Origin: Sorex araneus
Lineage: Eukaryota; Chordata; Mammalia; Eulipotyphla; Soricidae
DNA: 64,000 nt
Assembly (NCBI RefSeq): GCF_027595985.1
Contig: NC_073305.1
Coordinates: 105,397,535 to 105,461,534 of the forward strand
Direction of reading: 5' to 3'
Position 1 is the first letter of the stretch. Each line of letters starts with the position of its first letter. A program made the position numbers and the translations under genes. The notes beneath the pieces are model-generated. The model was given only the letters and a program-made list of their open reading frames with translations. It searched no databases and was not told where the DNA came from. Below are positions 1 to 64,000 of the stretch, piece after piece.

Positions 1-400
1 TGTTCAAGCAAAAGATACCATAACATTCAGTTATAATGACCACGCTTACATTTGAGCAAGAGAAATGCCTAATCTTAAAACTTGAATTTTGCAAACTGTG
101 ACCATCTCTTCCCCATTCGACCCACCATCAGATTGCTGGTAACTACCACTCTTTCTTTCTGAGTTGGTCTTTTCAGTTTTCTAATATAAAAAATATCATA
201 TAATATTTCCCATTTTCCATATTTCACTCATCTTTTTCTCATATTTGTATTAAGTCCTTAAGTTTCATATGATGTTACAAATGGATTTTCTTCTTTTTTC
301 ACGAATAAAGAGTCTTCTATCATTTTTACATACATATGTATGTATCTCAGCTTTATTTACTTATCAGTGATGGGAACCACTTAAATTGTTTCCATATCAC

Positions 401-510
401 TGTCACTGTCATCCCGTTGCTCATCGATTTGCTCAAGCGGGCACCAGTAACGTCTCCATCGTGAGACTTGTTACTGTTTTTTGGCATATCAAATACGCCA
501 CGGGTAGCTT
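401..510 (-). mobile_element. tRNA-RTE SINE, 5'-truncated
   Basis: On the minus strand this is the 3' half of the RTE-tailed SINE: the motif GGCGTATTTGATATGCC, the block around GAGACGTTACTGGTGCCCGC, and a tail of ACAGTGACAGTGATA repeats. The tRNA head is missing. The word CCATATCAC lies at 392-400 and again at 511-519, a likely target-site duplication. The truncated unit was therefore probably inserted in this form rather than eroded later. Confidence 0.85.
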
Positions 511-589
511 CCATATCACAGCTGTTATTAATAATTTGCAATGAGCATAGGATTTTATGTACTCAAAATTTGTTTAGAAATAAAATCAG

Positions 590-760
590 GGGGCCGGAGT
601 GATAGCACAGTGGGTAGGGCCTTTGCCTTGCACGCGGCCGACCTGGGTTCGATCCCCGGCATCCCATATGGTCCCCCAAGCACCGCCAGGAGTAATTCCT
701 GAGTGAAAAGCCAGGAGTAACCCCTGTGCATTGCTGGGTGTGACCCAAAAAGAAAAAAAA
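590..760 (+). mobile_element. SOR SINE, A-tailed, young
   Basis: Complete copy with tRNA-like A box (TAGCACAGTGGGTAGGGC), B box (GGTTCGATCCC), body and A-rich tail. It is flanked by a perfect 14-bp duplication AGAAATAAAATCAG (576-589 and 761-774), as expected for L1-driven insertion. Short ORFs read here on either strand are by-products of the SINE. Confidence 0.95.
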
Positions 761-1339
761 AGAAATAAAATCAGAATTAGAAACACTGGATAATATGGAA
801 GTTAACTTTTTTTTTTTAACATTTGGAGGACCCTTCATACAGTCTGTAGAAGAGACTATCAATTTACATTTCAAACGACATTATACAAGTGTCCCCTTCT
901 TTTTACATTCTTACCAACATTTGTTATTTTTTTATCGACAATAGTCATTTTCAAAGGTTTGTGATTTTATTATCACTTTTATGATCATTAAAAATAAAAA
1001 ATTTTCTAGTGTTTCTGAATCCCTTCTGATTATTTTAAGCACCTTTTCATGAATGTTCTGACCATTTAGATTTCTTTGGGAAATTGGTGTTCAATCGCTC
1101 TGCTCATTATAAAATTAGCTTTTTGTGTTTTTCTCTCTTATTTATCCATTTTGCTTATTGATCATATATAAGAAATACTATTTGCAAAATTGATTTGGTA
1201 AATGATCTTACTATTTTCATTTTAGTTTAATTTTGTGGAGAAACTTTTTTGTTTGATGTTGTCCCATGTACTTATTTTTGCTTTCTTGCTTAGAATCATT
1301 ATGCTATATTTAGAAAATTATTGCCAAGAAGACTTTCTA

Positions 1340-1520
1340 GGGGCCGGAGCGATAGCACAGCGGGTAGGGCGTTTGCCTTGCATGTGGCCGACCAGGGTTT
1401 GATCCCCGGCATCCCATATGGTCCCCCAAGCGCCGCCAGGAGTGATTCCTGAGTGCAAGGCCAGAAGTAACCCCTGAGCATCGCTGGGTGTGACCCAAAA
1501 AGCAAAAAAAAAAAAAAAAA
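1340..1520 (+). mobile_element. SOR SINE, A-tailed, young
   Basis: Complete copy with a pure poly-A tail. The perfect duplication AAGAAGACTTTCTA (1326-1339 and 1521-1534) fixes both ends. Confidence 0.95.
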
Positions 1521-1534
1521 AAGAAGACTTTCTA

Positions 1535-2220
1535 AATATATTTTCTTCTAGGAGTTTCAAATTTGTATGTCTTATGTTTATGTTTCATATCTAATTTTAT
1601 GTGAAATTTATTTAAGTTCACATTTAGAGTGGTGTAAGATAGAGACCAAACACTATCATTCTACATGTGGTCATCAAGTTTTTAAAATGACATTTATTAA
1701 AGAAGTTATCTTCTACTCATTCATTATTCTTGGTGCAATTATTAAATATTTGCTTCCTTTCAAAGGGAAGTTAATTAACTTATGGGTTTCTTCTTCAATC
1801 CCATAAGTCACATCAATTTTTATGCCTGTATTATACTTCTTTGATTAAGACAGCCTTATATAACTATTTGAAATCAAGAATTGTGATAACTCTGGGTTGT
1901 TCTTTCTTAGGCTTGTTTAGGTTATTCAGGACTTTTTATGATTTCACATGTATTTTAGCATTTTTTTTCTATTTATGTTAAAATTTTAGTAAAATTTTAT
2001 GAGAATTGAATAAAATCTATTGATGAGTTTAAATAATATGAGCAATATAAATTACATTTTACTTTCCAAGCTCCACAGCAAAAATTGCATCCAAAATGCA
2101 ATCAAATACAGAGTGCCCTGCTAAAAAATATTTAGAGAAGAACATAGTTAATACATTATTAAGTATCCATAAGGATAAGGTAAATGGAAAAGGAAGGTAT
2201 ATAACAGGTTTATTAAATGA
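1535..2220. other. AT-rich DNA, nothing recognised
   Basis: No repeat family, exon or RNA gene is recognised. ORFs are under 85 codons and compositionally unremarkable. Confidence 0.5.
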
Positions 2221-2280
2221 TAAATTCATAAGTTTGTAACTGTACCTCACGTGGTTCACTAATAAAATTTTTTTTAAAAA
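2221..2280 (+). mobile_element. L1 3' tip (very short)
   Basis: The stretch TTTGTAACTGTACCTCACG followed by GGTTCACTAATAAAA and an A-rich run matches the last part of the younger L1 3' end at 32260-32310. It is probably a severely 5'-truncated L1. The insertion boundaries are not resolved. Confidence 0.5.
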
Positions 2281-2899
2281 GTTAAAGAAACTCTTAGCTA
2301 GATTCAAATAGTAATAACTCTAATAAATATTATCATTAATTAAGTGAAAATTACTGCAGATACCTCAAAAATACAAAACATCATAAACATTTATGAAAAA
2401 CTGTGCCACTAAACTTGAGGACCTAGAATTAACAAATAAATTTTTAAGATAATATAACCTCTCATGATTTAATTAAGATGAAGTGGGTAGGTGGTATTTA
2501 GAACTTTTAAAAACCATTTTATCATTCTATGTCATTGATTGAAGAATATAATTTACTAACATTTAGAGTAATCATTGAGAGGTTAGGACCTAGAAATGCC
2601 ACATTGTTTATTAGTTTAAAATTTTTTATAGTTTCCATTTTCTTTTATTCCTGTATAGCTGCCTTCCATTAGTCTATATATGCTACATATAAAATTTCTA
2701 TTTTATTTTTGAATATTATATAAATATTTTTATATAATATTTCTATTTTATTTTGAATGTTTTTATTAATTGAGATTCTGTGTTTTACAATACTGTTAAA
2801 TATTGGTTTCTCATACACATAATGCCCTACTGAAGCATTTATTTTTATAGTAATCATTTGTACAGAAATTCTTATAAGTATTTTTACTCCCTCTTGGTT
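2281..2899. other. AT-rich DNA, nothing recognised
   Basis: Low-complexity AT stretches, including a TATATAATATTTCTATTTTATTTT duplication near 2700-2750. No gene signal. Confidence 0.5.
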
Positions 2900-3078
2900 T
2901 TTTGTTTATTTATTTGGAGACCACATTTAGCAACACTCAGGGCTGACTCCTGGCTCTAACGCTCAGGGATCACACCTGTGTGGTTTAGAAACTGTCTATG
3001 GGATTCAGGTATCAAACCAGGGTCAGCCACATTTAAGACAAGAAGAGCTCTACCCTTTACTATCTCTCTGACTCCCTT
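2900..3078 (-). mobile_element. Old SOR-type SINE
   Basis: Read on the minus strand this has the SOR order. The degraded head corresponds to 3030-3075 and the B box to about 3010-3020 (reverse of ATCAAACCAGGGTC). The body contains 'gagccaggagtcagccctgag' in diverged form, with a T-rich start on the plus strand. Divergence is high, so this is an old copy. Confidence 0.7.
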
Positions 3079-3375
3079 ATTTGTTTTTTATATTTCCACT
3101 GTTACCTTTCTACTTTGTATCCATTTAAACTGTTAAATCTATCACCTGCCATGCATACAGCTGACTGTGGTTTTATCCCCACTTCCATGTAAGATACCTT
3201 GAGCAAGAGCTAAGAGTAAACCTTGAGTACAACCAAGTAAAGCCCCAAAATCAGTATATGTATAAACATATATGTATAACTAGATATTTATTACTTTGAT
3301 GAAAATGTAGGCAGAACGCTCTAGGATATGAATCTCAAAGTTATTTTCAATGACTCGATTACACTCTTAAAGATA

Positions 3376-3634
3376 GCACTGTAGCACTCTCATCCCACTG
3401 TTCATTGATTTGCTCGAGCAGGCACCAGTAACGTCTCCATTGTGAGACTTCTTGTTGGGCATATTCAATATGGGCATATTGAATATGCCATGAGTAGCTT
3501 GCCAGGTTCTGCCATGCGAGTGGGATACTCTCAGTAGCTTGCCAGTCTCTCCGAGAGGGACAGAGGAATTGAACCCGGGTCAGTCGCATACAAGGCAAAC
3601 CGCTTTACCGGCTGTGCTATCGCTCCAGTCCGTC
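3376..3634 (-). mobile_element. tRNA-RTE SINE, full length
   Basis: On the minus strand it holds the tRNA-like head (3590-3632), the RTE 5'UTR-derived body (3480-3560), the RTE 3'-end block (3400-3455) and a tail built on GTGCTACAGTGCTA. A short AAAGATA repeat (3369-3375 and 3635-3641) may be the target duplication. An internal duplication around 3457-3490 repeats a GGGCATATT-AATATG unit. Confidence 0.9.
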
Positions 3635-3849
3635 AAAGATAACATAAACAAAAATAAGAAAGTGGAACAATATTAAATTAAAAGTTTCTACACAGCAAAA
3701 CAAACTTGTGATAAAATAAAAATACACCTTTTCAAATGAGAGAAGATATGTGTAAACAATGTATCAGATGAAGGTTACATATCAAAATGTACATAAAGCA
3801 CTCACAAAGCTCAGAAGCTACAAGAAAAAAATAACTCCATGAAAACTTG

Positions 3850-4790
3850 GGAAGAAATGATAAATAGACACTTCCAAAAAGACAACAAACAGATGGCCAA
3901 TAAGCATATAAAAGTGTTCATTATCACTTATTATCAGGGGAAAACAAGTAAAAAGAATAATGAGGTGTTATATATATTTGAAAATATCAGTGTTTGCAGA
4001 AATGTAGTGAAAAGGAACTCATGTTCACCGCCTGTAGGAATGTCATCTTATCCAGCCTGTATGTAAAATAATTTTGAGATTTATCTAAAAACAATGAAGC
4101 CAAAATATGCCCAGCTATTTCACTTATTGTCATCTAACCTCCAAATGCAAAAGCATTGATTCAAAAGATATATGTACAACTATGTTAACTGCAGTCAGTG
4201 CTTAGTAAAAAATAGTAATTGTATGTAAGTGACCCAAATGTCTGACATACAAATGAATAAAGCTTAAATATATACACAGACACATATGCACACATACACA
4301 CCAGTATACTATGCAACTACAAGAAAAATAAATAAATCATGCAGTTCACTTAATTTAGATGGAACTGGAAGGCATCATGTTAAGTAAAATAACACTGAAG
4401 GAAAAACAAGTACTGGATGATCTCCATCATTAGAGTCATTAGTGGTACTTAGAGAAACAAATCAAGGTCATAAACAATGTCAATTGATAATAAACCCTGG
4501 GGAGAACTTACAATATCAGGTGGGGGCTATAAAATGGGGGGAAGAATGAGGTGGAGTGGGAACAACACAAAGGCACTGGTCTACAATCTTGGGCACTTTG
4601 GTAGTGCTAAAGTGAGATAATTAAGACCATAATTTTCCACATTAGTGTAAACATATAGTCAAATCTATAATAATTTATTTACTAAAGGACAGTAGAGAAG
4701 GGACATGGGCAAATTGATAATGATACAATAACATTATACTTGTAAATAAAATTGTTAATACTATTATAACCATATTATTAACCTTTAAAA
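3850..4790 (+). mobile_element. L1 3' end (old)
   Basis: The order of diverged landmarks is that of the L1 ORF2 C-terminus and 3'UTR. First comes the 'gacaaacagatggccaataagcatat...attatcaggg' stretch (about 3880-3940), then 'atggaactggaaggcatcatgttaagtaaaataac' (4360-4395), then a 3'UTR ending in an A/T-rich tail. ORF2 is broken many times. No TSD was found. Confidence 0.75.
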
Positions 4791-5917
4791 ATGAATTAAA
4801 TTTAAAGGCACACAATACGTTTAATATGGTCTAGGATATTGACTGCAAATCTATGACACCTAACAACAACTGGGAGCTCAAAGTTCTCTGTTGTCCTTTT
4901 ATTTCTTTCATATTCATTATGTAGTAAAATTTCCACACTTGGTATTCAAAACATAGTCTAAACCCTGAGTCACTTCCTCAGGCATTTCATCATAACCATT
5001 CAATCATTCAACCCTGAGTCACTTCCTCCTCTATTCTATTATTCTATCATAATCCTGATAAAAAGAGACAAATTCATTTTTCCAAGGTTAACCTGATATC
5101 TGTTATATCTGTTACTTATATATTTCCTTCTTTCACTCCCTATGAAATATTTAAGAGGACTTAAGTACCTGATTAAGTTTCTACCTGATCCTTTCACCCA
5201 TTCCTCTTGATGCTTGTAAATTGTATTATTATCTATTCAACTACTCATGCAATCCAGTGACCTAGCAACGATATCAGTTATTTTCTCAAAATGCAACATC
5301 TAATATATTAGCTATTCTTATTGATTCTATCTTAAAATTCTGTTGCCAGTCCATCCATATTCATGACTTAGAAATTTGTCCAAACTAACAAACACATCTC
5401 TTCCATATTGCAGTAAAACCTACCAACAGATTTTTTCTGGGTCTTCTTCCTTTATCCACTTGACAATCAGAAAAATAAGTATTTATTACTGAAAACCTAA
5501 TGCACAAAATACAGTTTCCTTTAGCATTTTGTAAAATAAAAGATCCAATTTTTTGTTTAAACTTTCAGTCTAATCATTTTTCCTGTCTATTCCTCTACCT
5601 CACATTTGCCCACTCTTTCTTTTATCAACCTCTTGTTATGTCTTCCATTATTTGACAAACATAACGAACAACTTGTCTATAATTTGGGGTGTTTTCAATC
5701 CTTTAAATAGTGTCATGTACTTATGCTTTTCCATTACAGTCAATTTGTCAAGATTTGAAAATAATCATTTTGTTTATTTTGAGGTTTTTTCATTAAACAT
5801 GGATTCCAAGAAGGCAGGAGGTATATATGACTAAGTCATATAAACTAGATTTAACGTAAGATATAACTTGAGCCTCCCGAATGCAAATTATGTGCTCCCA
5901 CCCCTTTTAGAATTATA
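4791..5917. other. AT-rich DNA, nothing recognised
   Basis: No repeat or gene recognised. A phrase containing CCCTGAGTCACTTCCTC occurs twice (about 4965 and 5012), a small local duplication. Confidence 0.5.
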
Positions 5918-6060
5918 GTACAGAGGTTACAAAGGATAAGGTGTTTGTCTAGTATGGGGCTGACCATGATTTGAATATATGAGGCCCTGGGCACCATTTC
6001 CAGATGTGGCTCCAAACTGGAGTGGCTGTGTGTGGTACTTTTTTCTGTTGGGTATTCTGT
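5918..6060 (+). mobile_element. Old SOR-type SINE fragment
   Basis: Diverged head (ATAGTACAGAGG...GGATAAGGTGTTTGTC...GGGGCTGACC) followed by a degraded body. Low similarity, and the boundary with the next element is approximate. Confidence 0.45.
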
Positions 6061-6084
6061 GGTATGGCAGAACTTCCTGCCCCC

Positions 6085-6613
6085 ATGCCAGGCTATCTTC
6101 ACCAGGGCCCCATTGGAGAGGGGTGGGTTTAATTCCCTACCCTAAAAGAGCCCCGGCAGCCAAAAGACTCCAGAACCCAACCACAGCCATGCTCAAAGCC
6201 ACTTTCCACTCACTCAGACGAGCCTCACGCATGAAGGAACCGACAGAGGAACCCAGGTATGCGGGACCCGTGGCTGAGATCTCCAAGCCTGCTCCTCTTG
6301 TGCCTCTTCCACACAGATCCCCAGTTTTCCAGTAGCTTGGCAGTCACACCCACAAACTGCCCCTGGTGCCATGTAATCTCATCAACAGCCAAGATCCAGA
6401 GACTATAAAACAAAGCTCCCAGAAGAGACAGATGCAGAATCTCGAACAGCAGAGCCTGGCAAGCTACCCATGGCGTATTTGATATGCCAAAAACTAACAA
6501 TAGTTAGCCTCATTCCCCTGACCCTGAACATGACAGGGACGAATGGAGATGTTATAGGTGCCCGCTTAGGCAAATTGATGAACAACAGGACAACAGTGAT
6601 ACAGTGATAACAG
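6085..6613 (+). mobile_element. RTE-delta element (ORF-less RTE derivative)
   Basis: It carries a GC-richer 5' module (6085-6420), then RTE 5'UTR sequence (GCAGAGCCTGGCAAGCTACC, GCGTATTTGATATGCCAAAA, CTCATTCCCCTGACCCTG), then the RTE 3' end (CGAATGGAGATGTTATAGG onward) and a GATACAGTGATAAC tail. All endonuclease and reverse-transcriptase sequence is absent. Its 5' module matches the copy at 63110-63860, except that the outermost 150 bp is in opposite orientation relative to the rest. Agreement with the 44733 copy indicates that the arrangement here is ancestral. Confidence 0.85.
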
Positions 6614-6617
6614 CTCC

Positions 6618-7660
6618 ATCAACAACTGGGGAGAGGATATGATCGGGGACTTCTCTGAGGAAAACCAACAGATGGACATCAGGCACATGATAAAATGCTC
6701 ATCATCACTTATTATTAGGGAAATCCAAATCAAGATGATAATGAGATACCATTTGACACCAATGAGAATAGCACATATCAAAAATAGTGGGAACACTCTG
6801 TGTTGATGTGTTGAAAGAGGAATCTCATCCCTTGCTGATGGGAATGTTGTATGGTTCAACCCCTAAGGAAAACAGTATGGAGAGTTCTCAGTAAATTAAA
6901 ATTGAACTATCCTATGAACCATCATTTTGATTTTTGGGTATATATCTCCAGGACAGAAAAATATTTATTGAAAAGTGTGTGTGCACAGTACTCACTCAGT
7001 TAATTGCAGCACTCAGTAAAATAGCTAAGATTCTGAATCTATCTAGACGACAAACAGATCGGTGGATCAAGAAAATGAAGTATATATACACAATAGAATA
7101 CTATACAGTGGGAAGGAATGATGAAAGCATGCCATTTGCTGCAACTGGAGGATACCGTGTTAAATATGTCAGCCAGAAGATAAGGACAAACAGGATAATA
7201 CCACTGATCTGTGATACTTAGAGTAGTTGGATAAGGAAATGCAGTGGTTTAAAGAATCAGAATGCCTGGATCAATCTTGGTCTTAGAGTATAGTGGGGTG
7301 AAGGAAATAAATAGAGTGAAGAGGAAAGGGAGAAGAGATAGATGAGAAGCAACTGTGGCAATGCTCAAGGGATCCAGGTACATTGGTGGTACTCAGGAAT
7401 GATAGAGCTAAATATCCAAACCACAGAGTCAACAAGTGAAATAATGAGACCCAATCTTTAGTCACCAAATTTAGAAGGTGCATGTCAAGTTGGTAGGCTG
7501 GGGTTGAGGTGACAGAAAAGAGAACCTGGGAACACTGGTAGAGGGAAGTTGACTTCAGTGGTGGGATTATTGATGGGACATAGTATTTCAAAAATCCAGC
7601 TATGTATGAATGACTTTATAACTCATGGTGCTTTACTAAAATAAAATTTTGAATAAATTT
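6618..7660 (+). mobile_element. L1 3' end
   Basis: Diverged L1 ORF2 C-terminal region and 3'UTR: 'aatgctcatcatcacttattattagggaaatccaaatcaa' (about 6690-6735), 'aatactatacagtgggaa', then a purine-rich 3'UTR ending near 7660 with AATAAAATTTTGAATAAA. Frames are broken. It lies directly 3' of the RTE-delta element. Confidence 0.8.
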
Positions 7661-7802
7661 AAAGACATAATAGATCTTAGAGGGCTAAATTTAGGTTTGG
7701 ATCAGCAAAGAATTCTACTTAAAAATAACACAAAACAGGACTTTTAACTTATAGTAAAATAAATTTTTCACTATTTCTAAGTATAATATTGTTTTCAAAG
7801 AA

Positions 7803-7990
7803 AGCAAGAGAGATAGTACAGTGTGTAAAGCATTTGCCTTGTTTACCTTGCATATGCCACTGACCTGGAATTGATCAATAGCTCTGATCAATTATGGTTC
7901 CATGAAAACTGCCAGTTTTAACCTTGAGCACAGAGGCACAGAGTCAGAATAAGCACTGAGTACTGCTAGGTGTAGTCTCAAATCTAAGAA
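7803..7990 (+). mobile_element. Old SOR-type SINE
   Basis: Head AGAGAGATAGTACAGTGTGTAAAG, TTTGCCTTG, a degraded B box, and a body ending at CTGCTAGGTGTAGTCTCAAA. The sequence CCTTGTTTACCTTGCATATG includes a small insertion in the head. Confidence 0.75.
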
Positions 7991-8042
7991 ATACACATAC
8001 ACACATATATATATGCATATTTGCACATGTATATATATACAT
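7990..8042. repeat. CA/TA-rich microsatellite
   Basis: An imperfect ACACATACACACATATATAT... run extends the tail of the preceding SINE, a common origin for such tracts. Confidence 0.8.
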
Positions 8043-9324
8043 ACTTACATATTATGAAAACTTTGAGGGCCTTGTGATACTACCATTTGATTTTTTTGTT
8101 TTTTGTACTTTTTGTATACTTAGTTTAAGGAAAGGAAGAAGCACAAAACTTCAGCAACAAAAGAGACAATGTTTCTGAATTGTAAAAAAAAATAGACAAT
8201 GTTTCATGTCCTGTAACAATGAAATAGAAAGAAGTAAAGTGCTTTTAAGAGAAAATACTACCAAAATTGTCCTACCAAAATTCATTGCACTGTTATATCA
8301 AACTTTAGCTAGGAAAAGTGCTGTCTTTGTGTTAATATCTTTTTTTTTTTTGCTTGTTTGATACAGGAAGTGTACTAAGTTAATGCAAATAAAGAAATAA
8401 TTTCAAAACAGACATATTCATAATAAAATTCTCCAAATTCCTTGTGTCAAATTTTAGGACTTCATATGTTCATTTGTATCAAAATATTGTCTTCTGAATT
8501 CATGATGTAGAAGTAATAGCAAAATATGTCTCTCCAAGGACATACATATTATCTGATAAAAATGAATGATCATTGTGTGAAATTGATCATTCTATATTAT
8601 CAGGAATGCTCAAGTATAAAGAACATGCAAAGTATTTCAAATCAATGTTATTAGATGCCATGTACTGAACAATTTATTAGACTACCAGCTGAAATTGCAG
8701 CTATTTTGTGATTTTCAGTCTTCCAAAACATTTTGGGAAGAATTCAAAACTAATGAAAAGCTATAAAAATTGAAGTGAAAACTCTATAAACACACAAATA
8801 CAAATTCACAAATGTTAATATCTTTTTATATTTTGACAGTTTAAGTACATACATTTTAATTTATGTTTAAATGAATGTTTTCTCTGGGCTATTTAAGAAG
8901 AGGTTAGATATCTTTCCATTTACCATTTAATAGTATAAGAGGATTTCCCATGATAACAAGAAGACTTTGGGTTCACACTTTCTTATGCTGCCATTAAAAC
9001 ATAACTTTGCCCCAAGTTTTTTTACAATAAAGTTTGGATAGATTTATAAAAGCAATTAACTAACTATTCTGAAAAAAATAATTAACAGGCAAGTAAAAAA
9101 ATTTAAAAGTTGATAAATTACTAAGTCCAGAACAATTCCCAGTATATTTATTTCTTCTTCTCTCTTTCCTAACTTTGACCCAAGAATGGCCCAGTATCTA
9201 GACTTTTGACCACAGGAAGCCTAGCCTTTGGGAGGGACTTGAAATTATTTTTTCTACATACAGGTTAAGAAAAACAGTGGCAATGTCACTGTGACTTTTT
9301 TTTTCTTCTTCTATTCTTCTTTCT
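8043..9324. other. AT-rich DNA, nothing recognised
   Basis: A T-run sits at about 8340-8351. No repeat family or gene is recognised in this 1.3 kb. Confidence 0.5.
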
Positions 9325-9512
9325 GTTCTGTTTTTGCTGTTTGTTTGTTTATGGGGCACACCCAGCTGTGCTCAGGACTTACTCTTGGCTCTGTGCCTAA
9401 GGATCACTTCTGGCGGGCCCAGGGACAGTATAGGGTGCTGGGGATTGAACAAGGGTCAGCTGCATGTAAGCCAAGAGCCCTGCCCCACCTGTAGTACTAG
9501 CCCTCAGGCCCA
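9325..9512 (-). mobile_element. Old SOR-type SINE
   Basis: On the plus strand: GGGGCACACCCAGCTGTGCTCAGG, a CTCTGTGCCTAAGGATCACT body, GGGGATTGAACAAGGGTCAGC (reverse B box), and a degraded head ending in CTCAGGCCC. The ORFs reported across it come from the repeat. Confidence 0.8.
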
Positions 9513-10539
9513 TCTAGACTGTTTTTCATTTTCTCAGACTTGTACAAGGTAATACCACTAAGCAATATATATGACTTCTACAGTGCAAGAGTTAAAAGTT
9601 TTCAGCGTATGAAATTCCAAAGTCAAACCTTTTAATCAGATAAATGAGGAGCAAAGGTCACTGTAATTCCCAAAGTATATGATATGAAATTCCCAATGCT
9701 TTTTTTCTCCAATGCATTGTGAAGTTGACCCTCATTGGATGTAACAGTTGATGCCAAAATTCTGCATTATACCTAAGTTTCAGGTCAGAAAAACTAAGAG
9801 TAGTTTCAGTTTTTCTGGTAATTAGAAATTAAAACTAATATATTGAAGAGAGATTGAAGTCAGGAAAGTATCACTATGTGTGAGAATTAATGTAAGTAAC
9901 GAAAATCATTCCCAATCTGAGAATGTGCAGAGTAGTTCCACAAAAAAAAAAAAAAAGCAGTAAATATAGAACCAAAATCAACTCCTAAAAAACTCTGAGT
10001 GGCACAAATGAGTCACACCATAGAAAATCCTTTAATTGACAAAAGAATCACTGCAGGAGGAAAACAACTTGCAACTAACCCTAAGTGGATTGATTGCCCT
10101 GAAAGCAACAGCCGTACCATCAATATTTTCTGTTCTATTTTATTGGACCTCTCATAATGAAGTAGCCCACGTAATCAGGACACTTAAGTACAGTCCACTT
10201 GATACAAAAAAAACATAAAAGAAAATAAACTACAAATCTGACCAGTTCTTTAGGCAATGCTTTTAGCCCTAAGGTAAGTCATATGCAATAATATTACATA
10301 AAAACATCAAAGCTCCCAGTTTTTGGTGTGGAAGATTGAAGGTCCCCACTCCACCCTAACAAGTATAAAAAACTAAACTGACTGAAAATCAGAAATTTCT
10401 CTGAGAACTATAAGAAGGAAAAGAGACATGGCAAATAAACTGCCTGTAAGCTTGCATGGTACATCAGGGAAATATGGAAGAGCAAGTAAAAATTCGTTGG
10501 TGAAGACTTTGTAGGGTACCAGTGCCAGAGTACGTAAAC
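9513..10539. other. AT-rich DNA, nothing recognised
   Basis: An A-run at about 9942-9955. The part after about 10300 may belong to the upstream end of the old L1 that follows, but I cannot align it. Confidence 0.45.
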
Positions 10540-11465
10540 CTCAACTGTAATTTATGGAGACTCACTGTGGATATTCTAAAAAATTTCAAAGGAACCTGAA
10601 TATTTACCTTAAGGACCTTGATCACACTCCCACAGCAAATATGGAGGGCAAATCTTGTACAGTAGACAAGAAGATGATGAAGCACCTTTTTGTTGTTTTC
10701 ATTTTTGGTCCACACCCAAGACTTACTCCTGACTCTGTGCTCAGGGATCACTCCTTGCAGGCTTGGGCGGCCTTGTGGAGTACTGGTAATCAGTGTGCAA
10801 GGATTTCTCCAGCCGCCAAAGGAAACATTTTGAAATATATCCAAGCACTCTGTTTTTAACAGGGTTTCCACCAAGAAGGTAGTTAACCCAAGTCTAACCC
10901 CACTGAGATATTATCAGAATGTAAATACTCAATTGCAGTATGCTACAGGTGTTCTATGCCAGTAAAGGAGGGAGGACACCCAAACACAGAAACTTTTATG
11001 GCATTTAACATTCCAGTGGCAGTTACTCATAGATGGAAACCTAATGAGCTGGACCAGCAAACTCTTCTCAACACATGCCTATCATCACTTTACTGAAATC
11101 CCGTACCCAATATATCATGTCAGATTATCAAGAAAACATTACAAAACATACAAAAAAGAACAAAAGAACTATTTTAGGAGACAGAGAATTAATACTTGAT
11201 GTGGTAGGGATATTGGAATTATCAAATTTAGAAATTTTAAATTATGAGTAATTCCTAAGTCTTCTAATGGATAAAGCATGACAGAACAGATGAGAAGTAT
11301 TAAGAGAGATAAAGAATAACAAAAAAGAATTAAATATAAATATTAAGGATAAGAAATTTAAATTTTCATTTACATACATAAAACATAACTTATAGTTTTA
11401 TTTGAGGATTGGACACAATAGAGGAAAGTTTCTCTGAGCTATCAATAGAATGCTCTTGAAAATAA
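10540..11465 (+). mobile_element. Old L1, 5'UTR / ORF1 region
   Basis: Landmarks of the ancient mammalian L1 5'UTR and ORF1 start are readable: TTACAAAACATACAAAAAAG (about 11140), GATATTGGAATTATCAAAT (11207), 'taatggataaagcatgacagaacagatgag' (11264) and 'gaggattggacacaatagaggaaag' (11404). The reading frame is destroyed. The same element appears to resume at 12360 after SINE insertions. Confidence 0.7.
10685..10818 (-). mobile_element. Old SOR-type SINE fragment
   Basis: Minus-strand SOR body (plus strand CCACACCCAAGACTTACTCC, CTCAGGGATCACTCCTTGCAGG) with most of the tRNA head lost. It is inserted in the L1 5' region. Confidence 0.65.
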
Positions 11466-11469
11466 TTGT

Positions 11470-11630
11470 TGAGTCACATCTGGCTTATTTGAAGTTTCTT
11501 TTCTACCCTTCCAATAAGGGTTCAATCCTGATAGTTCTGGAAGGACCATATTCAGTGCCAGGATCAAACTGAGTGAGCAGTATGAAAGGTAAGAGTCTAA
11601 CCTTCTCTATCATCACTCTGATCCAAGGAA
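11470..11630 (-). mobile_element. Very old SOR-type SINE fragment
   Basis: Plus strand GGACCATATTCAGTGCCAGGATCAAACTGAG... CTCTGATCC resembles the reverse of a SOR head and early body. Highly diverged, tentative. Confidence 0.4.
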
Positions 11631-11736
11631 CAGAATCTTATGAAAGCAACAACCAAAAACCAGAATATATTATCTAAAGCAATGAGTCAGCTATAATAAG
11701 TGTAGCTTTTACACGGTAGAAAAATCAAACATATTG

Positions 11737-11907
11737 AGCTGGAGCAATAGCACAGCGGGTAGGGTACTTGACTTGCATGTTGCTAACCCTGGTTAGATTC
11801 CCAGTATCTCATATGGTCCTCTGAGCGCCGCTAGGCGCAATTCCTGTGTGCATGAGCCAGGAGTAACCCCTTTGCAACTACAGATGTGACACAAAAAGAA
11901 AAAAAAT
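11737..11907 (+). mobile_element. SOR SINE, A-tailed
   Basis: Head GAGCTGGAGCAATAGCACAGCGGGTAGGG, B box GGTTAGATTCC, body to CTACAGATGTGACACAAAAAG, A-rich tail. Moderate divergence. A weak TCAAACA repeat flanks it. Confidence 0.9.
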
Positions 11908-12147
11908 GTCAAACACAGAAGAAATAAAGGAACAGAAGAAATATGTGAAACAACCAAGGCTAAGAATGTTCTTAAGTAAATGTCAAATTCCAAAATACAA
12001 GTCAATGAAATCAAGAGAACATCAAGAAAGATAATAAGAGATTAAGAAAATACTTAGATATCTAATTAAATTATTAAAATTCAAAGATTAATAAAAAATC
12101 CTAAGGTCATAGGGAAAAAAACAATGCATTTTTAAAAAGATAAGACA

Positions 12148-12342
12148 GGGGCTGGAGGGATAGCACAGCGGGTAGGGCGTTTGCCTTGCACGTGACCGAC
12201 CCGGGTTCAATTCCCAGCATCCCACATGGTCCCCTGAGCACCGCCAGGAGTGATTCCTGAGTGCAAAGCCAGGAGTAACCCCTGAGCATCGCCGGGTGTG
12301 ACCCAAAAAGCAAAATAAATAAATAAATAAATTTTTAAAAAA
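12148..12342 (+). mobile_element. SOR SINE, A-tailed, young
   Basis: Complete, with an (AAAT)n tail. The perfect 15-bp duplication TAAAAAGATAAGACA (12133-12147 and 12343-12357) fixes the insertion. Confidence 0.95.
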
Positions 12343-12359
12343 TAAAAAGATAAGACATT

Positions 12360-13270
12360 ATCTTATCATTCAGCTTCTCAGAAATCATTCAAGCAGGAAG
12401 AACAGCATTGAGCATAATATTTAAACTATTGAAAAAATATTTAAAATTCTCAAACCTAGGCTCTATAATACTAACTGTAAACAACTCTTTAAAAGCAAAT
12501 CAAAACAGTGAGATATGCCTAACACTAGGAATAGCATTCATCACAAAGATCAAAAGCAACAGAGCTGTGTATATTGTGAGAGGAAGGGACCCTCATTTAT
12601 TTCTGGTGGGAATGTAAATTTGGTTCAACCTTTTGGAAAACAATATGGACTCTTTGTAACAAACTGAAAATTGAGCTTCCATATGACTCAGCAATTCAAT
12701 GCTAGGCATCTATCTATGCCAAGTCTTCCAAACTCTAATCCAAAATGACCATTTGCAACCCTATGTTTATCACAGCCTATTCACAATACCCCAAATCTGG
12801 AAATACCCAAGTGTCTAATAACAGGTGATTGGAAAAGAAACTATATTGCGCGCGCGCGCGCACACACACAGACACACACACACACACACACACACACAGA
12901 GCTATAAGAAAAGATTAAATCTAGGAATTTGCCTCTCTGGATGACTCTGGTAATAATTATCAGAGCAATAATGCTGAGCAAAGTTAGTCAGAAGAAGCCG
13001 GGCTGATACAGATACCAAATGCTTTCATTTGTGGGATAAAGAAACCGTAAGGGAATAACAAATGACCAAAGTGAAAAGTATCTGAGAACTAGTCTAGAGA
13101 ACTGAATTAACTATGAGGGAGAGAAGGGGCAGCAAGAGACAGAGGGTAAGATGAGATACTGGGATAATGGTGGAGAAAGGAGACATTCAGGAGGGTGTTA
13201 GAATGATGAAAACTTACCAAAGTAATGAAAATCATATTGTCTTAATATAATATGCTTTTTTTAAAAAAAA
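12360..13270 (+). mobile_element. Old L1, continuation and 3' end
   Basis: 12360-12480 resembles the old L1 5'UTR/ORF1 segment containing CTTCTCAGAAATCATTCAAG and ATATTTAAACTATTGAAAAAA. From about 12495 the sequence jumps to ORF2 C-terminal landmarks (CAAATCAAAACAGTGAGATA, TGGTGGGAATGTAAATTTGG) and a 3'UTR ending near 13270. Most of ORF2 is missing, so this is an internally deleted copy or two fragments brought together. Confidence 0.65.
12847..12898. repeat. (GC)n-(CA)n microsatellite
   Basis: Alternating GCGCGCGCGCGC runs straight into CACACACA, with one AGA interruption. The tract is purely alternating purine-pyrimidine and lies inside the L1 3' end. Confidence 0.95.
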
Positions 13271-13494
13271 GAACAAATTAAAAATTTTATCAAAAATATT
13301 TTAACTAAAAAAGAAATTGATTAAATGGGTACAATGACAGAATAATAAGGACAGAGGTAAAATCAATGATTTTAATATTTATCCAAATATATTAACCCAA
13401 ATATTAATGCTGATTTAAATATTCAATCCAAGATATAGATAAAAAGCAAATGCTTGAAATTTTAGTCAATTTCAATGACAAAGAATTTATTATC

Positions 13495-13678
13495 GGGCTG
13501 GAGTGATAGTACAGCATACCCGCTGTGGGTATAGGGTGTTTGCCTTGCATTCGGCCGACCAGGGTTCAAATCCCAGCATCCCATATGGTCCCCTGAGCAC
13601 TGCCAGGAGTAATTCCTGAGTGAAGAGCCAGGAATAACCCTGTGCATGGCGGGGTGTGACCCAAAAACCAAAAAAAAA
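13495..13678 (+). mobile_element. SOR SINE with hairpin insertion in A box
   Basis: Complete copy with perfect duplication AAGAATTTATTATC (13481-13494 and 13679-13692). The A-box region reads TACAGCATACCCGCTGTGGGTATAGGG: an extra segment is the reverse complement of the A box itself, giving an ATACCC/GGGTAT hairpin with a GCTGT loop. Confidence 0.95.
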
Positions 13679-13693
13679 AAGAATTTATTATCT

Positions 13694-14375
13694 ATATTAT
13701 CAAAATCCCAAATATATATTGCTGTAGAAAAAAATTAAGTAAAATCTAAACACTTTAAAACGTTGCAAAATACATTTATTTAGAAATTTGAGAAGCACAT
13801 AAATAGAAAAGAATAAATGCAAAGAATACCTTGCTAAGTTTCTGATGACTTTCACCTTTCTAACCCTCTCATATTCAACATTGATTTTACTCCCTAATTT
13901 ATAAAAGAAAATGAAAACTGTCCGAAATGATCTTACTCTTCTTCTGATAAATCAATACTCCCCTGTTAGTGATAATACCAAGCATACAAACTTACATATT
14001 ATCTTACCAATTCGGTAATCACTCTACTATAACAGAAATGTCTTAATCTCTAAAACTAATCCACAGAAGTCATTACCTCTACCTTTGCTGTAGTTTTCAT
14101 TCTGTCTTGTGCCTGAAGGCTAAAATCTAGATGTTTTCTTTGTTGAATTCTGTATTCAGGACTTCCTTTCATATGAAAGCATTTCATAATCTTTTAACAC
14201 ATATTAACTTCTGCAATTCCTGAAATAAAATATAAAATGAGTAATAAAACATGCACACACTTGAAACTGACCCTACTCTAGCTAATGTTTGTACCTACCT
14301 ATTAAATCTCTTGGATACATTTTCTGCCCATTGCCGTTGCTGTTTTCATCTCGGTTGCTCGACATCTGATAACAT
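13694..14375. other. AT-rich DNA, nothing recognised
   Basis: No repeat or gene recognised up to the RTE-delta element. Confidence 0.45.
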
Positions 14376-14660
14376 AGTTCTTGCTCTTGGAGAACCTGGC
14401 AAGCTACTGAGAGTTTACTGCCCAGAAGAGGGGAGAGCCTGGAAAGTTCCCGTGGCGCATTCATACGCCAAATACAGTAACAATGATGGTTCTCATTCCC
14501 CTGACCCTGAAGAGCCTCTAATGTGGCACCATTGGCAAGAACAAGTAAAGAGAAGCTGCTAAAATCTCAGGGCTAGGATGAATGGAGACGTTATTGGGCC
14601 TGCTTGAGCAAATTGATGATCAATGGGATGACAGTGACAGTAACAGTGATAACTTGCTGA
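14376..14660 (+). mobile_element. RTE-delta element, 5'-truncated
   Basis: It begins in the RTE 5'UTR-like part (CTTGGAGAACCTGGCAAGCT, GCGCATTCATACGCC, CTCATTCCCCTGACCCTGAA) and runs through CTGCTAAAATCTCAGGGCTAGGA. It then switches directly to the RTE 3' end (GAATGGAGACGTTATTGGGC ... GATCAATGGGATGACAGTGA). The junction near 14575-14582 joins sequence that lies about 3 kb apart in the full RTE copy at 52461-56051. The 3' part is very close to 43457-43520 of the coding RTE copy. Confidence 0.85.
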
Positions 14661-14988
14661 AACACAGTATAGTTTAACCACTGAAAATCAAACCAAGTTT
14701 TTAAAAAATTGTTGCATCTAAGAGAAAATAGGAGGTGACTATTTAATTGCCACTTTTCTTACCAGACTGTGGAGATTTAAAGACTAAAATCATGTCTTTC
14801 ATATGTCAAAACAATAGAAATTTGCAACCCAAAATTCTTCATCCACCAAAATACTTTAAGTATTGGAGCAAAATATGTATATTAGGTTATATAAAAATTA
14901 AAACTTGTAACCAGACAACTCTAAAAACAGGAGTTTGCTGAGGAAAAATGATCTGAGGTAAATTTTAAGATCAAGAATTAAGGAATAT

Positions 14989-15222
14989 AGACCAGAGAGA
15001 TAGGACAACGGGTAGGGCGTTTGTCTTGCACACTCCTCCATCCCTTTCGGGGAGCCCAGCAAGCTACTGAGAGTATCCCACCTGCTGGCCTGGCAAGCTA
15101 CCTGTGGCATGTTTGATATGTCAAAAACAGTAACAAAAAGTCTCACGATGGAGACATTACTGGTGCCCACCTGAACAAATCGATGAGCAACAGGATGACA
15201 GTGACAGTGATACAGTAATACA
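14989..15222 (+). mobile_element. tRNA-RTE SINE
   Basis: Short head (AGACCAGAGAGATAGGACAACGGGTAGGGCG) with the B-box part mostly deleted. It is followed by TCCATCCCTTTCGGGGAGCC, the RTE 5'UTR-like body, the 3' block GATGGAGACATTACTGGTGC and a GACAGTGACAGTGATACAG tail. Confidence 0.9.
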
Positions 15223-15400
15223 GACCAAGAGATAGTATAGGAGGTAGGGCATTTGTCTTGCACAGGACCCAATTAAGCTAGACTCCCTGTACTCCATATG
15301 GTTCTCTGAACCTAGTCAGGAGTGATCCCTAAGCACAAGGCCTGGTGTGAGTCCTCAGCACTGCTACAACCCCCAAACGCTCACTCCACAAAAAAAAAAA
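15223..15400 (+). mobile_element. Old SOR SINE abutting the previous element
   Basis: Starts AGACCAAGAGATAGTATAGG immediately after the tail of the preceding SINE and runs to CAGCACTGCTACAACCCCC plus poly-A. The two elements begin with nearly the same AGACCA(G)AGAGATAG word. The pair therefore arose either by insertion into the older head or by head-head recombination. Confidence 0.8.
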
Positions 15401-15525
15401 AATCTTTAAATTAAAATAAAACAAGGAAAGGCAAAATGTACCTTAGATATCTAGAGTCTTGAGTTACTTAGTTATACGATATTATTAGAATCCAAAATTT
15501 TCCCTTAGAAATGAAAGGTCTTACT

Positions 15526-15665
15526 GGGGATTTTGGTGATGGAATGTGGGCACTGGTGAAGGGATGGTGTTTGAATACGGTATAACTGAGACATAAACCT
15601 GAGAACTTTGTAACTTTCCACATGGTGATAAAATAAATAAATAAATAAATAAAAATTTAAAAAAA
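15526..15665 (+). mobile_element. L1 3' end, 5'-truncated, recent
   Basis: It has the L1 3'UTR motif ATGGAATGTGGGCACTGGTGAAGGGATGG and the end motif TTTCCACATGGTGATAAAAT, plus an (AAAT)n tail. A 19-bp duplication with one mismatch flanks it (15507-15525 and 15666-15684). Confidence 0.9.
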
Positions 15666-16040
15666 AGAAATGAAATGTCTTACTTTTGGTATGTAAGTGG
15701 GTTAGAGTTGTTTGGGTTTCATATACTTGCTTGTGATTTCTTATATATTGGCTTAAATGGCTCCAAAATGGACTACAACAACCTTCACACACTTCCCTCT
15801 TATTTGGTGGGAAGGTGCTCAGTGGTAGTACTGGTGTTCGAGTATTATCTGCAATGAACTATTGTGAACTACTTTATGAAAATAAAATGTGTAAAAATTG
15901 TAAAAACAAAAATGAAATGAAATATCTTCATTGATTTTAGTTATCTTTGCTAATACTAAGGAAATTTGTGTCTGTTTAATTTTTTAACTGATGCTTTTTA
16001 AATTGTTCCTATTAAGTTCTTCCAGGATAGAGAAATATTT

Positions 16041-16290
16041 GGACTGGAGTGATAGCACAGTGGATAGGGCATTTGCCTTGCATGTAGCTGAACCCGGTTC
16101 GATTCCTCCGCCCCTCTTGGAGAGCCCAGTAAGCTACCAAGAGTATCTTGCCTGCACAGCAGAGCCTGCAAGCTACCCGTGGTGTATTCGATATGCCTAA
16201 AACAGTAACAACAAGTCTCACAATGGAGACTTTACTGGTGCCCGCTCAAGCAAATTGATGAGCAATGGGATGACAGTGACAGTGACTACT
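16041..16290 (+). mobile_element. tRNA-RTE SINE, full length
   Basis: Complete order in one unit: head GGACTGGAGTGATAGCACAG, B box CCCGGTTCGATTCC, CCTCTTGGAGAGCCCAGTAAGC, GGTGTATTCGATATGCC, then CAATGGAGACTTTACTGGTG, AAATTGATGAGCAATGGGAT and a GACAGTGACAGTGAC tail. The 3' 70 bp aligns with the RTE 3' end at 43457-43525. Confidence 0.95.
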
Positions 16291-16476
16291 CAAACAAAAA
16301 GTAAATGTAACTACACCAGGACTAACACAATCTGAAATAATAAACCTGACTATTGATTTTTAATGGTTGAGTTCATCAAATCATTCTTGGCTTACACACA
16401 CATATCTTAAAAAGTAATTTTCTTGAAATCAAACTTACATTGTAAATGAATATTGTGAGTTCACAAAGTAAAATGT

Positions 16477-17260
16477 GGGGGCTGCTGCTGCAATGTGTGC
16501 ATTTAGTGGCCCAGAGTCACCTCCCCACCTCCCCAGGCCTCCCCAACAGAGACATAGAGACAAGTAACCAGGGGACCACAACCTGATGGTGGAAATGGCC
16601 CATTTAATGCAGAGCTGCTAGCTTACTTATAGAACATCTGAGGGGGCTTGAGGTAAGGATCTAGGTGTAATTGATCATTTACATAGATAAACATTTAGTA
16701 GAGGAAATTCTTTTGTGAAGATAAGGTCCAAAGAGACACCCTGCCTTCCAAGGACATCTACATTGCTTTTTATTTAAAAAAAAAAAAAAGACATTGCTTT
16801 TATCTTTCCCTCTAGTCCTATAAGTTATCAATACATGCAGTTGCTTGGATAAACACAGTAAGAGACAAAGATCCCAACACTTAGTTCTCTGTCTGAACTG
16901 AGAGCAAGCAAAGCTTTTAAGAGTTCGCTCTCTGGGCTTGCAAGGCTTTTAACACTTAGTTCTCTGGACTCTGAGAGCAAGCAAGGCTTTTACTGTAAAT
17001 CCCAGAATAATTCTTCAGGCCAGTTCAGCTTGTCCTTCCTCCTGGGGATCCTGCTTATTTTGCGTCAAGATCATGCATCTATGCTTTCTAGAATGCCCCA
17101 CTTCAATGCCAGGATAGCTTTGCCACTCGCCCTAGGTTTATCCCAATCCCAAGGCGGGACCTCCTTTTTGTGGTGTTAGGAACTATAGGAAATGAAGTCT
17201 GAGTCAATTAATTATGACCAAGTAATTATGCCCAGGAGTAGATATATTTCAGATCTAATC
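16477..17260 (-). mobile_element. Putative LTR fragment (ERV)
   Basis: This segment is much less AT-rich than its surroundings. On the minus strand TGCATTAAATGGGCC (about 16600-16614) could be a polyadenylation signal about 120 bp from a TGTGGGGG... plus-strand edge, with a longer U3-like part to the right. Inside is a tandem repeat: AACACTTAGTTCTCTG...GAGAGCAAGCAA at 16875-16919 and 16951-16991. No flanking duplication or coding region was found, and the boundaries are uncertain. Confidence 0.4.
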
Positions 17261-17714
17261 AACTCCCAAATATTAGGAGTATAGCATTTATGATCTTTCT
17301 GTGCTTAACCAAAGAACATTGCTCTATAGTAAAACATAAAAAGCCTACAGGGGAAATAGAAAAGAAGGTACAAATATACAGCACTTCAAATACAAAGTGA
17401 AAATCCAACATTCAGAATTACTGGAAAATTTTGACTTATAAGTAATCAAGACTGACTTGGGGAACCATGACAATGAGAGGTAAAATACAAGGGAAAGGTT
17501 GAAGATAATCTTTAACTAAATTAGGGATGCTAGCAAGAGCATGGTAAACTTCTCTGGGAGGAGGAAAAGGGGCAATTCACTGATGAAATCTAAAACATTT
17601 AGGGTTAATATCCAACAAATATTAATAAAATTCAACCTATAACTTCTTATTAGTAATACTTTAACACATTATTTGACAAGTAGTACTTGAAAACACATAG
17701 ACAGTAAACATCTT
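17260..17714. other. AT-rich DNA, nothing recognised
   Basis: No recognisable repeat or exon. Confidence 0.5.
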
Positions 17715-17885
17715 AGGGGCAGGAGCAATAGAACAGTAGGTAGGCCATTTGCCTTGCACATTCCCAATCCAGGCTCCATGTCAGACATCCTACATAGTCT
17801 CCTGAGCACCACCAGGATTGATTTCTCAATACGGAGCCAGGAGCAAGCCCTGGGCATTGTCTGGTGTGGTCCACCACCCCTCTGA
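17715..17885 (+). mobile_element. Old SOR-type SINE
   Basis: Head GGGGCAGGAGCAATAGAACAGTAGGTAGG, body TCTCCTGAGCACCACCAGGA and AGCCAGGAGCAAGCCCTGGG. Diverged, and the A tail is lost. Confidence 0.8.
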
Positions 17886-18694
17886 AAATATCTTAAAATT
17901 CAAGTACCTTAAACTATTTTGGATTCATGATAGATCTCTTTAAAACTTTAGTTTATTTATGTCTCCTATATCCCAGGAGCACATTTAACCTTTAGAGCAA
18001 AATTGTGAAATATTTAATGGGCTATGTGCTCTGAAAGTGAACATGATATGAAGTGTATTTTTAAATTTGAATGTGGAGTTAAGTCAGATTTTTTGGGTGA
18101 AGGTTTAAATACATAATTTGAATGACATGTTTATCTTGTCACTCATACTATTAGAGTCTAAATAAGTCTTTATAAGTTTATGCAATTATCTCAGAATTAA
18201 ACTGTTGTTAAATATACTTTAGGCTACAGCACAGACACTAACACATCTATTTTTCCAATCTAAATATCAACTAATACAGTTGACTATTTTTGTAAGCAAG
18301 AAACAATATTTATAACTCATTTACTAATCCTCATATAATCAAATAATAAATTATACATTCTTCTTAACCTCTTCTCTAAAACTGTATTAGTAGGCTCAAG
18401 GTAGCAAAATAGGAATCATTAAAAACACATCATTTCATAAACATATTCAGTATTCTGGAACTAAATTTATCAGTATTCCTGGTTGTAAGTGAAAGTACAA
18501 GGTTTTTAAAGAGATTTTATAAGCAAAGAAAAGTATGATATTTTAGAATACTCTTATTGCATACTTGCTGGAGAAACTCAAAATGGAGAAGAATCAGTGG
18601 CAAAGGACAAAGCGATGAAAAACTGGTCATGATAAGTTTGAGGTACCAGTACTATCTCTGAAATTTCCTCCTCCAGTGGAAATAAATTTTATTG
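17886..18694. other. AT-rich DNA, nothing recognised
   Basis: No recognisable repeat or gene. Confidence 0.5.
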
Positions 18695-18706
18695 GCTCTT
18701 CATCTT

Positions 18707-18953
18707 CACTGTATCACTGTATCACTGTCATCCCGATATTCATTGATTTCCTCGAGTGGGCACCAGTAAGGCCTCCATTGTGAGACTTGTTACTGTATTT
18801 GGCATATCGAATACACCATGGGTAACTTGCCAGGCTCTGCCATGTGGGCGGGATACTCTCGGTAGCTTGCTGGGTTCTCCAAGAGGGATGGAGGAATCGA
18901 TCTGAGGTCGGCCGCCTTCAAGACAAATGTCCTACTCTCTGTGCTATTGCTCT
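18707..18953 (-). mobile_element. tRNA-RTE SINE, full length with TSD
   Basis: On the minus strand: degraded head, RTE-derived body, 3' block and (GATACAGT)n tail. Flanked by GCTCTTCATCTT (18695-18706) and GCTCTTCGTCTT (18954-18965), a 12-bp duplication with one mismatch. The whole chimera was thus inserted as one unit. Confidence 0.92.
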
Positions 18954-19047
18954 GCTCTTCGTCTTATTTAAAAAAAATTATTTTCTCCTTAATAAAAACA
19001 TATTTTTAAGAAATGCAACATATTTTTCTTTGATAAGGTCAAAATAT

Positions 19048-19215
19048 GGGCTAGAAAGATAGTGCATTGTGTAGGGCAAGGCACTTGCCTTGCATGAGGC
19101 TGACCCCAGCTCAATCCTCAGCACCACATAATTTTTCCTCAGCTTCACCAGGAATGATGACTGAGCAAGTATTCAGGATTTAAGCTCTGAGAACTGCCAA
19201 AAGTGGCCAAACTCC
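19048..19215 (+). mobile_element. Old SOR-type SINE
   Basis: Head GGGCTAGAAAGATAGTGCATTG, TTGCCTTGCATGAGGCTGACC, B-box remnant GCTCAATCCTC, degraded body. Old. Confidence 0.7.
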
Positions 19216-19636
19216 AGGAAGAAACTAAATATCAATGTATAGGTGTCTGCTATCCCTGTTTTTCTCTTTTCTCTTTCCTAAAGAAATTAATTTTAAAAAA
19301 TTGGAGGTACTCCTCTGTTTCCTGGAAGAATCAGGTAATGCTTCAAGACAGCTGATATTGCCCAGCTATTGTTTCTGCTTTTTAAGCGGCTTTTGGAATA
19401 TAAAAGAAATAAAAGTGAAGTATTTTCTGAGTCCCCTTAATGTGTTTAGATTCCTAAAGGACTCCAAATTATCTGGATCCATACACATGCTTCCTCTGGC
19501 TAACGAATTCCAAAGCTGTGTTTTAATAAAAGTGTTTCTTTTTCTCTGCCCTCAGTGTAGTTTTGCCACTAAGGACTGGAGGGCACGAAATATTTTCTCT
19601 CTGTGTTTTACATTTTCTCTAAGATTTTTTTAAAAA
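19216..19636. other. No gene recognised; open frame of 132 codons
   Basis: A plus-strand frame at 19235-19633 stays open for 132 codons. Its residue composition is Phe/Leu/Ser-rich, as random AT-rich DNA gives. I recognise no domain, and no splice context supports it. Confidence 0.45.
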
Positions 19637-19790
19637 TAGGAGGATCCTCATAGGTTGAGTCCATGTTCTACATACAGGAATCTCTGGTTGATCCCATGCC
19701 TTCCCTTGTGTCTTAAAATCCCTGGGATTGACCTGTGAGCACAAAGTTGGGAGGTCTCCTAGCATTGTCAGTTGTAACTCAAAAACAAAC
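19637..19790 (+). mobile_element. Very old SOR-type SINE
   Basis: Degraded pattern CTACATACAGGAATCTCTGG...TTGATCCCATGCC...CTGTGAGCACAAAGTTGGG...GTTGTAACTCAAAAAC. Tentative. Confidence 0.4.
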
Positions 19791-20497
19791 AATATGCCTG
19801 CAGAACAGTATTTTCAGTCTTTTGTGGAAGTATTAAAGAATGTTTCCCTTTAAGATGTGTATAAATGGCATTACAAATAATATTTAAGAGGAAAAGTGAA
19901 CACAGAATTGCTTTACTGAATAGATACACAATGTCCACTTGTCCTATCAATGTGTATATAATTGAGTCTGCTATTATGGTGCTTAATCTCTGCTCCCAAA
20001 TCCCTACTTCATCTCAGGGTGCTTAGACTCTCAGAATAAAGGACAAACTCAACTTCTACCACTACTACCAGCCATTTCACTTAGGAAAACACCTCCCCAC
20101 ATATACACACTCTCTTTTTGTCTCTTGTATCTCTCTAATCTATCTCTCTCACATACACACATACCAGTTTTTCTCTACTATATTTGTTTTTCTTCGTATG
20201 TATTATACTATTCACACAAAAACAACACATCCAGTCAAAGAGTAATTGCAGATTTATCCCTAATCTGACCAATTTTTTGAGATGCCAATGGATTTGCAAC
20301 AATTTAGCTCATTTCTGAACCTATCTACCCAGAGATAACATCTGATCCCACAGATTAATAGATCAGAAGAGGGAACGGCTCTCATTTACACAGATGCTTC
20401 AGAACACATGCTTCGGACATCATCCCACTTTTCTGATCATCTTACCATAAATTAGAAGTTCAAATAATCCTTTCTCTGGGTTTGATTAGTTTTCTAG
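19791..20497. other. AT-rich DNA, nothing recognised
   Basis: Contains a short ACACATACACAC/CTCTCT-rich section (20100-20165). No gene signal. Confidence 0.5.
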
Positions 20498-20748
20498 AGT
20501 AGCACTGTAACACTGTTGTCCCTTTGTTCATTGATTTGCTCGAGGGTGCACCAGCAACATCTCCATTGTGAGACTTGTTGTTACTGTTTTTGGCATATCA
20601 AATATGCCACAGGTAGCTTGCCAGGCTCTGCCATGTGGGCAGGATATTCTCTCGGTAGCTTTCTGGGCTCTTCAAGAGGGGCAGAGTAGTGGAACCTGGG
20701 TTGACCACGTGCAAGGCAAACACACTACCTGCTGTGCTATCTCTCCAG
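20498..20748 (-). mobile_element. tRNA-RTE SINE, full length
   Basis: Minus strand: head ending at 20748 (CTGGAGAGATAGCACAGCAGGTAG), B-box remnant, body GCAAGCTACCTGTGGCATATTTG, 3' block and tail (GTGTTACAGTGCTAC). No clear flanking duplication. Confidence 0.9.
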
Positions 20749-21262
20749 AGACTCTTATATTTAGTGTTATGTTAAAAGTTGCAATAAAGAAGACAATTAT
20801 GTGAAAAGTTACAGAGTAGAGTACATGGGGTGATGGGTCCCCCCTGCAAGAATCTCTATTGAAATTATGACCACTTGTAGATTTATTTGTACATGGAGAC
20901 AAAATGAAATAAACAAAATAGAATTTTAAAGAGCTTCTACATATAGGCATTATTAGTAATTAACTTCATAAATAATCCGTATATCTTCTCTGTAGATAAA
21001 GATCTAATCTTGTAATTGTGGATAATTAGAAGAGTTCATACCCAAGCTGATCTTTATTCAAGACAATAAAGTGGAACTCTGACAAATATATTTTAGAAGA
21101 CAAATGTCACTCTAATTCCCAAGCCACTATAGGGTCGCACTAGAAGAGAAAACTGCAAACTTCTATCACTGGATGAAAGCAGATACAAAAACATAAGACA
21201 CAAATAAAATGCTACTACAAAACAAAGATCAAATGGAATTCAGACCAGGAGTACTCAGATGT
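20749..21262. other. AT-rich DNA, nothing recognised
   Basis: No repeat or gene recognised. Confidence 0.5.
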
Positions 21263-21425
21263 GGGCTGAAGAAGTATAGCAGATAGGGTGATTGCCTACC
21301 AAGTTGCTGAGACAGTTTGGATCCTTGGCACTCATGTGATCCACTGGGCATGCCAGGATAGATCCCTAGGTGCAGAGCCAGAAGTAAACCCTGTATAATG
21401 CTGGAAGTGGCCCCTAAAAATATCA
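21263..21425 (+). mobile_element. Old SOR-type SINE
   Basis: Head GGGCTGAAGAAGTATAGCAGATAGGGTG, B-box remnant, GGTGCAGAGCCAGAAGTAAACCC, and end GGAAGTGGCCCCTAAAAAT. Confidence 0.75.
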
Positions 21426-21514
21426 TTAAAAACTATGGTTCCACATATGCTAACCACTTATGTGATACACCACATCATCCAAAAAAAAGATTTAAAAAAT
21501 AATGGGGTAACAGT

Positions 21515-21735
21515 CTCAAGGGTGTGACACAGCGGTAGAGTGACAGCCTTTATATGTACTGGCATGAGTTTGAGTCCCAGCACTACTAATATCCAAGTAC
21601 AATCACTTTTTCTGACAGTGTGAACCATAGTACTAATGCAACACAGCACGTGCAATTCCCCAGTACACCACAAACAAGTGTGAAACCCCTGGTGCAATAA
21701 GACAGTCACATGTGCAATAAATAAAAAGAAGAGAA
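21515..21735 (+). mobile_element. Different tRNA-derived SINE (not SOR)
   Basis: Head AGGGTGTGACACAGCGGTAGAGTGACAGCC has a tRNA D-arm-like AGCGGTAGAGTG. GAGTTTGAGTCCCAGCACTA about 35 nt on acts as the B box. The body does not match SOR, and the tail is GCAATAAATAAAAAG. It looks like a separate, older tRNA-SINE lineage. Confidence 0.55.
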
Positions 21736-22353
21736 GGGATAAAATAATATGATAATATTAATAGATGCAAAAAACTATTTTCAAAGTATCAGTAACCGTT
21801 TATGACAAAAATGTTCAGTAAGTTTGAACTAGGAGAAACATACTTCTGTGTAATAAGTATCAAAATAACAGTTAACATCGTACTCAAAAGTGAAAAACTA
21901 AAATATTTTCTCCTAAATCTGGAAGAAGATCAGGATGCTCACTCATTCAATACAATTTTGATATCATAGTTAATGAAATTAGGCAAGAAAAAAAATCAAA
22001 TGCAATCTGGAATAAAAAACAAGAAGCAAAACTATGATTATTTGCTGACAACATGGTAATATATATAGAAAATCTAAAAACTATCTAAAAACTATTAAAA
22101 ATAATGAGCTCAACATAATGGCAGTATAAAGCACTTTATCTTTACAATTATTGTTTATTCATTTGTTAGGTGAAACTATTATCACTGACCTTCCAAGGTT
22201 GCTATGGGTTAAAGACTAATGTACAGTATAATGAACTCAGAAGTATCCAGCACAAGGCAAGAGTTTGACAAGTTAAAATTATTAACCTTCAGAATCCCCA
22301 AAATATACAACAACTATACCTATGGTCACACTTATCCCAGTGAAGCTTATGAA
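21736..22353. other. Possible degraded L1, otherwise nothing
   Basis: CAGTAAGTTTGAACTAGGAGAAACATAC, 'aactatgattatttgctgacaacatggtaat' and nearby phrases recall an old L1 ORF2 segment on the plus strand (about 21820-22110). The signal is too decayed for a firm call. Confidence 0.4.
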
Positions 22354-22601
22354 TCACTGTATCACTGTCATCCCGTTGCTCATCGATTTGCTTGAGAGGG
22401 CTCCAGTAACGTCTCCATTGTGAGACTTGTTGTTACTGTTTTTGGCATATTTATTACGCCAGGGGTAGCTTGCCAGGCTCTGCTGTGTGGGCAAGATACT
22501 CTCAGTAGCTTTCCAGGCTTTTCGAGTGGGGCAGAGGAATAGAACCCTGGTCGGCCACATGCAAGGCAAATGCCCTACCACTGTGCTATCACTCCAGTCC
22601 A
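22354..22601 (-). mobile_element. tRNA-RTE SINE, full length
   Basis: Plus-strand edges are CACTGTATCACTGTCATCCCG (tail end) and GCTATCACTCCAGTCC (head end). A GCTTAT word on both sides (about 22344 and 22605) may be a short target duplication. Confidence 0.9.
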
Positions 22602-22644
22602 TGCTTATTTATAGTATGCAAAATTAATAATTGAACGGGATTGC

Positions 22645-22815
22645 AGGGCCACAGTGATAGTACAAAGGGTAGGACACTTGCCTTGCACATGGCCCACCCA
22701 TGTAGTTTTTAGATCCCTGTCACCAACCACATATAGTCTCCTGAGCCCCACCAGCAGAAATTCCTGAGTAGAGAGCCAGGAGTAGCCCTTGAGCATTATC
22801 TGGTGAAGGCAAAAA
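22645..22815 (+). mobile_element. SOR SINE, diverged
   Basis: Head CAGGGCCACAGTGATAGTACAAAGGGTAGG, TTGCCTTGCACATGGCCC, an insertion around 22697-22706, body AGAGCCAGGAGTAGCCCTTGAGC. Confidence 0.82.
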
Positions 22816-23739
22816 AGTGAATTAAATAAATAAATAACAGTTGGGATTATAGCTAAATAGTAAAATGCATTCTTTCCATGAATGAGGCTCAGTTTTTACT
22901 CAATCGAGAAATTTAAAAAATAATAAAACATCGTACAATATAGACTTTTCCCCTCCAAAACCATAATTTTCAAAAGTCTATTCATTTGACTTTGTAGGCC
23001 CTATACTCTAAGGGAAGTAAAAGTATTCAATAAGCAAAGCCTTGATTAATTTTAACTTAGGCTCACTCATACCAGAGCTATCACCCTTGATGAGACGCAA
23101 GGAGAGGCAGACAAGCAGAGAAATTAACTGTTTCTAATCAGTTTTGTCTAAAGTCTTGGATATTATTTGTGACAAGTAATTGTGTTGAAAGATGATTGCT
23201 ACTTTAATTCTGTTTACTTGTATGTCAGGATGGAGGGTTGGCATTCAGAGCTCTGATGTATAAAATCACTCTAAGCTCTTAGGATCTTTGCAGGACTAGT
23301 CAATGCAAAGAGTTTCCAAATCCTTCTGCCCCTGCCCTTCAAATATAAGGATTCTTAGGGGAATGCATTAGTTCAACATAACTTAATGTCTGGTGCACAA
23401 CTGGTGCTCTTCAGGGAAATTTACCCAACTACAACCAAAAGATACAGACACAGAGATAATGATCAGAGTCACTCTCCCTGGAATCTGCAGTCATTCAAAC
23501 TGTGAAAACAAATTGTTTTCAAAATTGCCTTGTGTTTTACATATTCTATTTTCCTCCATTTTGTTTATTCTATCCATTCTGTTTATGTTTTATCCAGTGT
23601 TGACTTAAAATATTGCAATCAAGAAAGCAAAAAACAAGTGTTCCTTCATGACAGATTAGGATGACCTGGCTTGATCTATTTCAGATTTTCTAGCTCTTGT
23701 AGCTGTATTCAAAATTCCAGGTCTGTCCTCTGCCTAACA
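22816..23739. other. No gene or repeat recognised
   Basis: Less AT-rich than its neighbours. I see no exon, repeat or RNA gene. Confidence 0.45.
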
Positions 23740-24060
23740 AGTACCAAAGGAATCTGTAGCTCCAAGTTCAACTCATGACATCAATAAATTCTGTTCGGAC
23801 CATGTGGAGGAATCTCTTCCTCTCCCAGTGACCCTTCACAGATTCATCTGAACTCAGCCTAAAGTTGCTTTCTCCCCATCAAAAATGTATCCATCCCCTG
23901 GAATTCTACTCAAATTTAAAAACCCTAGCTTGGAGCCCAGTGTGTAAACCTGTAGAGACCATCTACCTATACCAATAAATAGTTCAGTGTATATTTGGCC
24001 TTTTTATATCTATGGGTCATGCTTTCTGAATACTCTCACTCAAACTTTGTTTCTAGGGTC
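23740..24060 (+). mobile_element. Possible LTR remnant
   Basis: A TATA-like AAATTTAAAAACC (about 23922) is followed about 50 bp later by AATAAA (23974-23979), in a C-rich context (GGAGCCCAGTGTG). That spacing resembles an LTR promoter and poly-A arrangement. No termini, duplication or coding part was found, so this is tentative. Confidence 0.28.
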
Positions 24061-24810
24061 AAACAGTAATCACAAAATCAGATTTGCAGCTTTCAATCGC
24101 AGAGGGAGAAAAATCACTTTTGTTTGCAATCTTTCTACTTTAATTCTCTAGGAACACTTTTTTGCTAAAAACATGTCAGGAAATATCTTATGCCGGCCAG
24201 GAGAGCTTTGTTCTTTTGTGGGTACTGAAGGACCTCTTAGCAAAGAAAATGAAGTGGATGACTAAGTGCAAAACATTTATTACAGTGTTCTCCAAGCATG
24301 TTTTATATATAAAAAGTATTGACTACAGAGAGTGATTGGTATGTCAAGAATTTCATTTCAGGCAACAATTTTGTTATTAGACCAAGTCTCAGTTGTCTAC
24401 ACATTGGTTTTGTTCAGGAGATGTAACACAAGATAAATAAAAAAGAGAACTTTGAATGCTGTTATCTGCCATGCAGTACTTCTATTGTAAGTACAGATAA
24501 CAGTTCTAATATTTTTTTTCATTTCCTTAGGTACCAAATCTCTCTCTCACTGCGCAAGCTGCCCTTCACACAGGGGCTGATGTTTCAAATGCTCAGGGGA
24601 CCTGAGCAAATAATCAAATAGTTTGTGTCTTGGGAGAAGGAAAGACACTCTAATCTTTAAATTCAGCCTCTCTCCTGTTGTACAAAGAGCAACAGAAGTA
24701 TTTTGTATAGACTGGGATACCTCAATGAAGAGTCACTTAAAAGTGAATGCATCTAACACTGATCAATTCCCTGAATAGGTGATTACATATGAAAAGTAAT
24801 AAGATATCTT
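24061..24810. other. No gene or repeat recognised
   Basis: Nothing recognised in this 750 bp. Confidence 0.45.
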
Positions 24811-25351
24811 TGTGACACATTGGGTCCACAGAACTGGCCGTGGCAGTCCACCCAACCCCACCCACTGTGTATGGGACAGGGACGGAGGATCGCCCCAAGA
24901 GGGAGGATGGGTATGCACAGCCATATGATAGGATAAGACAAAGACAAGGCAGACAAAGACAACCAACAGCTCCAGGAGCCTCTGCAGGGAGAAGATTCAC
25001 TTTATTGCAATCAGGTTAGGTTTACAGACCTTAATAAAAAAGGGAGAACAATGGATGAACACCTTTGGAGGAGATACCCTGCATAAGCCTACAAGCTGTC
25101 AAAGAGCGTGTTCTGATTCCTCTCTCTCCCTGGATGGCTGGCAGATAATTAGCTTGCTCAATGGTCCCTGACATATTATTTTAGATATAGTGACTGGACA
25201 GTGCATCTAGCCATCTGAGGAGAGAGGGAGGAGTTACTGCCCAAAAGTCAAAGGGGCCCTGCCTGGGGAGAGGCTCCTTCCCTCTTGACCTGTTGGCCAA
25301 GGCTCAGGGGCTCACCCTCAACCCCAGCTGTTCCCCTAGTCATTTCCCACA
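24811..25351 (-). mobile_element. Putative solo LTR (ERV)
   Basis: GC-richer block with termini TGTGACACA (24811) and TTTCCCACA (25351), i.e. TG...CA ends on both strands. On the minus strand AATAAA (reverse of TTTATT, 25001-25006) lies about 190 bp from the 3' edge, a plausible R/U5 layout, with about 340 bp of U3. There are no internal genes. A flanking duplication is not evident, so the exact ends are unsure. Confidence 0.5.
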
Positions 25352-25731
25352 GCACCCCATGGTAAGAGTCATTATAGGAGCAGGTAAATTCATTCATGTT
25401 CCCAAACAAATTGATGTCTTTAGCTCAACTCCTTAGAGCTTGATTTTATATACACTCCTGGAGCCCCATTAGAAAAATATCAAATCTGCATTTGATTGCT
25501 TGCTCTTTTACATAAAATTCCCCAGGTGAATATTTTCTTGCTCTCATTGCATGATCAGCAAACCTCACTTTTAAATATGTCTATTCAATGTCCAGTGATA
25601 ACAAATAGACTATAATGAAAGAACAGAGGTTAGCAAGAGGTGGAGTGATGTGGAGACAATGATAGGAGGATGTTAGCACTTTGGTTGTTAAGTTTGGTAT
25701 GATACTTTGAAGGTTATAAACACTTAAACTC
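25352..25731. other. No gene recognised
   Basis: Purine-rich phrases at 25620-25690 (GAGGTGGAGTGATGTGGAGA) may be L1 3'UTR. Otherwise nothing. Confidence 0.4.
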
Positions 25732-25999
25732 ATCACGGTATCACTGTCATCCCTGTCATCCCGTTCTTCATCAATTTGCTCGAGCAGGCACCAGTAACGT
25801 CTCCATTGTGAGATTTGTTGTTACTGTTTTTGGCAAATCGAATACGCCACTGTTTCTTGCTGAATACTTGCCAGGCCCTGCTGTGTGGGCAGAATACACT
25901 CTGTAGCTTGCTGGGCTCTCTGAGAGGAATGAAAAATCAAACCAGGGTCGGCTGCATGCAAGGAAAATGCCCTACCCGCTGTGCTATCGCTTCAGTCTG
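25732..25999 (-). mobile_element. tRNA-RTE SINE, full length
   Basis: Minus strand: head from 25999, B box reverse of AAACCAGGGTC, body with a small insertion near 25850-25865 (TGTTTCTTGCTGAATAC). The 3' block is at 25770-25815, and the tail at the plus-strand left edge duplicates ATCCCTGTC. Confidence 0.9.
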
Positions 26000-26112
26000 T
26001 CATAAAGTAATAAATAAATAAAGATAAAATAATATATGTGTATCTTGAAATATAGATTCTTCAAGACAGTGATTATTATGTCTATCTTGCTAGACTAAAC
26101 ACTGGCTCATTT

Positions 26113-26270
26113 GGGGCCAGAGAGAGAGTATAGCTGCTTGCCTCGCATGAGGCCAGCCCTCATTTGAACTCTGGCACCAAATATTGTTCCCCAACCTCTA
26201 CCAGCAGTGATTCTCGTGCAGTCAGGAGTAAACCCTGAGCTTCTCCAAGTGTAGCCTTATCAAAAATAAA
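26113..26270 (+). mobile_element. Old SOR-type SINE
   Basis: Head GGGGCCAGAGAGAGAGTATAGCTGCTTGCC, GAACTCTGGCACC B-box region, GTCAGGAGTAAACCCTGAGC, A-rich end. Confidence 0.78.
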
Positions 26271-26769
26271 AAAATAAATATTTCTAAGCTTCAAGGTGAG
26301 AATACTAGATGCAATTATAATTTTGGGCCTGGAGTATCTCAACTACAAAACAGGTATACAAACTGTCTTTCGTCTCCCTCACCTCTAGCCCAGGTGTTGC
26401 CAATATATGAGTAGTGTTCTCTTGCACTTTGAAAAACATGAAGTGTTTATGTCAGTGGTTCTCAGGCTTGAACAATCATGCAGGTGTACTAAAATGTTGT
26501 TCACATGACAATTCCCAAGGTTTCTGACTTAAGCAGGCAGAGCAAGACTGAGAGTTTACTTCACTAGCTTCCCAGGCGACACTGATGCTGCAGGTCTGCA
26601 GAGCACAGGTTAAGATGAACTGAAATCAATTGCTTTCAAATGACATCCACTTTGCAGGATTCATTTCTCTCCAGCCTGCTCCTAACAAAGCATCTAAATA
26701 TGTTTTATATTCATATTTTATCAACATTCAAGTTATACAGTAAATTTTGTTCAAAATAAGGGTTAAAGT
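26271..26769. other. No gene or repeat recognised
   Basis: Ordinary mixed-composition DNA. Confidence 0.5.
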
Positions 26770-27024
26770 AATCACTATATCACTGTCACTGTCATCTCAC
26801 TGTCATCGATTTTGCCCGAGCAGGCACCAGTAACGTCTCCATCGTGAGACTTGTTGTTACTGTTTTTGGCACATCAAATACACCACAGGTAGCTTGCCAG
26901 GCTCTGGTGCAGGCAGGGTACTCTCGGTAGCTTGCTAGGCTCTTCAAGCTGAGCGGAGGAAACGAACCCGGGTCGGCCATGTGCAAGGCAAAAGCCCTAC
27001 CTGCTGGGCTATCACTCCAGCCCT
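26770..27024 (-). mobile_element. tRNA-RTE SINE, full length
   Basis: Well preserved on the minus strand: GGGCTGGAGTGATAGCCCAG head, CCCGGGTTCG B box (26963-26974), body, 3' block and (AGTGATA)n tail at 26770-26805. Confidence 0.93.
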
Positions 27025-27231
27025 ATGAATTTTTCTTTTGAAGCTGGTAAGAAACTTTATAATATTTTAGAAATATATTATAATATCTGTAATATCTTAA
27101 AAATATGATTTACATATATAAAAATTAAAATTGGAGGTATGTTCTATTACATGTAAACAAATATTACTTCAATTGAAAACTGATACTATCCAAGGTCTGC
27201 AGCAACTAGAACAAGTATTACCATACAACAA
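27025..27231. other. AT-rich spacer
   Basis: Contains an imperfect AATATNTTA repeat at 27060-27110. Confidence 0.5.
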
Positions 27232-27395
27232 TTTTTTTAAATTATGTTTTAGTAAGGCATTGCAATTTGCAAAGTAATACATAGTAGAGTTTGAGATGCA
27301 CAATGTTCTAGCACCAATCCTACCACCAGTGTAAACTTTCCTCCACCAGTGTCCCCAGGTTTTCTCTGACCTCCTACCCATATACCCTGCCTCCT
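27232..27395 (-). mobile_element. L1 3'UTR fragment
   Basis: Plus-strand phrases GCACAATGTTCTAGCACCAATCCTACC and CTCCACCAGTGTCCCCAGG are the reverse of the L1 3'UTR seen also at 50380-50460 and 61300-61400. T-rich left edge fits a reversed tail. Confidence 0.6.
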
Positions 27396-27837
27396 AGACA
27401 GGCACATTTTCAAGCTTTTGTTATTGTAGTTTGGATCACCTGCTTACAGCTGTGTGGCTCTGTGGTTGAAATATATACACATTCCATACTTCAACATAGT
27501 CAATTTATCCAAGGCTCCTGATTCATCCTGCAACTTTTTCCTTCTTTCCTCCCTCAAATGCTTTCCATCTCTGTCCTTCTCATTCCTATAAACTAGGATA
27601 AAGAATAATCTCAGTATCTCTGTATAAGATATATGTGTTTGTGTTTGCATATACTTCTTATTTGCATTCTGAAGTATTACCTGTTTTATTTATATCTAAG
27701 ATTTACTTTTAAAATTTTAATCAAAACAAAATGTTAATGAGAAGAAAAATAGTAAAAATAATCATTACAAAATATTTATAATTTTTGAAGCAGTATATGA
27801 TAAGTGAACTAAAATATTATTTTTAAGTATTCATTCC
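27396..27837. other. AT-rich DNA, nothing recognised
   Basis: Possibly further L1 3'UTR just after 27395. Otherwise nothing. Confidence 0.4.
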
Positions 27838-28008
27838 TCTCAAAGAGCCCGCAAGCTACCAAGAGTATTGCGCTTGCATGGCAGAGCCTGGCAAGCTACC
27901 CATGGTGTATGCGATATGCCAAAAACAGTAACAATAGGTCTCACAATGAGACATGTTACTGGTGCGAGCTAGAACAAATCGATGAGCAACTGGATGACAG
28001 TGACAGGT
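27838..28008 (+). mobile_element. tRNA-RTE SINE, 5'-truncated
   Basis: Starts in the body at CTCAAAGAGCCCGCAAGCTACC, without the tRNA head, and runs through GGTGTATGCGATATGCCAAA to the GATGACAGTGACAGG tail. Confidence 0.9.
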
Positions 28009-28324
28009 TTATGTAGATTTGAGAATTTGTCCCCCAAAGAGTAATACAATATTCATAAAGTTAGACAAAAGATTGATATAGGCAACAAGAGTAATCAAAT
28101 TCAAATTCTTTGGTATCACTAACTCATTATAGTCTTTAAAATTATTGAGGACTGCAAAATATTTTGTATACATGGGTTATATCAAATATAGTTTACATTT
28201 TACACATTAAACACAAATTTTTATAAATTTATTTGTAAGTTATTTTTAAAATAGCAAAAATAAAGCCCCAGTAGCATAGCTTTGTTTGAAAACACATCTT
28301 TAAATTTTAATTTATGAGTATAGA
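28009..28324. other. AT-rich pre-insertion DNA
   Basis: Flank into which the processed pseudogene inserted. No gene signal. Confidence 0.5.
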
Positions 28325-30442
<2,118 letters not shown>

Positions 30443-30456
30443 GAAGAAGAAGAAGA

Positions 30457-30632
30457 GGGGCTGGAGCGATAGCACAGAGGATAAGACATTTGCCTTGCAC
30501 TCGGCCAACCCGGGTTTAATTCCCAGCAACCCATATGGTCCCCCGAGCACTGCCAGGAGTAATTCTTGAGTGTATGAGCCAGGGGTAAGCCCTGTGCAAT
30601 GCTGAGTGTGTCCCAAGAAGCAAAAAATATAT
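30457..30632 (+). mobile_element. SOR SINE at the pseudogene's poly-A tail
   Basis: GGGGCTGGAGCGATAGCACAG begins 14 bp after the ZNF410 poly-A run, and the element ends in GCAAAAAATATATATATA. A-rich tails are preferred integration sites for L1-driven SINEs. Confidence 0.93.
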
Positions 30633-31939
30633 ATATATAGAAGATGAGTTTTGTTTCACATAATTGAAAATTTCTAACTTTTGGTTTAATATAAAAAAAT
30701 GGGATTCAGTTGATCTATATTATATTATATATATTACAATATATTATATTGAAATATAGAAAGGAAATGCAATTAATAATTTTTCAAATAACATTGACTA
30801 TCCTTGTGTAGTATTACACTGAATTTTAGCATTATTCTTAATATTATAGTTGCATAGAATTAAAACTGAATCAATAAGCTTTTTATACTCTATTACATAT
30901 TCTATTACAATAAAATCCACTGGTCCATTTTGCACTTAAGATGGATATTTTATCCATGCATGAGTTTATTATGTAAGTCATTGGTTCACTAAGTTATATA
31001 GTGTGTACCAGTGTTACCATGTCTCATTTCATAATTTTAAAAAAATTACATTTGTTAATACTAAAATAATATCAGAAAATTGTTTAAGTATTAGAATTAT
31101 AAGTTCCTAATCATATCCATAAATTATCCAAAACTGTAATTTTTGCTTTAAAGCTCAAATTTTATTACTCTCAAGTCATTTTCCATGAAAATATGACCTA
31201 ACTTATTTACATAAAAATGCTTGACAAATGCCCAAGATTGTAAGTTATACAAATACATTTATATCTATCAGTTATTATTTCAAGAAAAAGTAATCGTTTA
31301 TTTAAAAATCTAGCAGGTATTTTCAACACAAAAACCACAGATAGCTTTTGATACAATTATCCTACTTTGATAGCCAATGAAAGTGTTTTATTCAACTGTT
31401 TCTTCATGTTGCAAAAATTATTAAAGATTAGTATGCTCAAGGTTAAAGAGCTAATGAAATTAATGCATTTTCCTGCTCCATTAAGGACATTCTTATGTGA
31501 AATTATCCATGTAATTTAAATTTTTAAAGTATAGGTAAATGACAGAAAATGAAAAAGACTAGTGATACAATGTCATGCAGTTACCTTGATTCTGGGTCAA
31601 GACATCTGCTGTTTCACTCATCATTGCTTCTACATCATCAGTGAAAACGCCAATACTGTGAAAAAGCAAATAGCATCTATTATTATGATAGATGTTTTGA
31701 CCTCACAGACCCCATGGGCAATGCAAATCTTATCAAACACACATTAGTTAACACCAAAATACAATAAAAGAATCATAAGTAAAGCTGTTAGCAATATTAA
31801 AAGCTTATTTTTAACACATGCTAAATAGCTATTTTTTTATTATTTTAATTTATATACATATATTTTAAAGAGAGTTTTGTTCAGAATTTTTTAACTTGAA
31901 AATGATTATTTGAAAGAATTTATCTACAACACTAACCTT
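30633..31939. other. AT-rich DNA, nothing recognised
   Basis: TA-rich stretch at 30715-30760. No repeat family or gene recognised in 1.3 kb. Confidence 0.5.
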
Positions 31940-31952
31940 AAAAATTGATTCT

Positions 31953-32323
31953 CAGATAGAGAAGGGAACACCAAGTAAAATGTGGTTGGAGGCCACGCAG
32001 GGGAAGGGTGATGCGTGCTGCTGAAAGTAGACTAGAGACTTAACACGATGGCCACTCAACACCCCTATTGCAAACCACAACACCCAATTGTAGAGAGAGA
32101 ACAAAAGGGAATACCCTGCCACAGAGGCAGGGTGGAGTGGAGGGAGATGGGATTGAGCAGTGGGAGGGATGCTGGGTTTATTGGTGGTGGAGAATGGGCA
32201 CTGGTGAAGGGATGGGCTCTCGAACATTGTATGAGGGAAGCAAGAGCACGAAAATGTATAAATCTGTAACTGTACCCTCACGGCGATTCACTAATTAAAA
32301 AATAAATAAATTTAAAATTTTTA
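31953..32323 (+). mobile_element. L1 3' end, 5'-truncated, recent
   Basis: 3'UTR with the motif AGAATGGGCACTGGTGAAGGG and the end TGTACCCTCACGGCGATTCA, then an A-rich tail. The perfect 13-bp duplication AAAAATTGATTCT (31940-31952 and 32324-32336) delimits it. Open frames on the minus strand here are accidental. Confidence 0.93.
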
Positions 32324-32337
32324 AAAAATTGATTCTT

Positions 32338-32508
32338 GGGGCTGGAGCAATGGCACAGTGGGTAGGGCGTTTGCCTTGCATGCGGCCGACCTGGGTTTGA
32401 TTCCCAGCATCCCATATAGTCTCCTGAGCATCGCCAGGGGTGATTTCTGAGTGCAGAGCCAGGAGGAAACCCTGTGCATTGCCAGGTCTGACTCAAAAAG
32501 CAAAAAAA
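32338..32508 (+). mobile_element. SOR SINE inserted in the L1's own TSD
   Basis: Complete copy. It starts right after the 3' duplication of the preceding L1 and is followed by AAAAATGATTCTT (32512-32524), a third near-copy of the same target word. Confidence 0.93.
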
Positions 32509-32524
32509 ATAAAAATGATTCTTA

Positions 32525-33081
32525 AGGGAGGAGTTGATCAAAAGAATAAAATAACTCTTAATATAGGGTTTTTAAGTTCCCAAGCATCGCGTCCTACACT
32601 GAGAACAACCCTGCCATATTCATATCTTACAAATTAATATCTGAGTTTTATCCCAGAATCAAAAAGCTGAACCAAAAAGTAATCTTTTAGGGTTGACTAC
32701 AAGTCCTGTAGTTACAAGAGCCCTTGTGGCAAAAGTAACGTATGCAGAGAAAACTCTACAAGTGTTCATTCTTTTGAGTTCCTTTTCTTCTTTGTGATGA
32801 CTACAGGAATCTTTCCTTAAACACTCCACTGATTGACTAATATTTTTCTCTGTATAATTTTCTTTTCTAATTTTGAATGCACATCCAGAAGTGTTCAGGA
32901 ATTCCTCCCAGCTCTGTGGTTGGTCAGTATTTCTAGCAGTGCTCAGTCCTGTGGGTGTAGGGGATAGAGATTGGTTCTCCCTCATTCAAAGCATGCCTAT
33001 CAAGCTCTCTGACCTTTATCAAATTTTTTAACATATCTTTGGACACAAACATAAGTATTAGTTTTATAATTCACTTCTTTT
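32525..33081. other. No gene; possible old SINE traces
   Basis: A minus-strand frame of 108 codons (32659-32985) has no recognisable domain. Plus-strand phrases near 32880-32990 (GTGTTCAGGAATTCC, CAGTGCTCAGTCC) hint at a very old reversed SOR SINE inside it. Confidence 0.4.
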
Positions 33082-33173
33082 TGGTGCTCAGGGGACCTTA
33101 TGAGATGCTGGGAATCGAACACGGGTTGGCGTGCAAGGCAAACGCCCTACCCGCTATGCTATCACTCCAGCCC
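33082..33173 (-). mobile_element. SOR SINE, 3'-truncated (head only)
   Basis: On the minus strand this is only the first 90 bp of SOR: GGGGCTGGAGTGATAGCATAGCGGGTAGGGCG through the B box to CCCCTGAGCACC. The distal body and A tail are absent although the head is well preserved. ATTCAC words lie on both sides (33070 and 33175). Confidence 0.88.
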
Positions 33174-35369
33174 CGATTCACATTTTCTTAGTTTTTTCAA
33201 ATAGACTTTTTATTTGCTACATCTTTAGAAATTGATAAAAAAATGAAGAACCATTAAATTAAAATTTAATACAGGAAAACATAATGAGAAGAATGTATGC
33301 TTTTTCAGAATTTCTACGAGTTAAAGTCTTCTAACAAACCAAGTATTTTTTTCTAAAGATATTATTCAATAAACAGACAAAAGAACTGCTATGAAAGATA
33401 TAAAATACCCTGTGGTCATATTTCTAAGCCATTAGAAACAAAATAAAATAGACAAGCTATTATTTTCTAGAAACACATATATTAAACCCAAGCATTCTTC
33501 CAGTTTAAATCCAAATCCTCTTTTTCCCATTTTGTTTCACTCACTGATTAATTTTGAATAGATTTTCTACACAAAGCTTTATGGTTTCCTTGGTAATAAT
33601 ATAATTAACCTAGTAAACGTTATGTATTTGTACTACAGACTGAAACATATTTTCTTGCATACTAATTAAGGAGTCATTTATTATTTCTAGTCAAAACAGA
33701 CAGAAGAAAAATTGGGGCTCTCAGATCCCATACCATCTGCATTCTTAATAAGAGCAGATATTGAATTGGAACATTTACAGGGACAAATCATTTAGAAATA
33801 TGGTTTGTATTAGTTGGAAGCAAGTTTGTTAAATATGGCCTTTAAAAGTACATGTAGCTTAGCAAAAACATTTTTCTAGTATAATCTACAAAGGCACAAA
33901 TGACTAGCGTCAATACAAACACATTCATTAGTCAGTATATTTGTTTCTCTAAGTTCACTTAAAAACAAGGTTTTAATTTGAATAGAATAATTTGTTTAGT
34001 TAATATATATTATCTCCTGGTTAGATGCTTAGCAAAACTTGGAATACATTTGTCCCTACCATTTTTCAAGGAGCCACTAGTCCTTAAAGATCACTATAAT
34101 TTAAAATTATTTTCTAGAACTTTCATAAACCAAGTGAAAACATTCAATTGTATGCATTAGTTGATATAATTTCTCATCATTCCCTCCATTTTGAAAATCA
34201 AAATTTTAAGATAATCCTTCAGAAATTTTCTTAAACTATACAAATATGTGGATATTAGAATATGTAGAAAAAAGTTTCTCTTTATTTTACAAGTGTACTT
34301 TATCTCAAGAATCAACTGTATGCAAGATTACTAATAACTGGTTTTGAAAAAGCACATATTACCTTGTGTATTAGATATTATTCTCCTATTAATTAATGTA
34401 CTTAATCACCACATGTCTATATTTGTCTTATTTTCCATTGACGGCACAGATTTGGGCTACAAACCTCTCAAATCTTAAACATCACAATGTCATTAATTGG
34501 TGTAAACATTAGAATCACATGAAAAGATGACTAAATAAGAAGTGTTTACTGAGAAGAATTTGTAGGAGTAAAACCAAGTAATATTAAATATTTCCAGGTG
34601 ATTTTTAAATATTCACATGGCATAAGAAAAGGCAGGTCAATTTACTAGAATATTCAGTATTTTTTAAAGCATATTTACATTAATTTAAAAGTACACTTAA
34701 CTTTTTTGTCATACTGTTTTCTAGAAAAAAAATTTTAACATATGCTTCAGACACTTTAATGGTTACTGATTACTGTGACTTACTCTGGTGGAGACAATAC
34801 ATCCTATAGCAGCAGGAAATGTTTGTCTTGCTGATTGCTGCATCCACATTTCTTTAGTCCAAAACCAGATCGCACAGAAAGTACTTGACAAAGAGTGGAG
34901 CATAGGTTTTTGTGTGTTAGGAAGGTCAAAAGCCTTTTGTTAAGACAAATCTTTAATTCAAGAAGAAAATTGAAAACTTGTTTCTAACATTTAATCAAAC
35001 CTCTATGCTTTGCATAGAAGTCTGTGGTTTGCACAAATGTCATCTGTCCATACTTTTTAATTATTGAAATGTTACTTGGAGTAGAGGTTACTTGATTTGT
35101 TCTAACTACACAGCAAATTCACAAACTTGTGAGGCACAGACTAGGCAATATTTGCTCACTCATCAAATCTTTCAGAAAACCTCTAACCTAGTATCTTTAC
35201 ATTTTATTCAACCTGTTCCTGCCATTATATATAAACTTTCATTTATCATATGAATGAAACTGGATTCATGTAAATGGATTTCAGAACAAATAAGATGCTC
35301 TCTTAGGATCTTCTGCCTTCTGAAAATGGGATTAAATTTCTTTACCTAACACTCGTGGCCAGAAGAAAG
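33174..35369. other. AT-rich DNA, nothing recognised
   Basis: The longest repeat-poor stretch (2.2 kb) of the window. I recognise no exon, RNA gene or repeat. Being free of recent insertions it is the best place here to test for conserved non-coding sequence. Confidence 0.5.
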
Positions 35370-35607
35370 AAGAACGTTTCGATTATGGCACCATATGGTT
35401 CCTCAATCATCACTAGGTGCAGCCCAGGTGGCGGCGAAGCACCACCAGAAAGGGACGGGTAATCCTGCCACTGCAAGTTTCCCAGGCTCTGAGCTGCAGG
35501 AAGTCCTGGCGCCCTTGGATCAAACTCTTGCTTGCTATGTCAATAGTGGCTCCAGGTTTTCTGAGCACCCCTGGGAGAAAATCTTAAAAAAAAAAAGAAA
35601 GAGAAAT
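35370..35607 (+). mobile_element. SINE-like element with poly-A tail (uncertain)
   Basis: A SOR-like phrase CACCATATGGTTCCTC and the ending GGTTTTCTGAGCACCCCTGGGAG plus a run of A enclose an unrelated GC-richer middle (35415-35530). It may be a composite SINE or a small retrocopy. I do not recognise the middle. Confidence 0.35.
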
Positions 35608-35621
35608 AAATAATATCCAGA

Positions 35622-35790
35622 GGCTGGAGCGATTGTACAGATAAGGTATGATGTACCTAGAGTGAAGTCAATCAGGGTTGATCTCTGGCATCCTGTATGC
35701 GCCCCAAAGACGGCCAGGAGTGATTTCTGAGTATACAGCCAGGAATGACCATTGAGCACTGCTGGGTGTGGCGCCCAAACAAATAAATGG
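35622..35790 (+). mobile_element. SOR SINE, diverged head
   Basis: AGGCTGGAGCGATTGTACAGATAAGG head with the central part mutated. The body AGACGGCCAGGAGTGATTTCTGAG and the end GCTGGGTGTGGCGCCCAAAC are clear. Confidence 0.85.
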
Positions 35791-36341
35791 AAACAAAAAT
35801 GAAATATCCCTAATTGTAAAACCAGTATCTGGTACTTTCTTTGCAAGGTATAGCAGGAATGCACATTTTGTTTTGACTTTTATTGTTTTAATATTAGCAC
35901 CAATCAGATGGTCAAGATTTCCTTTAAATAACAAAGTCATAGATTACTTTTCAAAAGTTGCAGTGGTGCCTGAAGTCTCTAGAATCCCTTTAGTATACTA
36001 CTACATGAAAGTAATTAACACACTCAAATTTATATCTATGTAGAAATAGATATTTCTCTAAGGTGGTCAGAACTTCCAGTTTCTAGTTCTGCCTATAAGT
36101 ACCCTAGGAGGCACTAGTCCATCTTAATTTCTAGTCAAAAATAAAGTAAAGCAACAGAAATTAAGAAAGGGTACAAGGCAGCCTGTTGCTCCAAGATTAG
36201 AGAGTCAAGTTAGACTCTCTAGGACACAGAGTGGAGGTTATTAGAGCAGATACACAAAATCACGAACTGACTTGGGATTCAAACCAGAGCAAAGAAAGGC
36301 TAGAATGTTGTAAATGGAGTTGAAACAATAATAGAGACATT
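35791..36341. other. No gene recognised
   Basis: The frame at 35768-36043 starts inside the SINE end and has no recognisable domain. Confidence 0.45.
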
Positions 36342-36530
36342 TTTTTGTTTTTTTTTGTTTTTTTCTGGTTAGGTTGGTTCGGTTTGATTTGGTTTGGTTA
36401 GTTTGGGGACCACAGACCTGGCGATACTCAGGAATTATTCCTGAAGGTGATCAGAGCACCATACGGGATGCTATTGAACCCAGGTTGGCAGCAGTGCAAG
36501 GCAAATGCCCTCCCAACTGTATTATTGCTA
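36342..36530 (-). mobile_element. Old SOR-type SINE
   Basis: T/G-rich left edge, then GGGGACCACAGACCTGGCGATACTCAGG, ATGCTATTGAACCCAGGTTGG (reverse B box), GTGCAAGGCAAATGCCCTCCC. Confidence 0.8.
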
Positions 36531-37794
36531 AATAGTTAATGTAACAAAGTATAAAATGAAAATGTCTTGAGAATTCCATCAAAATAGCACTAAATTTTTG
36601 AAAAAAATGAGTATAGTAAATCACCAAATCATAATTATAAGAAATGTTGATATTTCAAGGTGTTAATTTTTCTTTCCATGGTGCTTGTGGCGGGCGGGAT
36701 GGGAGAGTGGTGTAAGTGGTGCCAGGGATTTGAAGCAGAACCAAGGCTCATGGCAACTACATACCTGACCTTCTCCTGCCTCTCATGATATATTTGTAAT
36801 CAAGCATAACAATCCAAAACAAGCAATATGTTTATGAAAGTGTTGCAGTAAATTTATTATATCGCTAAATCTATTGATATTTTGATATGGTAATTGTATT
36901 TTTTTTCCTACATTTTCTCCAAAGTATTTCTTATGTGTTTACTTCTGGCCTCATATTTTATTTTATAAAGTATTTTATACAAGATTGGGAAGATATTTTT
37001 CTTTTTTTATTATTTAGCCTTTTAAAATATTCAATTCATAGTAATTTGTTAAGAATAATTGGAATTTCCTTGTAAAATAGAATTTATCTCATTTCAGCTG
37101 TGCATTAGTAAGTTAGGATACTTTGGGTTTAAATTTTGATCCCTCAAGTTCACAATTAACTCAGTAACTACAACTCTAAATTTATTAATTCCCAAATTGT
37201 CTTGCCTCAATAAGCTCTGTTTTCAGAGTTTAGCTTTAACTTTTCTACATTTATATGCTAGTAATTTTCAAATGAAAATCATACCATGTGACTTTTATCT
37301 TAATATTCCCCTAATATTCTTGCACCTTTCAGAAAGTAAATTGAAATAATAAAAGACTTAACTGCGAGCAGTGGGTTGAAATATAGTTACATGCAATAGA
37401 AAGTTTTATGTTAGACAAGTGGAAAAGGAAGTTAATATGTCTCATTCCTATTCTCTCTAACTTTTATTCTAAGTCAGTTAATTGCTGCAGAGGTGGGTGG
37501 CATTCTGCCATATCTCCCATTGCCCTCTCCTTGTAAATTTCTTAGATCTATTTGGGGAAAGAATGCAAATTTTAGAATCTCCATTGAAATTTTACTCTTT
37601 GCTTTGATCATCTTCTTGCAGAGGACAAGGTAGAGGCCTGAGGGATTGTTAATGAACAATGAGGAACAATTCAATGAATTCTGATCAACTGGAAAAGAGC
37701 ATTTGTTCTGAACAGAAATAAAAGGTGGATAAGATATAAAAATTAAAGTATTGTCACTTGTTCTTTTTTAAAATAGAAAAGACTTCCTTTCATT
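36531..37794. other. AT-rich DNA; possible old SINE at 36676-36785
   Basis: Plus-strand phrases near 36715-36760 (GTGGTGCCAGGGATTTGAA, CATGGCAACTACATACC) suggest a decayed reversed SOR. The rest shows nothing. Confidence 0.4.
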
Positions 37795-37947
37795 TCCGTT
37801 TTTGGGCCACACCTAATGGTGCTCTGGTGCTATTAAGACTTTGTACTCAGGGATGGCTCCTGACCACACTCTAGAGATCATGGAGTGTCAGGGACTGAAC
37901 TGAATTCTAAGCTTGCACTCAAGCCTGTTGAGCTATCTCTCAGGCCC
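37795..37947 (-). mobile_element. Old SOR-type SINE
   Basis: Plus strand TTTGGGCCACACCTAATGGTGCTC, CTCAGGGATGGCTCCTGACC, GTGTCAGGGACTGAACTG, AGCTATCTCTCAGGCCC. Confidence 0.8.
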
Positions 37948-37965
37948 AAGAAATGGTTTACTTTA

Positions 37966-38225
37966 GTGAGTTTTTTGTTGAAATATTGAATGTAATCAAA
38001 GCAAAGAGAAAGTAAAGTGAAATTTATCAGCTACACAGGTGGGGTGGGGGTTTGGGGGGTGGGGGTAAAGGGGAGGTTTACTGTGGTTCTTGGTGGTGGA
38101 ATATGTGCACTGGTGAAGGGATGGGTGTTTGAGCATTGTGTAATTGAGACTTGAGCCTGAAAGCTTTGCAACTTTCCACATGGTGATTCAATAAAAAAAA
38201 TAAATTAAATAAAATAGAAAGAAAA
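37966..38225 (+). mobile_element. L1 3' end, 5'-truncated, with 18-bp TSD
   Basis: Contains a G-run (38041-38065), GGAATATGTGCACTGGTGAAGGG and TTTCCACATGGTGATTCAAT, then an A-rich tail. The perfect 18-bp duplication AAGAAATGGTTTACTTTA (37948-37965 and 38226-38243) fixes both ends. Confidence 0.95.
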
Positions 38226-38243
38226 AAGAAATGGTTTACTTTA

Positions 38244-39619
38244 TATATAATTACTTTTCCTCACATTGAAGTAGTAACTGGAGTTTGAATAATCGATTTA
38301 ATCTGATGGGGATTTCCATTAGCAATGGTGATCTTTTTTACTTTTAAAGTACTTTTTATAATGTAAAGGAATTTTGTGGTTTTCATAAGAAATGAAAACA
38401 AATAAAATATGAAACATGAATTTTACCAAGATATTTTTTGAGGTCACTTTTATTTTTTATTTGTACATTTTGGTGTTAGAATACTTATTATCCAATTATA
38501 TGTGGAGGTTAAGAATTAATATGTGCAATTCTTAGTGGAGAATTAGTATTGTACATTTTTATTATTTCCAGAGAAAGAGGGGTCTGCATTATGTCTTTTT
38601 CTTAATCTTGTCGAATATTCAGCACTCTTCACAAACTCTCTATAACAAGAAGCCAGATCAAAAAATAAGTGCTTGGTTTATCAAATTAGTTCTTATAAAA
38701 CCTCAATTGAAATAAACAGACGTTTGTTTATGAAGATATTCATGATCAAAATATGGAAAACCTGTCAGAAATTATATTTAACATAATATTTTTATGCAGC
38801 AAATAAATCACTAAGAGAGTTTTGGAAAGTGGCATTGATTTTCAAGTGATAGCAATATAGTTTTTACTAATATAGTTTTTCCTACTTATTTATTCTCTGC
38901 CAGAATGTTTACGTGAGGTTGTGTAGTCCTGGGCACACCATCTGCTCCTGTTGCCAGGAGCAGTAGCTTGGTGACTAGAGGATGCTACATGGTTTTATTT
39001 ACAAAGAGATCAGTTAGCTACACACAGTGAAGCATCCTGTTTGTGGTTACTTTCTATACTCTCAAATTGGATAAACTCTCCTGCAAATATGTGCAATGCA
39101 TTGGATGGAAGATTAGGTAAAAGAAAATGAAGCCAGTGGAAATCTAGTATAATCACATTATTTTAGTAATTAAGGGCATAGTCTTTAATCAAACACACTG
39201 GACTAAAATTTTCGTTCAGCCATTTTCGAACTCCATAACCTTGGAAAAGTTAATAACTTTATACCTTAGTATCCTACTTATGAATCCTAGATATGATAAA
39301 AGTGTCTATCTGTGAGGTATTCCATAAGTGATGCATATAAAACTCTGACTTATGTCTACCTTATGTCTACATCCAACCATCATTATTTATTTTTGTGTGC
39401 TTTACCAAGTTGGTTCTAAAGCACTTCTAAAATGTTATTAATGACCTTAAATTTAAAAAAAACCTGGAAAGATGTGCAGTATATTTTAACTTACCTTGAT
39501 TTGAATTTAAGTAATTGTTTAGCCTCAAGATTATGCAGTTACCCATAGTAAATTTGAGAATAGTATCTAATTTCTTTGAAATAATTCAATATTATTTTTT
39601 CAGTTCAGATAAGTAAATG
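38244..39619. other. AT-rich DNA, nothing recognised
   Basis: No repeat or gene recognised over 1.4 kb. Confidence 0.5.
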
Positions 39620-39880
39620 ATTTTGAGAAATAATAGAGGAGGTAAAGTGCATGTCTGACATGCGACTGGCCCTGTTGCACACCCAGCAGCATATTGCCAG
39701 GTATGCCCCCACAAGTTCCCAAGCATAGCTGACATGACCAAAGGAATTCCCTGGCATATCAGGAAGACCTCATGTAGCACTACATCCTCAGGCCTGCACA
39801 CTGAACTGCTGGCCTGTTAGGTCCAGAATCACCAAGAGAGTATCTAAAGGCTCATAAGTACTGCTTGAGAGACCCTCAAA
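39620..39880 (+). mobile_element. Old SOR-type SINE (uncertain)
   Basis: AAATAATAGAGGAGGTAAAGTGCATG...GCGACTGGCCCTG resembles a SOR head. The following 200 bp has only scattered similarity. Confidence 0.4.
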
Positions 39881-39984
39881 GTAAACATGCATGAATGAAT
39901 TAAATACACCACAATGCATGGAGTTTAAATATATTGCATTTCTTTTAATAATGCAAAACATCTATCAGGATTTTTTTTCCTTTT

Positions 39985-40396
39985 TGCAAAGAAGCAAAGA
40001 AGCAGGCGCATATGCTGTCAGAGCCCATGTGCTGCTTGCACCCACGCGGCATAGCACAAGTGGTGCCTGAGCACATGTGTCGCCCGCATCTCCCCTCTTC
40101 AGTTGCGTATTTTCATGCTTTCGTGTCTAATGCTAGGATGTATGTAGGGGCTCTCTCCACCCCTGCAGAAGTCCATGTTCTCTCTTCAGTGCGTTAATCA
40201 TTCTCTCTCAATCTCCCCCTCCACACCTTAAAAATCCTCCAAATAAAATCACTGTCTGTCTACTCCTGAAATTCCTTTCTGCAAGGCAAGAGAAGAACCC
40301 AGAAACCCTGGGTCCTGGGTGACAGAGTCTGTTGGGGAGAAAGTGACTGTCTCATCCCCACTTCACATAAGTCACCCGTGGGGCTCACTGACATCA
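39985..40396 (+). mobile_element. Putative LTR fragment (ERV)
   Basis: GC- and CT-rich DNA with AATAAA at 40242-40247. It is followed by an R/U5-like stretch (CACTGTCTGTC, CAAGAGAAGAACCCAG) and a possible CA end near 40396. The 5' edge is unresolved, and there is no TSD or internal coding region. An ancient simple LTR is the best guess. Confidence 0.4.
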
Positions 40397-40403
40397 TATA
40401 TAT

Positions 40404-40640
40404 AAGCAGGTAGGGCATTTGCCTTGCACACAGCTGACCCGGGTTTGATTCGTCCATCCCTCTAGGAGATCCCAGTAAGCTACCAGAGCATCCCCCTGAC
40501 ACCGCAGAGCCTGGAAAGCTCCACATGGTGTATTCTATATGACAAAAACAGTAACAACAAGTCTCACAATGGAGATGTTACTGGTGTCAGCTCTAGCAAA
40601 CGATGAGCAACGGGATAACAGTGCTAACAGTGCAAAGAAG
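40404..40640 (+). mobile_element. tRNA-RTE SINE, slightly 5'-truncated
   Basis: Starts within the A box (AGCAGGTAGGGC), then TTGCCTTGCACACAGCTGACCCGGGTTTGATTC, the RTE-derived body, TCACAATGGAGATGTTACTGG, and a tail ATAACAGTGCTAACAGTGC. Confidence 0.92.
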
Positions 40641-41225
40641 CAGAGTTTAAGGCAATAACCAGCAATATGAGAGAAAATACATGTGGGGAGAATAATTATG
40701 ACAATTCAAACTACCTTTGCTTATTTTAAGGAGTGCAATTTCTCACTTGGAAACAGTCCTTATTTTTTATTCAAATAAAATATAAAAACCAACCATATAT
40801 GCATAAACAACAAATTTACATTTCAAGAAAATTAATAGAAGTCAATCAATAGAATGTAGGCAACAAAAATTCTCTGTGGACAAATTCTATTTTTTTCTTG
40901 TGAAAGGAGTGATTATTAATTTTTCCCTAGGTAAGAATTTTATTCTTATAAATCACATTCCTTTTCTAAACATGATTTTATATATTTTTTGCGAGCAGTC
41001 CCAAGACTGTTTCAAGAACTGTTCTGTTCTTCAATATACCTTGTAAATTTAGCGATGTACTTCAATTGTTTGCTGTGTACAAATGAACATATTCCTTTCC
41101 AACTTTAATAGTTTCAATTATTATTTCTCACTCTTGTGGATATAGGAATTCAGATATCCTAAATAAAGGGACATATATTTTATAATTATGTTAAATATAT
41201 AAATATGAACTTTTATAAATAATAA
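40641..41225. other. AT-rich DNA, nothing recognised
   Basis: Flank of the RTE insertion. No gene signal. Confidence 0.5.
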
Positions 41226-43530
41226 CTCACAGTTCCAGAAGGCCAAATTTAAACGCTGGACATGGGAGTCTCCCGGTAGACAGTTCCACAATGAAATTGA
41301 ACACATCATATTCAATCGAAGGTTTTGCCTAACCAATGTCGCTGTTGTCCCAAAATTCCAAACGGGATCAGTCCACCGTGTCCTTCTTGCAAAATTCTAC
41401 TTCACAGAGCAAGGAGAAAAGTCTCCAAAATTTAAGTCTAAGAAGGCAACTCCCAGAATGACCACCAACTGCGAGCTCTTTGGCACTATTCCAGTAACGT
41501 GGGAAGATGCTGTCCTTGACAACATCAACAAGGAATAAGATCGACTGGTTCAGCACCTCCATGACTGTGCGAAGAATGCCGAGAGTGAGAAAGCCACAAA
41601 CAGATGCTTGTCTTTGGAAACTCTCGAGCGCATTTGTCAACGTGGTTTGGCAAGAGCCTCAGGCAACCACAAGCTAACTTCCATGCTCACAAAGCAGAGA
41701 TGCAATAAAGGAAGACCTCAAAGAGAGAAGAGCAGCAGTGTTGGCCAGTGCAGCAGAAGCCGGGAAAAGTATTCGCAACGCTCGCCTGTCCTTCGCCAAC
41801 TGCAAGACCAAGATGACTGCCCTGCGACGTCCTGATGGATCTATCACATCCTCCAGAAAGGCGATGGAGAGGAATATTTATGACTTCTACTCAGATCTCT
41901 TTGACAGCCATGTCCACCTGCCCATGTACCAAATTCCGCGGAATGGATATGTCGTTCCCAACTTTCTCCCTTCTGAAATCCAACACGCCATTTCCTTGGT
42001 AAGGACGTGTACAGCACCTGGTCCGGACAAGGTCAGACCCAAACACCTGAAGAATCTGCCGCCAGTACTCATCAATGCACTGACTCAACTCTTCAACACA
42101 CTACCTGTCTGAATGCAAGATTCCATCTCAGTGGAAAGCCAGTAGGACCGTTCTGTTGTACAAGAAGGAAGACATCCACGACATTGGCAACTGTCGCCCA
42201 ATCTGCCTGCTGTCTCTCATCTACAAGTTGTTCATTCATGTCATCCTGAATAGAATAGGCAGAACACTAGGAGAAGGACAACCATGCGAGCAAGCCGGGT
42301 TCCGAAGGGGATTCAGCATGATAGACCATACCCACACAGTGACCAAACTCATTGAAGTTTCTTGGGAGTTCAAGATGCCGCTCTGTCTAATGTTCATGGA
42401 CTTAAAGAAGGCCATCGATTCTGTTGAGACTGAGACGGTCATTAAAGCCCTAGCCAAACAGCGCGTTGAAACTCAGTATATCAAAATCCTCCTCGAGCTG
42501 TATTGTGGATTCACCACCAGGATCTCACCTTTCTACAAGGAAGTAATCATTGATGTAAAGAGAGGGGTGCAGCAGGGTGATACCATTTCACCGGAACTCT
42601 TCAGTGCCGCCCTTGAGAACATCATGCGACGACTGGAATGGGAAGGAATGAGAGTGAAGATAGATGATCGGCAATTACACCACCTCTGCTTCGCTGATGA
42701 TATCATTCTCATAACACCAAACATTAGCCAAGCGGCACAAATATTGACGGACTTCGACCATGAGTGTGGAAAGGTCGGTTTGCAGCTAAATCTCAACAAG
42801 ATGATGTTCATGAAAAATGACTGGTCACTGAAGCTCCATTTGCTCTCAATGGAACGAACATCTCTGAATGCAGCAGCTATGTGTACCTGGATCGAGAAAT
42901 CAACATGAGGAATGACTTGGTGCCAGAACTGCGCAGGAGGAAGAGAGCAGCGTGGAATGCATTCAAAAGTGTCGAAGAGGTGGTTAAGAGAACGAAGAAC
43001 CTCTGACTCTGGGCGCATCTTTTCGATTGTACCATGCTTCCTGCACTAACATATGCCTCAGAGACCTGGGCCCTATGGAAACAGGATGAGAATGCTATTA
43101 GGGTATCCCAAAGAGGAATTGAATTGAAAGAGCTATGCTAGGAGTATCACATCTCACTCAGTGAGAGAAGGAATTCGGAGTTCTGACCTCCATCGACGGT
43201 CAAGAATCAGGGATGCTGTCTTGTTTGCCAAGGCATCAAAAATCAGATGGGCCGGTCATGTAATGCGATTCAGAGATAACCGCTGGACTAGAGCTGTTGC
43301 TGACTGGATTCCACAGGATGTCTGAAGACCTCCTGGCCGCCCACCAACTAGATGGTCAGATTTCTTCGTCAAATCCCTGAATGAATGATTTGAAGCTCTT
43401 CCTGTTCTTGGAGAGAGCAGATATCATTGGGCTGTACTAGCACGCGAAAGGGACAAATGGAGACTTTACTGGGCCTGCTCGAGCAGATTGAAGATCAATG
43501 GGATGACAAGTGATACAAGTGATACACAAT
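41226..43530 (+). mobile_element. RTE-clade LINE, 5'-truncated coding copy
   Basis: It starts inside the endonuclease domain (SQFQKAKFKRWTWESPG..., 41229) and runs to the 3' tail (GATACAAGTGATACAC). The connector region is at 41540-41900. The reverse transcriptase follows, with a long open piece at 42156-42908 containing NRIGRTLGEGQPCEQAGFRR, a GVQQGDTISP-type motif and an intact FADD box (HHLCFADDIILITPN, about 42681-42720). After that the C-terminal RWAGHVMRF and GRPPTRWSDFF motifs are out of frame or broken. Disruptions include the stop after NTLPV (near 42110), frameshifts at about 41700, 42110 and 42890, and several later stops. The SDH endonuclease triad residue Asp is changed (SVH). 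It cannot make a full protein. Wording throughout is typical of RTE-1-like elements of nematodes. Confidence 0.95.
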
Positions 43531-44403
43531 ATTCCTTTACAACACTCTATTATTATTTGTCATGCATATGAGTAGAATAAATAATAAAATAATAAATTAT
43601 GTAACATCTACTCTAGAACTTAATGTGTTCCAACAACTATGGCAACCAAATGGGACCCAAAACACAATGGGGAAAAAAAGAGATTTCTTCACTTTCCTTT
43701 ACTTAACTTCACCCATACAGTTTTACATAACAATGCAATGGAACAAAAAGTATAGGCAACTGACAAGAATTAGAATCATAGGGAATATGCGACTATTGTG
43801 ATAGAGTGTAACATGAGCAAAGACCTGCAATTAATTGCAACTTATTCCAAACACTAAAAGTATTCTACTCTTTCGACAATTATTGTTTCTGAAATGCCCA
43901 TTAGAAGATACCAGGTAGAACTGTAGGAGAGAAGAAACATATTATCACTTTGCATTCTATCTGCTCCTTGAAAGTTCATTTTTGTTCTTAGATCTCTACT
44001 AAAATACTATTGGCTACACAGAGAATCATCTTTCATAAAGATTTTATTATGTTCAACTCCTTTTTGTCATTCAGGTCTCATATCAAATAACTTTATTTAT
44101 TTCACTCTATCTATAGCCACCACAGTTTTTTCTCAGTCTGATCATTTTGTCTATCATCAATAATACCTTATGTCTTCTTCTGTCCCCAACAGTGAAATAC
44201 TGCTTAACCACTGTATGAGTAGTGCATGACTACATTAAGTACAGTAAGTGAATAAAAATTTTAGGAACTAAACTATTTTAAGGAAGTTTCTCATTCAGTG
44301 TAAATAATAAAGAATAATTGATGTATAATGGTCTTAGAGAGCTTGACTGATGTTGAATTGTCATTTAAAAATTTCTTCAGATCTTTTACTTTTGTAAAAC
44401 TTC
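43531..44403. other. AT-rich DNA, nothing recognised
   Basis: No repeat or gene recognised. Confidence 0.5.
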
Positions 44404-44562
44404 ATTTTTGGGGAGAGGAGGAGCACTCCAGCTTACTCTCAGCTCTGCATTTAAGGTTCACTCCTCAAAGGCTTGGGGGACAAAATGGGGTGCTAGGGAC
44501 CCAAACCAGGTCAGCCACATACCAGGCAAGTATTTTATCCACTGTACTAGCTCTCTGGCCTC
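44404..44562 (-). mobile_element. Old SOR-type SINE
   Basis: Plus strand: AGCACTCCAGCTTACTCTCAGCTCTGC, GGGGTGCTAGGGACCCAAACCAGGTCAGCCAC, CCACTGTACTAGCTCTCTGGCC. Confidence 0.78.
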
Positions 44563-44732
44563 ATCAGATTCTTTTAAAACTGTTAGAATATGGCAAGGTT
44601 CTGAAACTCTAGGTAAGGGTTACATCTTATAAGAAAACAAGAGTGGGGATTTTTTTTAAATCACTGTTGCCCCTCTGCTTATAGAATAGTTGTATCTTTA
44701 AACAAAAGTTTTCTGAGTTAGTTGAAGACATA

Positions 44733-45248
44733 AGTCACTGTCACTGTATCACTGTCATCTCATTGATCAATGATTTGCTCAAGCAGGCACCAGTAACGTC
44801 TCCATTTGTCCTAATCCTGAGATTTTAGCAGCCTCTCTTTACCTGTTTTTCCCAGTGGTGCCATATTGGAGGCTCTTTCCGGGTAAGGGGAATGAGAACC
44901 ACCAATGTTACTATATTGGCATATCGAATACACCACGGAGAGCTTGCCAGGCTCTTCCGTTGGGGCAGGATGCTCTCAGTACCTTACCAGTTTCTCTCAG
45001 ATGGAGAACTAAGCTATAAGAGGTCGCGTGGCTGAGAATTCAGTGGCTCTCTTCCGGGAGCGTTGTTTTATAGTCTCTGAATGTTGGCGTTGATGGGATT
45101 ACATAGCCCTGGGGCAGTTTGTGGGTGTAGCTACCAATCTACTGGAAAATGGGGTGTCTGGGTGGAGGAAGTCCCGTCCCAATCCGAACAGGCTTGGAGA
45201 TCTCAGCCTCGGGTCCCACACACCTGGGTTTCTCGGCCGGTTCTTTCA
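44733..45248 (-). mobile_element. RTE-delta element
   Basis: Minus strand, 5' to 3': GC-richer module (TGAAAGAACCGGCCGAGAAACC onward), 5'UTR-like part with GAGAGCATCCTGCCCC and CTCATTCCCCTTACCC, 'gctgctaaaatctcaggattag', then the 3' block ACAAATGGAGACGTTACTGG and tail. No coding sequence. Flanking 21-bp segments 44712-44732 and 45249-45269 match at about 16 positions (TCTGA-TTAGTT-AA core), a decayed target duplication. TCTGAGTTAGTTAAAAA is then repeated again at about 45271. Confidence 0.88.
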
Positions 45249-45429
45249 TCTGAATTAGTTAAAAAGATATCTGAGTTAGTTAAAAATTAGTTAGTTAAAA
45301 ATCTGAAAGTAATGAATTTACATTTGACCTACCAATACAGAAACATTTTGTTGTTCCACTTAAATGACTTTTTATATTAGTTTTTGAATCTCAAAAGCAC
45401 AATGATCCCATTCTACTACACATATCATG

Positions 45430-45625
45430 TTTTGTTTGGCTTGTTTTGTTTTGCGTTTTGTTTATTTGGACCACAACCTGAAGTGCCTTAGTTTTTACTA
45501 ATGACTCATTGCTCAGGAATCACTCTTGGAGAGGCCCAAGGGGTGATATGTGGTGACAAGGCTAGGAGGATTTGATTGGCTATGTGCAAGGCAAGCATTT
45601 GAGCCACTATATTCTCTCCCTGGCA
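45430..45625 (-). mobile_element. Old SOR-type SINE
   Basis: TTGTTT-rich left edge, GACCACAACCTGAAGTGCC, CAGGAATCACTCTTGGAGAGGCCC, GTGCAAGGCAAGCATTTGAGCC. Diverged, with an insertion in the body. Confidence 0.75.
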
Positions 45626-46259
45626 TCACGGACCATGTTTTAATAGAATGAAAAATCCAGAGAATAAGAGACATGAACCTAACCTTCTTTCACACAGATT
45701 AAGTTAAGGACTGGCTTATTAAAGGGCTATCAGCTTCAATACCAGTTTCTTCTAGGTACACACAATAGAGAGATGCTCAAGAGCTATCAGTACATGTTGA
45801 GGCTGACAGATGCAAGGTTTATCCTAATACTTACAGAAAGCATGTAGTAAAGAATTCTAGCTAAAAGTCATATTTTAAAATAATTAAGTATCAAATTTTA
45901 ATTATCAAGGAATACAGCAAAATATCTCATTCTGCTAAGAGATAGAAATAGCAAGCAAAAAGATGCACCAATACTTATATGTATTGATCAATAGTGAAAT
46001 AGTTTCATCAAAGATAAGAACAAGATATAATCAATATCTAATCAATATTTCACTGCTATTTTGTAGAGATAAATTAACAAAATTGTAACTGTTTGAAGTG
46101 ACTATTGTGTATACTTTTCAGATGGAAGCAAATTAAATAGAATTTTAAATCATAAAAAAATCTATTCATTACAGTAGTCCAATAAAGATCAAAATACAAA
46201 CTAAGTAGAAAATATCTATTCAATATTTCTCAGGATGAATGTAAGAATAAAATAAAGTT
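45626..46259. other. Possibly degraded L1; otherwise nothing
   Basis: Phrases at 45950-46250 have the A-rich composition of old L1, without clear landmarks. Confidence 0.35.
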
Positions 46260-46445
46260 GGGTTAGAGACATAGTACAGAAACTAAGATGCTTGTGTTGC
46301 ATGTGATTCACCCCAGTTCAATCTCTGGCACCATCTTAGGAAGCACTTTTGGTCCCTTGAACCCCATCAGGAGAGATCCCTGAACACAGAGCCAAGAATA
46401 AGTCCTGAGCATCACTGGATGTGACCCTGCTCACAAGTAACAAAA
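46260..46445 (+). mobile_element. Old SOR-type SINE
   Basis: TTGGGTTAGAGACATAGTACAGAAAC head, CCCAGTTCAATCTCTGGCACC B-box region, AACACAGAGCCAAGAATAAGTCCTGAGCATCACTGG. Confidence 0.8.
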
Positions 46446-46895
46446 ATATGAGAAAATATAAAAATCAACAAACAAATTAATTACAAACAATGTGGAAAAA
46501 ATGTGGAACTTCTCAACTTAAATATGTATCAGTATTTTAATTTAAGTATTTCAAAATAATCTTATTTATTCCATAATAAAAAAAAGCTAACACAGAATGA
46601 TCCTAAGAATTTTTTTGTAATAAAAAAATAAACAATTTTTCTGAATGATGCATTCCAATCAATTAGTCAACTTCAATGAGGAGACTTAATACTAAATGAC
46701 AACTTTATTAACTCAATGTTATCTATGAAAATTCAAACAGGATTTTTATAAAAACTAACAAATTTTCAAATAATTTTTAAAGTAAAAATTGAAGAATAAT
46801 CTTAATATTTTGAATAGATATATAAATAATCTGTAGTAATATAAGGTAGCAAAACCTTATATTTAAATGCTTTAGTGCATGAAGACAATTTTTAG
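46446..46895. other. AT-rich DNA, nothing recognised
   Basis: No gene or repeat recognised. Confidence 0.5.
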
Positions 46896-46970
46896 TTTGT
46901 TCATTCCTTCCTTCCTTATCCTCCTTCCCTCCTTTATTTCTTTTTTCTTTCTTTCTTTATTTCTTTTTTC

Positions 46971-47022
<52 letters not shown>

Positions 47023-47024
47023 TC
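46896..47024. repeat. (TTTC)n / (TTCC)n microsatellite
   Basis: Polypyrimidine tract on the plus strand: degenerate TTCC units, then about 12 perfect CTTT units. It lies some 50 bp from the T-rich edge of a minus-strand SINE. Confidence 0.95.
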
Positions 47025-47069
47025 CATTTTTCTCAAATATACTTCAGTTATTAATTTGTATTTTTAATG

Positions 47070-47256
47070 GGTTTTTTGGTGTTTTTTTTTTTTGTGTGTG
47101 TGTGTGCTATGCCCAGTGGTGCTAAGGGGTGACTCCTGGCTCTGTATTCAGGAATATACTCCTTGCTGCTCTGGAGACCATATGGGATGCGAGGACTAAA
47201 ACTGTGATCAGCTGCATGCAAAGTATATGCCTTACCCACTGTACTATTGCTCCTGC
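47070..47256 (-). mobile_element. Old SOR-type SINE
   Basis: T- and TG-rich left edge, ATGCCCAGTGGTGCTAAGGGGTGACTCC, ACCATATGGGATGCGAGG, CCACTGTACTATTGCTCC. Confidence 0.85.
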
Positions 47257-47671
47257 CTTCAGTTATTTAATTCTATTGGTTCATTTTAATACCATTTTGT
47301 TGTTAATCAATTTTATACTCTTATATTGCACATATATTGGACCATCCAATACTAGTCACTTTTCTCTTGTTATATTGTTTTGCATAATCCCCTTGTCCAC
47401 ATGCAAAGGGCAAAATTTCATTTCATATCTAACTAGCATTCCACTGTATAAAGTGATTACATATTTTTTATTGCCTAATGAAGTTTATTAGCACTTTAAA
47501 ATCTACTCGCTTAAAAAATATAGTTTTGAAAGTGGGAGATATTTAAGTGAAAAATATACTGAAAGACTATTTCATTAATCCCCAAAAGGTATTTGACTTG
47601 TTTTTTAGGATTGTGCTATTTGGGGTACTGTGGTAGCAATTCCAGATTGCTTCCTTCCAGCCATGTCTCTC
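47257..47671. other. AT-rich DNA, nothing recognised
   Basis: Phrases near 47280-47430 may be L1. Not firm. Confidence 0.4.
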
Positions 47672-47680
47672 TCATTAGAG

Positions 47681-47867
47681 ATCTATTTTTTTTTTTTTTT
47701 TGCTCTTTTGGCTCACACCCAGCGATGCACAGGATTACTCCTGGCTCTGCACTCAGGTATTACTCCTGGCAGTGCTCGGGGACAATATGGGATGCTGGGA
47801 ATCGAACTCGGGTCGGCCATGTGCAAGGCAAATGCCCTACCTGCTATGCTATTGCTCCAGCCCCAAT
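47681..47867 (-). mobile_element. SOR SINE, young
   Basis: Complete reversed copy from a poly-T edge to GCTATTGCTCCAGCCCC. Flanked by TCATTAGAG (47672-47680 and 47868-47876). The overlapping 96- and 97-codon frames are SINE translations. Confidence 0.95.
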
Positions 47868-47876
47868 CATTAGAGG

Positions 47877-48587
47877 CTTATAATAATTATAGAAAATACA
47901 ATTTTACACAAGGTTTCATTTAAATCAATGTCCAACTGTGGTCAGATAACTATGTTTAGTGCCTCTAGAATACTTTTTTGGTATTTATTTTGTTATTTCA
48001 TATTATTTTATGATTTTTTTTTCTGTTAGTGGACACTGCACATACAAAGTAAAAGGAAATTTTTGCCACTTCAAAGGACTTCTAGACGAAAAAATCAGAA
48101 CAGTTAAAAAAATATATTTGTGCTTCAAAAAGACTGCTGAAAAGCATAAGAGGTCCAGCTAAGATGAGCAATACTCTAAGGATAAATGTAGAGTTCAAGG
48201 GCAAGAAAGAATTGTTTCCAAGTATGTTTATATAAGAAAAAGCTACAAAGACAGCCCCAAGCTATATGTACTACACCTATTTTTTCCATAACTGAGACAA
48301 GTACCCAAAATCTAAGTGGCAAACTCTCAATGATATGTGCTTCCAGAAGTATCTATTTATATAAAAAAAAATTCTTATTTTTGTCAAGACTTTCTCTTTT
48401 TCAGAAAAAAATTTAACCAAATCTGTTTCTATTTCAATGGCAAATGAAAGAAAAACATAAGCCTGAACTTTGTGGAAGAATAGTAGTAACAACAAAGTCA
48501 GTTTCCTTTTAAAGATCAGAGAACGTCAGCACAAAATTTGGATATTGTAAAACCATTAGAAATTATTTAAGAAAGACACACACATGA
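47877..48587. other. AT-rich DNA, nothing recognised
   Basis: No gene or repeat recognised. Confidence 0.5.
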
Positions 48588-48770
48588 AGGGGACTAAGAA
48601 ATAATGTAGGGGAAGACACTTGCCTTGCATGTAACTGACACTAGTTAGATTCCTGTCAGGGTCTCTGGCACCAAATATTAGTCTCCCACGCACCACGAGG
48701 AGTGATCACTGAACACAGAGGTAGGTGCAAGACCTGAGTACAGCCAAATGTGGTTCATGGAATAAAACAA
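48588..48770 (+). mobile_element. Old SOR-type SINE
   Basis: GGGACTAAGAAATAATGTAGGGG head, TTGCCTTGCATGTAACTGACAC, GCACCACGAGGAGTGATCACTG, TACAGCCAAATGTGGTTCATGG. Confidence 0.75.
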
Positions 48771-48869
48771 AATCAAACTAAACTATGTATAAAGGGAATG
48801 GAAATGTTAAACAATAAACTATAGCGTACAGCATATATTACTATTTCGTGTTTGCTTGCTTACTGGTTT

Positions 48870-48988
48870 GTTTGCTTTTTTTGGAGAGTCATTCCAGGTG
48901 GTGCTCAGAAGTGAACTCTGACAGTGCTTGGGGAACTATCTGTGCCAGGGATACAATAGACCTTCCATCTGAACTATATTTCTGGCCC
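48870..48988 (-). mobile_element. Old SOR-type SINE fragment
   Basis: Plus strand TTTTTTTGGAGAGTCATTCCAGGTGGTGCTCAG ... ATTTCTGGCCC. The central part is shortened. Confidence 0.65.
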
Positions 48989-49125
48989 ATAAACATATTT
49001 TAAATGAGCAGATTTATATCTGTGATAATGAGAGAGATGTTTACTTCAATTTAATATAAGGGCAAATTATAGAAAACAAATTTATTTCAAAGAGACAGAA
49101 AAAAGTGCAAGACACTATGGCTTTC

Positions 49126-49304
49126 GGGGGCTGGAGCGATAGCACAGCAGGTAGGGCGTTTGCCTTGCACGCAGCCAACCCGGGTTCAATTCCCAGAGTT
49201 CATATGGTCCCCTGAGCACCGCCAGGGGTAATTCCTGAGTGCATGAGCCAGGAATGACCCCTGTGCATTGCCGGGTGTGACCCAAAAACAAACAAACAAA
49301 CAAA
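49126..49304 (+). mobile_element. SOR SINE, very young
   Basis: Near-intact copy with a (CAAA)n tail and the perfect 17-bp duplication AAGACACTATGGCTTTC (49109-49125 and 49305-49321). Confidence 0.97.
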
Positions 49305-49359
49305 AAGACACTATGGCTTTCAGTTCACATTACATTTAGTTTAAAGTCTTAAAAATTAT

Positions 49360-49740
49360 AGACATAGTGAGTAATTTGGTCACTGTGTGGATAGAGTAGA
49401 TTGTGTTGAATCCTTTTCGGAACCCGGCTTGCTCACATGGTTGTCCTTGGTCTAGTGTTCTGCCTATTCTATTCAGGATGACTCGAGTGAACAACTTGTA
49501 GACACTGGACAACAGGCAGATTGGGTGATAGTTACCGATGTCATGGATGTCTCTCTTCTTGTACAACAGAATGGTCCTGCTGGTTTTCCATTGTGATGGA
49601 ACCTTGCATTCGGACAGGTAGCATGTGAAGAGCCGAGCCAGTGTATTGACAAGTACTGGCAGCAGACTCTTCAGGTATTCGATTCTGACTTTGTCTGGAC
49701 CAGGTGCTGTACACGTCTTTACCGACGAAATGGCATCAAG
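49360..49740 (-). mobile_element. RTE-clade LINE, internal fragment
   Basis: Minus strand encodes the stretch from ...CTAPGPDKVR through LLYKKRDIHDIGNYHPICLL to NRIGRTLDQGQPCEQAGFRK and IHTVTKLL, i.e. the start of the RT domain only. It stops about 1.1 kb short of the RTE 3' end and has no tail. On the upstream side a GAAATGGCAT word is repeated at about 49735 and 49750. The open piece is about 76 codons. Confidence 0.92.
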
Positions 49741-50329
49741 GAAATGGCATCTGCCACCCTCTTGTTTGCAATTTTAACCAGTATTTTCTACCTTCAAAAG
49801 GCTAAGAGGAAAATTTCTAGGCTTCTGGCATTCAAAAAATGGACAGGATAGTTCCATTAGATTAAGTCATCTTACTACAAAGACCAAAATATAAAATTAT
49901 TAAATCACTGTTCCTATCTGAAGATGGTGTGTGAAGCGGCTAACTGTGACTTCCCCCTTTGCCTTCATATTTAACTGCTGAATGACCCTCAAAGCCCAGT
50001 TTAATATGACTTCAGTGTGTAGCCATATTATTCACAACCAGTGACTGAATGGGGTGGGTCTGGGAGTGGAGTTTTTGCTACCAAAAACTTTAAGAAGGTT
50101 TATGTCATCATCTTCTTCCTCATCATCATCAATTATTCTAATTTTAAAGGTACTTATATGAAGCCATTTTATCGTGATTTGTTTTAAGTCATATGACTTA
50201 AAACCTACCTCAATACCTACCTTTATCCTGTTGTGCACCAAACTCTGATTATAAGATTTTATACATTATTGTTGAAAATCCTGTTTGGAAGATGTTTCTA
50301 GTTGAAGATTCATGAATTAGGGTCCAGAG
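49741..50329. other. No gene recognised
   Basis: A short TCATCATCTTCTTCCTCATCATCATC run at 50105-50131. Nothing else. Confidence 0.5.
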
Positions 50330-50460
50330 GTTCCCTTTTTGTTGTTTGGATTTTTGAAATTTTATTTGTAGCACTGTGATTTACAGTACTATTAATGATA
50401 AGGTTTCATGCATATAGTGTTCCAACACTCACCCTCCACCGTAATGTCTGATAAGTTCAA
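50330..50460 (-). mobile_element. L1 3'UTR fragment
   Basis: ATAGTGTTCCAACACTCACCCTCCACC is the reverse of the same L1 3'UTR phrase found at 27300 and 61350. Confidence 0.55.
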
Positions 50461-50648
50461 ACCAGTCAATGACAGCTCCACTGTACTGAATTTGAAACCT
50501 TTATAAAAACACATTTCTATTAATATATGACATTTTATGGTCCGTGAAATTTTACTTCCAATAGAATTTGAATATTTTTGTAGCCCTTATATGTCAATAA
50601 ACAATAAACAGATGTACTAAATACGTGATTTTATTTTAATCACTAGAG

Positions 50649-50810
50649 AAAGGGCTGAAGATAGATTGAGTCTGTGTAAGTGTTTCACATGCAGGAGGCC
50701 CAAGCTCAACCTGGAACCTCAGGGTCCTGTGAAAACTGCCAGGAGCGAGTCCTAAGCACAGAGCCAGAAATAATCCTGGAATATTGCCAGACATGAAACT
50801 CCCCAAAGTA
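50649..50810 (+). mobile_element. Old SOR-type SINE
   Basis: AAGGGCTGAAGATAGATTGAG head, AACTGCCAGGAGCGAGTCC, AGCACAGAGCCAGAAATAATCCTGG. Confidence 0.72.
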
Positions 50811-51399
50811 ATAGGAAGAATTTTAAGTAGCATGATAAATATTTACCTTATCAGAATGGATAAAGTATATATGTATAATAGTTTTCAACAATAAAATATA
50901 TACACAAATATATATGTGTGTGTATATATATATTTGATGCCTTCCTTAGAATAAAGTTTTTTATTCCAGTTAAGAATTATTAATAGTCCTTGAAATAATC
51001 ATTCAGTGGCTAAGTGTGACCCTTTCAAGTCTGTGGCCACAAATTCAATTCAGATTGCTACCACATGCACCTTAATTGAAACTGGCAATTCTGTTGTTTG
51101 TTATCTCCTATGCTGCAGGAGGTGTCCAGCCACATTGTAGCAAACGTCTGCAAACACTACAACCTGAAAAATTGTGCACAACTGAAGAGTTTAACTTTCA
51201 TAAGCATGTGTACATGCACTACAGCTAAAAGAAGTACAACCTTGGGGATGACCACAATTAAGTGTGAGAGCCCCAAGATCTGATATGCAATATCAGGTGA
51301 ATATCACATTGAAACATGAGGGCACCAAAGCCAAGAAGGCTGTGTGATCTCCAAACCCATTATTTATATAATGTACACAAGGAAGAAGGAAATTTTCAT
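50811..51399. other. No gene recognised
   Basis: TA/TG microsatellite at about 50898-50933. A less AT-rich stretch at 51100-51350 (open frame of 61 codons) could be an old repeat or retrocopy. I do not recognise it. Confidence 0.4.
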
Positions 51400-51555
51400 T
51401 GACTAGGGGACAAAGCCAGCTGTGTTCACAGCTTATTCTTAGCTACACACTCAGGAATCACTCCAAACTGGCTAGAGGGTCCAAATGCGGTGCAGGGGAT
51501 TGAATGTAGATCAGCTGCATGCAAGACACATTACCTACTGTACAATTACTTCACC
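51400..51555 (-). mobile_element. Old SOR-type SINE
   Basis: Plus strand AAAGCCAGCTGTGTTCACAGC, ACTCAGGAATCACTCCAAACTGG, GGGGATTGAATGTAGATCAGC, CTGTACAATTACTTCACCC. Confidence 0.75.
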
Positions 51556-51948
51556 CACACAAAGAGAAATGGTTTTTCAACAACATTACTTGCAAGATTA
51601 AACAATATTTACCTAAAAGAATCATTGGTGGAATTGCTGTTCAGAAATTAAGATGGCTCAAGGAGAAAGAAAGTGATGGAAGCCAAAAATAATTGGTAAA
51701 TATTGAGCAGTCTATTTTGCTGGTTAACACTGCTGGCAGAGATAGACTTTGAAAAATATTTTACTGTTATATGACCATGTAATAATATTTGGATTTTATT
51801 CATCCCAGTTTGAAATTATGTTTAATTCTATGCTGGCAATAATTAAATGAATGAATCCCTTTGTGGAAATCAAATATAATTTCTTATAGTGAGATTTGAA
51901 AAATCATATTGGTATTGGAAATGTTTATGAAAATTTTACTGATCCTGG
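51556..51948. other. AT-rich DNA, nothing recognised
   Basis: No gene or repeat recognised. Confidence 0.5.
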
Positions 51949-52125
51949 TCTGGAGAGATAATAAAGAAAGTTAGATTCTTGCTTTACATGCAGCCAACCC
52001 TGGTTAATCATTAGCATGACAAATGATCTCCTGAAAACTTCAGGAGATGTCCCTAAGCACAGAACCAGAAGATATACCTGAGAACAGCCATATATAGAAC
52101 CCAAACCAAAAAATAAATAAATAAG
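51949..52125 (+). mobile_element. Old SOR-type SINE
   Basis: TGGTCTGGAGAGATAATAAAG head, CATGCAGCCAACCCTGGTTAATC, AAGCACAGAACCAGAAGATATACC, A-rich tail. Its tail served as the target of the next SINE. Confidence 0.8.
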
Positions 52126-52146
52126 AATAATATAAAATATAATTTG

Positions 52147-52336
52147 GGAGCTGGAGCGATAGCACAGCAGGTAGGGTGTTTGCCTTGCACGCAGTCGAAC
52201 CGGGTTTGATTCCCAGCACCCCATATGGTCCCCTGAGCACCTCCAGGGGTAATTCCTGAGTGCAGAGCCAGGAGTAACCCTTGTGCATCGCCGGGTGCAA
52301 CCCAAAAAGCAAAGTAAATAAATAAATAAATAAATA
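52147..52336 (+). mobile_element. SOR SINE, young
   Basis: Complete, (AAAT)n tail, perfect duplication AAAATATAATTTG (52134-52146 and 52337-52349). Confidence 0.95.
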
Positions 52337-52963
52337 AAAATATAATTTGTCTGGCCTTGCAATAATTTTTCTCAATGCAGGTTGTCAGAATTCTTAGTGT
52401 AGCATAGAGAATGTAAGAAACATTAAACAAAAGACACATTTTAAAAAGGATCTTGTAATAATCACTTGTATCACTTGTCATCTCGTTGCTCACCAATTTG
52501 CCTGAGTGGGCACCAGTAATGTCCCCATTTGTCCCTGTCACATGCTAGTGTTGCCCAATGGCATCTGCTCACTCCAGGAACACGGAGAGCCTCAAACTGT
52601 TCTTTTAGGGTCTTGACAAAGAAGTCTGACCATTCTCATAGGTCAGGCGTTCTTTTGACATTCCATGAAATCCAGTTGGTAACAAACAGCTCTAGTCCAG
52701 CGGTCATCTCCAAATTGCATTACATGTCCAGCCCACCTGATTTTCAATGCCTTGGCAAATGAGGCAGCATCCCTGATCCTCAATCCGAAGTAAGAACTTT
52801 GGATTCCTTCTCTCACTTGAGTGAAACGTGATATTCCAAGCATAGCTCTTTCGATTCTTCTTTGGGATGCCTGAATAGTGTTCTCATCCTGTTTTTGTAA
52901 GGCCCAGATTTCTGAGGCATATGTTATTGCAGGAAAAATGGTTGAGTAAAAAAGATGTGCCCC

Positions 52964-53138
52964 GGGGCTGGAGTGATAGCACAGCGGGTAGGGTGTTTGC
53001 CTTGCACGCGGCCGACCCAGGTTCAAATCCCAGCATCCCATATGGTCCCCTGAGCACTGCCAGGGGTGATTCCTGAGTTCTTGAGTGCATAAGCCAGGAG
53101 TGACCCCTTTTCATTACTGGGTGTGACCCAAAAAGAAA
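52964..53138 (+). mobile_element. SOR SINE nested in RTE
   Basis: Inserted in the RTE 3' third. The AAAAGATGTGCCC / AAAAAATGTGCCC flanks (about 52950 and 53139) are the duplicated RTE sequence. The body has a small TGAGTTCTTGAG insertion. Confidence 0.95.
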
Positions 53139-55289
53139 AAAAAATGTGCCCAGAGCCTGTGGTTCTTAGTCCTCTTAGCCAGTTCTTCAACGCTCTTGAA
53201 TGCATTCCACACTGCTCTCTTCCTCCTGCGCAGTTCTGGTGCCAAGTCCGTTGTCATGTTGAGTTCTTGACCCAAGTACACATTCAGAGATGTTCATTCA
53301 GTTGAGAGCAAATGTAATGTAAGTAAATAGTTTGTTTCTCAGGAACATTGTCTTCATGAGATTCAGCTGCAGTCTAACATTTCCACACTCACTGTCAAAG
53401 TCGGCCAGCATTTGTGCTGCTTAGCTAATGTTTAGTGTTATTAGAACGATGTTATCAGTGAAGCGGAGGTGGTGCAATTGCCAACTATCCTTCTTCATCC
53501 CATTCCTTCCCATTCAAGTTGTCGCATGACGTTTTTGAGGGTGGCACTGAAGAGTTTCTGTGAAATGGTATCACCTTGCCGAACCCCTCTATTTACATCT
53601 ATGATCACTTCTTGCAGAATAGTAAGATCCTGGTGGTGAATCCGTAATACAGTTCATGGAAGATCCTGATATACTGAGCTTGAACACCCTGTTTGGCTAG
53701 GGTTTTGATGGCCACTTCAGTCTCAATAAAATCAAAGACCTTCTTTAAATCGATGAACGTTAGACAGAGCGGGATCTTGAACTCTGGCAAAACCTCAATG
53801 ACCTTGGTTACCATGTGAATAGGGCCGATCGTGCTGAATCCTTTTCAGAACCCAGCTTGCCTGTATGGTTGTTCTTCATCTACTGTTCTGCCAATCGTAT
53901 TCAGGATGACTCGAGTGAACTACTTGTAGGCAACGGACAACAGGCAGATCGGGCCATAGTTGCTGATGTCATGGAAGTTTCACTTCTTGTACAACAGAAT
54001 GGCCCTGCTGGTTTTCCACTGGGACAGAACCTTGCATTCAGACATGTAGCATGTGAAAAGTCAAGCCACTGTATTGACGAGTACTGGCAGCAGATTCTTC
54101 AGGTGTTTGGGTCTGATCTTGTCTGAACCGGGTGCTGTACACATCTTTACCAGTGAAATGGTGTGTCAGATTTCAGAAGGTAGAACACTGGGAATGACAT
54201 ATCCGTGCTTCGGAATTTGGTATGTGTGCAGGTGGACGTGGATATCAAAGAGATCCGAGTAGAAGCCGTGGATAACCTTTTCCATTGCCCTTCTGGAGGA
54301 TGTGATAGATCCATTAGGATGTCAGAGGGCAGTCATTTTGCTCTTGTACTTGGCAAAGGACAGGTGAGTTTTGCAAACACTTTCCGCAGGTTCTGCCATA
54401 TCAGCCAACACTGCTGCTCTTCTCTCCTTGAGGTGCTCCCTTATCGCTTCTCTGCACAGCTTTGCAAGTTTGGACATTAGCTTGTGATTGCTTGAGGTAC
54501 ACGCAAACCACGTTGGCGAATGAGCTCAAGACCAGTGGATCATATTCCTTGATGTTGTCAATGACGGCATCTTCCCACATTGCTCCAAAGAGCTCCCAGT
54601 TGGTGGTCATTCTGAGAGTTCTCTTCTTAAACTTTGCAGTTTAAACTTCTTAAACTTTTTTCCCCACTCTGTGAAGTAGAATTTTACATGAAGGAGATGG
54701 TGGTCTGATCCCATTTGGAATTTTGGGACAACAGCAACTTTGGTCAGGCAAAACCATCAATTGAATGTGATGTGCTCAATTTCATTGTGGAGCAGTCCAC
54801 CGGGAGACTCCACGTGAACGTTTAGTTTAGATTTTGCCTTCTGGAATTTTGAGTTACCATGGATGGTCTTGGTCAACATGATGAACTCAGATGGTCTCTC
54901 ATCCTGTTCGTTCCATTCTAGGCCGTTGGTCCTGATGTGGAGTTCTTCAGGCAACCTTCTTGGTTCTGTCTTGTCATCAAAATCTCTGACAAGGACCTTG
55001 TAGAAGGTGTTGTCTTCTTTATAGAACTTCTCCAGCTCCATGTAGAACTTCTTAATTTCTTCTTTGTTGTAGTTGGATGTTGGTGCATAGACAACGAAGA
55101 TAGAAACTGCCAGCAATGAGCCACATATATTCAACTGTAAGCATCTGATTCGGGTTGCTAGGCATTCGAATGAATCAATGCTCATTGTCAAGTTCATGTT
55201 GATGACAGACGATACTGACACCACCAACACCTCTACTGTCACATGTTCTGAGGAACAATTCTTCTCCGGTGTCGAAAATGCTTGATGTG

Positions 55290-55482
55290 GGGCTGGAGCG
55301 ATAGCACAGCAGGTAGGACATTTGCCTTGCATGCAGCCATCCTGGGTTCAATTCCCAGCGTTCATATGGTACCCTGAGCACCACCCAAAGTAATTCCTAA
55401 GTGCATGAGCCAGGAGTCACCCCTGTGCAATGCAGGGTGTGAGCCAAAAAGCAAAAAACAAAGAAACAAAGAAACAAAAAGC
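55290..55482 (+). mobile_element. SOR SINE nested in RTE endonuclease
   Basis: Splits the endonuclease coding region. Perfect 11-bp duplication TGCTTGATGTG (55279-55289 and 55483-55493). A (CAAAGAAA)n tail. Confidence 0.96.
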
Positions 55483-56061
55483 TGCTTGATGTGATTGATA
55501 CCTTCTCATCTGTCAGTCCAGGGATGTAGTTCTTGATCTTCTGCACTTGCACCATCAGGTCCTCAATGGATGCTTCTGATGCCAGTGTAAGTGTGTTGAA
55601 AGTAGAGACAGTCATTTTAGTCCTTCTTCATTTTGGCAGCCTAGTTTGGCCCTGAAATTTTATCAGTCTCTCCTTGCTCTCATCCTTCCCAATGCTGCCG
55701 TATTGGGGGCTCTTTCAGGGTCAGGAGAATGAGGCCCATTATTGTTACTGTTTTTGGCATATTTAATATGCCACTGGTAGCTTGCCAGACTCTGCCATGA
55801 GGGCAGGATATCCTTGGTAGTTTGCTGGGCTCTCCAAGAGGGATGGAGGCTTTTAGGGCAGCCTGTAATCGCCCTTACAGGTGCTCCCACTCTATCAAAT
55901 GCAAGATTTTGGTCGACTTTGATGTTGTAACGATCTGCACGCTGAAAAACACACACCTGCCTGCGTCTCTGGGCAGCACCTTTTGGTTCACTCTTCCCCT
56001 ATTGGCACCATTGCCACCCCCTGCCATGATGAGGTGGTGAACCATCAAGGGTCTTATAATA

Positions 56062-56859
56062 CTATTAGAAACAATATAAATTTTACACTTTTTCAAATAG
56101 GACCACATAAAGTTAATTATAAGTGCAGCCAAGCATCAGAAAATGTCAAAATTTATTTTACCTACTGTTTATGTTATTATTTTATCTGTCCTAATATTGA
56201 ACCTTTGAAAATCTAGAACTCCCTAATCACTGATTCAAGTAAATAACTGGACAATAAACAGAAGCAAACTTAAATGTTTTATGCTCCCAGTGACTCTTTA
56301 AACCGAGTAAGTTCTTGCTCTGACTCCCGAACCAAAGTAAAATAAATACAATCATCAATGGAGAAACCTGCATGCTAATACACTGCCCTGTGACTAATAT
56401 GGTTGAAGAAGATGAGTAAAGGAACCTAATATTCATCCCTTGAATTTTTTAAGGTTCTCTAGAAACAGAAGCAATGGAATATTTATAGATATGAGATTTA
56501 ACTATGGGATTGATTTTCATGGTCATGAAGATGGAAAGCTTAACACTCTCTAGTTCAAGCTAAAGAACTTTAAAATCCTATGGGTAATTCAGTTGAATGT
56601 TTTGAAAGCATGAGAACACGGAGAAAAATTCTGGAATCCAAACCCCTAATATATGGGAGCTCTTACGTTTCTAAGTTTGCAAAGATAGATGTTCTCCACT
56701 AAAGAAAAAAAATGTATGTATGTATATATGTATATATTTAATCCAGGCCTTCAACAAATTTGAAAAGAGCCACCCATATTAAAAGGGGCAGATGATCTTT
56801 ACTAATCCACTGAATTAAAGGTTAATCTTCCTAAAACCATCAGGATTATTTTTAATTTT
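56062..56859. other. AT-rich DNA, nothing recognised
   Basis: ATGTATGTATATATGTATATATT tract at 56712-56738. No gene or repeat recognised. Confidence 0.5.
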
Positions 56860-57130
56860 TTTATTAGTGAATCACCGTGAGGTACAGTTACATACTTACA
56901 AACTTTTCGTGTTTGCATTTTAGTCATACAATGATCGAGTACCTATCCCTCTACCAGTGCCCATTCTCCACCACCAATGTTCCCAGTATCCCTTCCAGCA
57001 CCCCCACCCCACTCCACCCCACCCCAACCTCACCCTGCCTCTGTGGCAGGCCATTCCCTTTTGTTCTTGCTCTCCTTTTGGTGTTGTGGTTTGCAATAGA
57101 GGTATTGAGTGTCCATTGTTAAAACCATCG
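56860..57130 (-). mobile_element. L1 3' end, 5'-truncated
   Basis: Reverse of the 3'UTR at 31990-32300: TAGTGAATCACCGTGAGGTACAG at the tail side, GTGCCCATTCTCCACCACCAATG, TTTGCAATAGAGGTATTGAGTG at the upstream side. Confidence 0.9.
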
Positions 57131-57244
57131 TGATTGACACTAGAATAAAAATTTACCAGATAACTGGAGAACTTATAGATCAGTCAAATAGACATATAAA
57201 GATAACCAGCACTCTCTTTTACTCCACGAAGTATAACATTAATG

Positions 57245-57415
57245 TCGGATATAGAGCTCAATAGTCAGGATAACACACTTTTATGCAGGAGGACCAGGTT
57301 CTATTCCCAGAGCCATATGATCCCCTGCATTCTGCTGAAAATAACCTTTGAAAGTCCTCTGAGTCAAAAGTAGCCCACAAGCACCATTGGGCATGGCTCT
57401 AAAACAAAAATAAAC
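57245..57415 (+). mobile_element. Old SOR-type SINE
   Basis: Faint head, GGAGGACCAGGTTCTATTCCCAG, CAAGCACCATTGGGCATGGC, A-rich end. Strongly diverged. Confidence 0.6.
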
Positions 57416-58362
57416 CACAAAAATTAAACATTAGCAATATCACATGTTGGTTAATCCTAAATATTAATACCATCAATAAAAACAAGAGCTACAAGGAAGG
57501 GTGTTCTAATAGTACACTCTTCCTGTCCTGTGAAGAAAATAAGTGGACTTGGGAGATTGAATTTATTATCATAAGCTCAATTAGGTAGGAATTCAATGTC
57601 TGATGTTACTTCACATTATACTGTCTTCCAGGGTATATCAACAAAACTCCTGGCAAATTACATGAAAGTATTGATCTTGAATTTTCTCAATCTCAGAACT
57701 CAATTAATGTCACAGATTCTTTCCTTTAAATCAATAACATTGTACTATATTATCACTAATTTTCTTCAGTAACTCTGTGCCATTCAGGACTTTTTTATTT
57801 TCTTTGCAAGACTATTAATTGTTCTGCTACCTATACAATTGAAATCTCATAGAACCCAGTGAACAGAAAATAGTAGATCTGCCAAGTAGATAACTTGGAA
57901 AGTCACTATTACCAGAGGGTTATAAATGATCCTCATTAAAATTCAAGGACCTAATTTCTATATGAGCTTCTGGATAATTTAAAAGTTTAGAAATTTTGGA
58001 ATAGTACTTCTAAAATGAGAAATAGTTTTCCTAACCTTGAACTCCCACAGCAAATGATATACAGTCTATTTAAAGCAATATATATGTATATATGTTTTGA
58101 TATGTTATTAGATTCATTTACTGAGTACTTCAACCTCCTGTCATAATTCACATAAAAAAGAGAGAATTTTAAGTGTAATCTGTGTTTTACACTTGTAGTT
58201 CTCTCACTGGGAAATGACTCCAGGAATTCAATTTTGCTCAAAATATCTTTGGCATATCCATATATAATATGTTATTTAAAATAAGTTTGTAACACCAGAA
58301 TCCCATAGATTGGGCCAAAAATTATTCAGAGTAATCTTTATCTTTCAAATAGTTCTTGGCTT
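57416..58362. other. AT-rich DNA, nothing recognised
   Basis: No gene or repeat recognised. Confidence 0.5.
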
Positions 58363-58490
58363 GGGACGGGGGATATGACTCAAGTAAAGAGTCCATCCTA
58401 GCACATGTGAGTTTCCTGACTTTGATCTATGACACAGCAGTACCCCTAAAACCCTTAAATCACTGGATATATATATACCCCTGGTGTACC
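58363..58490 (+). mobile_element. Possible old tRNA-derived SINE
   Basis: GGGACGGGGGATATGACTCAAGTAAAGAGTCC...CTAGCACATGTGAG...TTTGATCTATGACAC has tRNA-SINE spacing. It resembles the type at 21515 more than SOR. Confidence 0.4.
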
Positions 58491-59875
58491 CCAAGTTCCG
58501 TCAGTGACCTAATCACCCAGAACCACTTACCTTAATATCAAATGTCAGGTTAGCTTTGATGGAACAAGCATGATCTTATAGGAAGTTCTCACTTTACTTC
58601 CTACACTGCCCAGGTCTACTTCATTTAGATCTTAAAAAGCAGTTCTTGGGATTCTGTGGGGCCTTAATAGAGTCTATACCATTGATTACAGAACTACTTT
58701 ACTAGGTATTTTGAGACTCCAGTTCTGAATTTGATTTTATTAAAGGTAGATATCAGACAAAACAAATCAGACATGCTTCTTAGAACTACATCATGAAATT
58801 AAAACAGGAATAGAATTTGGGAGCTTAAGTGTGACACTTTAATATGTAGCTCATGCTCCCTACCATTGAATTTAACTATGCCATATTCCACTCCTCCCTC
58901 AACCCAGAATAGCAGATATAGAAACATGTAAATAAGAATCAAATAATTTACTGAAGGCCTTTCATGTGACCCGAGAATCAAAGAGCAGTGCCTTTCAGCC
59001 CTACTTACAGCTAGAGTTAAAGGGTATATTACAATTCTTACACATGAGAAGGTTTGGTAAAACAAAGATCAAGGAAATATATGTTTAAGAGATGATAATT
59101 TTTTGGACAAAGAAGAACTTTGAAAACTGGTATTCACATGGTTGTTTGATCAAATGAATAGGAAAAAATATGGGAATAGATTTTCTGAATGAATTCAGTG
59201 TGAGATTGTGCTCTATCTATTTAAACTGTTATCAAGACTCCCAGTGCAGTAGGGATTCAGAACTCTGGTGGATTTTTACCAGCTTCTTTGCTGGTCACAC
59301 TTCTTTGCCGAAACTTTTTATTGCATGGCCAATGGATCTCATGACCTTGAGGACAGCAAACAAATTACTACTTCGTGGTCCACAGTTTCCAGTCTCAGCT
59401 GAACATCTAATTTTCTGGTATCAGTGAAAGAGAACAAACCTCATAATTTATACTAATTATACTACACATTCACTGTGGATTTGTATTTTCTTCCATTGGT
59501 TACATGCTCTTCCAGAAAACTTCAAATCATTTAAGATTGAAATTTTTGAATGGAAATAAGATAGGAGTTAATTCCTAATAATATTAAGATGCTACCTAAT
59601 TAGAAATGCAAATTGACTGAAAAATACAGGCTACAAGTGGCAATAAATGTTACTAGGAGTTAAATTGCTCATTCTCAGATCTAAGTGAATCTATCATAAT
59701 TTTGTGTGTGGACACTGCATCTGATTCTTAGGACATAGCCATGATGTGTAAAGATTTAAGAATCTAAAATGGTGTAAAGTATGAAGTAAAGAGATGAAGA
59801 GTTTATTTGTCCTTTTCAAACTTTTCCTGTTGTACTAAAAATATCCTTTAGCAAAATTAAAGAATTGTGTGTCCT
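58491..59875. other. Nothing recognised
   Basis: A frame at 59170-59427 (85 codons) has no recognisable domain. No repeat or RNA gene recognised over 1.4 kb. Confidence 0.5.
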
Positions 59876-59888
59876 AATTATTAAGGAA

Positions 59889-60129
59889 GGGGCTGGAGCG
59901 ATACACAGCGGGTAGGGCGTTTGCCTTTCACGCGGTTCATCTGGGTTCAATTCCTCCATCCCTCTCAGAGAGCCCAGCAAGCTACCTAGAGTATTCTGTG
60001 GGCACAGCAGAGCCTGGCAAGCTACCCGTGGCATATTCAATATGCCAAAAACAGTAACAACAAGTCTCACAATGGAAACGTTACTGGTGCCTGCTCAAGC
60101 AAATTCATGAACAATGGGACAACAGTGAC
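59889..60129 (+). mobile_element. tRNA-RTE SINE, young, perfect TSD
   Basis: Head GGGCTGGAGCGATACACAGCGGGTAGGGC (one base lost in the A box), B box GGGTTCAATTCC, then CTCCATCCCTCTCAGAGAGCCCAGCAAGC, GGCATATTCAATATGCCAAAAAC, CAATGGAAACGTTACTGG and ACAACAGTGAC tail. The perfect 13-bp duplication AATTATTAAGGAA (59876-59888 and 60130-60142) shows that tRNA head and RTE tail moved as one unit. Confidence 0.97.
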
Positions 60130-60256
60130 AATTATTAAGGAAAAAGATATTTTTGAGGAACAAATATCTAATATATTTAAAATATATAGTTATTTTATAT
60201 ATTTATACATTTATATAAATATATTTTATATATTTAGTATATTATATAGTAAACAC

Positions 60257-60286
60257 ATATTTAGTATATAATAATATACTAAATAT
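60257..60286. repeat. Perfect AT inverted repeat
   Basis: Arms ATATTTAGTATAT (60257-60269) and ATATACTAAATAT (60274-60286) around AATA, in an AT-only region (60160-60300). It can form a hairpin or cruciform. Confidence 0.95.
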
Positions 60287-61264
60287 TATAGGATATCTAG
60301 AAACCAAATTCTTCTCTAGGATACCATATTTTCTTGCACATATAATAGTAAAACTTATTAGAAGACTAAAGAAACTTAAGGAAAAACTACCGAATTATGT
60401 GTAAACACTTAAGACCACTAACAAATTACATTCTTCAAAAATGAACAGTGGTTTTTATCTGCCTTTTCATGAATGACTTTGATATTGGATATGGTAAAAA
60501 AATAAATTGAATTACTAGAGAAATAGTGAAGTACTAGTAAAACAAAGAGCATAGAAATACCCAGTAATGACCTTATAATAATTATAAAATTATATTTCCA
60601 CTGTATGAATTTCCTAGAATAATATAACTCAAGAAAACGTTTATGTGCTAATGCTTTGAGGACAGAGTCAGTTCAAGAAAGGACTAATGAAAGAAAAGAG
60701 ATGAAGAATGATAGGTAACAAATGTGCATTTTCCATCTTTCACAGTTTATCAAAAGAATACAGCTAATTTCTGGATGAAGGGAAGTTGTAGAGAGCTCAT
60801 GTGGAAACAATGTCTAGTCTAATGTGGACCAGAAAAGAACACAATTAATTTGCTAGTCTTTACCATCTCCTGACTCCTTATGAGAGAGTTTAACTCCTTG
60901 AAATGTAACAGCCATTTTTCTTTCAGATTATAATAACCACCACTCTAGATCACCCTTAGAAAAGTTAGAACCATTGATTAAACCCAGACACCAAATTTTC
61001 TATCACTTGTCAGCACTGCTGATTTACTGAAGCAAGGCAATAGCCCAGCTATTTTTAAGTAGGATGGAACAATGCGTTAGTGTTACATGAGGTAAAGTCA
61101 GCAAAGTCAGAATGTTGTGGACTCTGTATTCTGAAGAAAGGCAGATCCTGAGGTCAGTTATAGCAGGAGATGAGAGTACATTGGGGTTAGATCAGAAAAT
61201 TATGACTGCACTAGAGGCTGAGAAATGTCTACACATGACTTTGTCCATTCAGTCCATGAACAGA
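60287..61264. other. AT-rich DNA, nothing recognised
   Basis: No gene or repeat recognised. Confidence 0.5.
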
Positions 61265-62090
61265 TTAATATAATTTTTTAAATTTATTTTTTCTTTTCTA
61301 TTTTTTATTTTATAAGTTAGTTCACAATATTTGATTGCATTTAATATTCAAACAGCAATCCCACTAGCATTACACCTTCCCACCACCAAATTCAAGACGT
61401 TTCCATCCCAAGCCCCTATCCCTGTCCCAAAACACAACCAAAAGTATATATTTTGTATTGTCTGTTATGAAGAACTGCTGAATATGCTTACAAACAAGTG
61501 ATCATACATGAAACAGTGTGAATATTGTTGTATTTTGGCAGGAACCATTAAGACATTCTATAGGATGTCACTAACATGTTGTTAAAGTTTGGATGATATG
61601 AGCTTTGGTATATATATGAAAATATGTATATATATATATATATATTTCCCTCTACGATTTGTTGACTACTGTCTGAACCCCATCAAATATGGTGTGGTTA
61701 TTATGGGTAATGGGTAGGGGTTGTCTTATGATGTGCCGTGGCCACGCAGTCCAGTAATACGTTCACTCATATGTGAGGCTTGGCCAGAGCCTGTAGGGAG
61801 TGGCCTTGAGTGTGGCAGCTGTTGGGTTGTGGATGTCGGCTGTCGGGGCTGGGTGGCGTGGGGAGGGCTCTCACCTGCCCCTTCTGGGGCGCCTCCAGTG
61901 AAGCTGACTGGTGAGGAGTCTGGTGGCATGACTATGGGGCCTCATGTTATGCTCCCTTCTGGGAGAAGCAGCCTTGTGATCTGGATGGTGGCCAATGATG
62001 AGATTATCTGGCCAGATTATTATAATCTTTGCCAGCATGTTTCAACTCATTTTCCTGCTCCTCTTTTCATTGATGGTGGGAAACTCTAAC
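61265..62090 (-). mobile_element. L1 3'UTR, long copy (probable)
   Basis: The T-rich left edge and the CCACTAGCATTACACC...CCCACCACC phrases are the reverse of the L1 3'UTR. The right part (61725-61990) is GC-richer and gives a spurious 122-codon plus frame. A TA-repeat lies at 61628-61645. The link between the two parts is inferred. Confidence 0.5.
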
Positions 62091-63109
62091 AATTTAGTTC
62101 ATAGTTTATAAAATATTAAAATACTGGAGTTCAAGTAGGAATAAGAACACTACAGTATCTGAACTTAAAACAGGTTGCATTAACTACTGCAATTTTTATT
62201 AACTAAACTTGGATATAAAGAAAAGTAAATTATTTTTTACCTTTGTGCATTAATTTTGTGATAATTTATATTATTAGAAGTTTAAGATTCAACGAGGGAG
62301 TATGTTTAATTAGAGTAGTAAAATGTCTGACTTGTAAACATTTCTCTTAAATGCTCCGGTGAATTTTGAGTATCTCATTCTGGCATGGAATACTTTTGTG
62401 TGTCAGATATTTATCTCCCTAAAGCAGTAGGGAATCTTCTTTTTGTATCTTCTTTAAATGTAGAGCAGACTTAGACCATCTATTCACTAGCAAGGCACAA
62501 ACACAAGAGTTTTTCTTGGTACAAAAAAACAAAGCTAACATAGGGCATTCAGTGAAGCAAGGAGCACATTGTACATGGTGAACGGACAAGTTCCAACAAC
62601 TGTGAGCCAGACTGAAGGTCTAACCTAATGCCATCTTTCTGGAGTGTAGTTACTATGCAACAATGCAGCAATGAGAAGAAGAGTTAGTTACTGGTGAAGT
62701 CTTGGGTAGCAAAATGTGAGTATGCTTAGCTAAGGATCCAACTCCCTTGCTATTTCATGTATTTTATGAGTTTCCAATTTTCATTTAAAACAGTTTTCCT
62801 TCATACTAATAAACCTCATTAAAGTTTAAGTTAATTTTATATATTCATTTCTAGATAATTTTATTTTTACATTAGTTTTATAGCTAGACAGAGATGCTAC
62901 AGATTTTTTGAGTTGAGTTTCTTTGATAAACACTCATACCTGGTAAAAAAAATTTTCAAAATATATCCTAACTGAAATATGTTAATACATAAAGAAAGTT
63001 TTCAAGGAAAAAGTATAAGTTGGACGTATTTTAAAAGCCATGGGCTATCTGACATACTATGTGAGTTTTCAATAAGCAGATCATACCCTGTGAAGACAAA
63101 GCTAAATCA
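62091..63109. other. AT-rich DNA, nothing recognised
   Basis: No gene or repeat recognised. Confidence 0.5.
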
Positions 63110-63136
63110 TTTGCATTGGTAAGCATCATGATCATG

Positions 63137-63168
<32 letters not shown>

Positions 63169-63860
63169 ACTGTTGATCGTTGGATTTCTCGAGAGGTCTC
63201 AGTAACGTCTCCATTCATCCTAACCCTGAGATTTTAGGAGCCACTCTTTACTCATTCTTCCTAAGGATGTCACATTGGAGGCTATTTCAGGATCAGGGAA
63301 TGAGACCCAGCATTGTTACTCGTTTTGGCATATGAACACACCATGGGGAGTTTTCAAGGTTCTCCCATGTGGGCAGGAAACTCTCACTAGCTTGCCAGGT
63401 TCTCCCAGAGGGAGAACATGCTATAAGATGTTGCACAGCCGAACATGCTATAAGATGTTGCACAGCTGAAAAGCAGCCACTTTGAGCTCCAGAAGCTTGG
63501 TTTTAAGTCTCTGGATGTTGGCCATCGATGGGGTTACACGACTCCGGGGGCAGTCCCTGGGTGTGACCGCTAGCTACTGGAAAATGGGAAATCTGGGCAG
63601 AAGAGGCCCAGTTCTGATCCGAGCAGGCTTGAAGGTCTTGGCCCTGGGTCCGACACACCTGGGTTCCTCTGCAGAGAGTCTCTTGCCCGCGCACCTGGCT
63701 GTCTTCCCCAAGGCCCCTCGAAATGGGTGTGGTCCAGCTTCCCTCCCCACCCTGAGCTGAGTTCCTGAGGCGAAGACCTCCAGAGCCTAGCCACAGCCAT
63801 GCTCAAGGCCCCTCTCCACATGTTTAGATGAGCCTCACGCATGAAGGAACTGTCATTGAT
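63110..63860 (-). mobile_element. RTE-delta element with 5' inversion
   Basis: Minus strand: 3' tail replaced by an (ATC)n tract, 3' block reverse of CTCAGTAACGTCTCCATTC, junction CTAAAATCTCAGGGTTAGGA, 5'UTR-like part, then the GC-richer module (63480-63690). The outermost 63700-63850 runs in the opposite direction: it matches 6090-6240 on the same plus strand although the rest of the two elements is antiparallel. A 27-bp unit (GAACATGCTATAAGATGTTG...) is tandemly duplicated at 63414-63440 and 63441-63467. Confidence 0.88.
63137..63168. repeat. (ATC)n microsatellite in RTE-delta tail
   Basis: About ten ATC units at the place where other copies carry the ATCACTGTATCACTG tail, so the tail seems to have expanded into a trinucleotide array. 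Confidence 0.92.
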
Positions 63861-64000
63861 AAGCAGTAATAGAAATTGTCACCTATGGCATTCTGTGCTC
63901 CTTGCTAATGCAGTTCGAAGGAACGTAGCCATTAAAATTTAAATTGTGCATTATTGGATATTTGTATATCCCAAACAGATATATTTTAAATTACAGTAAA

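Follow-up and report, generated by a model that had tools for sequence, protein, structure and literature searches.

A shrew RTE retrotransposon and its probable ORF-less and tRNA-headed passengers in a 64,000-nt window of the Sorex araneus genome

In a 64,000-nt stretch of Sorex araneus DNA (NC_073305.1, positions 105,397,535 to 105,461,534; hereafter the window), an RTE LINE, four ORF-less elements (deltas) and 12 copies of a SINE with a SOR-type tRNA head very likely form one retrotransposon system, with the RTE as engine and the deltas and SINEs as two kinds of passenger. Because all three classes have a 5'UTR core and a 3' tail in common, the mode of working proposed in an earlier note on this DNA, similar to that of BovB, Bov-A and Bov-tA, is well supported. 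Judging from the sequences, SINEs and deltas very probably use the RTE machinery and would be mobilised in trans. RTE elements of the RTE1_Sar type and the bipartite design are already known, and the shrew SINEs and deltas represent a probable new passenger set. We also lean towards the view that a mammalian SINE family took its tail, and possibly its body, from a nematode-acquired retrotransposon, with the promoter head supplied by an A-tailed SINE already resident in the genome.

RTE copies and RTE-tailed SINEs

A decayed full-length copy, RTE_A, occupies 52461..56046 on the minus strand, as delimited by its TSD pair and by tblastn with six RTE proteins, and is broken up by two A-tailed SOR-type SINEs on the plus strand (52964..53145 and 55289..55472). 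Its 15-nt TSD (56047..56061 on the 5' side and 52446..52460 on the 3' side; TATTATAAGACCCTT / TATTACAAGATCCTT) has 2 mismatches, and the score was equalled by 2 of 210 mismatched flank pairs. RTE_A opens with module R (55850..56046, ~197 nt), which is present as a single copy in the window, followed by the 5'UTR core, module U (55649..55849; self-BLAST, nhmmer and alignment), an ORF remnant with frameshifts and stops (52471..55615, its start placed by eye) and the 3' tail, module T (52461..52530), which consists of the final ORF codons and ACAAGTGAT repeats; all four are on the minus strand. The ORF ends in DDK-stop within this tail, and the 3' end is coding sequence until the stop codon. A search for the endonuclease domain gave no Pfam match in the 5' ORF piece 54760-55347, which is decayed and has a SINE insertion across it, nor in the short decayed C-terminal piece 52707-52883. 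RTE_B (41223..43525, plus strand; T at 43455-43525) is truncated at the 5' end and retains an RT domain (PF00078, E 7.1e-27), with no TSD found at its flanks, and an RTE fragment, C, lies at 49351..49773 on the minus strand. RTE_A is the sole RTE copy with a 5' end in the window. The three strings quoted as RTE 5'UTR in the earlier note are indeed present on the minus strand (55826-55845, 55767-55786 and 55742-55762). Their UTR match holds, but since RTE_A reaches 56046, at its 15-nt TSD, the shared core U starts ~200 nt inside it.

The RTE-tailed SINE is ~240 nt at full length and joins a SOR-type tRNA head to ~110 nt of U and a T of ~60 nt. The full-length copy at 59889..60129 (plus strand) is bounded by a clean 13-nt TSD (AATTATTAAGGAA, 59876-59888 / 60130-60142). 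Profile search located further copies on the plus strand at 16040..16280, 40389..40625, 14988..15205 (head shortened) and 27830..28003 (5'-truncated), and on the minus strand at 3383..3632, 20509..20752, 22361..22601, 25749..25999, 26785..27024 and 18721..18958, the last of these also through the TSD null; another 5'-truncated copy, at 403..512 on the minus strand, has an 11-nt TSD. Body and tail are both covered by 14 of the 52 rows of this search, corresponding to the 12 SINEs and two deltas, and the majority of the remaining rows match the head only. TSD scores lie beyond ~99% of the null of mismatched flank pairs in three of the 12 SINEs (59889, 403 and 18721, for each of which no more than 2 of 210 pairs scored as high); in six of the 12 the TSDs do not stand out, with 22.9% or more of the mismatched pairs matching equally well. 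It is the uniform composite structure with TSDs that marks these copies as SINEs. As previously claimed, their head is of the SOR type, being identical at 63 of 66 nt to that of the A-tailed SOR-type SINE. The consensus carries an A-box-like TAGCACAGCGGG and a B box GGTTCGATTCC, as a pol III head should, and pol III boxes occur in both the RTE-tailed and the SOR-type heads. ARAGORN identified the SOR-type consensus as tRNA-Ala(tgc) and called no tRNA in the RTE-tailed consensus.

The body and tail of the SINE link it to the RTE. An nhmmer profile of nine SINE copies matches the RTE_A 5'UTR at 55849-55739 (E 2.3e-29), bearing out the proposal that this 5'UTR stretch recurs as the body in SINEs such as those at 59889, 16041 and ~26785. 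The consensus body scored 83 against the RTE_A 5'UTR (maximum of 300 shuffles, 18.5). For the tail, the scores were 38 with one RTE 3' end and 39 with the other (shuffle maxima 15.5 and 16.5), and two negative controls scored inside their nulls. The RTE 3' end is the SINE 3' end, as had been suggested. It is coding sequence and not 3'UTR: the SINE tail represents the final ~18 codons of the RTE ORF, and the SINE consensus can still be read as such. The translation of this tail, QWRRYWCPLEQIDEQRDD, matches the C-terminus of P0007/P0008 with scores of 79 and 82, where shuffles reached no more than 51 and 47, and that of Necator P0002 (63; shuffle maximum 48), and marginally Haemonchus P0003 (45 vs 42). 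Such a tail in common with the RTE is consistent with mobilisation by it. The ACAAGTGAT tail of both RTEs was found in none of the 16 ORF-less elements, and U gave no indication of conserved RNA structure, with compensatory change in 2 of 19 predicted pairs. The SINE body is identical to RTE_A in 101 of 119 columns and to the delta consensus in 84 of 102, and the tail to the deltas in 52 of 58, to RTE_A in 49 of 59 and to RTE_B in 50 of 59. With the body nearer RTE_A and the tail nearer the deltas, a chain leading from RTE through delta to SINE is not well supported.

Deltas and the origin of their 5' sequence

The deltas are indeed four ORF-less elements with U and T, but they are longer (up to ~730 nt) than the earlier note had it, contain two modules that it missed and are not simple ORF excisions. 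Module P, further 5', occurs in three of the four, and module Q, more distal than P, in two of the four. The full-length delta, Q-P-U-T (63126..63853, minus strand; Q about 63855-63681, P about 63672-63440), has a TSD read by eye (TGCTTATCAATG at 63854-63865, TGCTTACCAATG at 63114-63125). A P-U-T delta at 44727..45248 (minus strand) has TATAAAA in P and a TSD (TTTAACTAATTCAGA / TTCAACTAACTCAGA) that no more than 2 of 210 mismatched flank pairs equalled in score. The delta at 14350..14644 (plus strand; nhmmer and alignment) retains U-T only, and no TSD was found for it. That at 6075..6607 (plus strand) has an inverted Q (6075-6245), P (6231-6428) and a shortened U; its T junction is unlike that of the others, and no TSD was found at its P boundary. 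A Q-like piece is also present at 61761-61935, without an adjoining P, U or T match. As a class, the deltas have the whole of U, whereas the SINEs have only the 55739-55849 part. The ORF-less elements show three junction types, one in all 12 SINEs, the second in three deltas and the third in delta 6075..6607, and their 3' breakpoints lie, by eye, within about 20 nt of one another.

Because ~400 nt of their 5' sequence has no clear match in RTE_A, the deltas are not just RTE_A minus its ORF. Four comparisons of Q-P with RTE_A gave a top score of 19; the shuffles have their 95th percentile at 18 and reach 25. Module R has no clear match to Q or P. It is a serious possibility, although not the reading we favour, that the deltas are chimeras in which an unrelated Q-P was joined to U and T, rather than deletion derivatives of the RTE. 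The lack of a clear match would be expected of chimeras, and a TATA box in two copies, with TATAAAA at the same place in two of the three P copies, and the occurrence of the Q-like piece apart from P, U and T point the same way. However, one comparison of R with Q-P slightly exceeds the shuffle 95th percentile, and the 5' end of RTE_A may itself be unusual. Moreover, the AviRTE 5'UTR is given as ~800 nt, which makes a long Q-P-U 5'UTR plausible in another RTE subfamily.

U itself may not be native to RTE_A, since in this sole full-length copy it lies between direct repeats of 8 nt, AGGCTGCC, at 55857-55864 and 55635-55642; a direct repeat of 8 or more arose in 1.65% of 20,000 random placements. 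U could then be an independent module inserted in the 5'UTR of RTE_A or of its subfamily, and the SINEs and deltas would descend from the RTE via the tail only. This would agree with the AAAA-like sequence that follows AGGCTGCC on either side of U, with the different sequences upstream of U in RTE_A, deltas and SINEs, and with there being a single RTE copy with a 5' end in the window. We nevertheless consider it unlikely. A normal SINE or delta insertion would have brought a tRNA head, a T tail or P, none of which accompanies U in RTE_A, and a similar motif, AGGCTGCTAAAAT, near the U end in delta 44727..45248 makes it possible that the flanking repeat is a motif that recurs. R, U, ORF and T all lie together within the outer TSD of RTE_A, and published accounts of other RTEs include SINEs formed from a piece of the 5'UTR and the 3' end. 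The earlier note had allowed that a separate SINE upstream of the RTE would overturn its model. In RTE_A, U lacks both tRNA head and SINE tail, and its match runs ~90 nt beyond the SINE junction into delta-shared sequence, but the 8-nt repeat leaves a weaker form of this objection standing. A bipartite origin from the RTE is tentative: U and T both match RTE_A, but U is repeat-flanked there and Q-P is without a clear match.

Relatives of the RTE and proposed mobilisation

Among the 120 protein matches listed of 382, all 114 with a named source come from strongylid nematodes, with identity of at most 77% in these and at most 78% in the remaining 6. With only strongylid relatives named among the matches listed, the engine fits an RTE-clade LINE of RTE1_Sar type. 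RTE1_Sar (a Repbase name) is a shrew RTE with relatives in strongylid nematodes and a published case of nematode-shrew horizontal transfer (PMC6542046); its protein relatives belong to the same nematode group as those of the window RTE, and the likeness is one of relatives. The words SINE, UTR, non-autonomous and nonautonomous are all absent from the main text of that paper, and we met no description of RTE1_Sar SINEs in the literature searched. The general layout is like that of the ruminant system, but the same 114 strongylid sources among the 120 matches listed of 382 make it very improbable that the window RTE is related to BovB and that the set as a whole is the known ruminant-type system; a BovB-type RT was rejected on these listed relatives. 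Chance or low complexity as the origin of the SINE-RTE similarity has a negligible probability, since the body and tail scores (83 and 38-39) lie far outside their shuffles (maxima 18.5 and 15.5-16.5), the structure is common to 12 copies and we found no point in favour.

In the mechanism that we propose, the tRNA head would drive pol III transcription of the SINE, and the RTE reverse transcriptase would recognise the RNA via T, that is, its own ORF end plus a short ACAGTGAT-type repeat. Target-primed reverse transcription would then insert the copy, with TSDs at its flanks and without poly(A). Loss of the RTE interior at the three distinct junctions would have given rise to the passengers. 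The 3' breakpoints within about 20 nt suggest that the minimal 3' signal amounts to ~60-75 nt of T; if this is true, they would place the RTE recognition signal within its own coding sequence. The SINE head could have been gained from, or exchanged with, the A-tailed SOR-type SINE, itself probably L1-driven, implying one head for two engines.

RTE1_Sar, known from a published nematode-mammal horizontal transfer, would thereby get probable passengers and become a further horizontally transferred RTE, after BovB and AviRTE, to yield SINEs that combine a 5' with a 3' part of the element itself. The reason why RTE parasites retain a 5'UTR piece and the minimum length of the 3' signal become testable. 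With SINE insertions dated, the transfer could be timed within shrews; if the SINE tail is nematode-derived, each insertion would mark a time at which the transferred engine was at work there.

Comparison with known bipartite RTE systems

The earlier suggestion that this architecture evolved twice is wrong: published work describes the bipartite design in BovB, AviRTE and hagfish RTEs, with further cases listed from elephant and opossum. BovB, Bov-A2 and Bov-tA, which Table 1 of PMC3747384 pairs as LINE and SINEs, likewise comprise a LINE, an ORF-less element from LINE ends and a tRNA-headed SINE. The shrew RTE is set apart from BovB by protein relatives among the matches listed, and the Bov-tA head is tRNA-Glu according to that source, whereas the shrew SOR-type consensus is tRNA-Ala(tgc) in ARAGORN. 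The same table gives elephant RTE1_LA / RTE1-N1_LA / AFRO_LA and opossum RTESINE1 and MAR4 as RTE-tailed SINEs or RTE 5'-end elements, a likeness by listing. Hagfish SINE1-1_EBu with RTE-2_EBu / RTE-4_EBu offers non-autonomous bipartite derivatives that later gained RNA-derived heads; such derivatives are called common for RTE elements in PMC7245038. The hagfish case differs from the shrew one in its 7SL RNA head, its other RTEs and its several modules drawn from two RTEs. In the sections of PMC4844689 that describe them, the AviRTE SINEs (ManaSINE1, GymnSINE, BuceSINE and MeloSINE) place varied promoter heads on a bipartite tail of an RTE 5'UTR part plus 3'UTR, and their engine is a horizontally transferred RTE that nematodes share. 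AviRTE differs in RTE lineage, hosts and heads, and its SINE tail is a ~40-nt 3'UTR, whereas the shrew SINE tail is the ORF end; the shrew SINE, moreover, has a head that is also found on an A-tailed SINE of the same genome.

Structure and copies of the RTE-tailed SINE

We compared the window with itself, built an HMM profile from nine SINE copies and inspected the RTE, delta (ORF-less) and SINE copies together with their flanks; all copy counts refer to the 64-kb window. The profile returned 52 rows, 14 of which cover body and tail and correspond to 12 RTE-tailed SINEs (nine full-length copies, one whose head is shortened and two truncated at the 5′ end) and two deltas. The 243-nt SINE consensus opens with a tRNA-like head (~66 nt), continues with a body (U′, ~117 nt) and closes with a tail (T, ~60 nt). 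We indeed observed that the SINE body matches the RTE 5′UTR, as the earlier note had claimed: U′ and the 5′UTR of the full-length RTE copy, RTE_A, are identical in 101 of 119 aligned columns, with a score of 83 against a shuffle maximum of 18.5. T matches RTE_A in 49 of 59 columns (score 38, shuffle maximum 15.5) and the second copy, RTE_B, in 50 of 59 (score 39, shuffle maximum 16.5), and two controls, comparing U′ with the ORF region of the RTE and the head with the 5′UTR, stayed within the null. SINE 59889 carries a perfect 13-nt target-site duplication (TSD) on both sides, without poly(A). Among the 12 SINEs, the TSD score was reached by no more than 1% of mismatched flank pairs for three copies and by 8.1% for another three; for the other six the TSD was not distinct from the null, 22.9% or more of mismatched pairs scoring as well.

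The consensus heads of the RTE-tailed SINE and of the A-tailed SINE, SOR-type in the label of the earlier note, are identical at 63 of 66 positions, indicating at the level of sequence that one head is carried on two different tails. Pol III box motifs are present in both heads; ARAGORN called the SOR-type consensus as tRNA-Ala(tgc) and made no call for the RTE-tailed consensus. On average, the RTE-tailed SINEs diverge from their consensus by 0.148, and a set of twelve A-tailed SOR-type copies by 0.121. Judged from its tail, the A-tailed SINE would be driven by L1. The RTE-tailed SINE would be transcribed by pol III from its tRNA head. Its TSDs, its lack of poly(A) and the tail that it has in common with the RTE point to RTE-driven target-primed reverse transcription, in which the RTE protein would bind T at the 3′ end of the RNA and copy it.

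The RTE copies and the coding origin of the tail

RTE_A (52461-56046, minus strand) lies between the copies of a 15-nt TSD that differ at two positions, a score equalled by 2 of 210 mismatched flank pairs, and two SOR-type SINEs with A tails (52964-53145 and 55289-55472) have inserted into it. RTE_B (41223-43525) is 5′-truncated, with no TSD seen in its flanks, and 49351-49773 holds a further RTE fragment, C. The window also contains two copies of an unrelated repeat (56849-57122 and 32040-32309) that are 79% identical. A 274-codon open piece of RTE_B matched the reverse transcriptase domain PF00078 in Pfam (E 7.1e-27); for two decayed RTE_A pieces Pfam yielded nothing. Searched against proteins, the RTE_B piece returned 382 matches; among the 120 listed, six had no source name and the 114 with one all came from Necator, Haemonchus, Angiostrongylus, Ancylostoma, Nippostrongylus, Heligmosomoides or Parelaphostrongylus, the top identity among those listed being 77% where a source is named and 78% where it is not. 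Each of six listed RTE proteins that were aligned back to the window matched RTE_A, RTE_B and C alike. Horizontal transfer between strongylid nematodes and the shrew has been reported for RTE1_Sar, a Sorex araneus element, by Dunemann and Wasmuth (PMC6542046). Because its listed relatives are strongylid nematode proteins, the RTE of the window is consistent with RTE1_Sar.

Both RTE ORFs end in DDK-stop inside terminal ACAAGTGAT repeats, and the SINE tail consensus translates as QWRRYWCPLEQIDEQRDD. This peptide aligns to the C-terminus of the RTE proteins P0007 and P0008, from unnamed sources, scoring 79 and 82 where shuffles reached at most 51 and 47, with EWRRCWRPLEQLDDQRDD present in P0008. 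Against the C-terminus of Necator P0002 the score was 63 (shuffle maximum 48), and against that of Haemonchus P0003 the alignment was marginal at 45 (shuffle maximum 42). The match to these C-termini indicates that the SINE tail, read as sequence, is a fossil of the last codons of its engine, and this coding-derived tail links the SINE to this RTE lineage independently of RTE_A and RTE_B. The earlier statement that the SINE 3′ end is the RTE 3′ end is thus borne out as similarity, and that end consists of the ORF C-terminus and stop. The ACAAGTGAT motif occurs in both RTE copies and in none of the 16 ORF-less elements, 12 of which carry ACAGTGA and three of the remaining four ACAGTGC or ACAGTGT; with one A lost, the stop codon falls out of frame. 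The fourth, the full-length delta 63165, has an ATG repeat at 63126-63165 where its relatives end in a ACAGTGAT tail.

An open frame of 111 aa across R (the first ~197 nt) and U (the 5′UTR core) of RTE_A, at 55666-55998, yielded two protein candidates, neither at E ≤ 10. A search of Rfam for a self-cleaving ribozyme or another known RNA at the 5′ end of the RTE yielded nothing at gathering score anywhere in the window; 55600-56080 gave one match (E 0.72), far under its gathering score. IMG/VR returned no relatives through a protein pattern or a 31-nt U pattern. An 18-nt head pattern occurred in 24 viral contigs; since BLAST with the window found nothing in any of them at E ≤ 1e-3, we took these occurrences as chance. 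In GTDB genomes a pattern matched nine stretches, none of which encodes a relative.

Delta elements and the origin of U

Three deltas (44727-45248, 63126-63853 and 14350-14644) share one U-T junction, the fourth (6075-6607) has a second type and the SINEs a third, and by eye the 3′ breakpoints of all three types fall within about 20 nt of one another. Upstream of U, three of the four deltas (44749, 63165 and 6441) extend into ~200 nt of further sequence, module P, which the earlier note does not mention; TATAAAA occurs in two of these three. Delta 63165 has a further module, Q, ahead of P; in delta 6441, Q lies inverted right beside P (6075-6245), as twin priming (5′ inversion) would leave it. 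Delta 63165 is flanked by TGCTTATCAATG and TGCTTACCAATG (judged by eye, outside the TSD null test) and delta 44749 by a TSD of 15 nt, two of them mismatched; no TSD was seen at the flanks of delta 14383 or at the P boundary of delta 6441. Given the direct repeats around 63165 and 44749, Q-P-U-T has probably transposed as one unit, up to ~730 nt long. A Q-like piece at 61761-61935 has no adjoining match to P, U or T, and possibly represents another element family with the same 5′ end.

The earlier note took the deltas for RTE copies with the ORF cut out. U and T do match RTE_A, but nothing in that copy clearly corresponds to Q-P. Four comparisons of R with Q-P scored 19, 12.5, 10 and 13 against shuffle 95th percentiles of 18, 15.5, 15 and 15.5, the borderline best lying under its shuffle maximum of 25, and three more scored 20, 23 and 16 against maxima of 26, 26 and 25. 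Either a different RTE subfamily has a Q-P-U 5′UTR, or the deltas are chimeras.

RTE_A is the sole full-length RTE copy in the window, and the direct repeat AGGCTGCC lies just ahead of its U (55857-55864) and just behind it (55635-55642). When two 27-nt windows were placed at random 20,000 times with equal spacing, they shared at least 8 nt in 1.65% of cases. The repeat may be a recurrent 5′UTR motif, a reading favored by a similar motif near the U end in delta 44749, or it could be the TSD of a captured U. The separate SINE insertion considered in the earlier note fits less well, since U in RTE_A has neither head nor T and continues ~90 nt past the SINE junction into sequence common to the deltas, yet the 8-nt repeat does stand on both sides.

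By tail columns, the SINEs group with the deltas in 8 (mainly one or two indels), with RTE_A in 3 and with RTE_B in 1; the U comparison points the opposite way, U′ being identical to RTE_A in 101 of 119 columns and to the delta consensus in 84 of 102. RNAalifold predicted 19 pairs in U, two with any compensatory change, which does not show a conserved structure; in the one good hairpin (GGCRTATTCGATATGCC) most of the variation is one-sided.

Comparison with known RTE-derived SINEs

The set of RTE, deltas and SINE in the shrew seems undescribed in the openly licensed PMC papers searched, including PMC11544316 and PMC10850158, both on shrew genomes, where the word RTE is absent from the portions covered. 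"Shrew" has no occurrence in the main text of PMC3747384. The architecture itself is already published for several RTEs, and the suggestion of just two separate origins therefore does not hold. In the parts of these sources consulted, Table 1 of PMC3747384 lists Bov-A2, Bov-tA, RTE1-N1_LA, AFRO_LA, RTESINE1 and MAR4, AviRTE SINEs are described with various heads and a bipartite tail of 5′UTR and 3′UTR (PMC4844689), and bipartite derivatives are called common for RTE elements in the hagfish paper (PMC7245038). Like the shrew SINE, the AviRTE and hagfish RTE SINEs keep a piece of the 5′UTR, which makes it plausible that U has a function.
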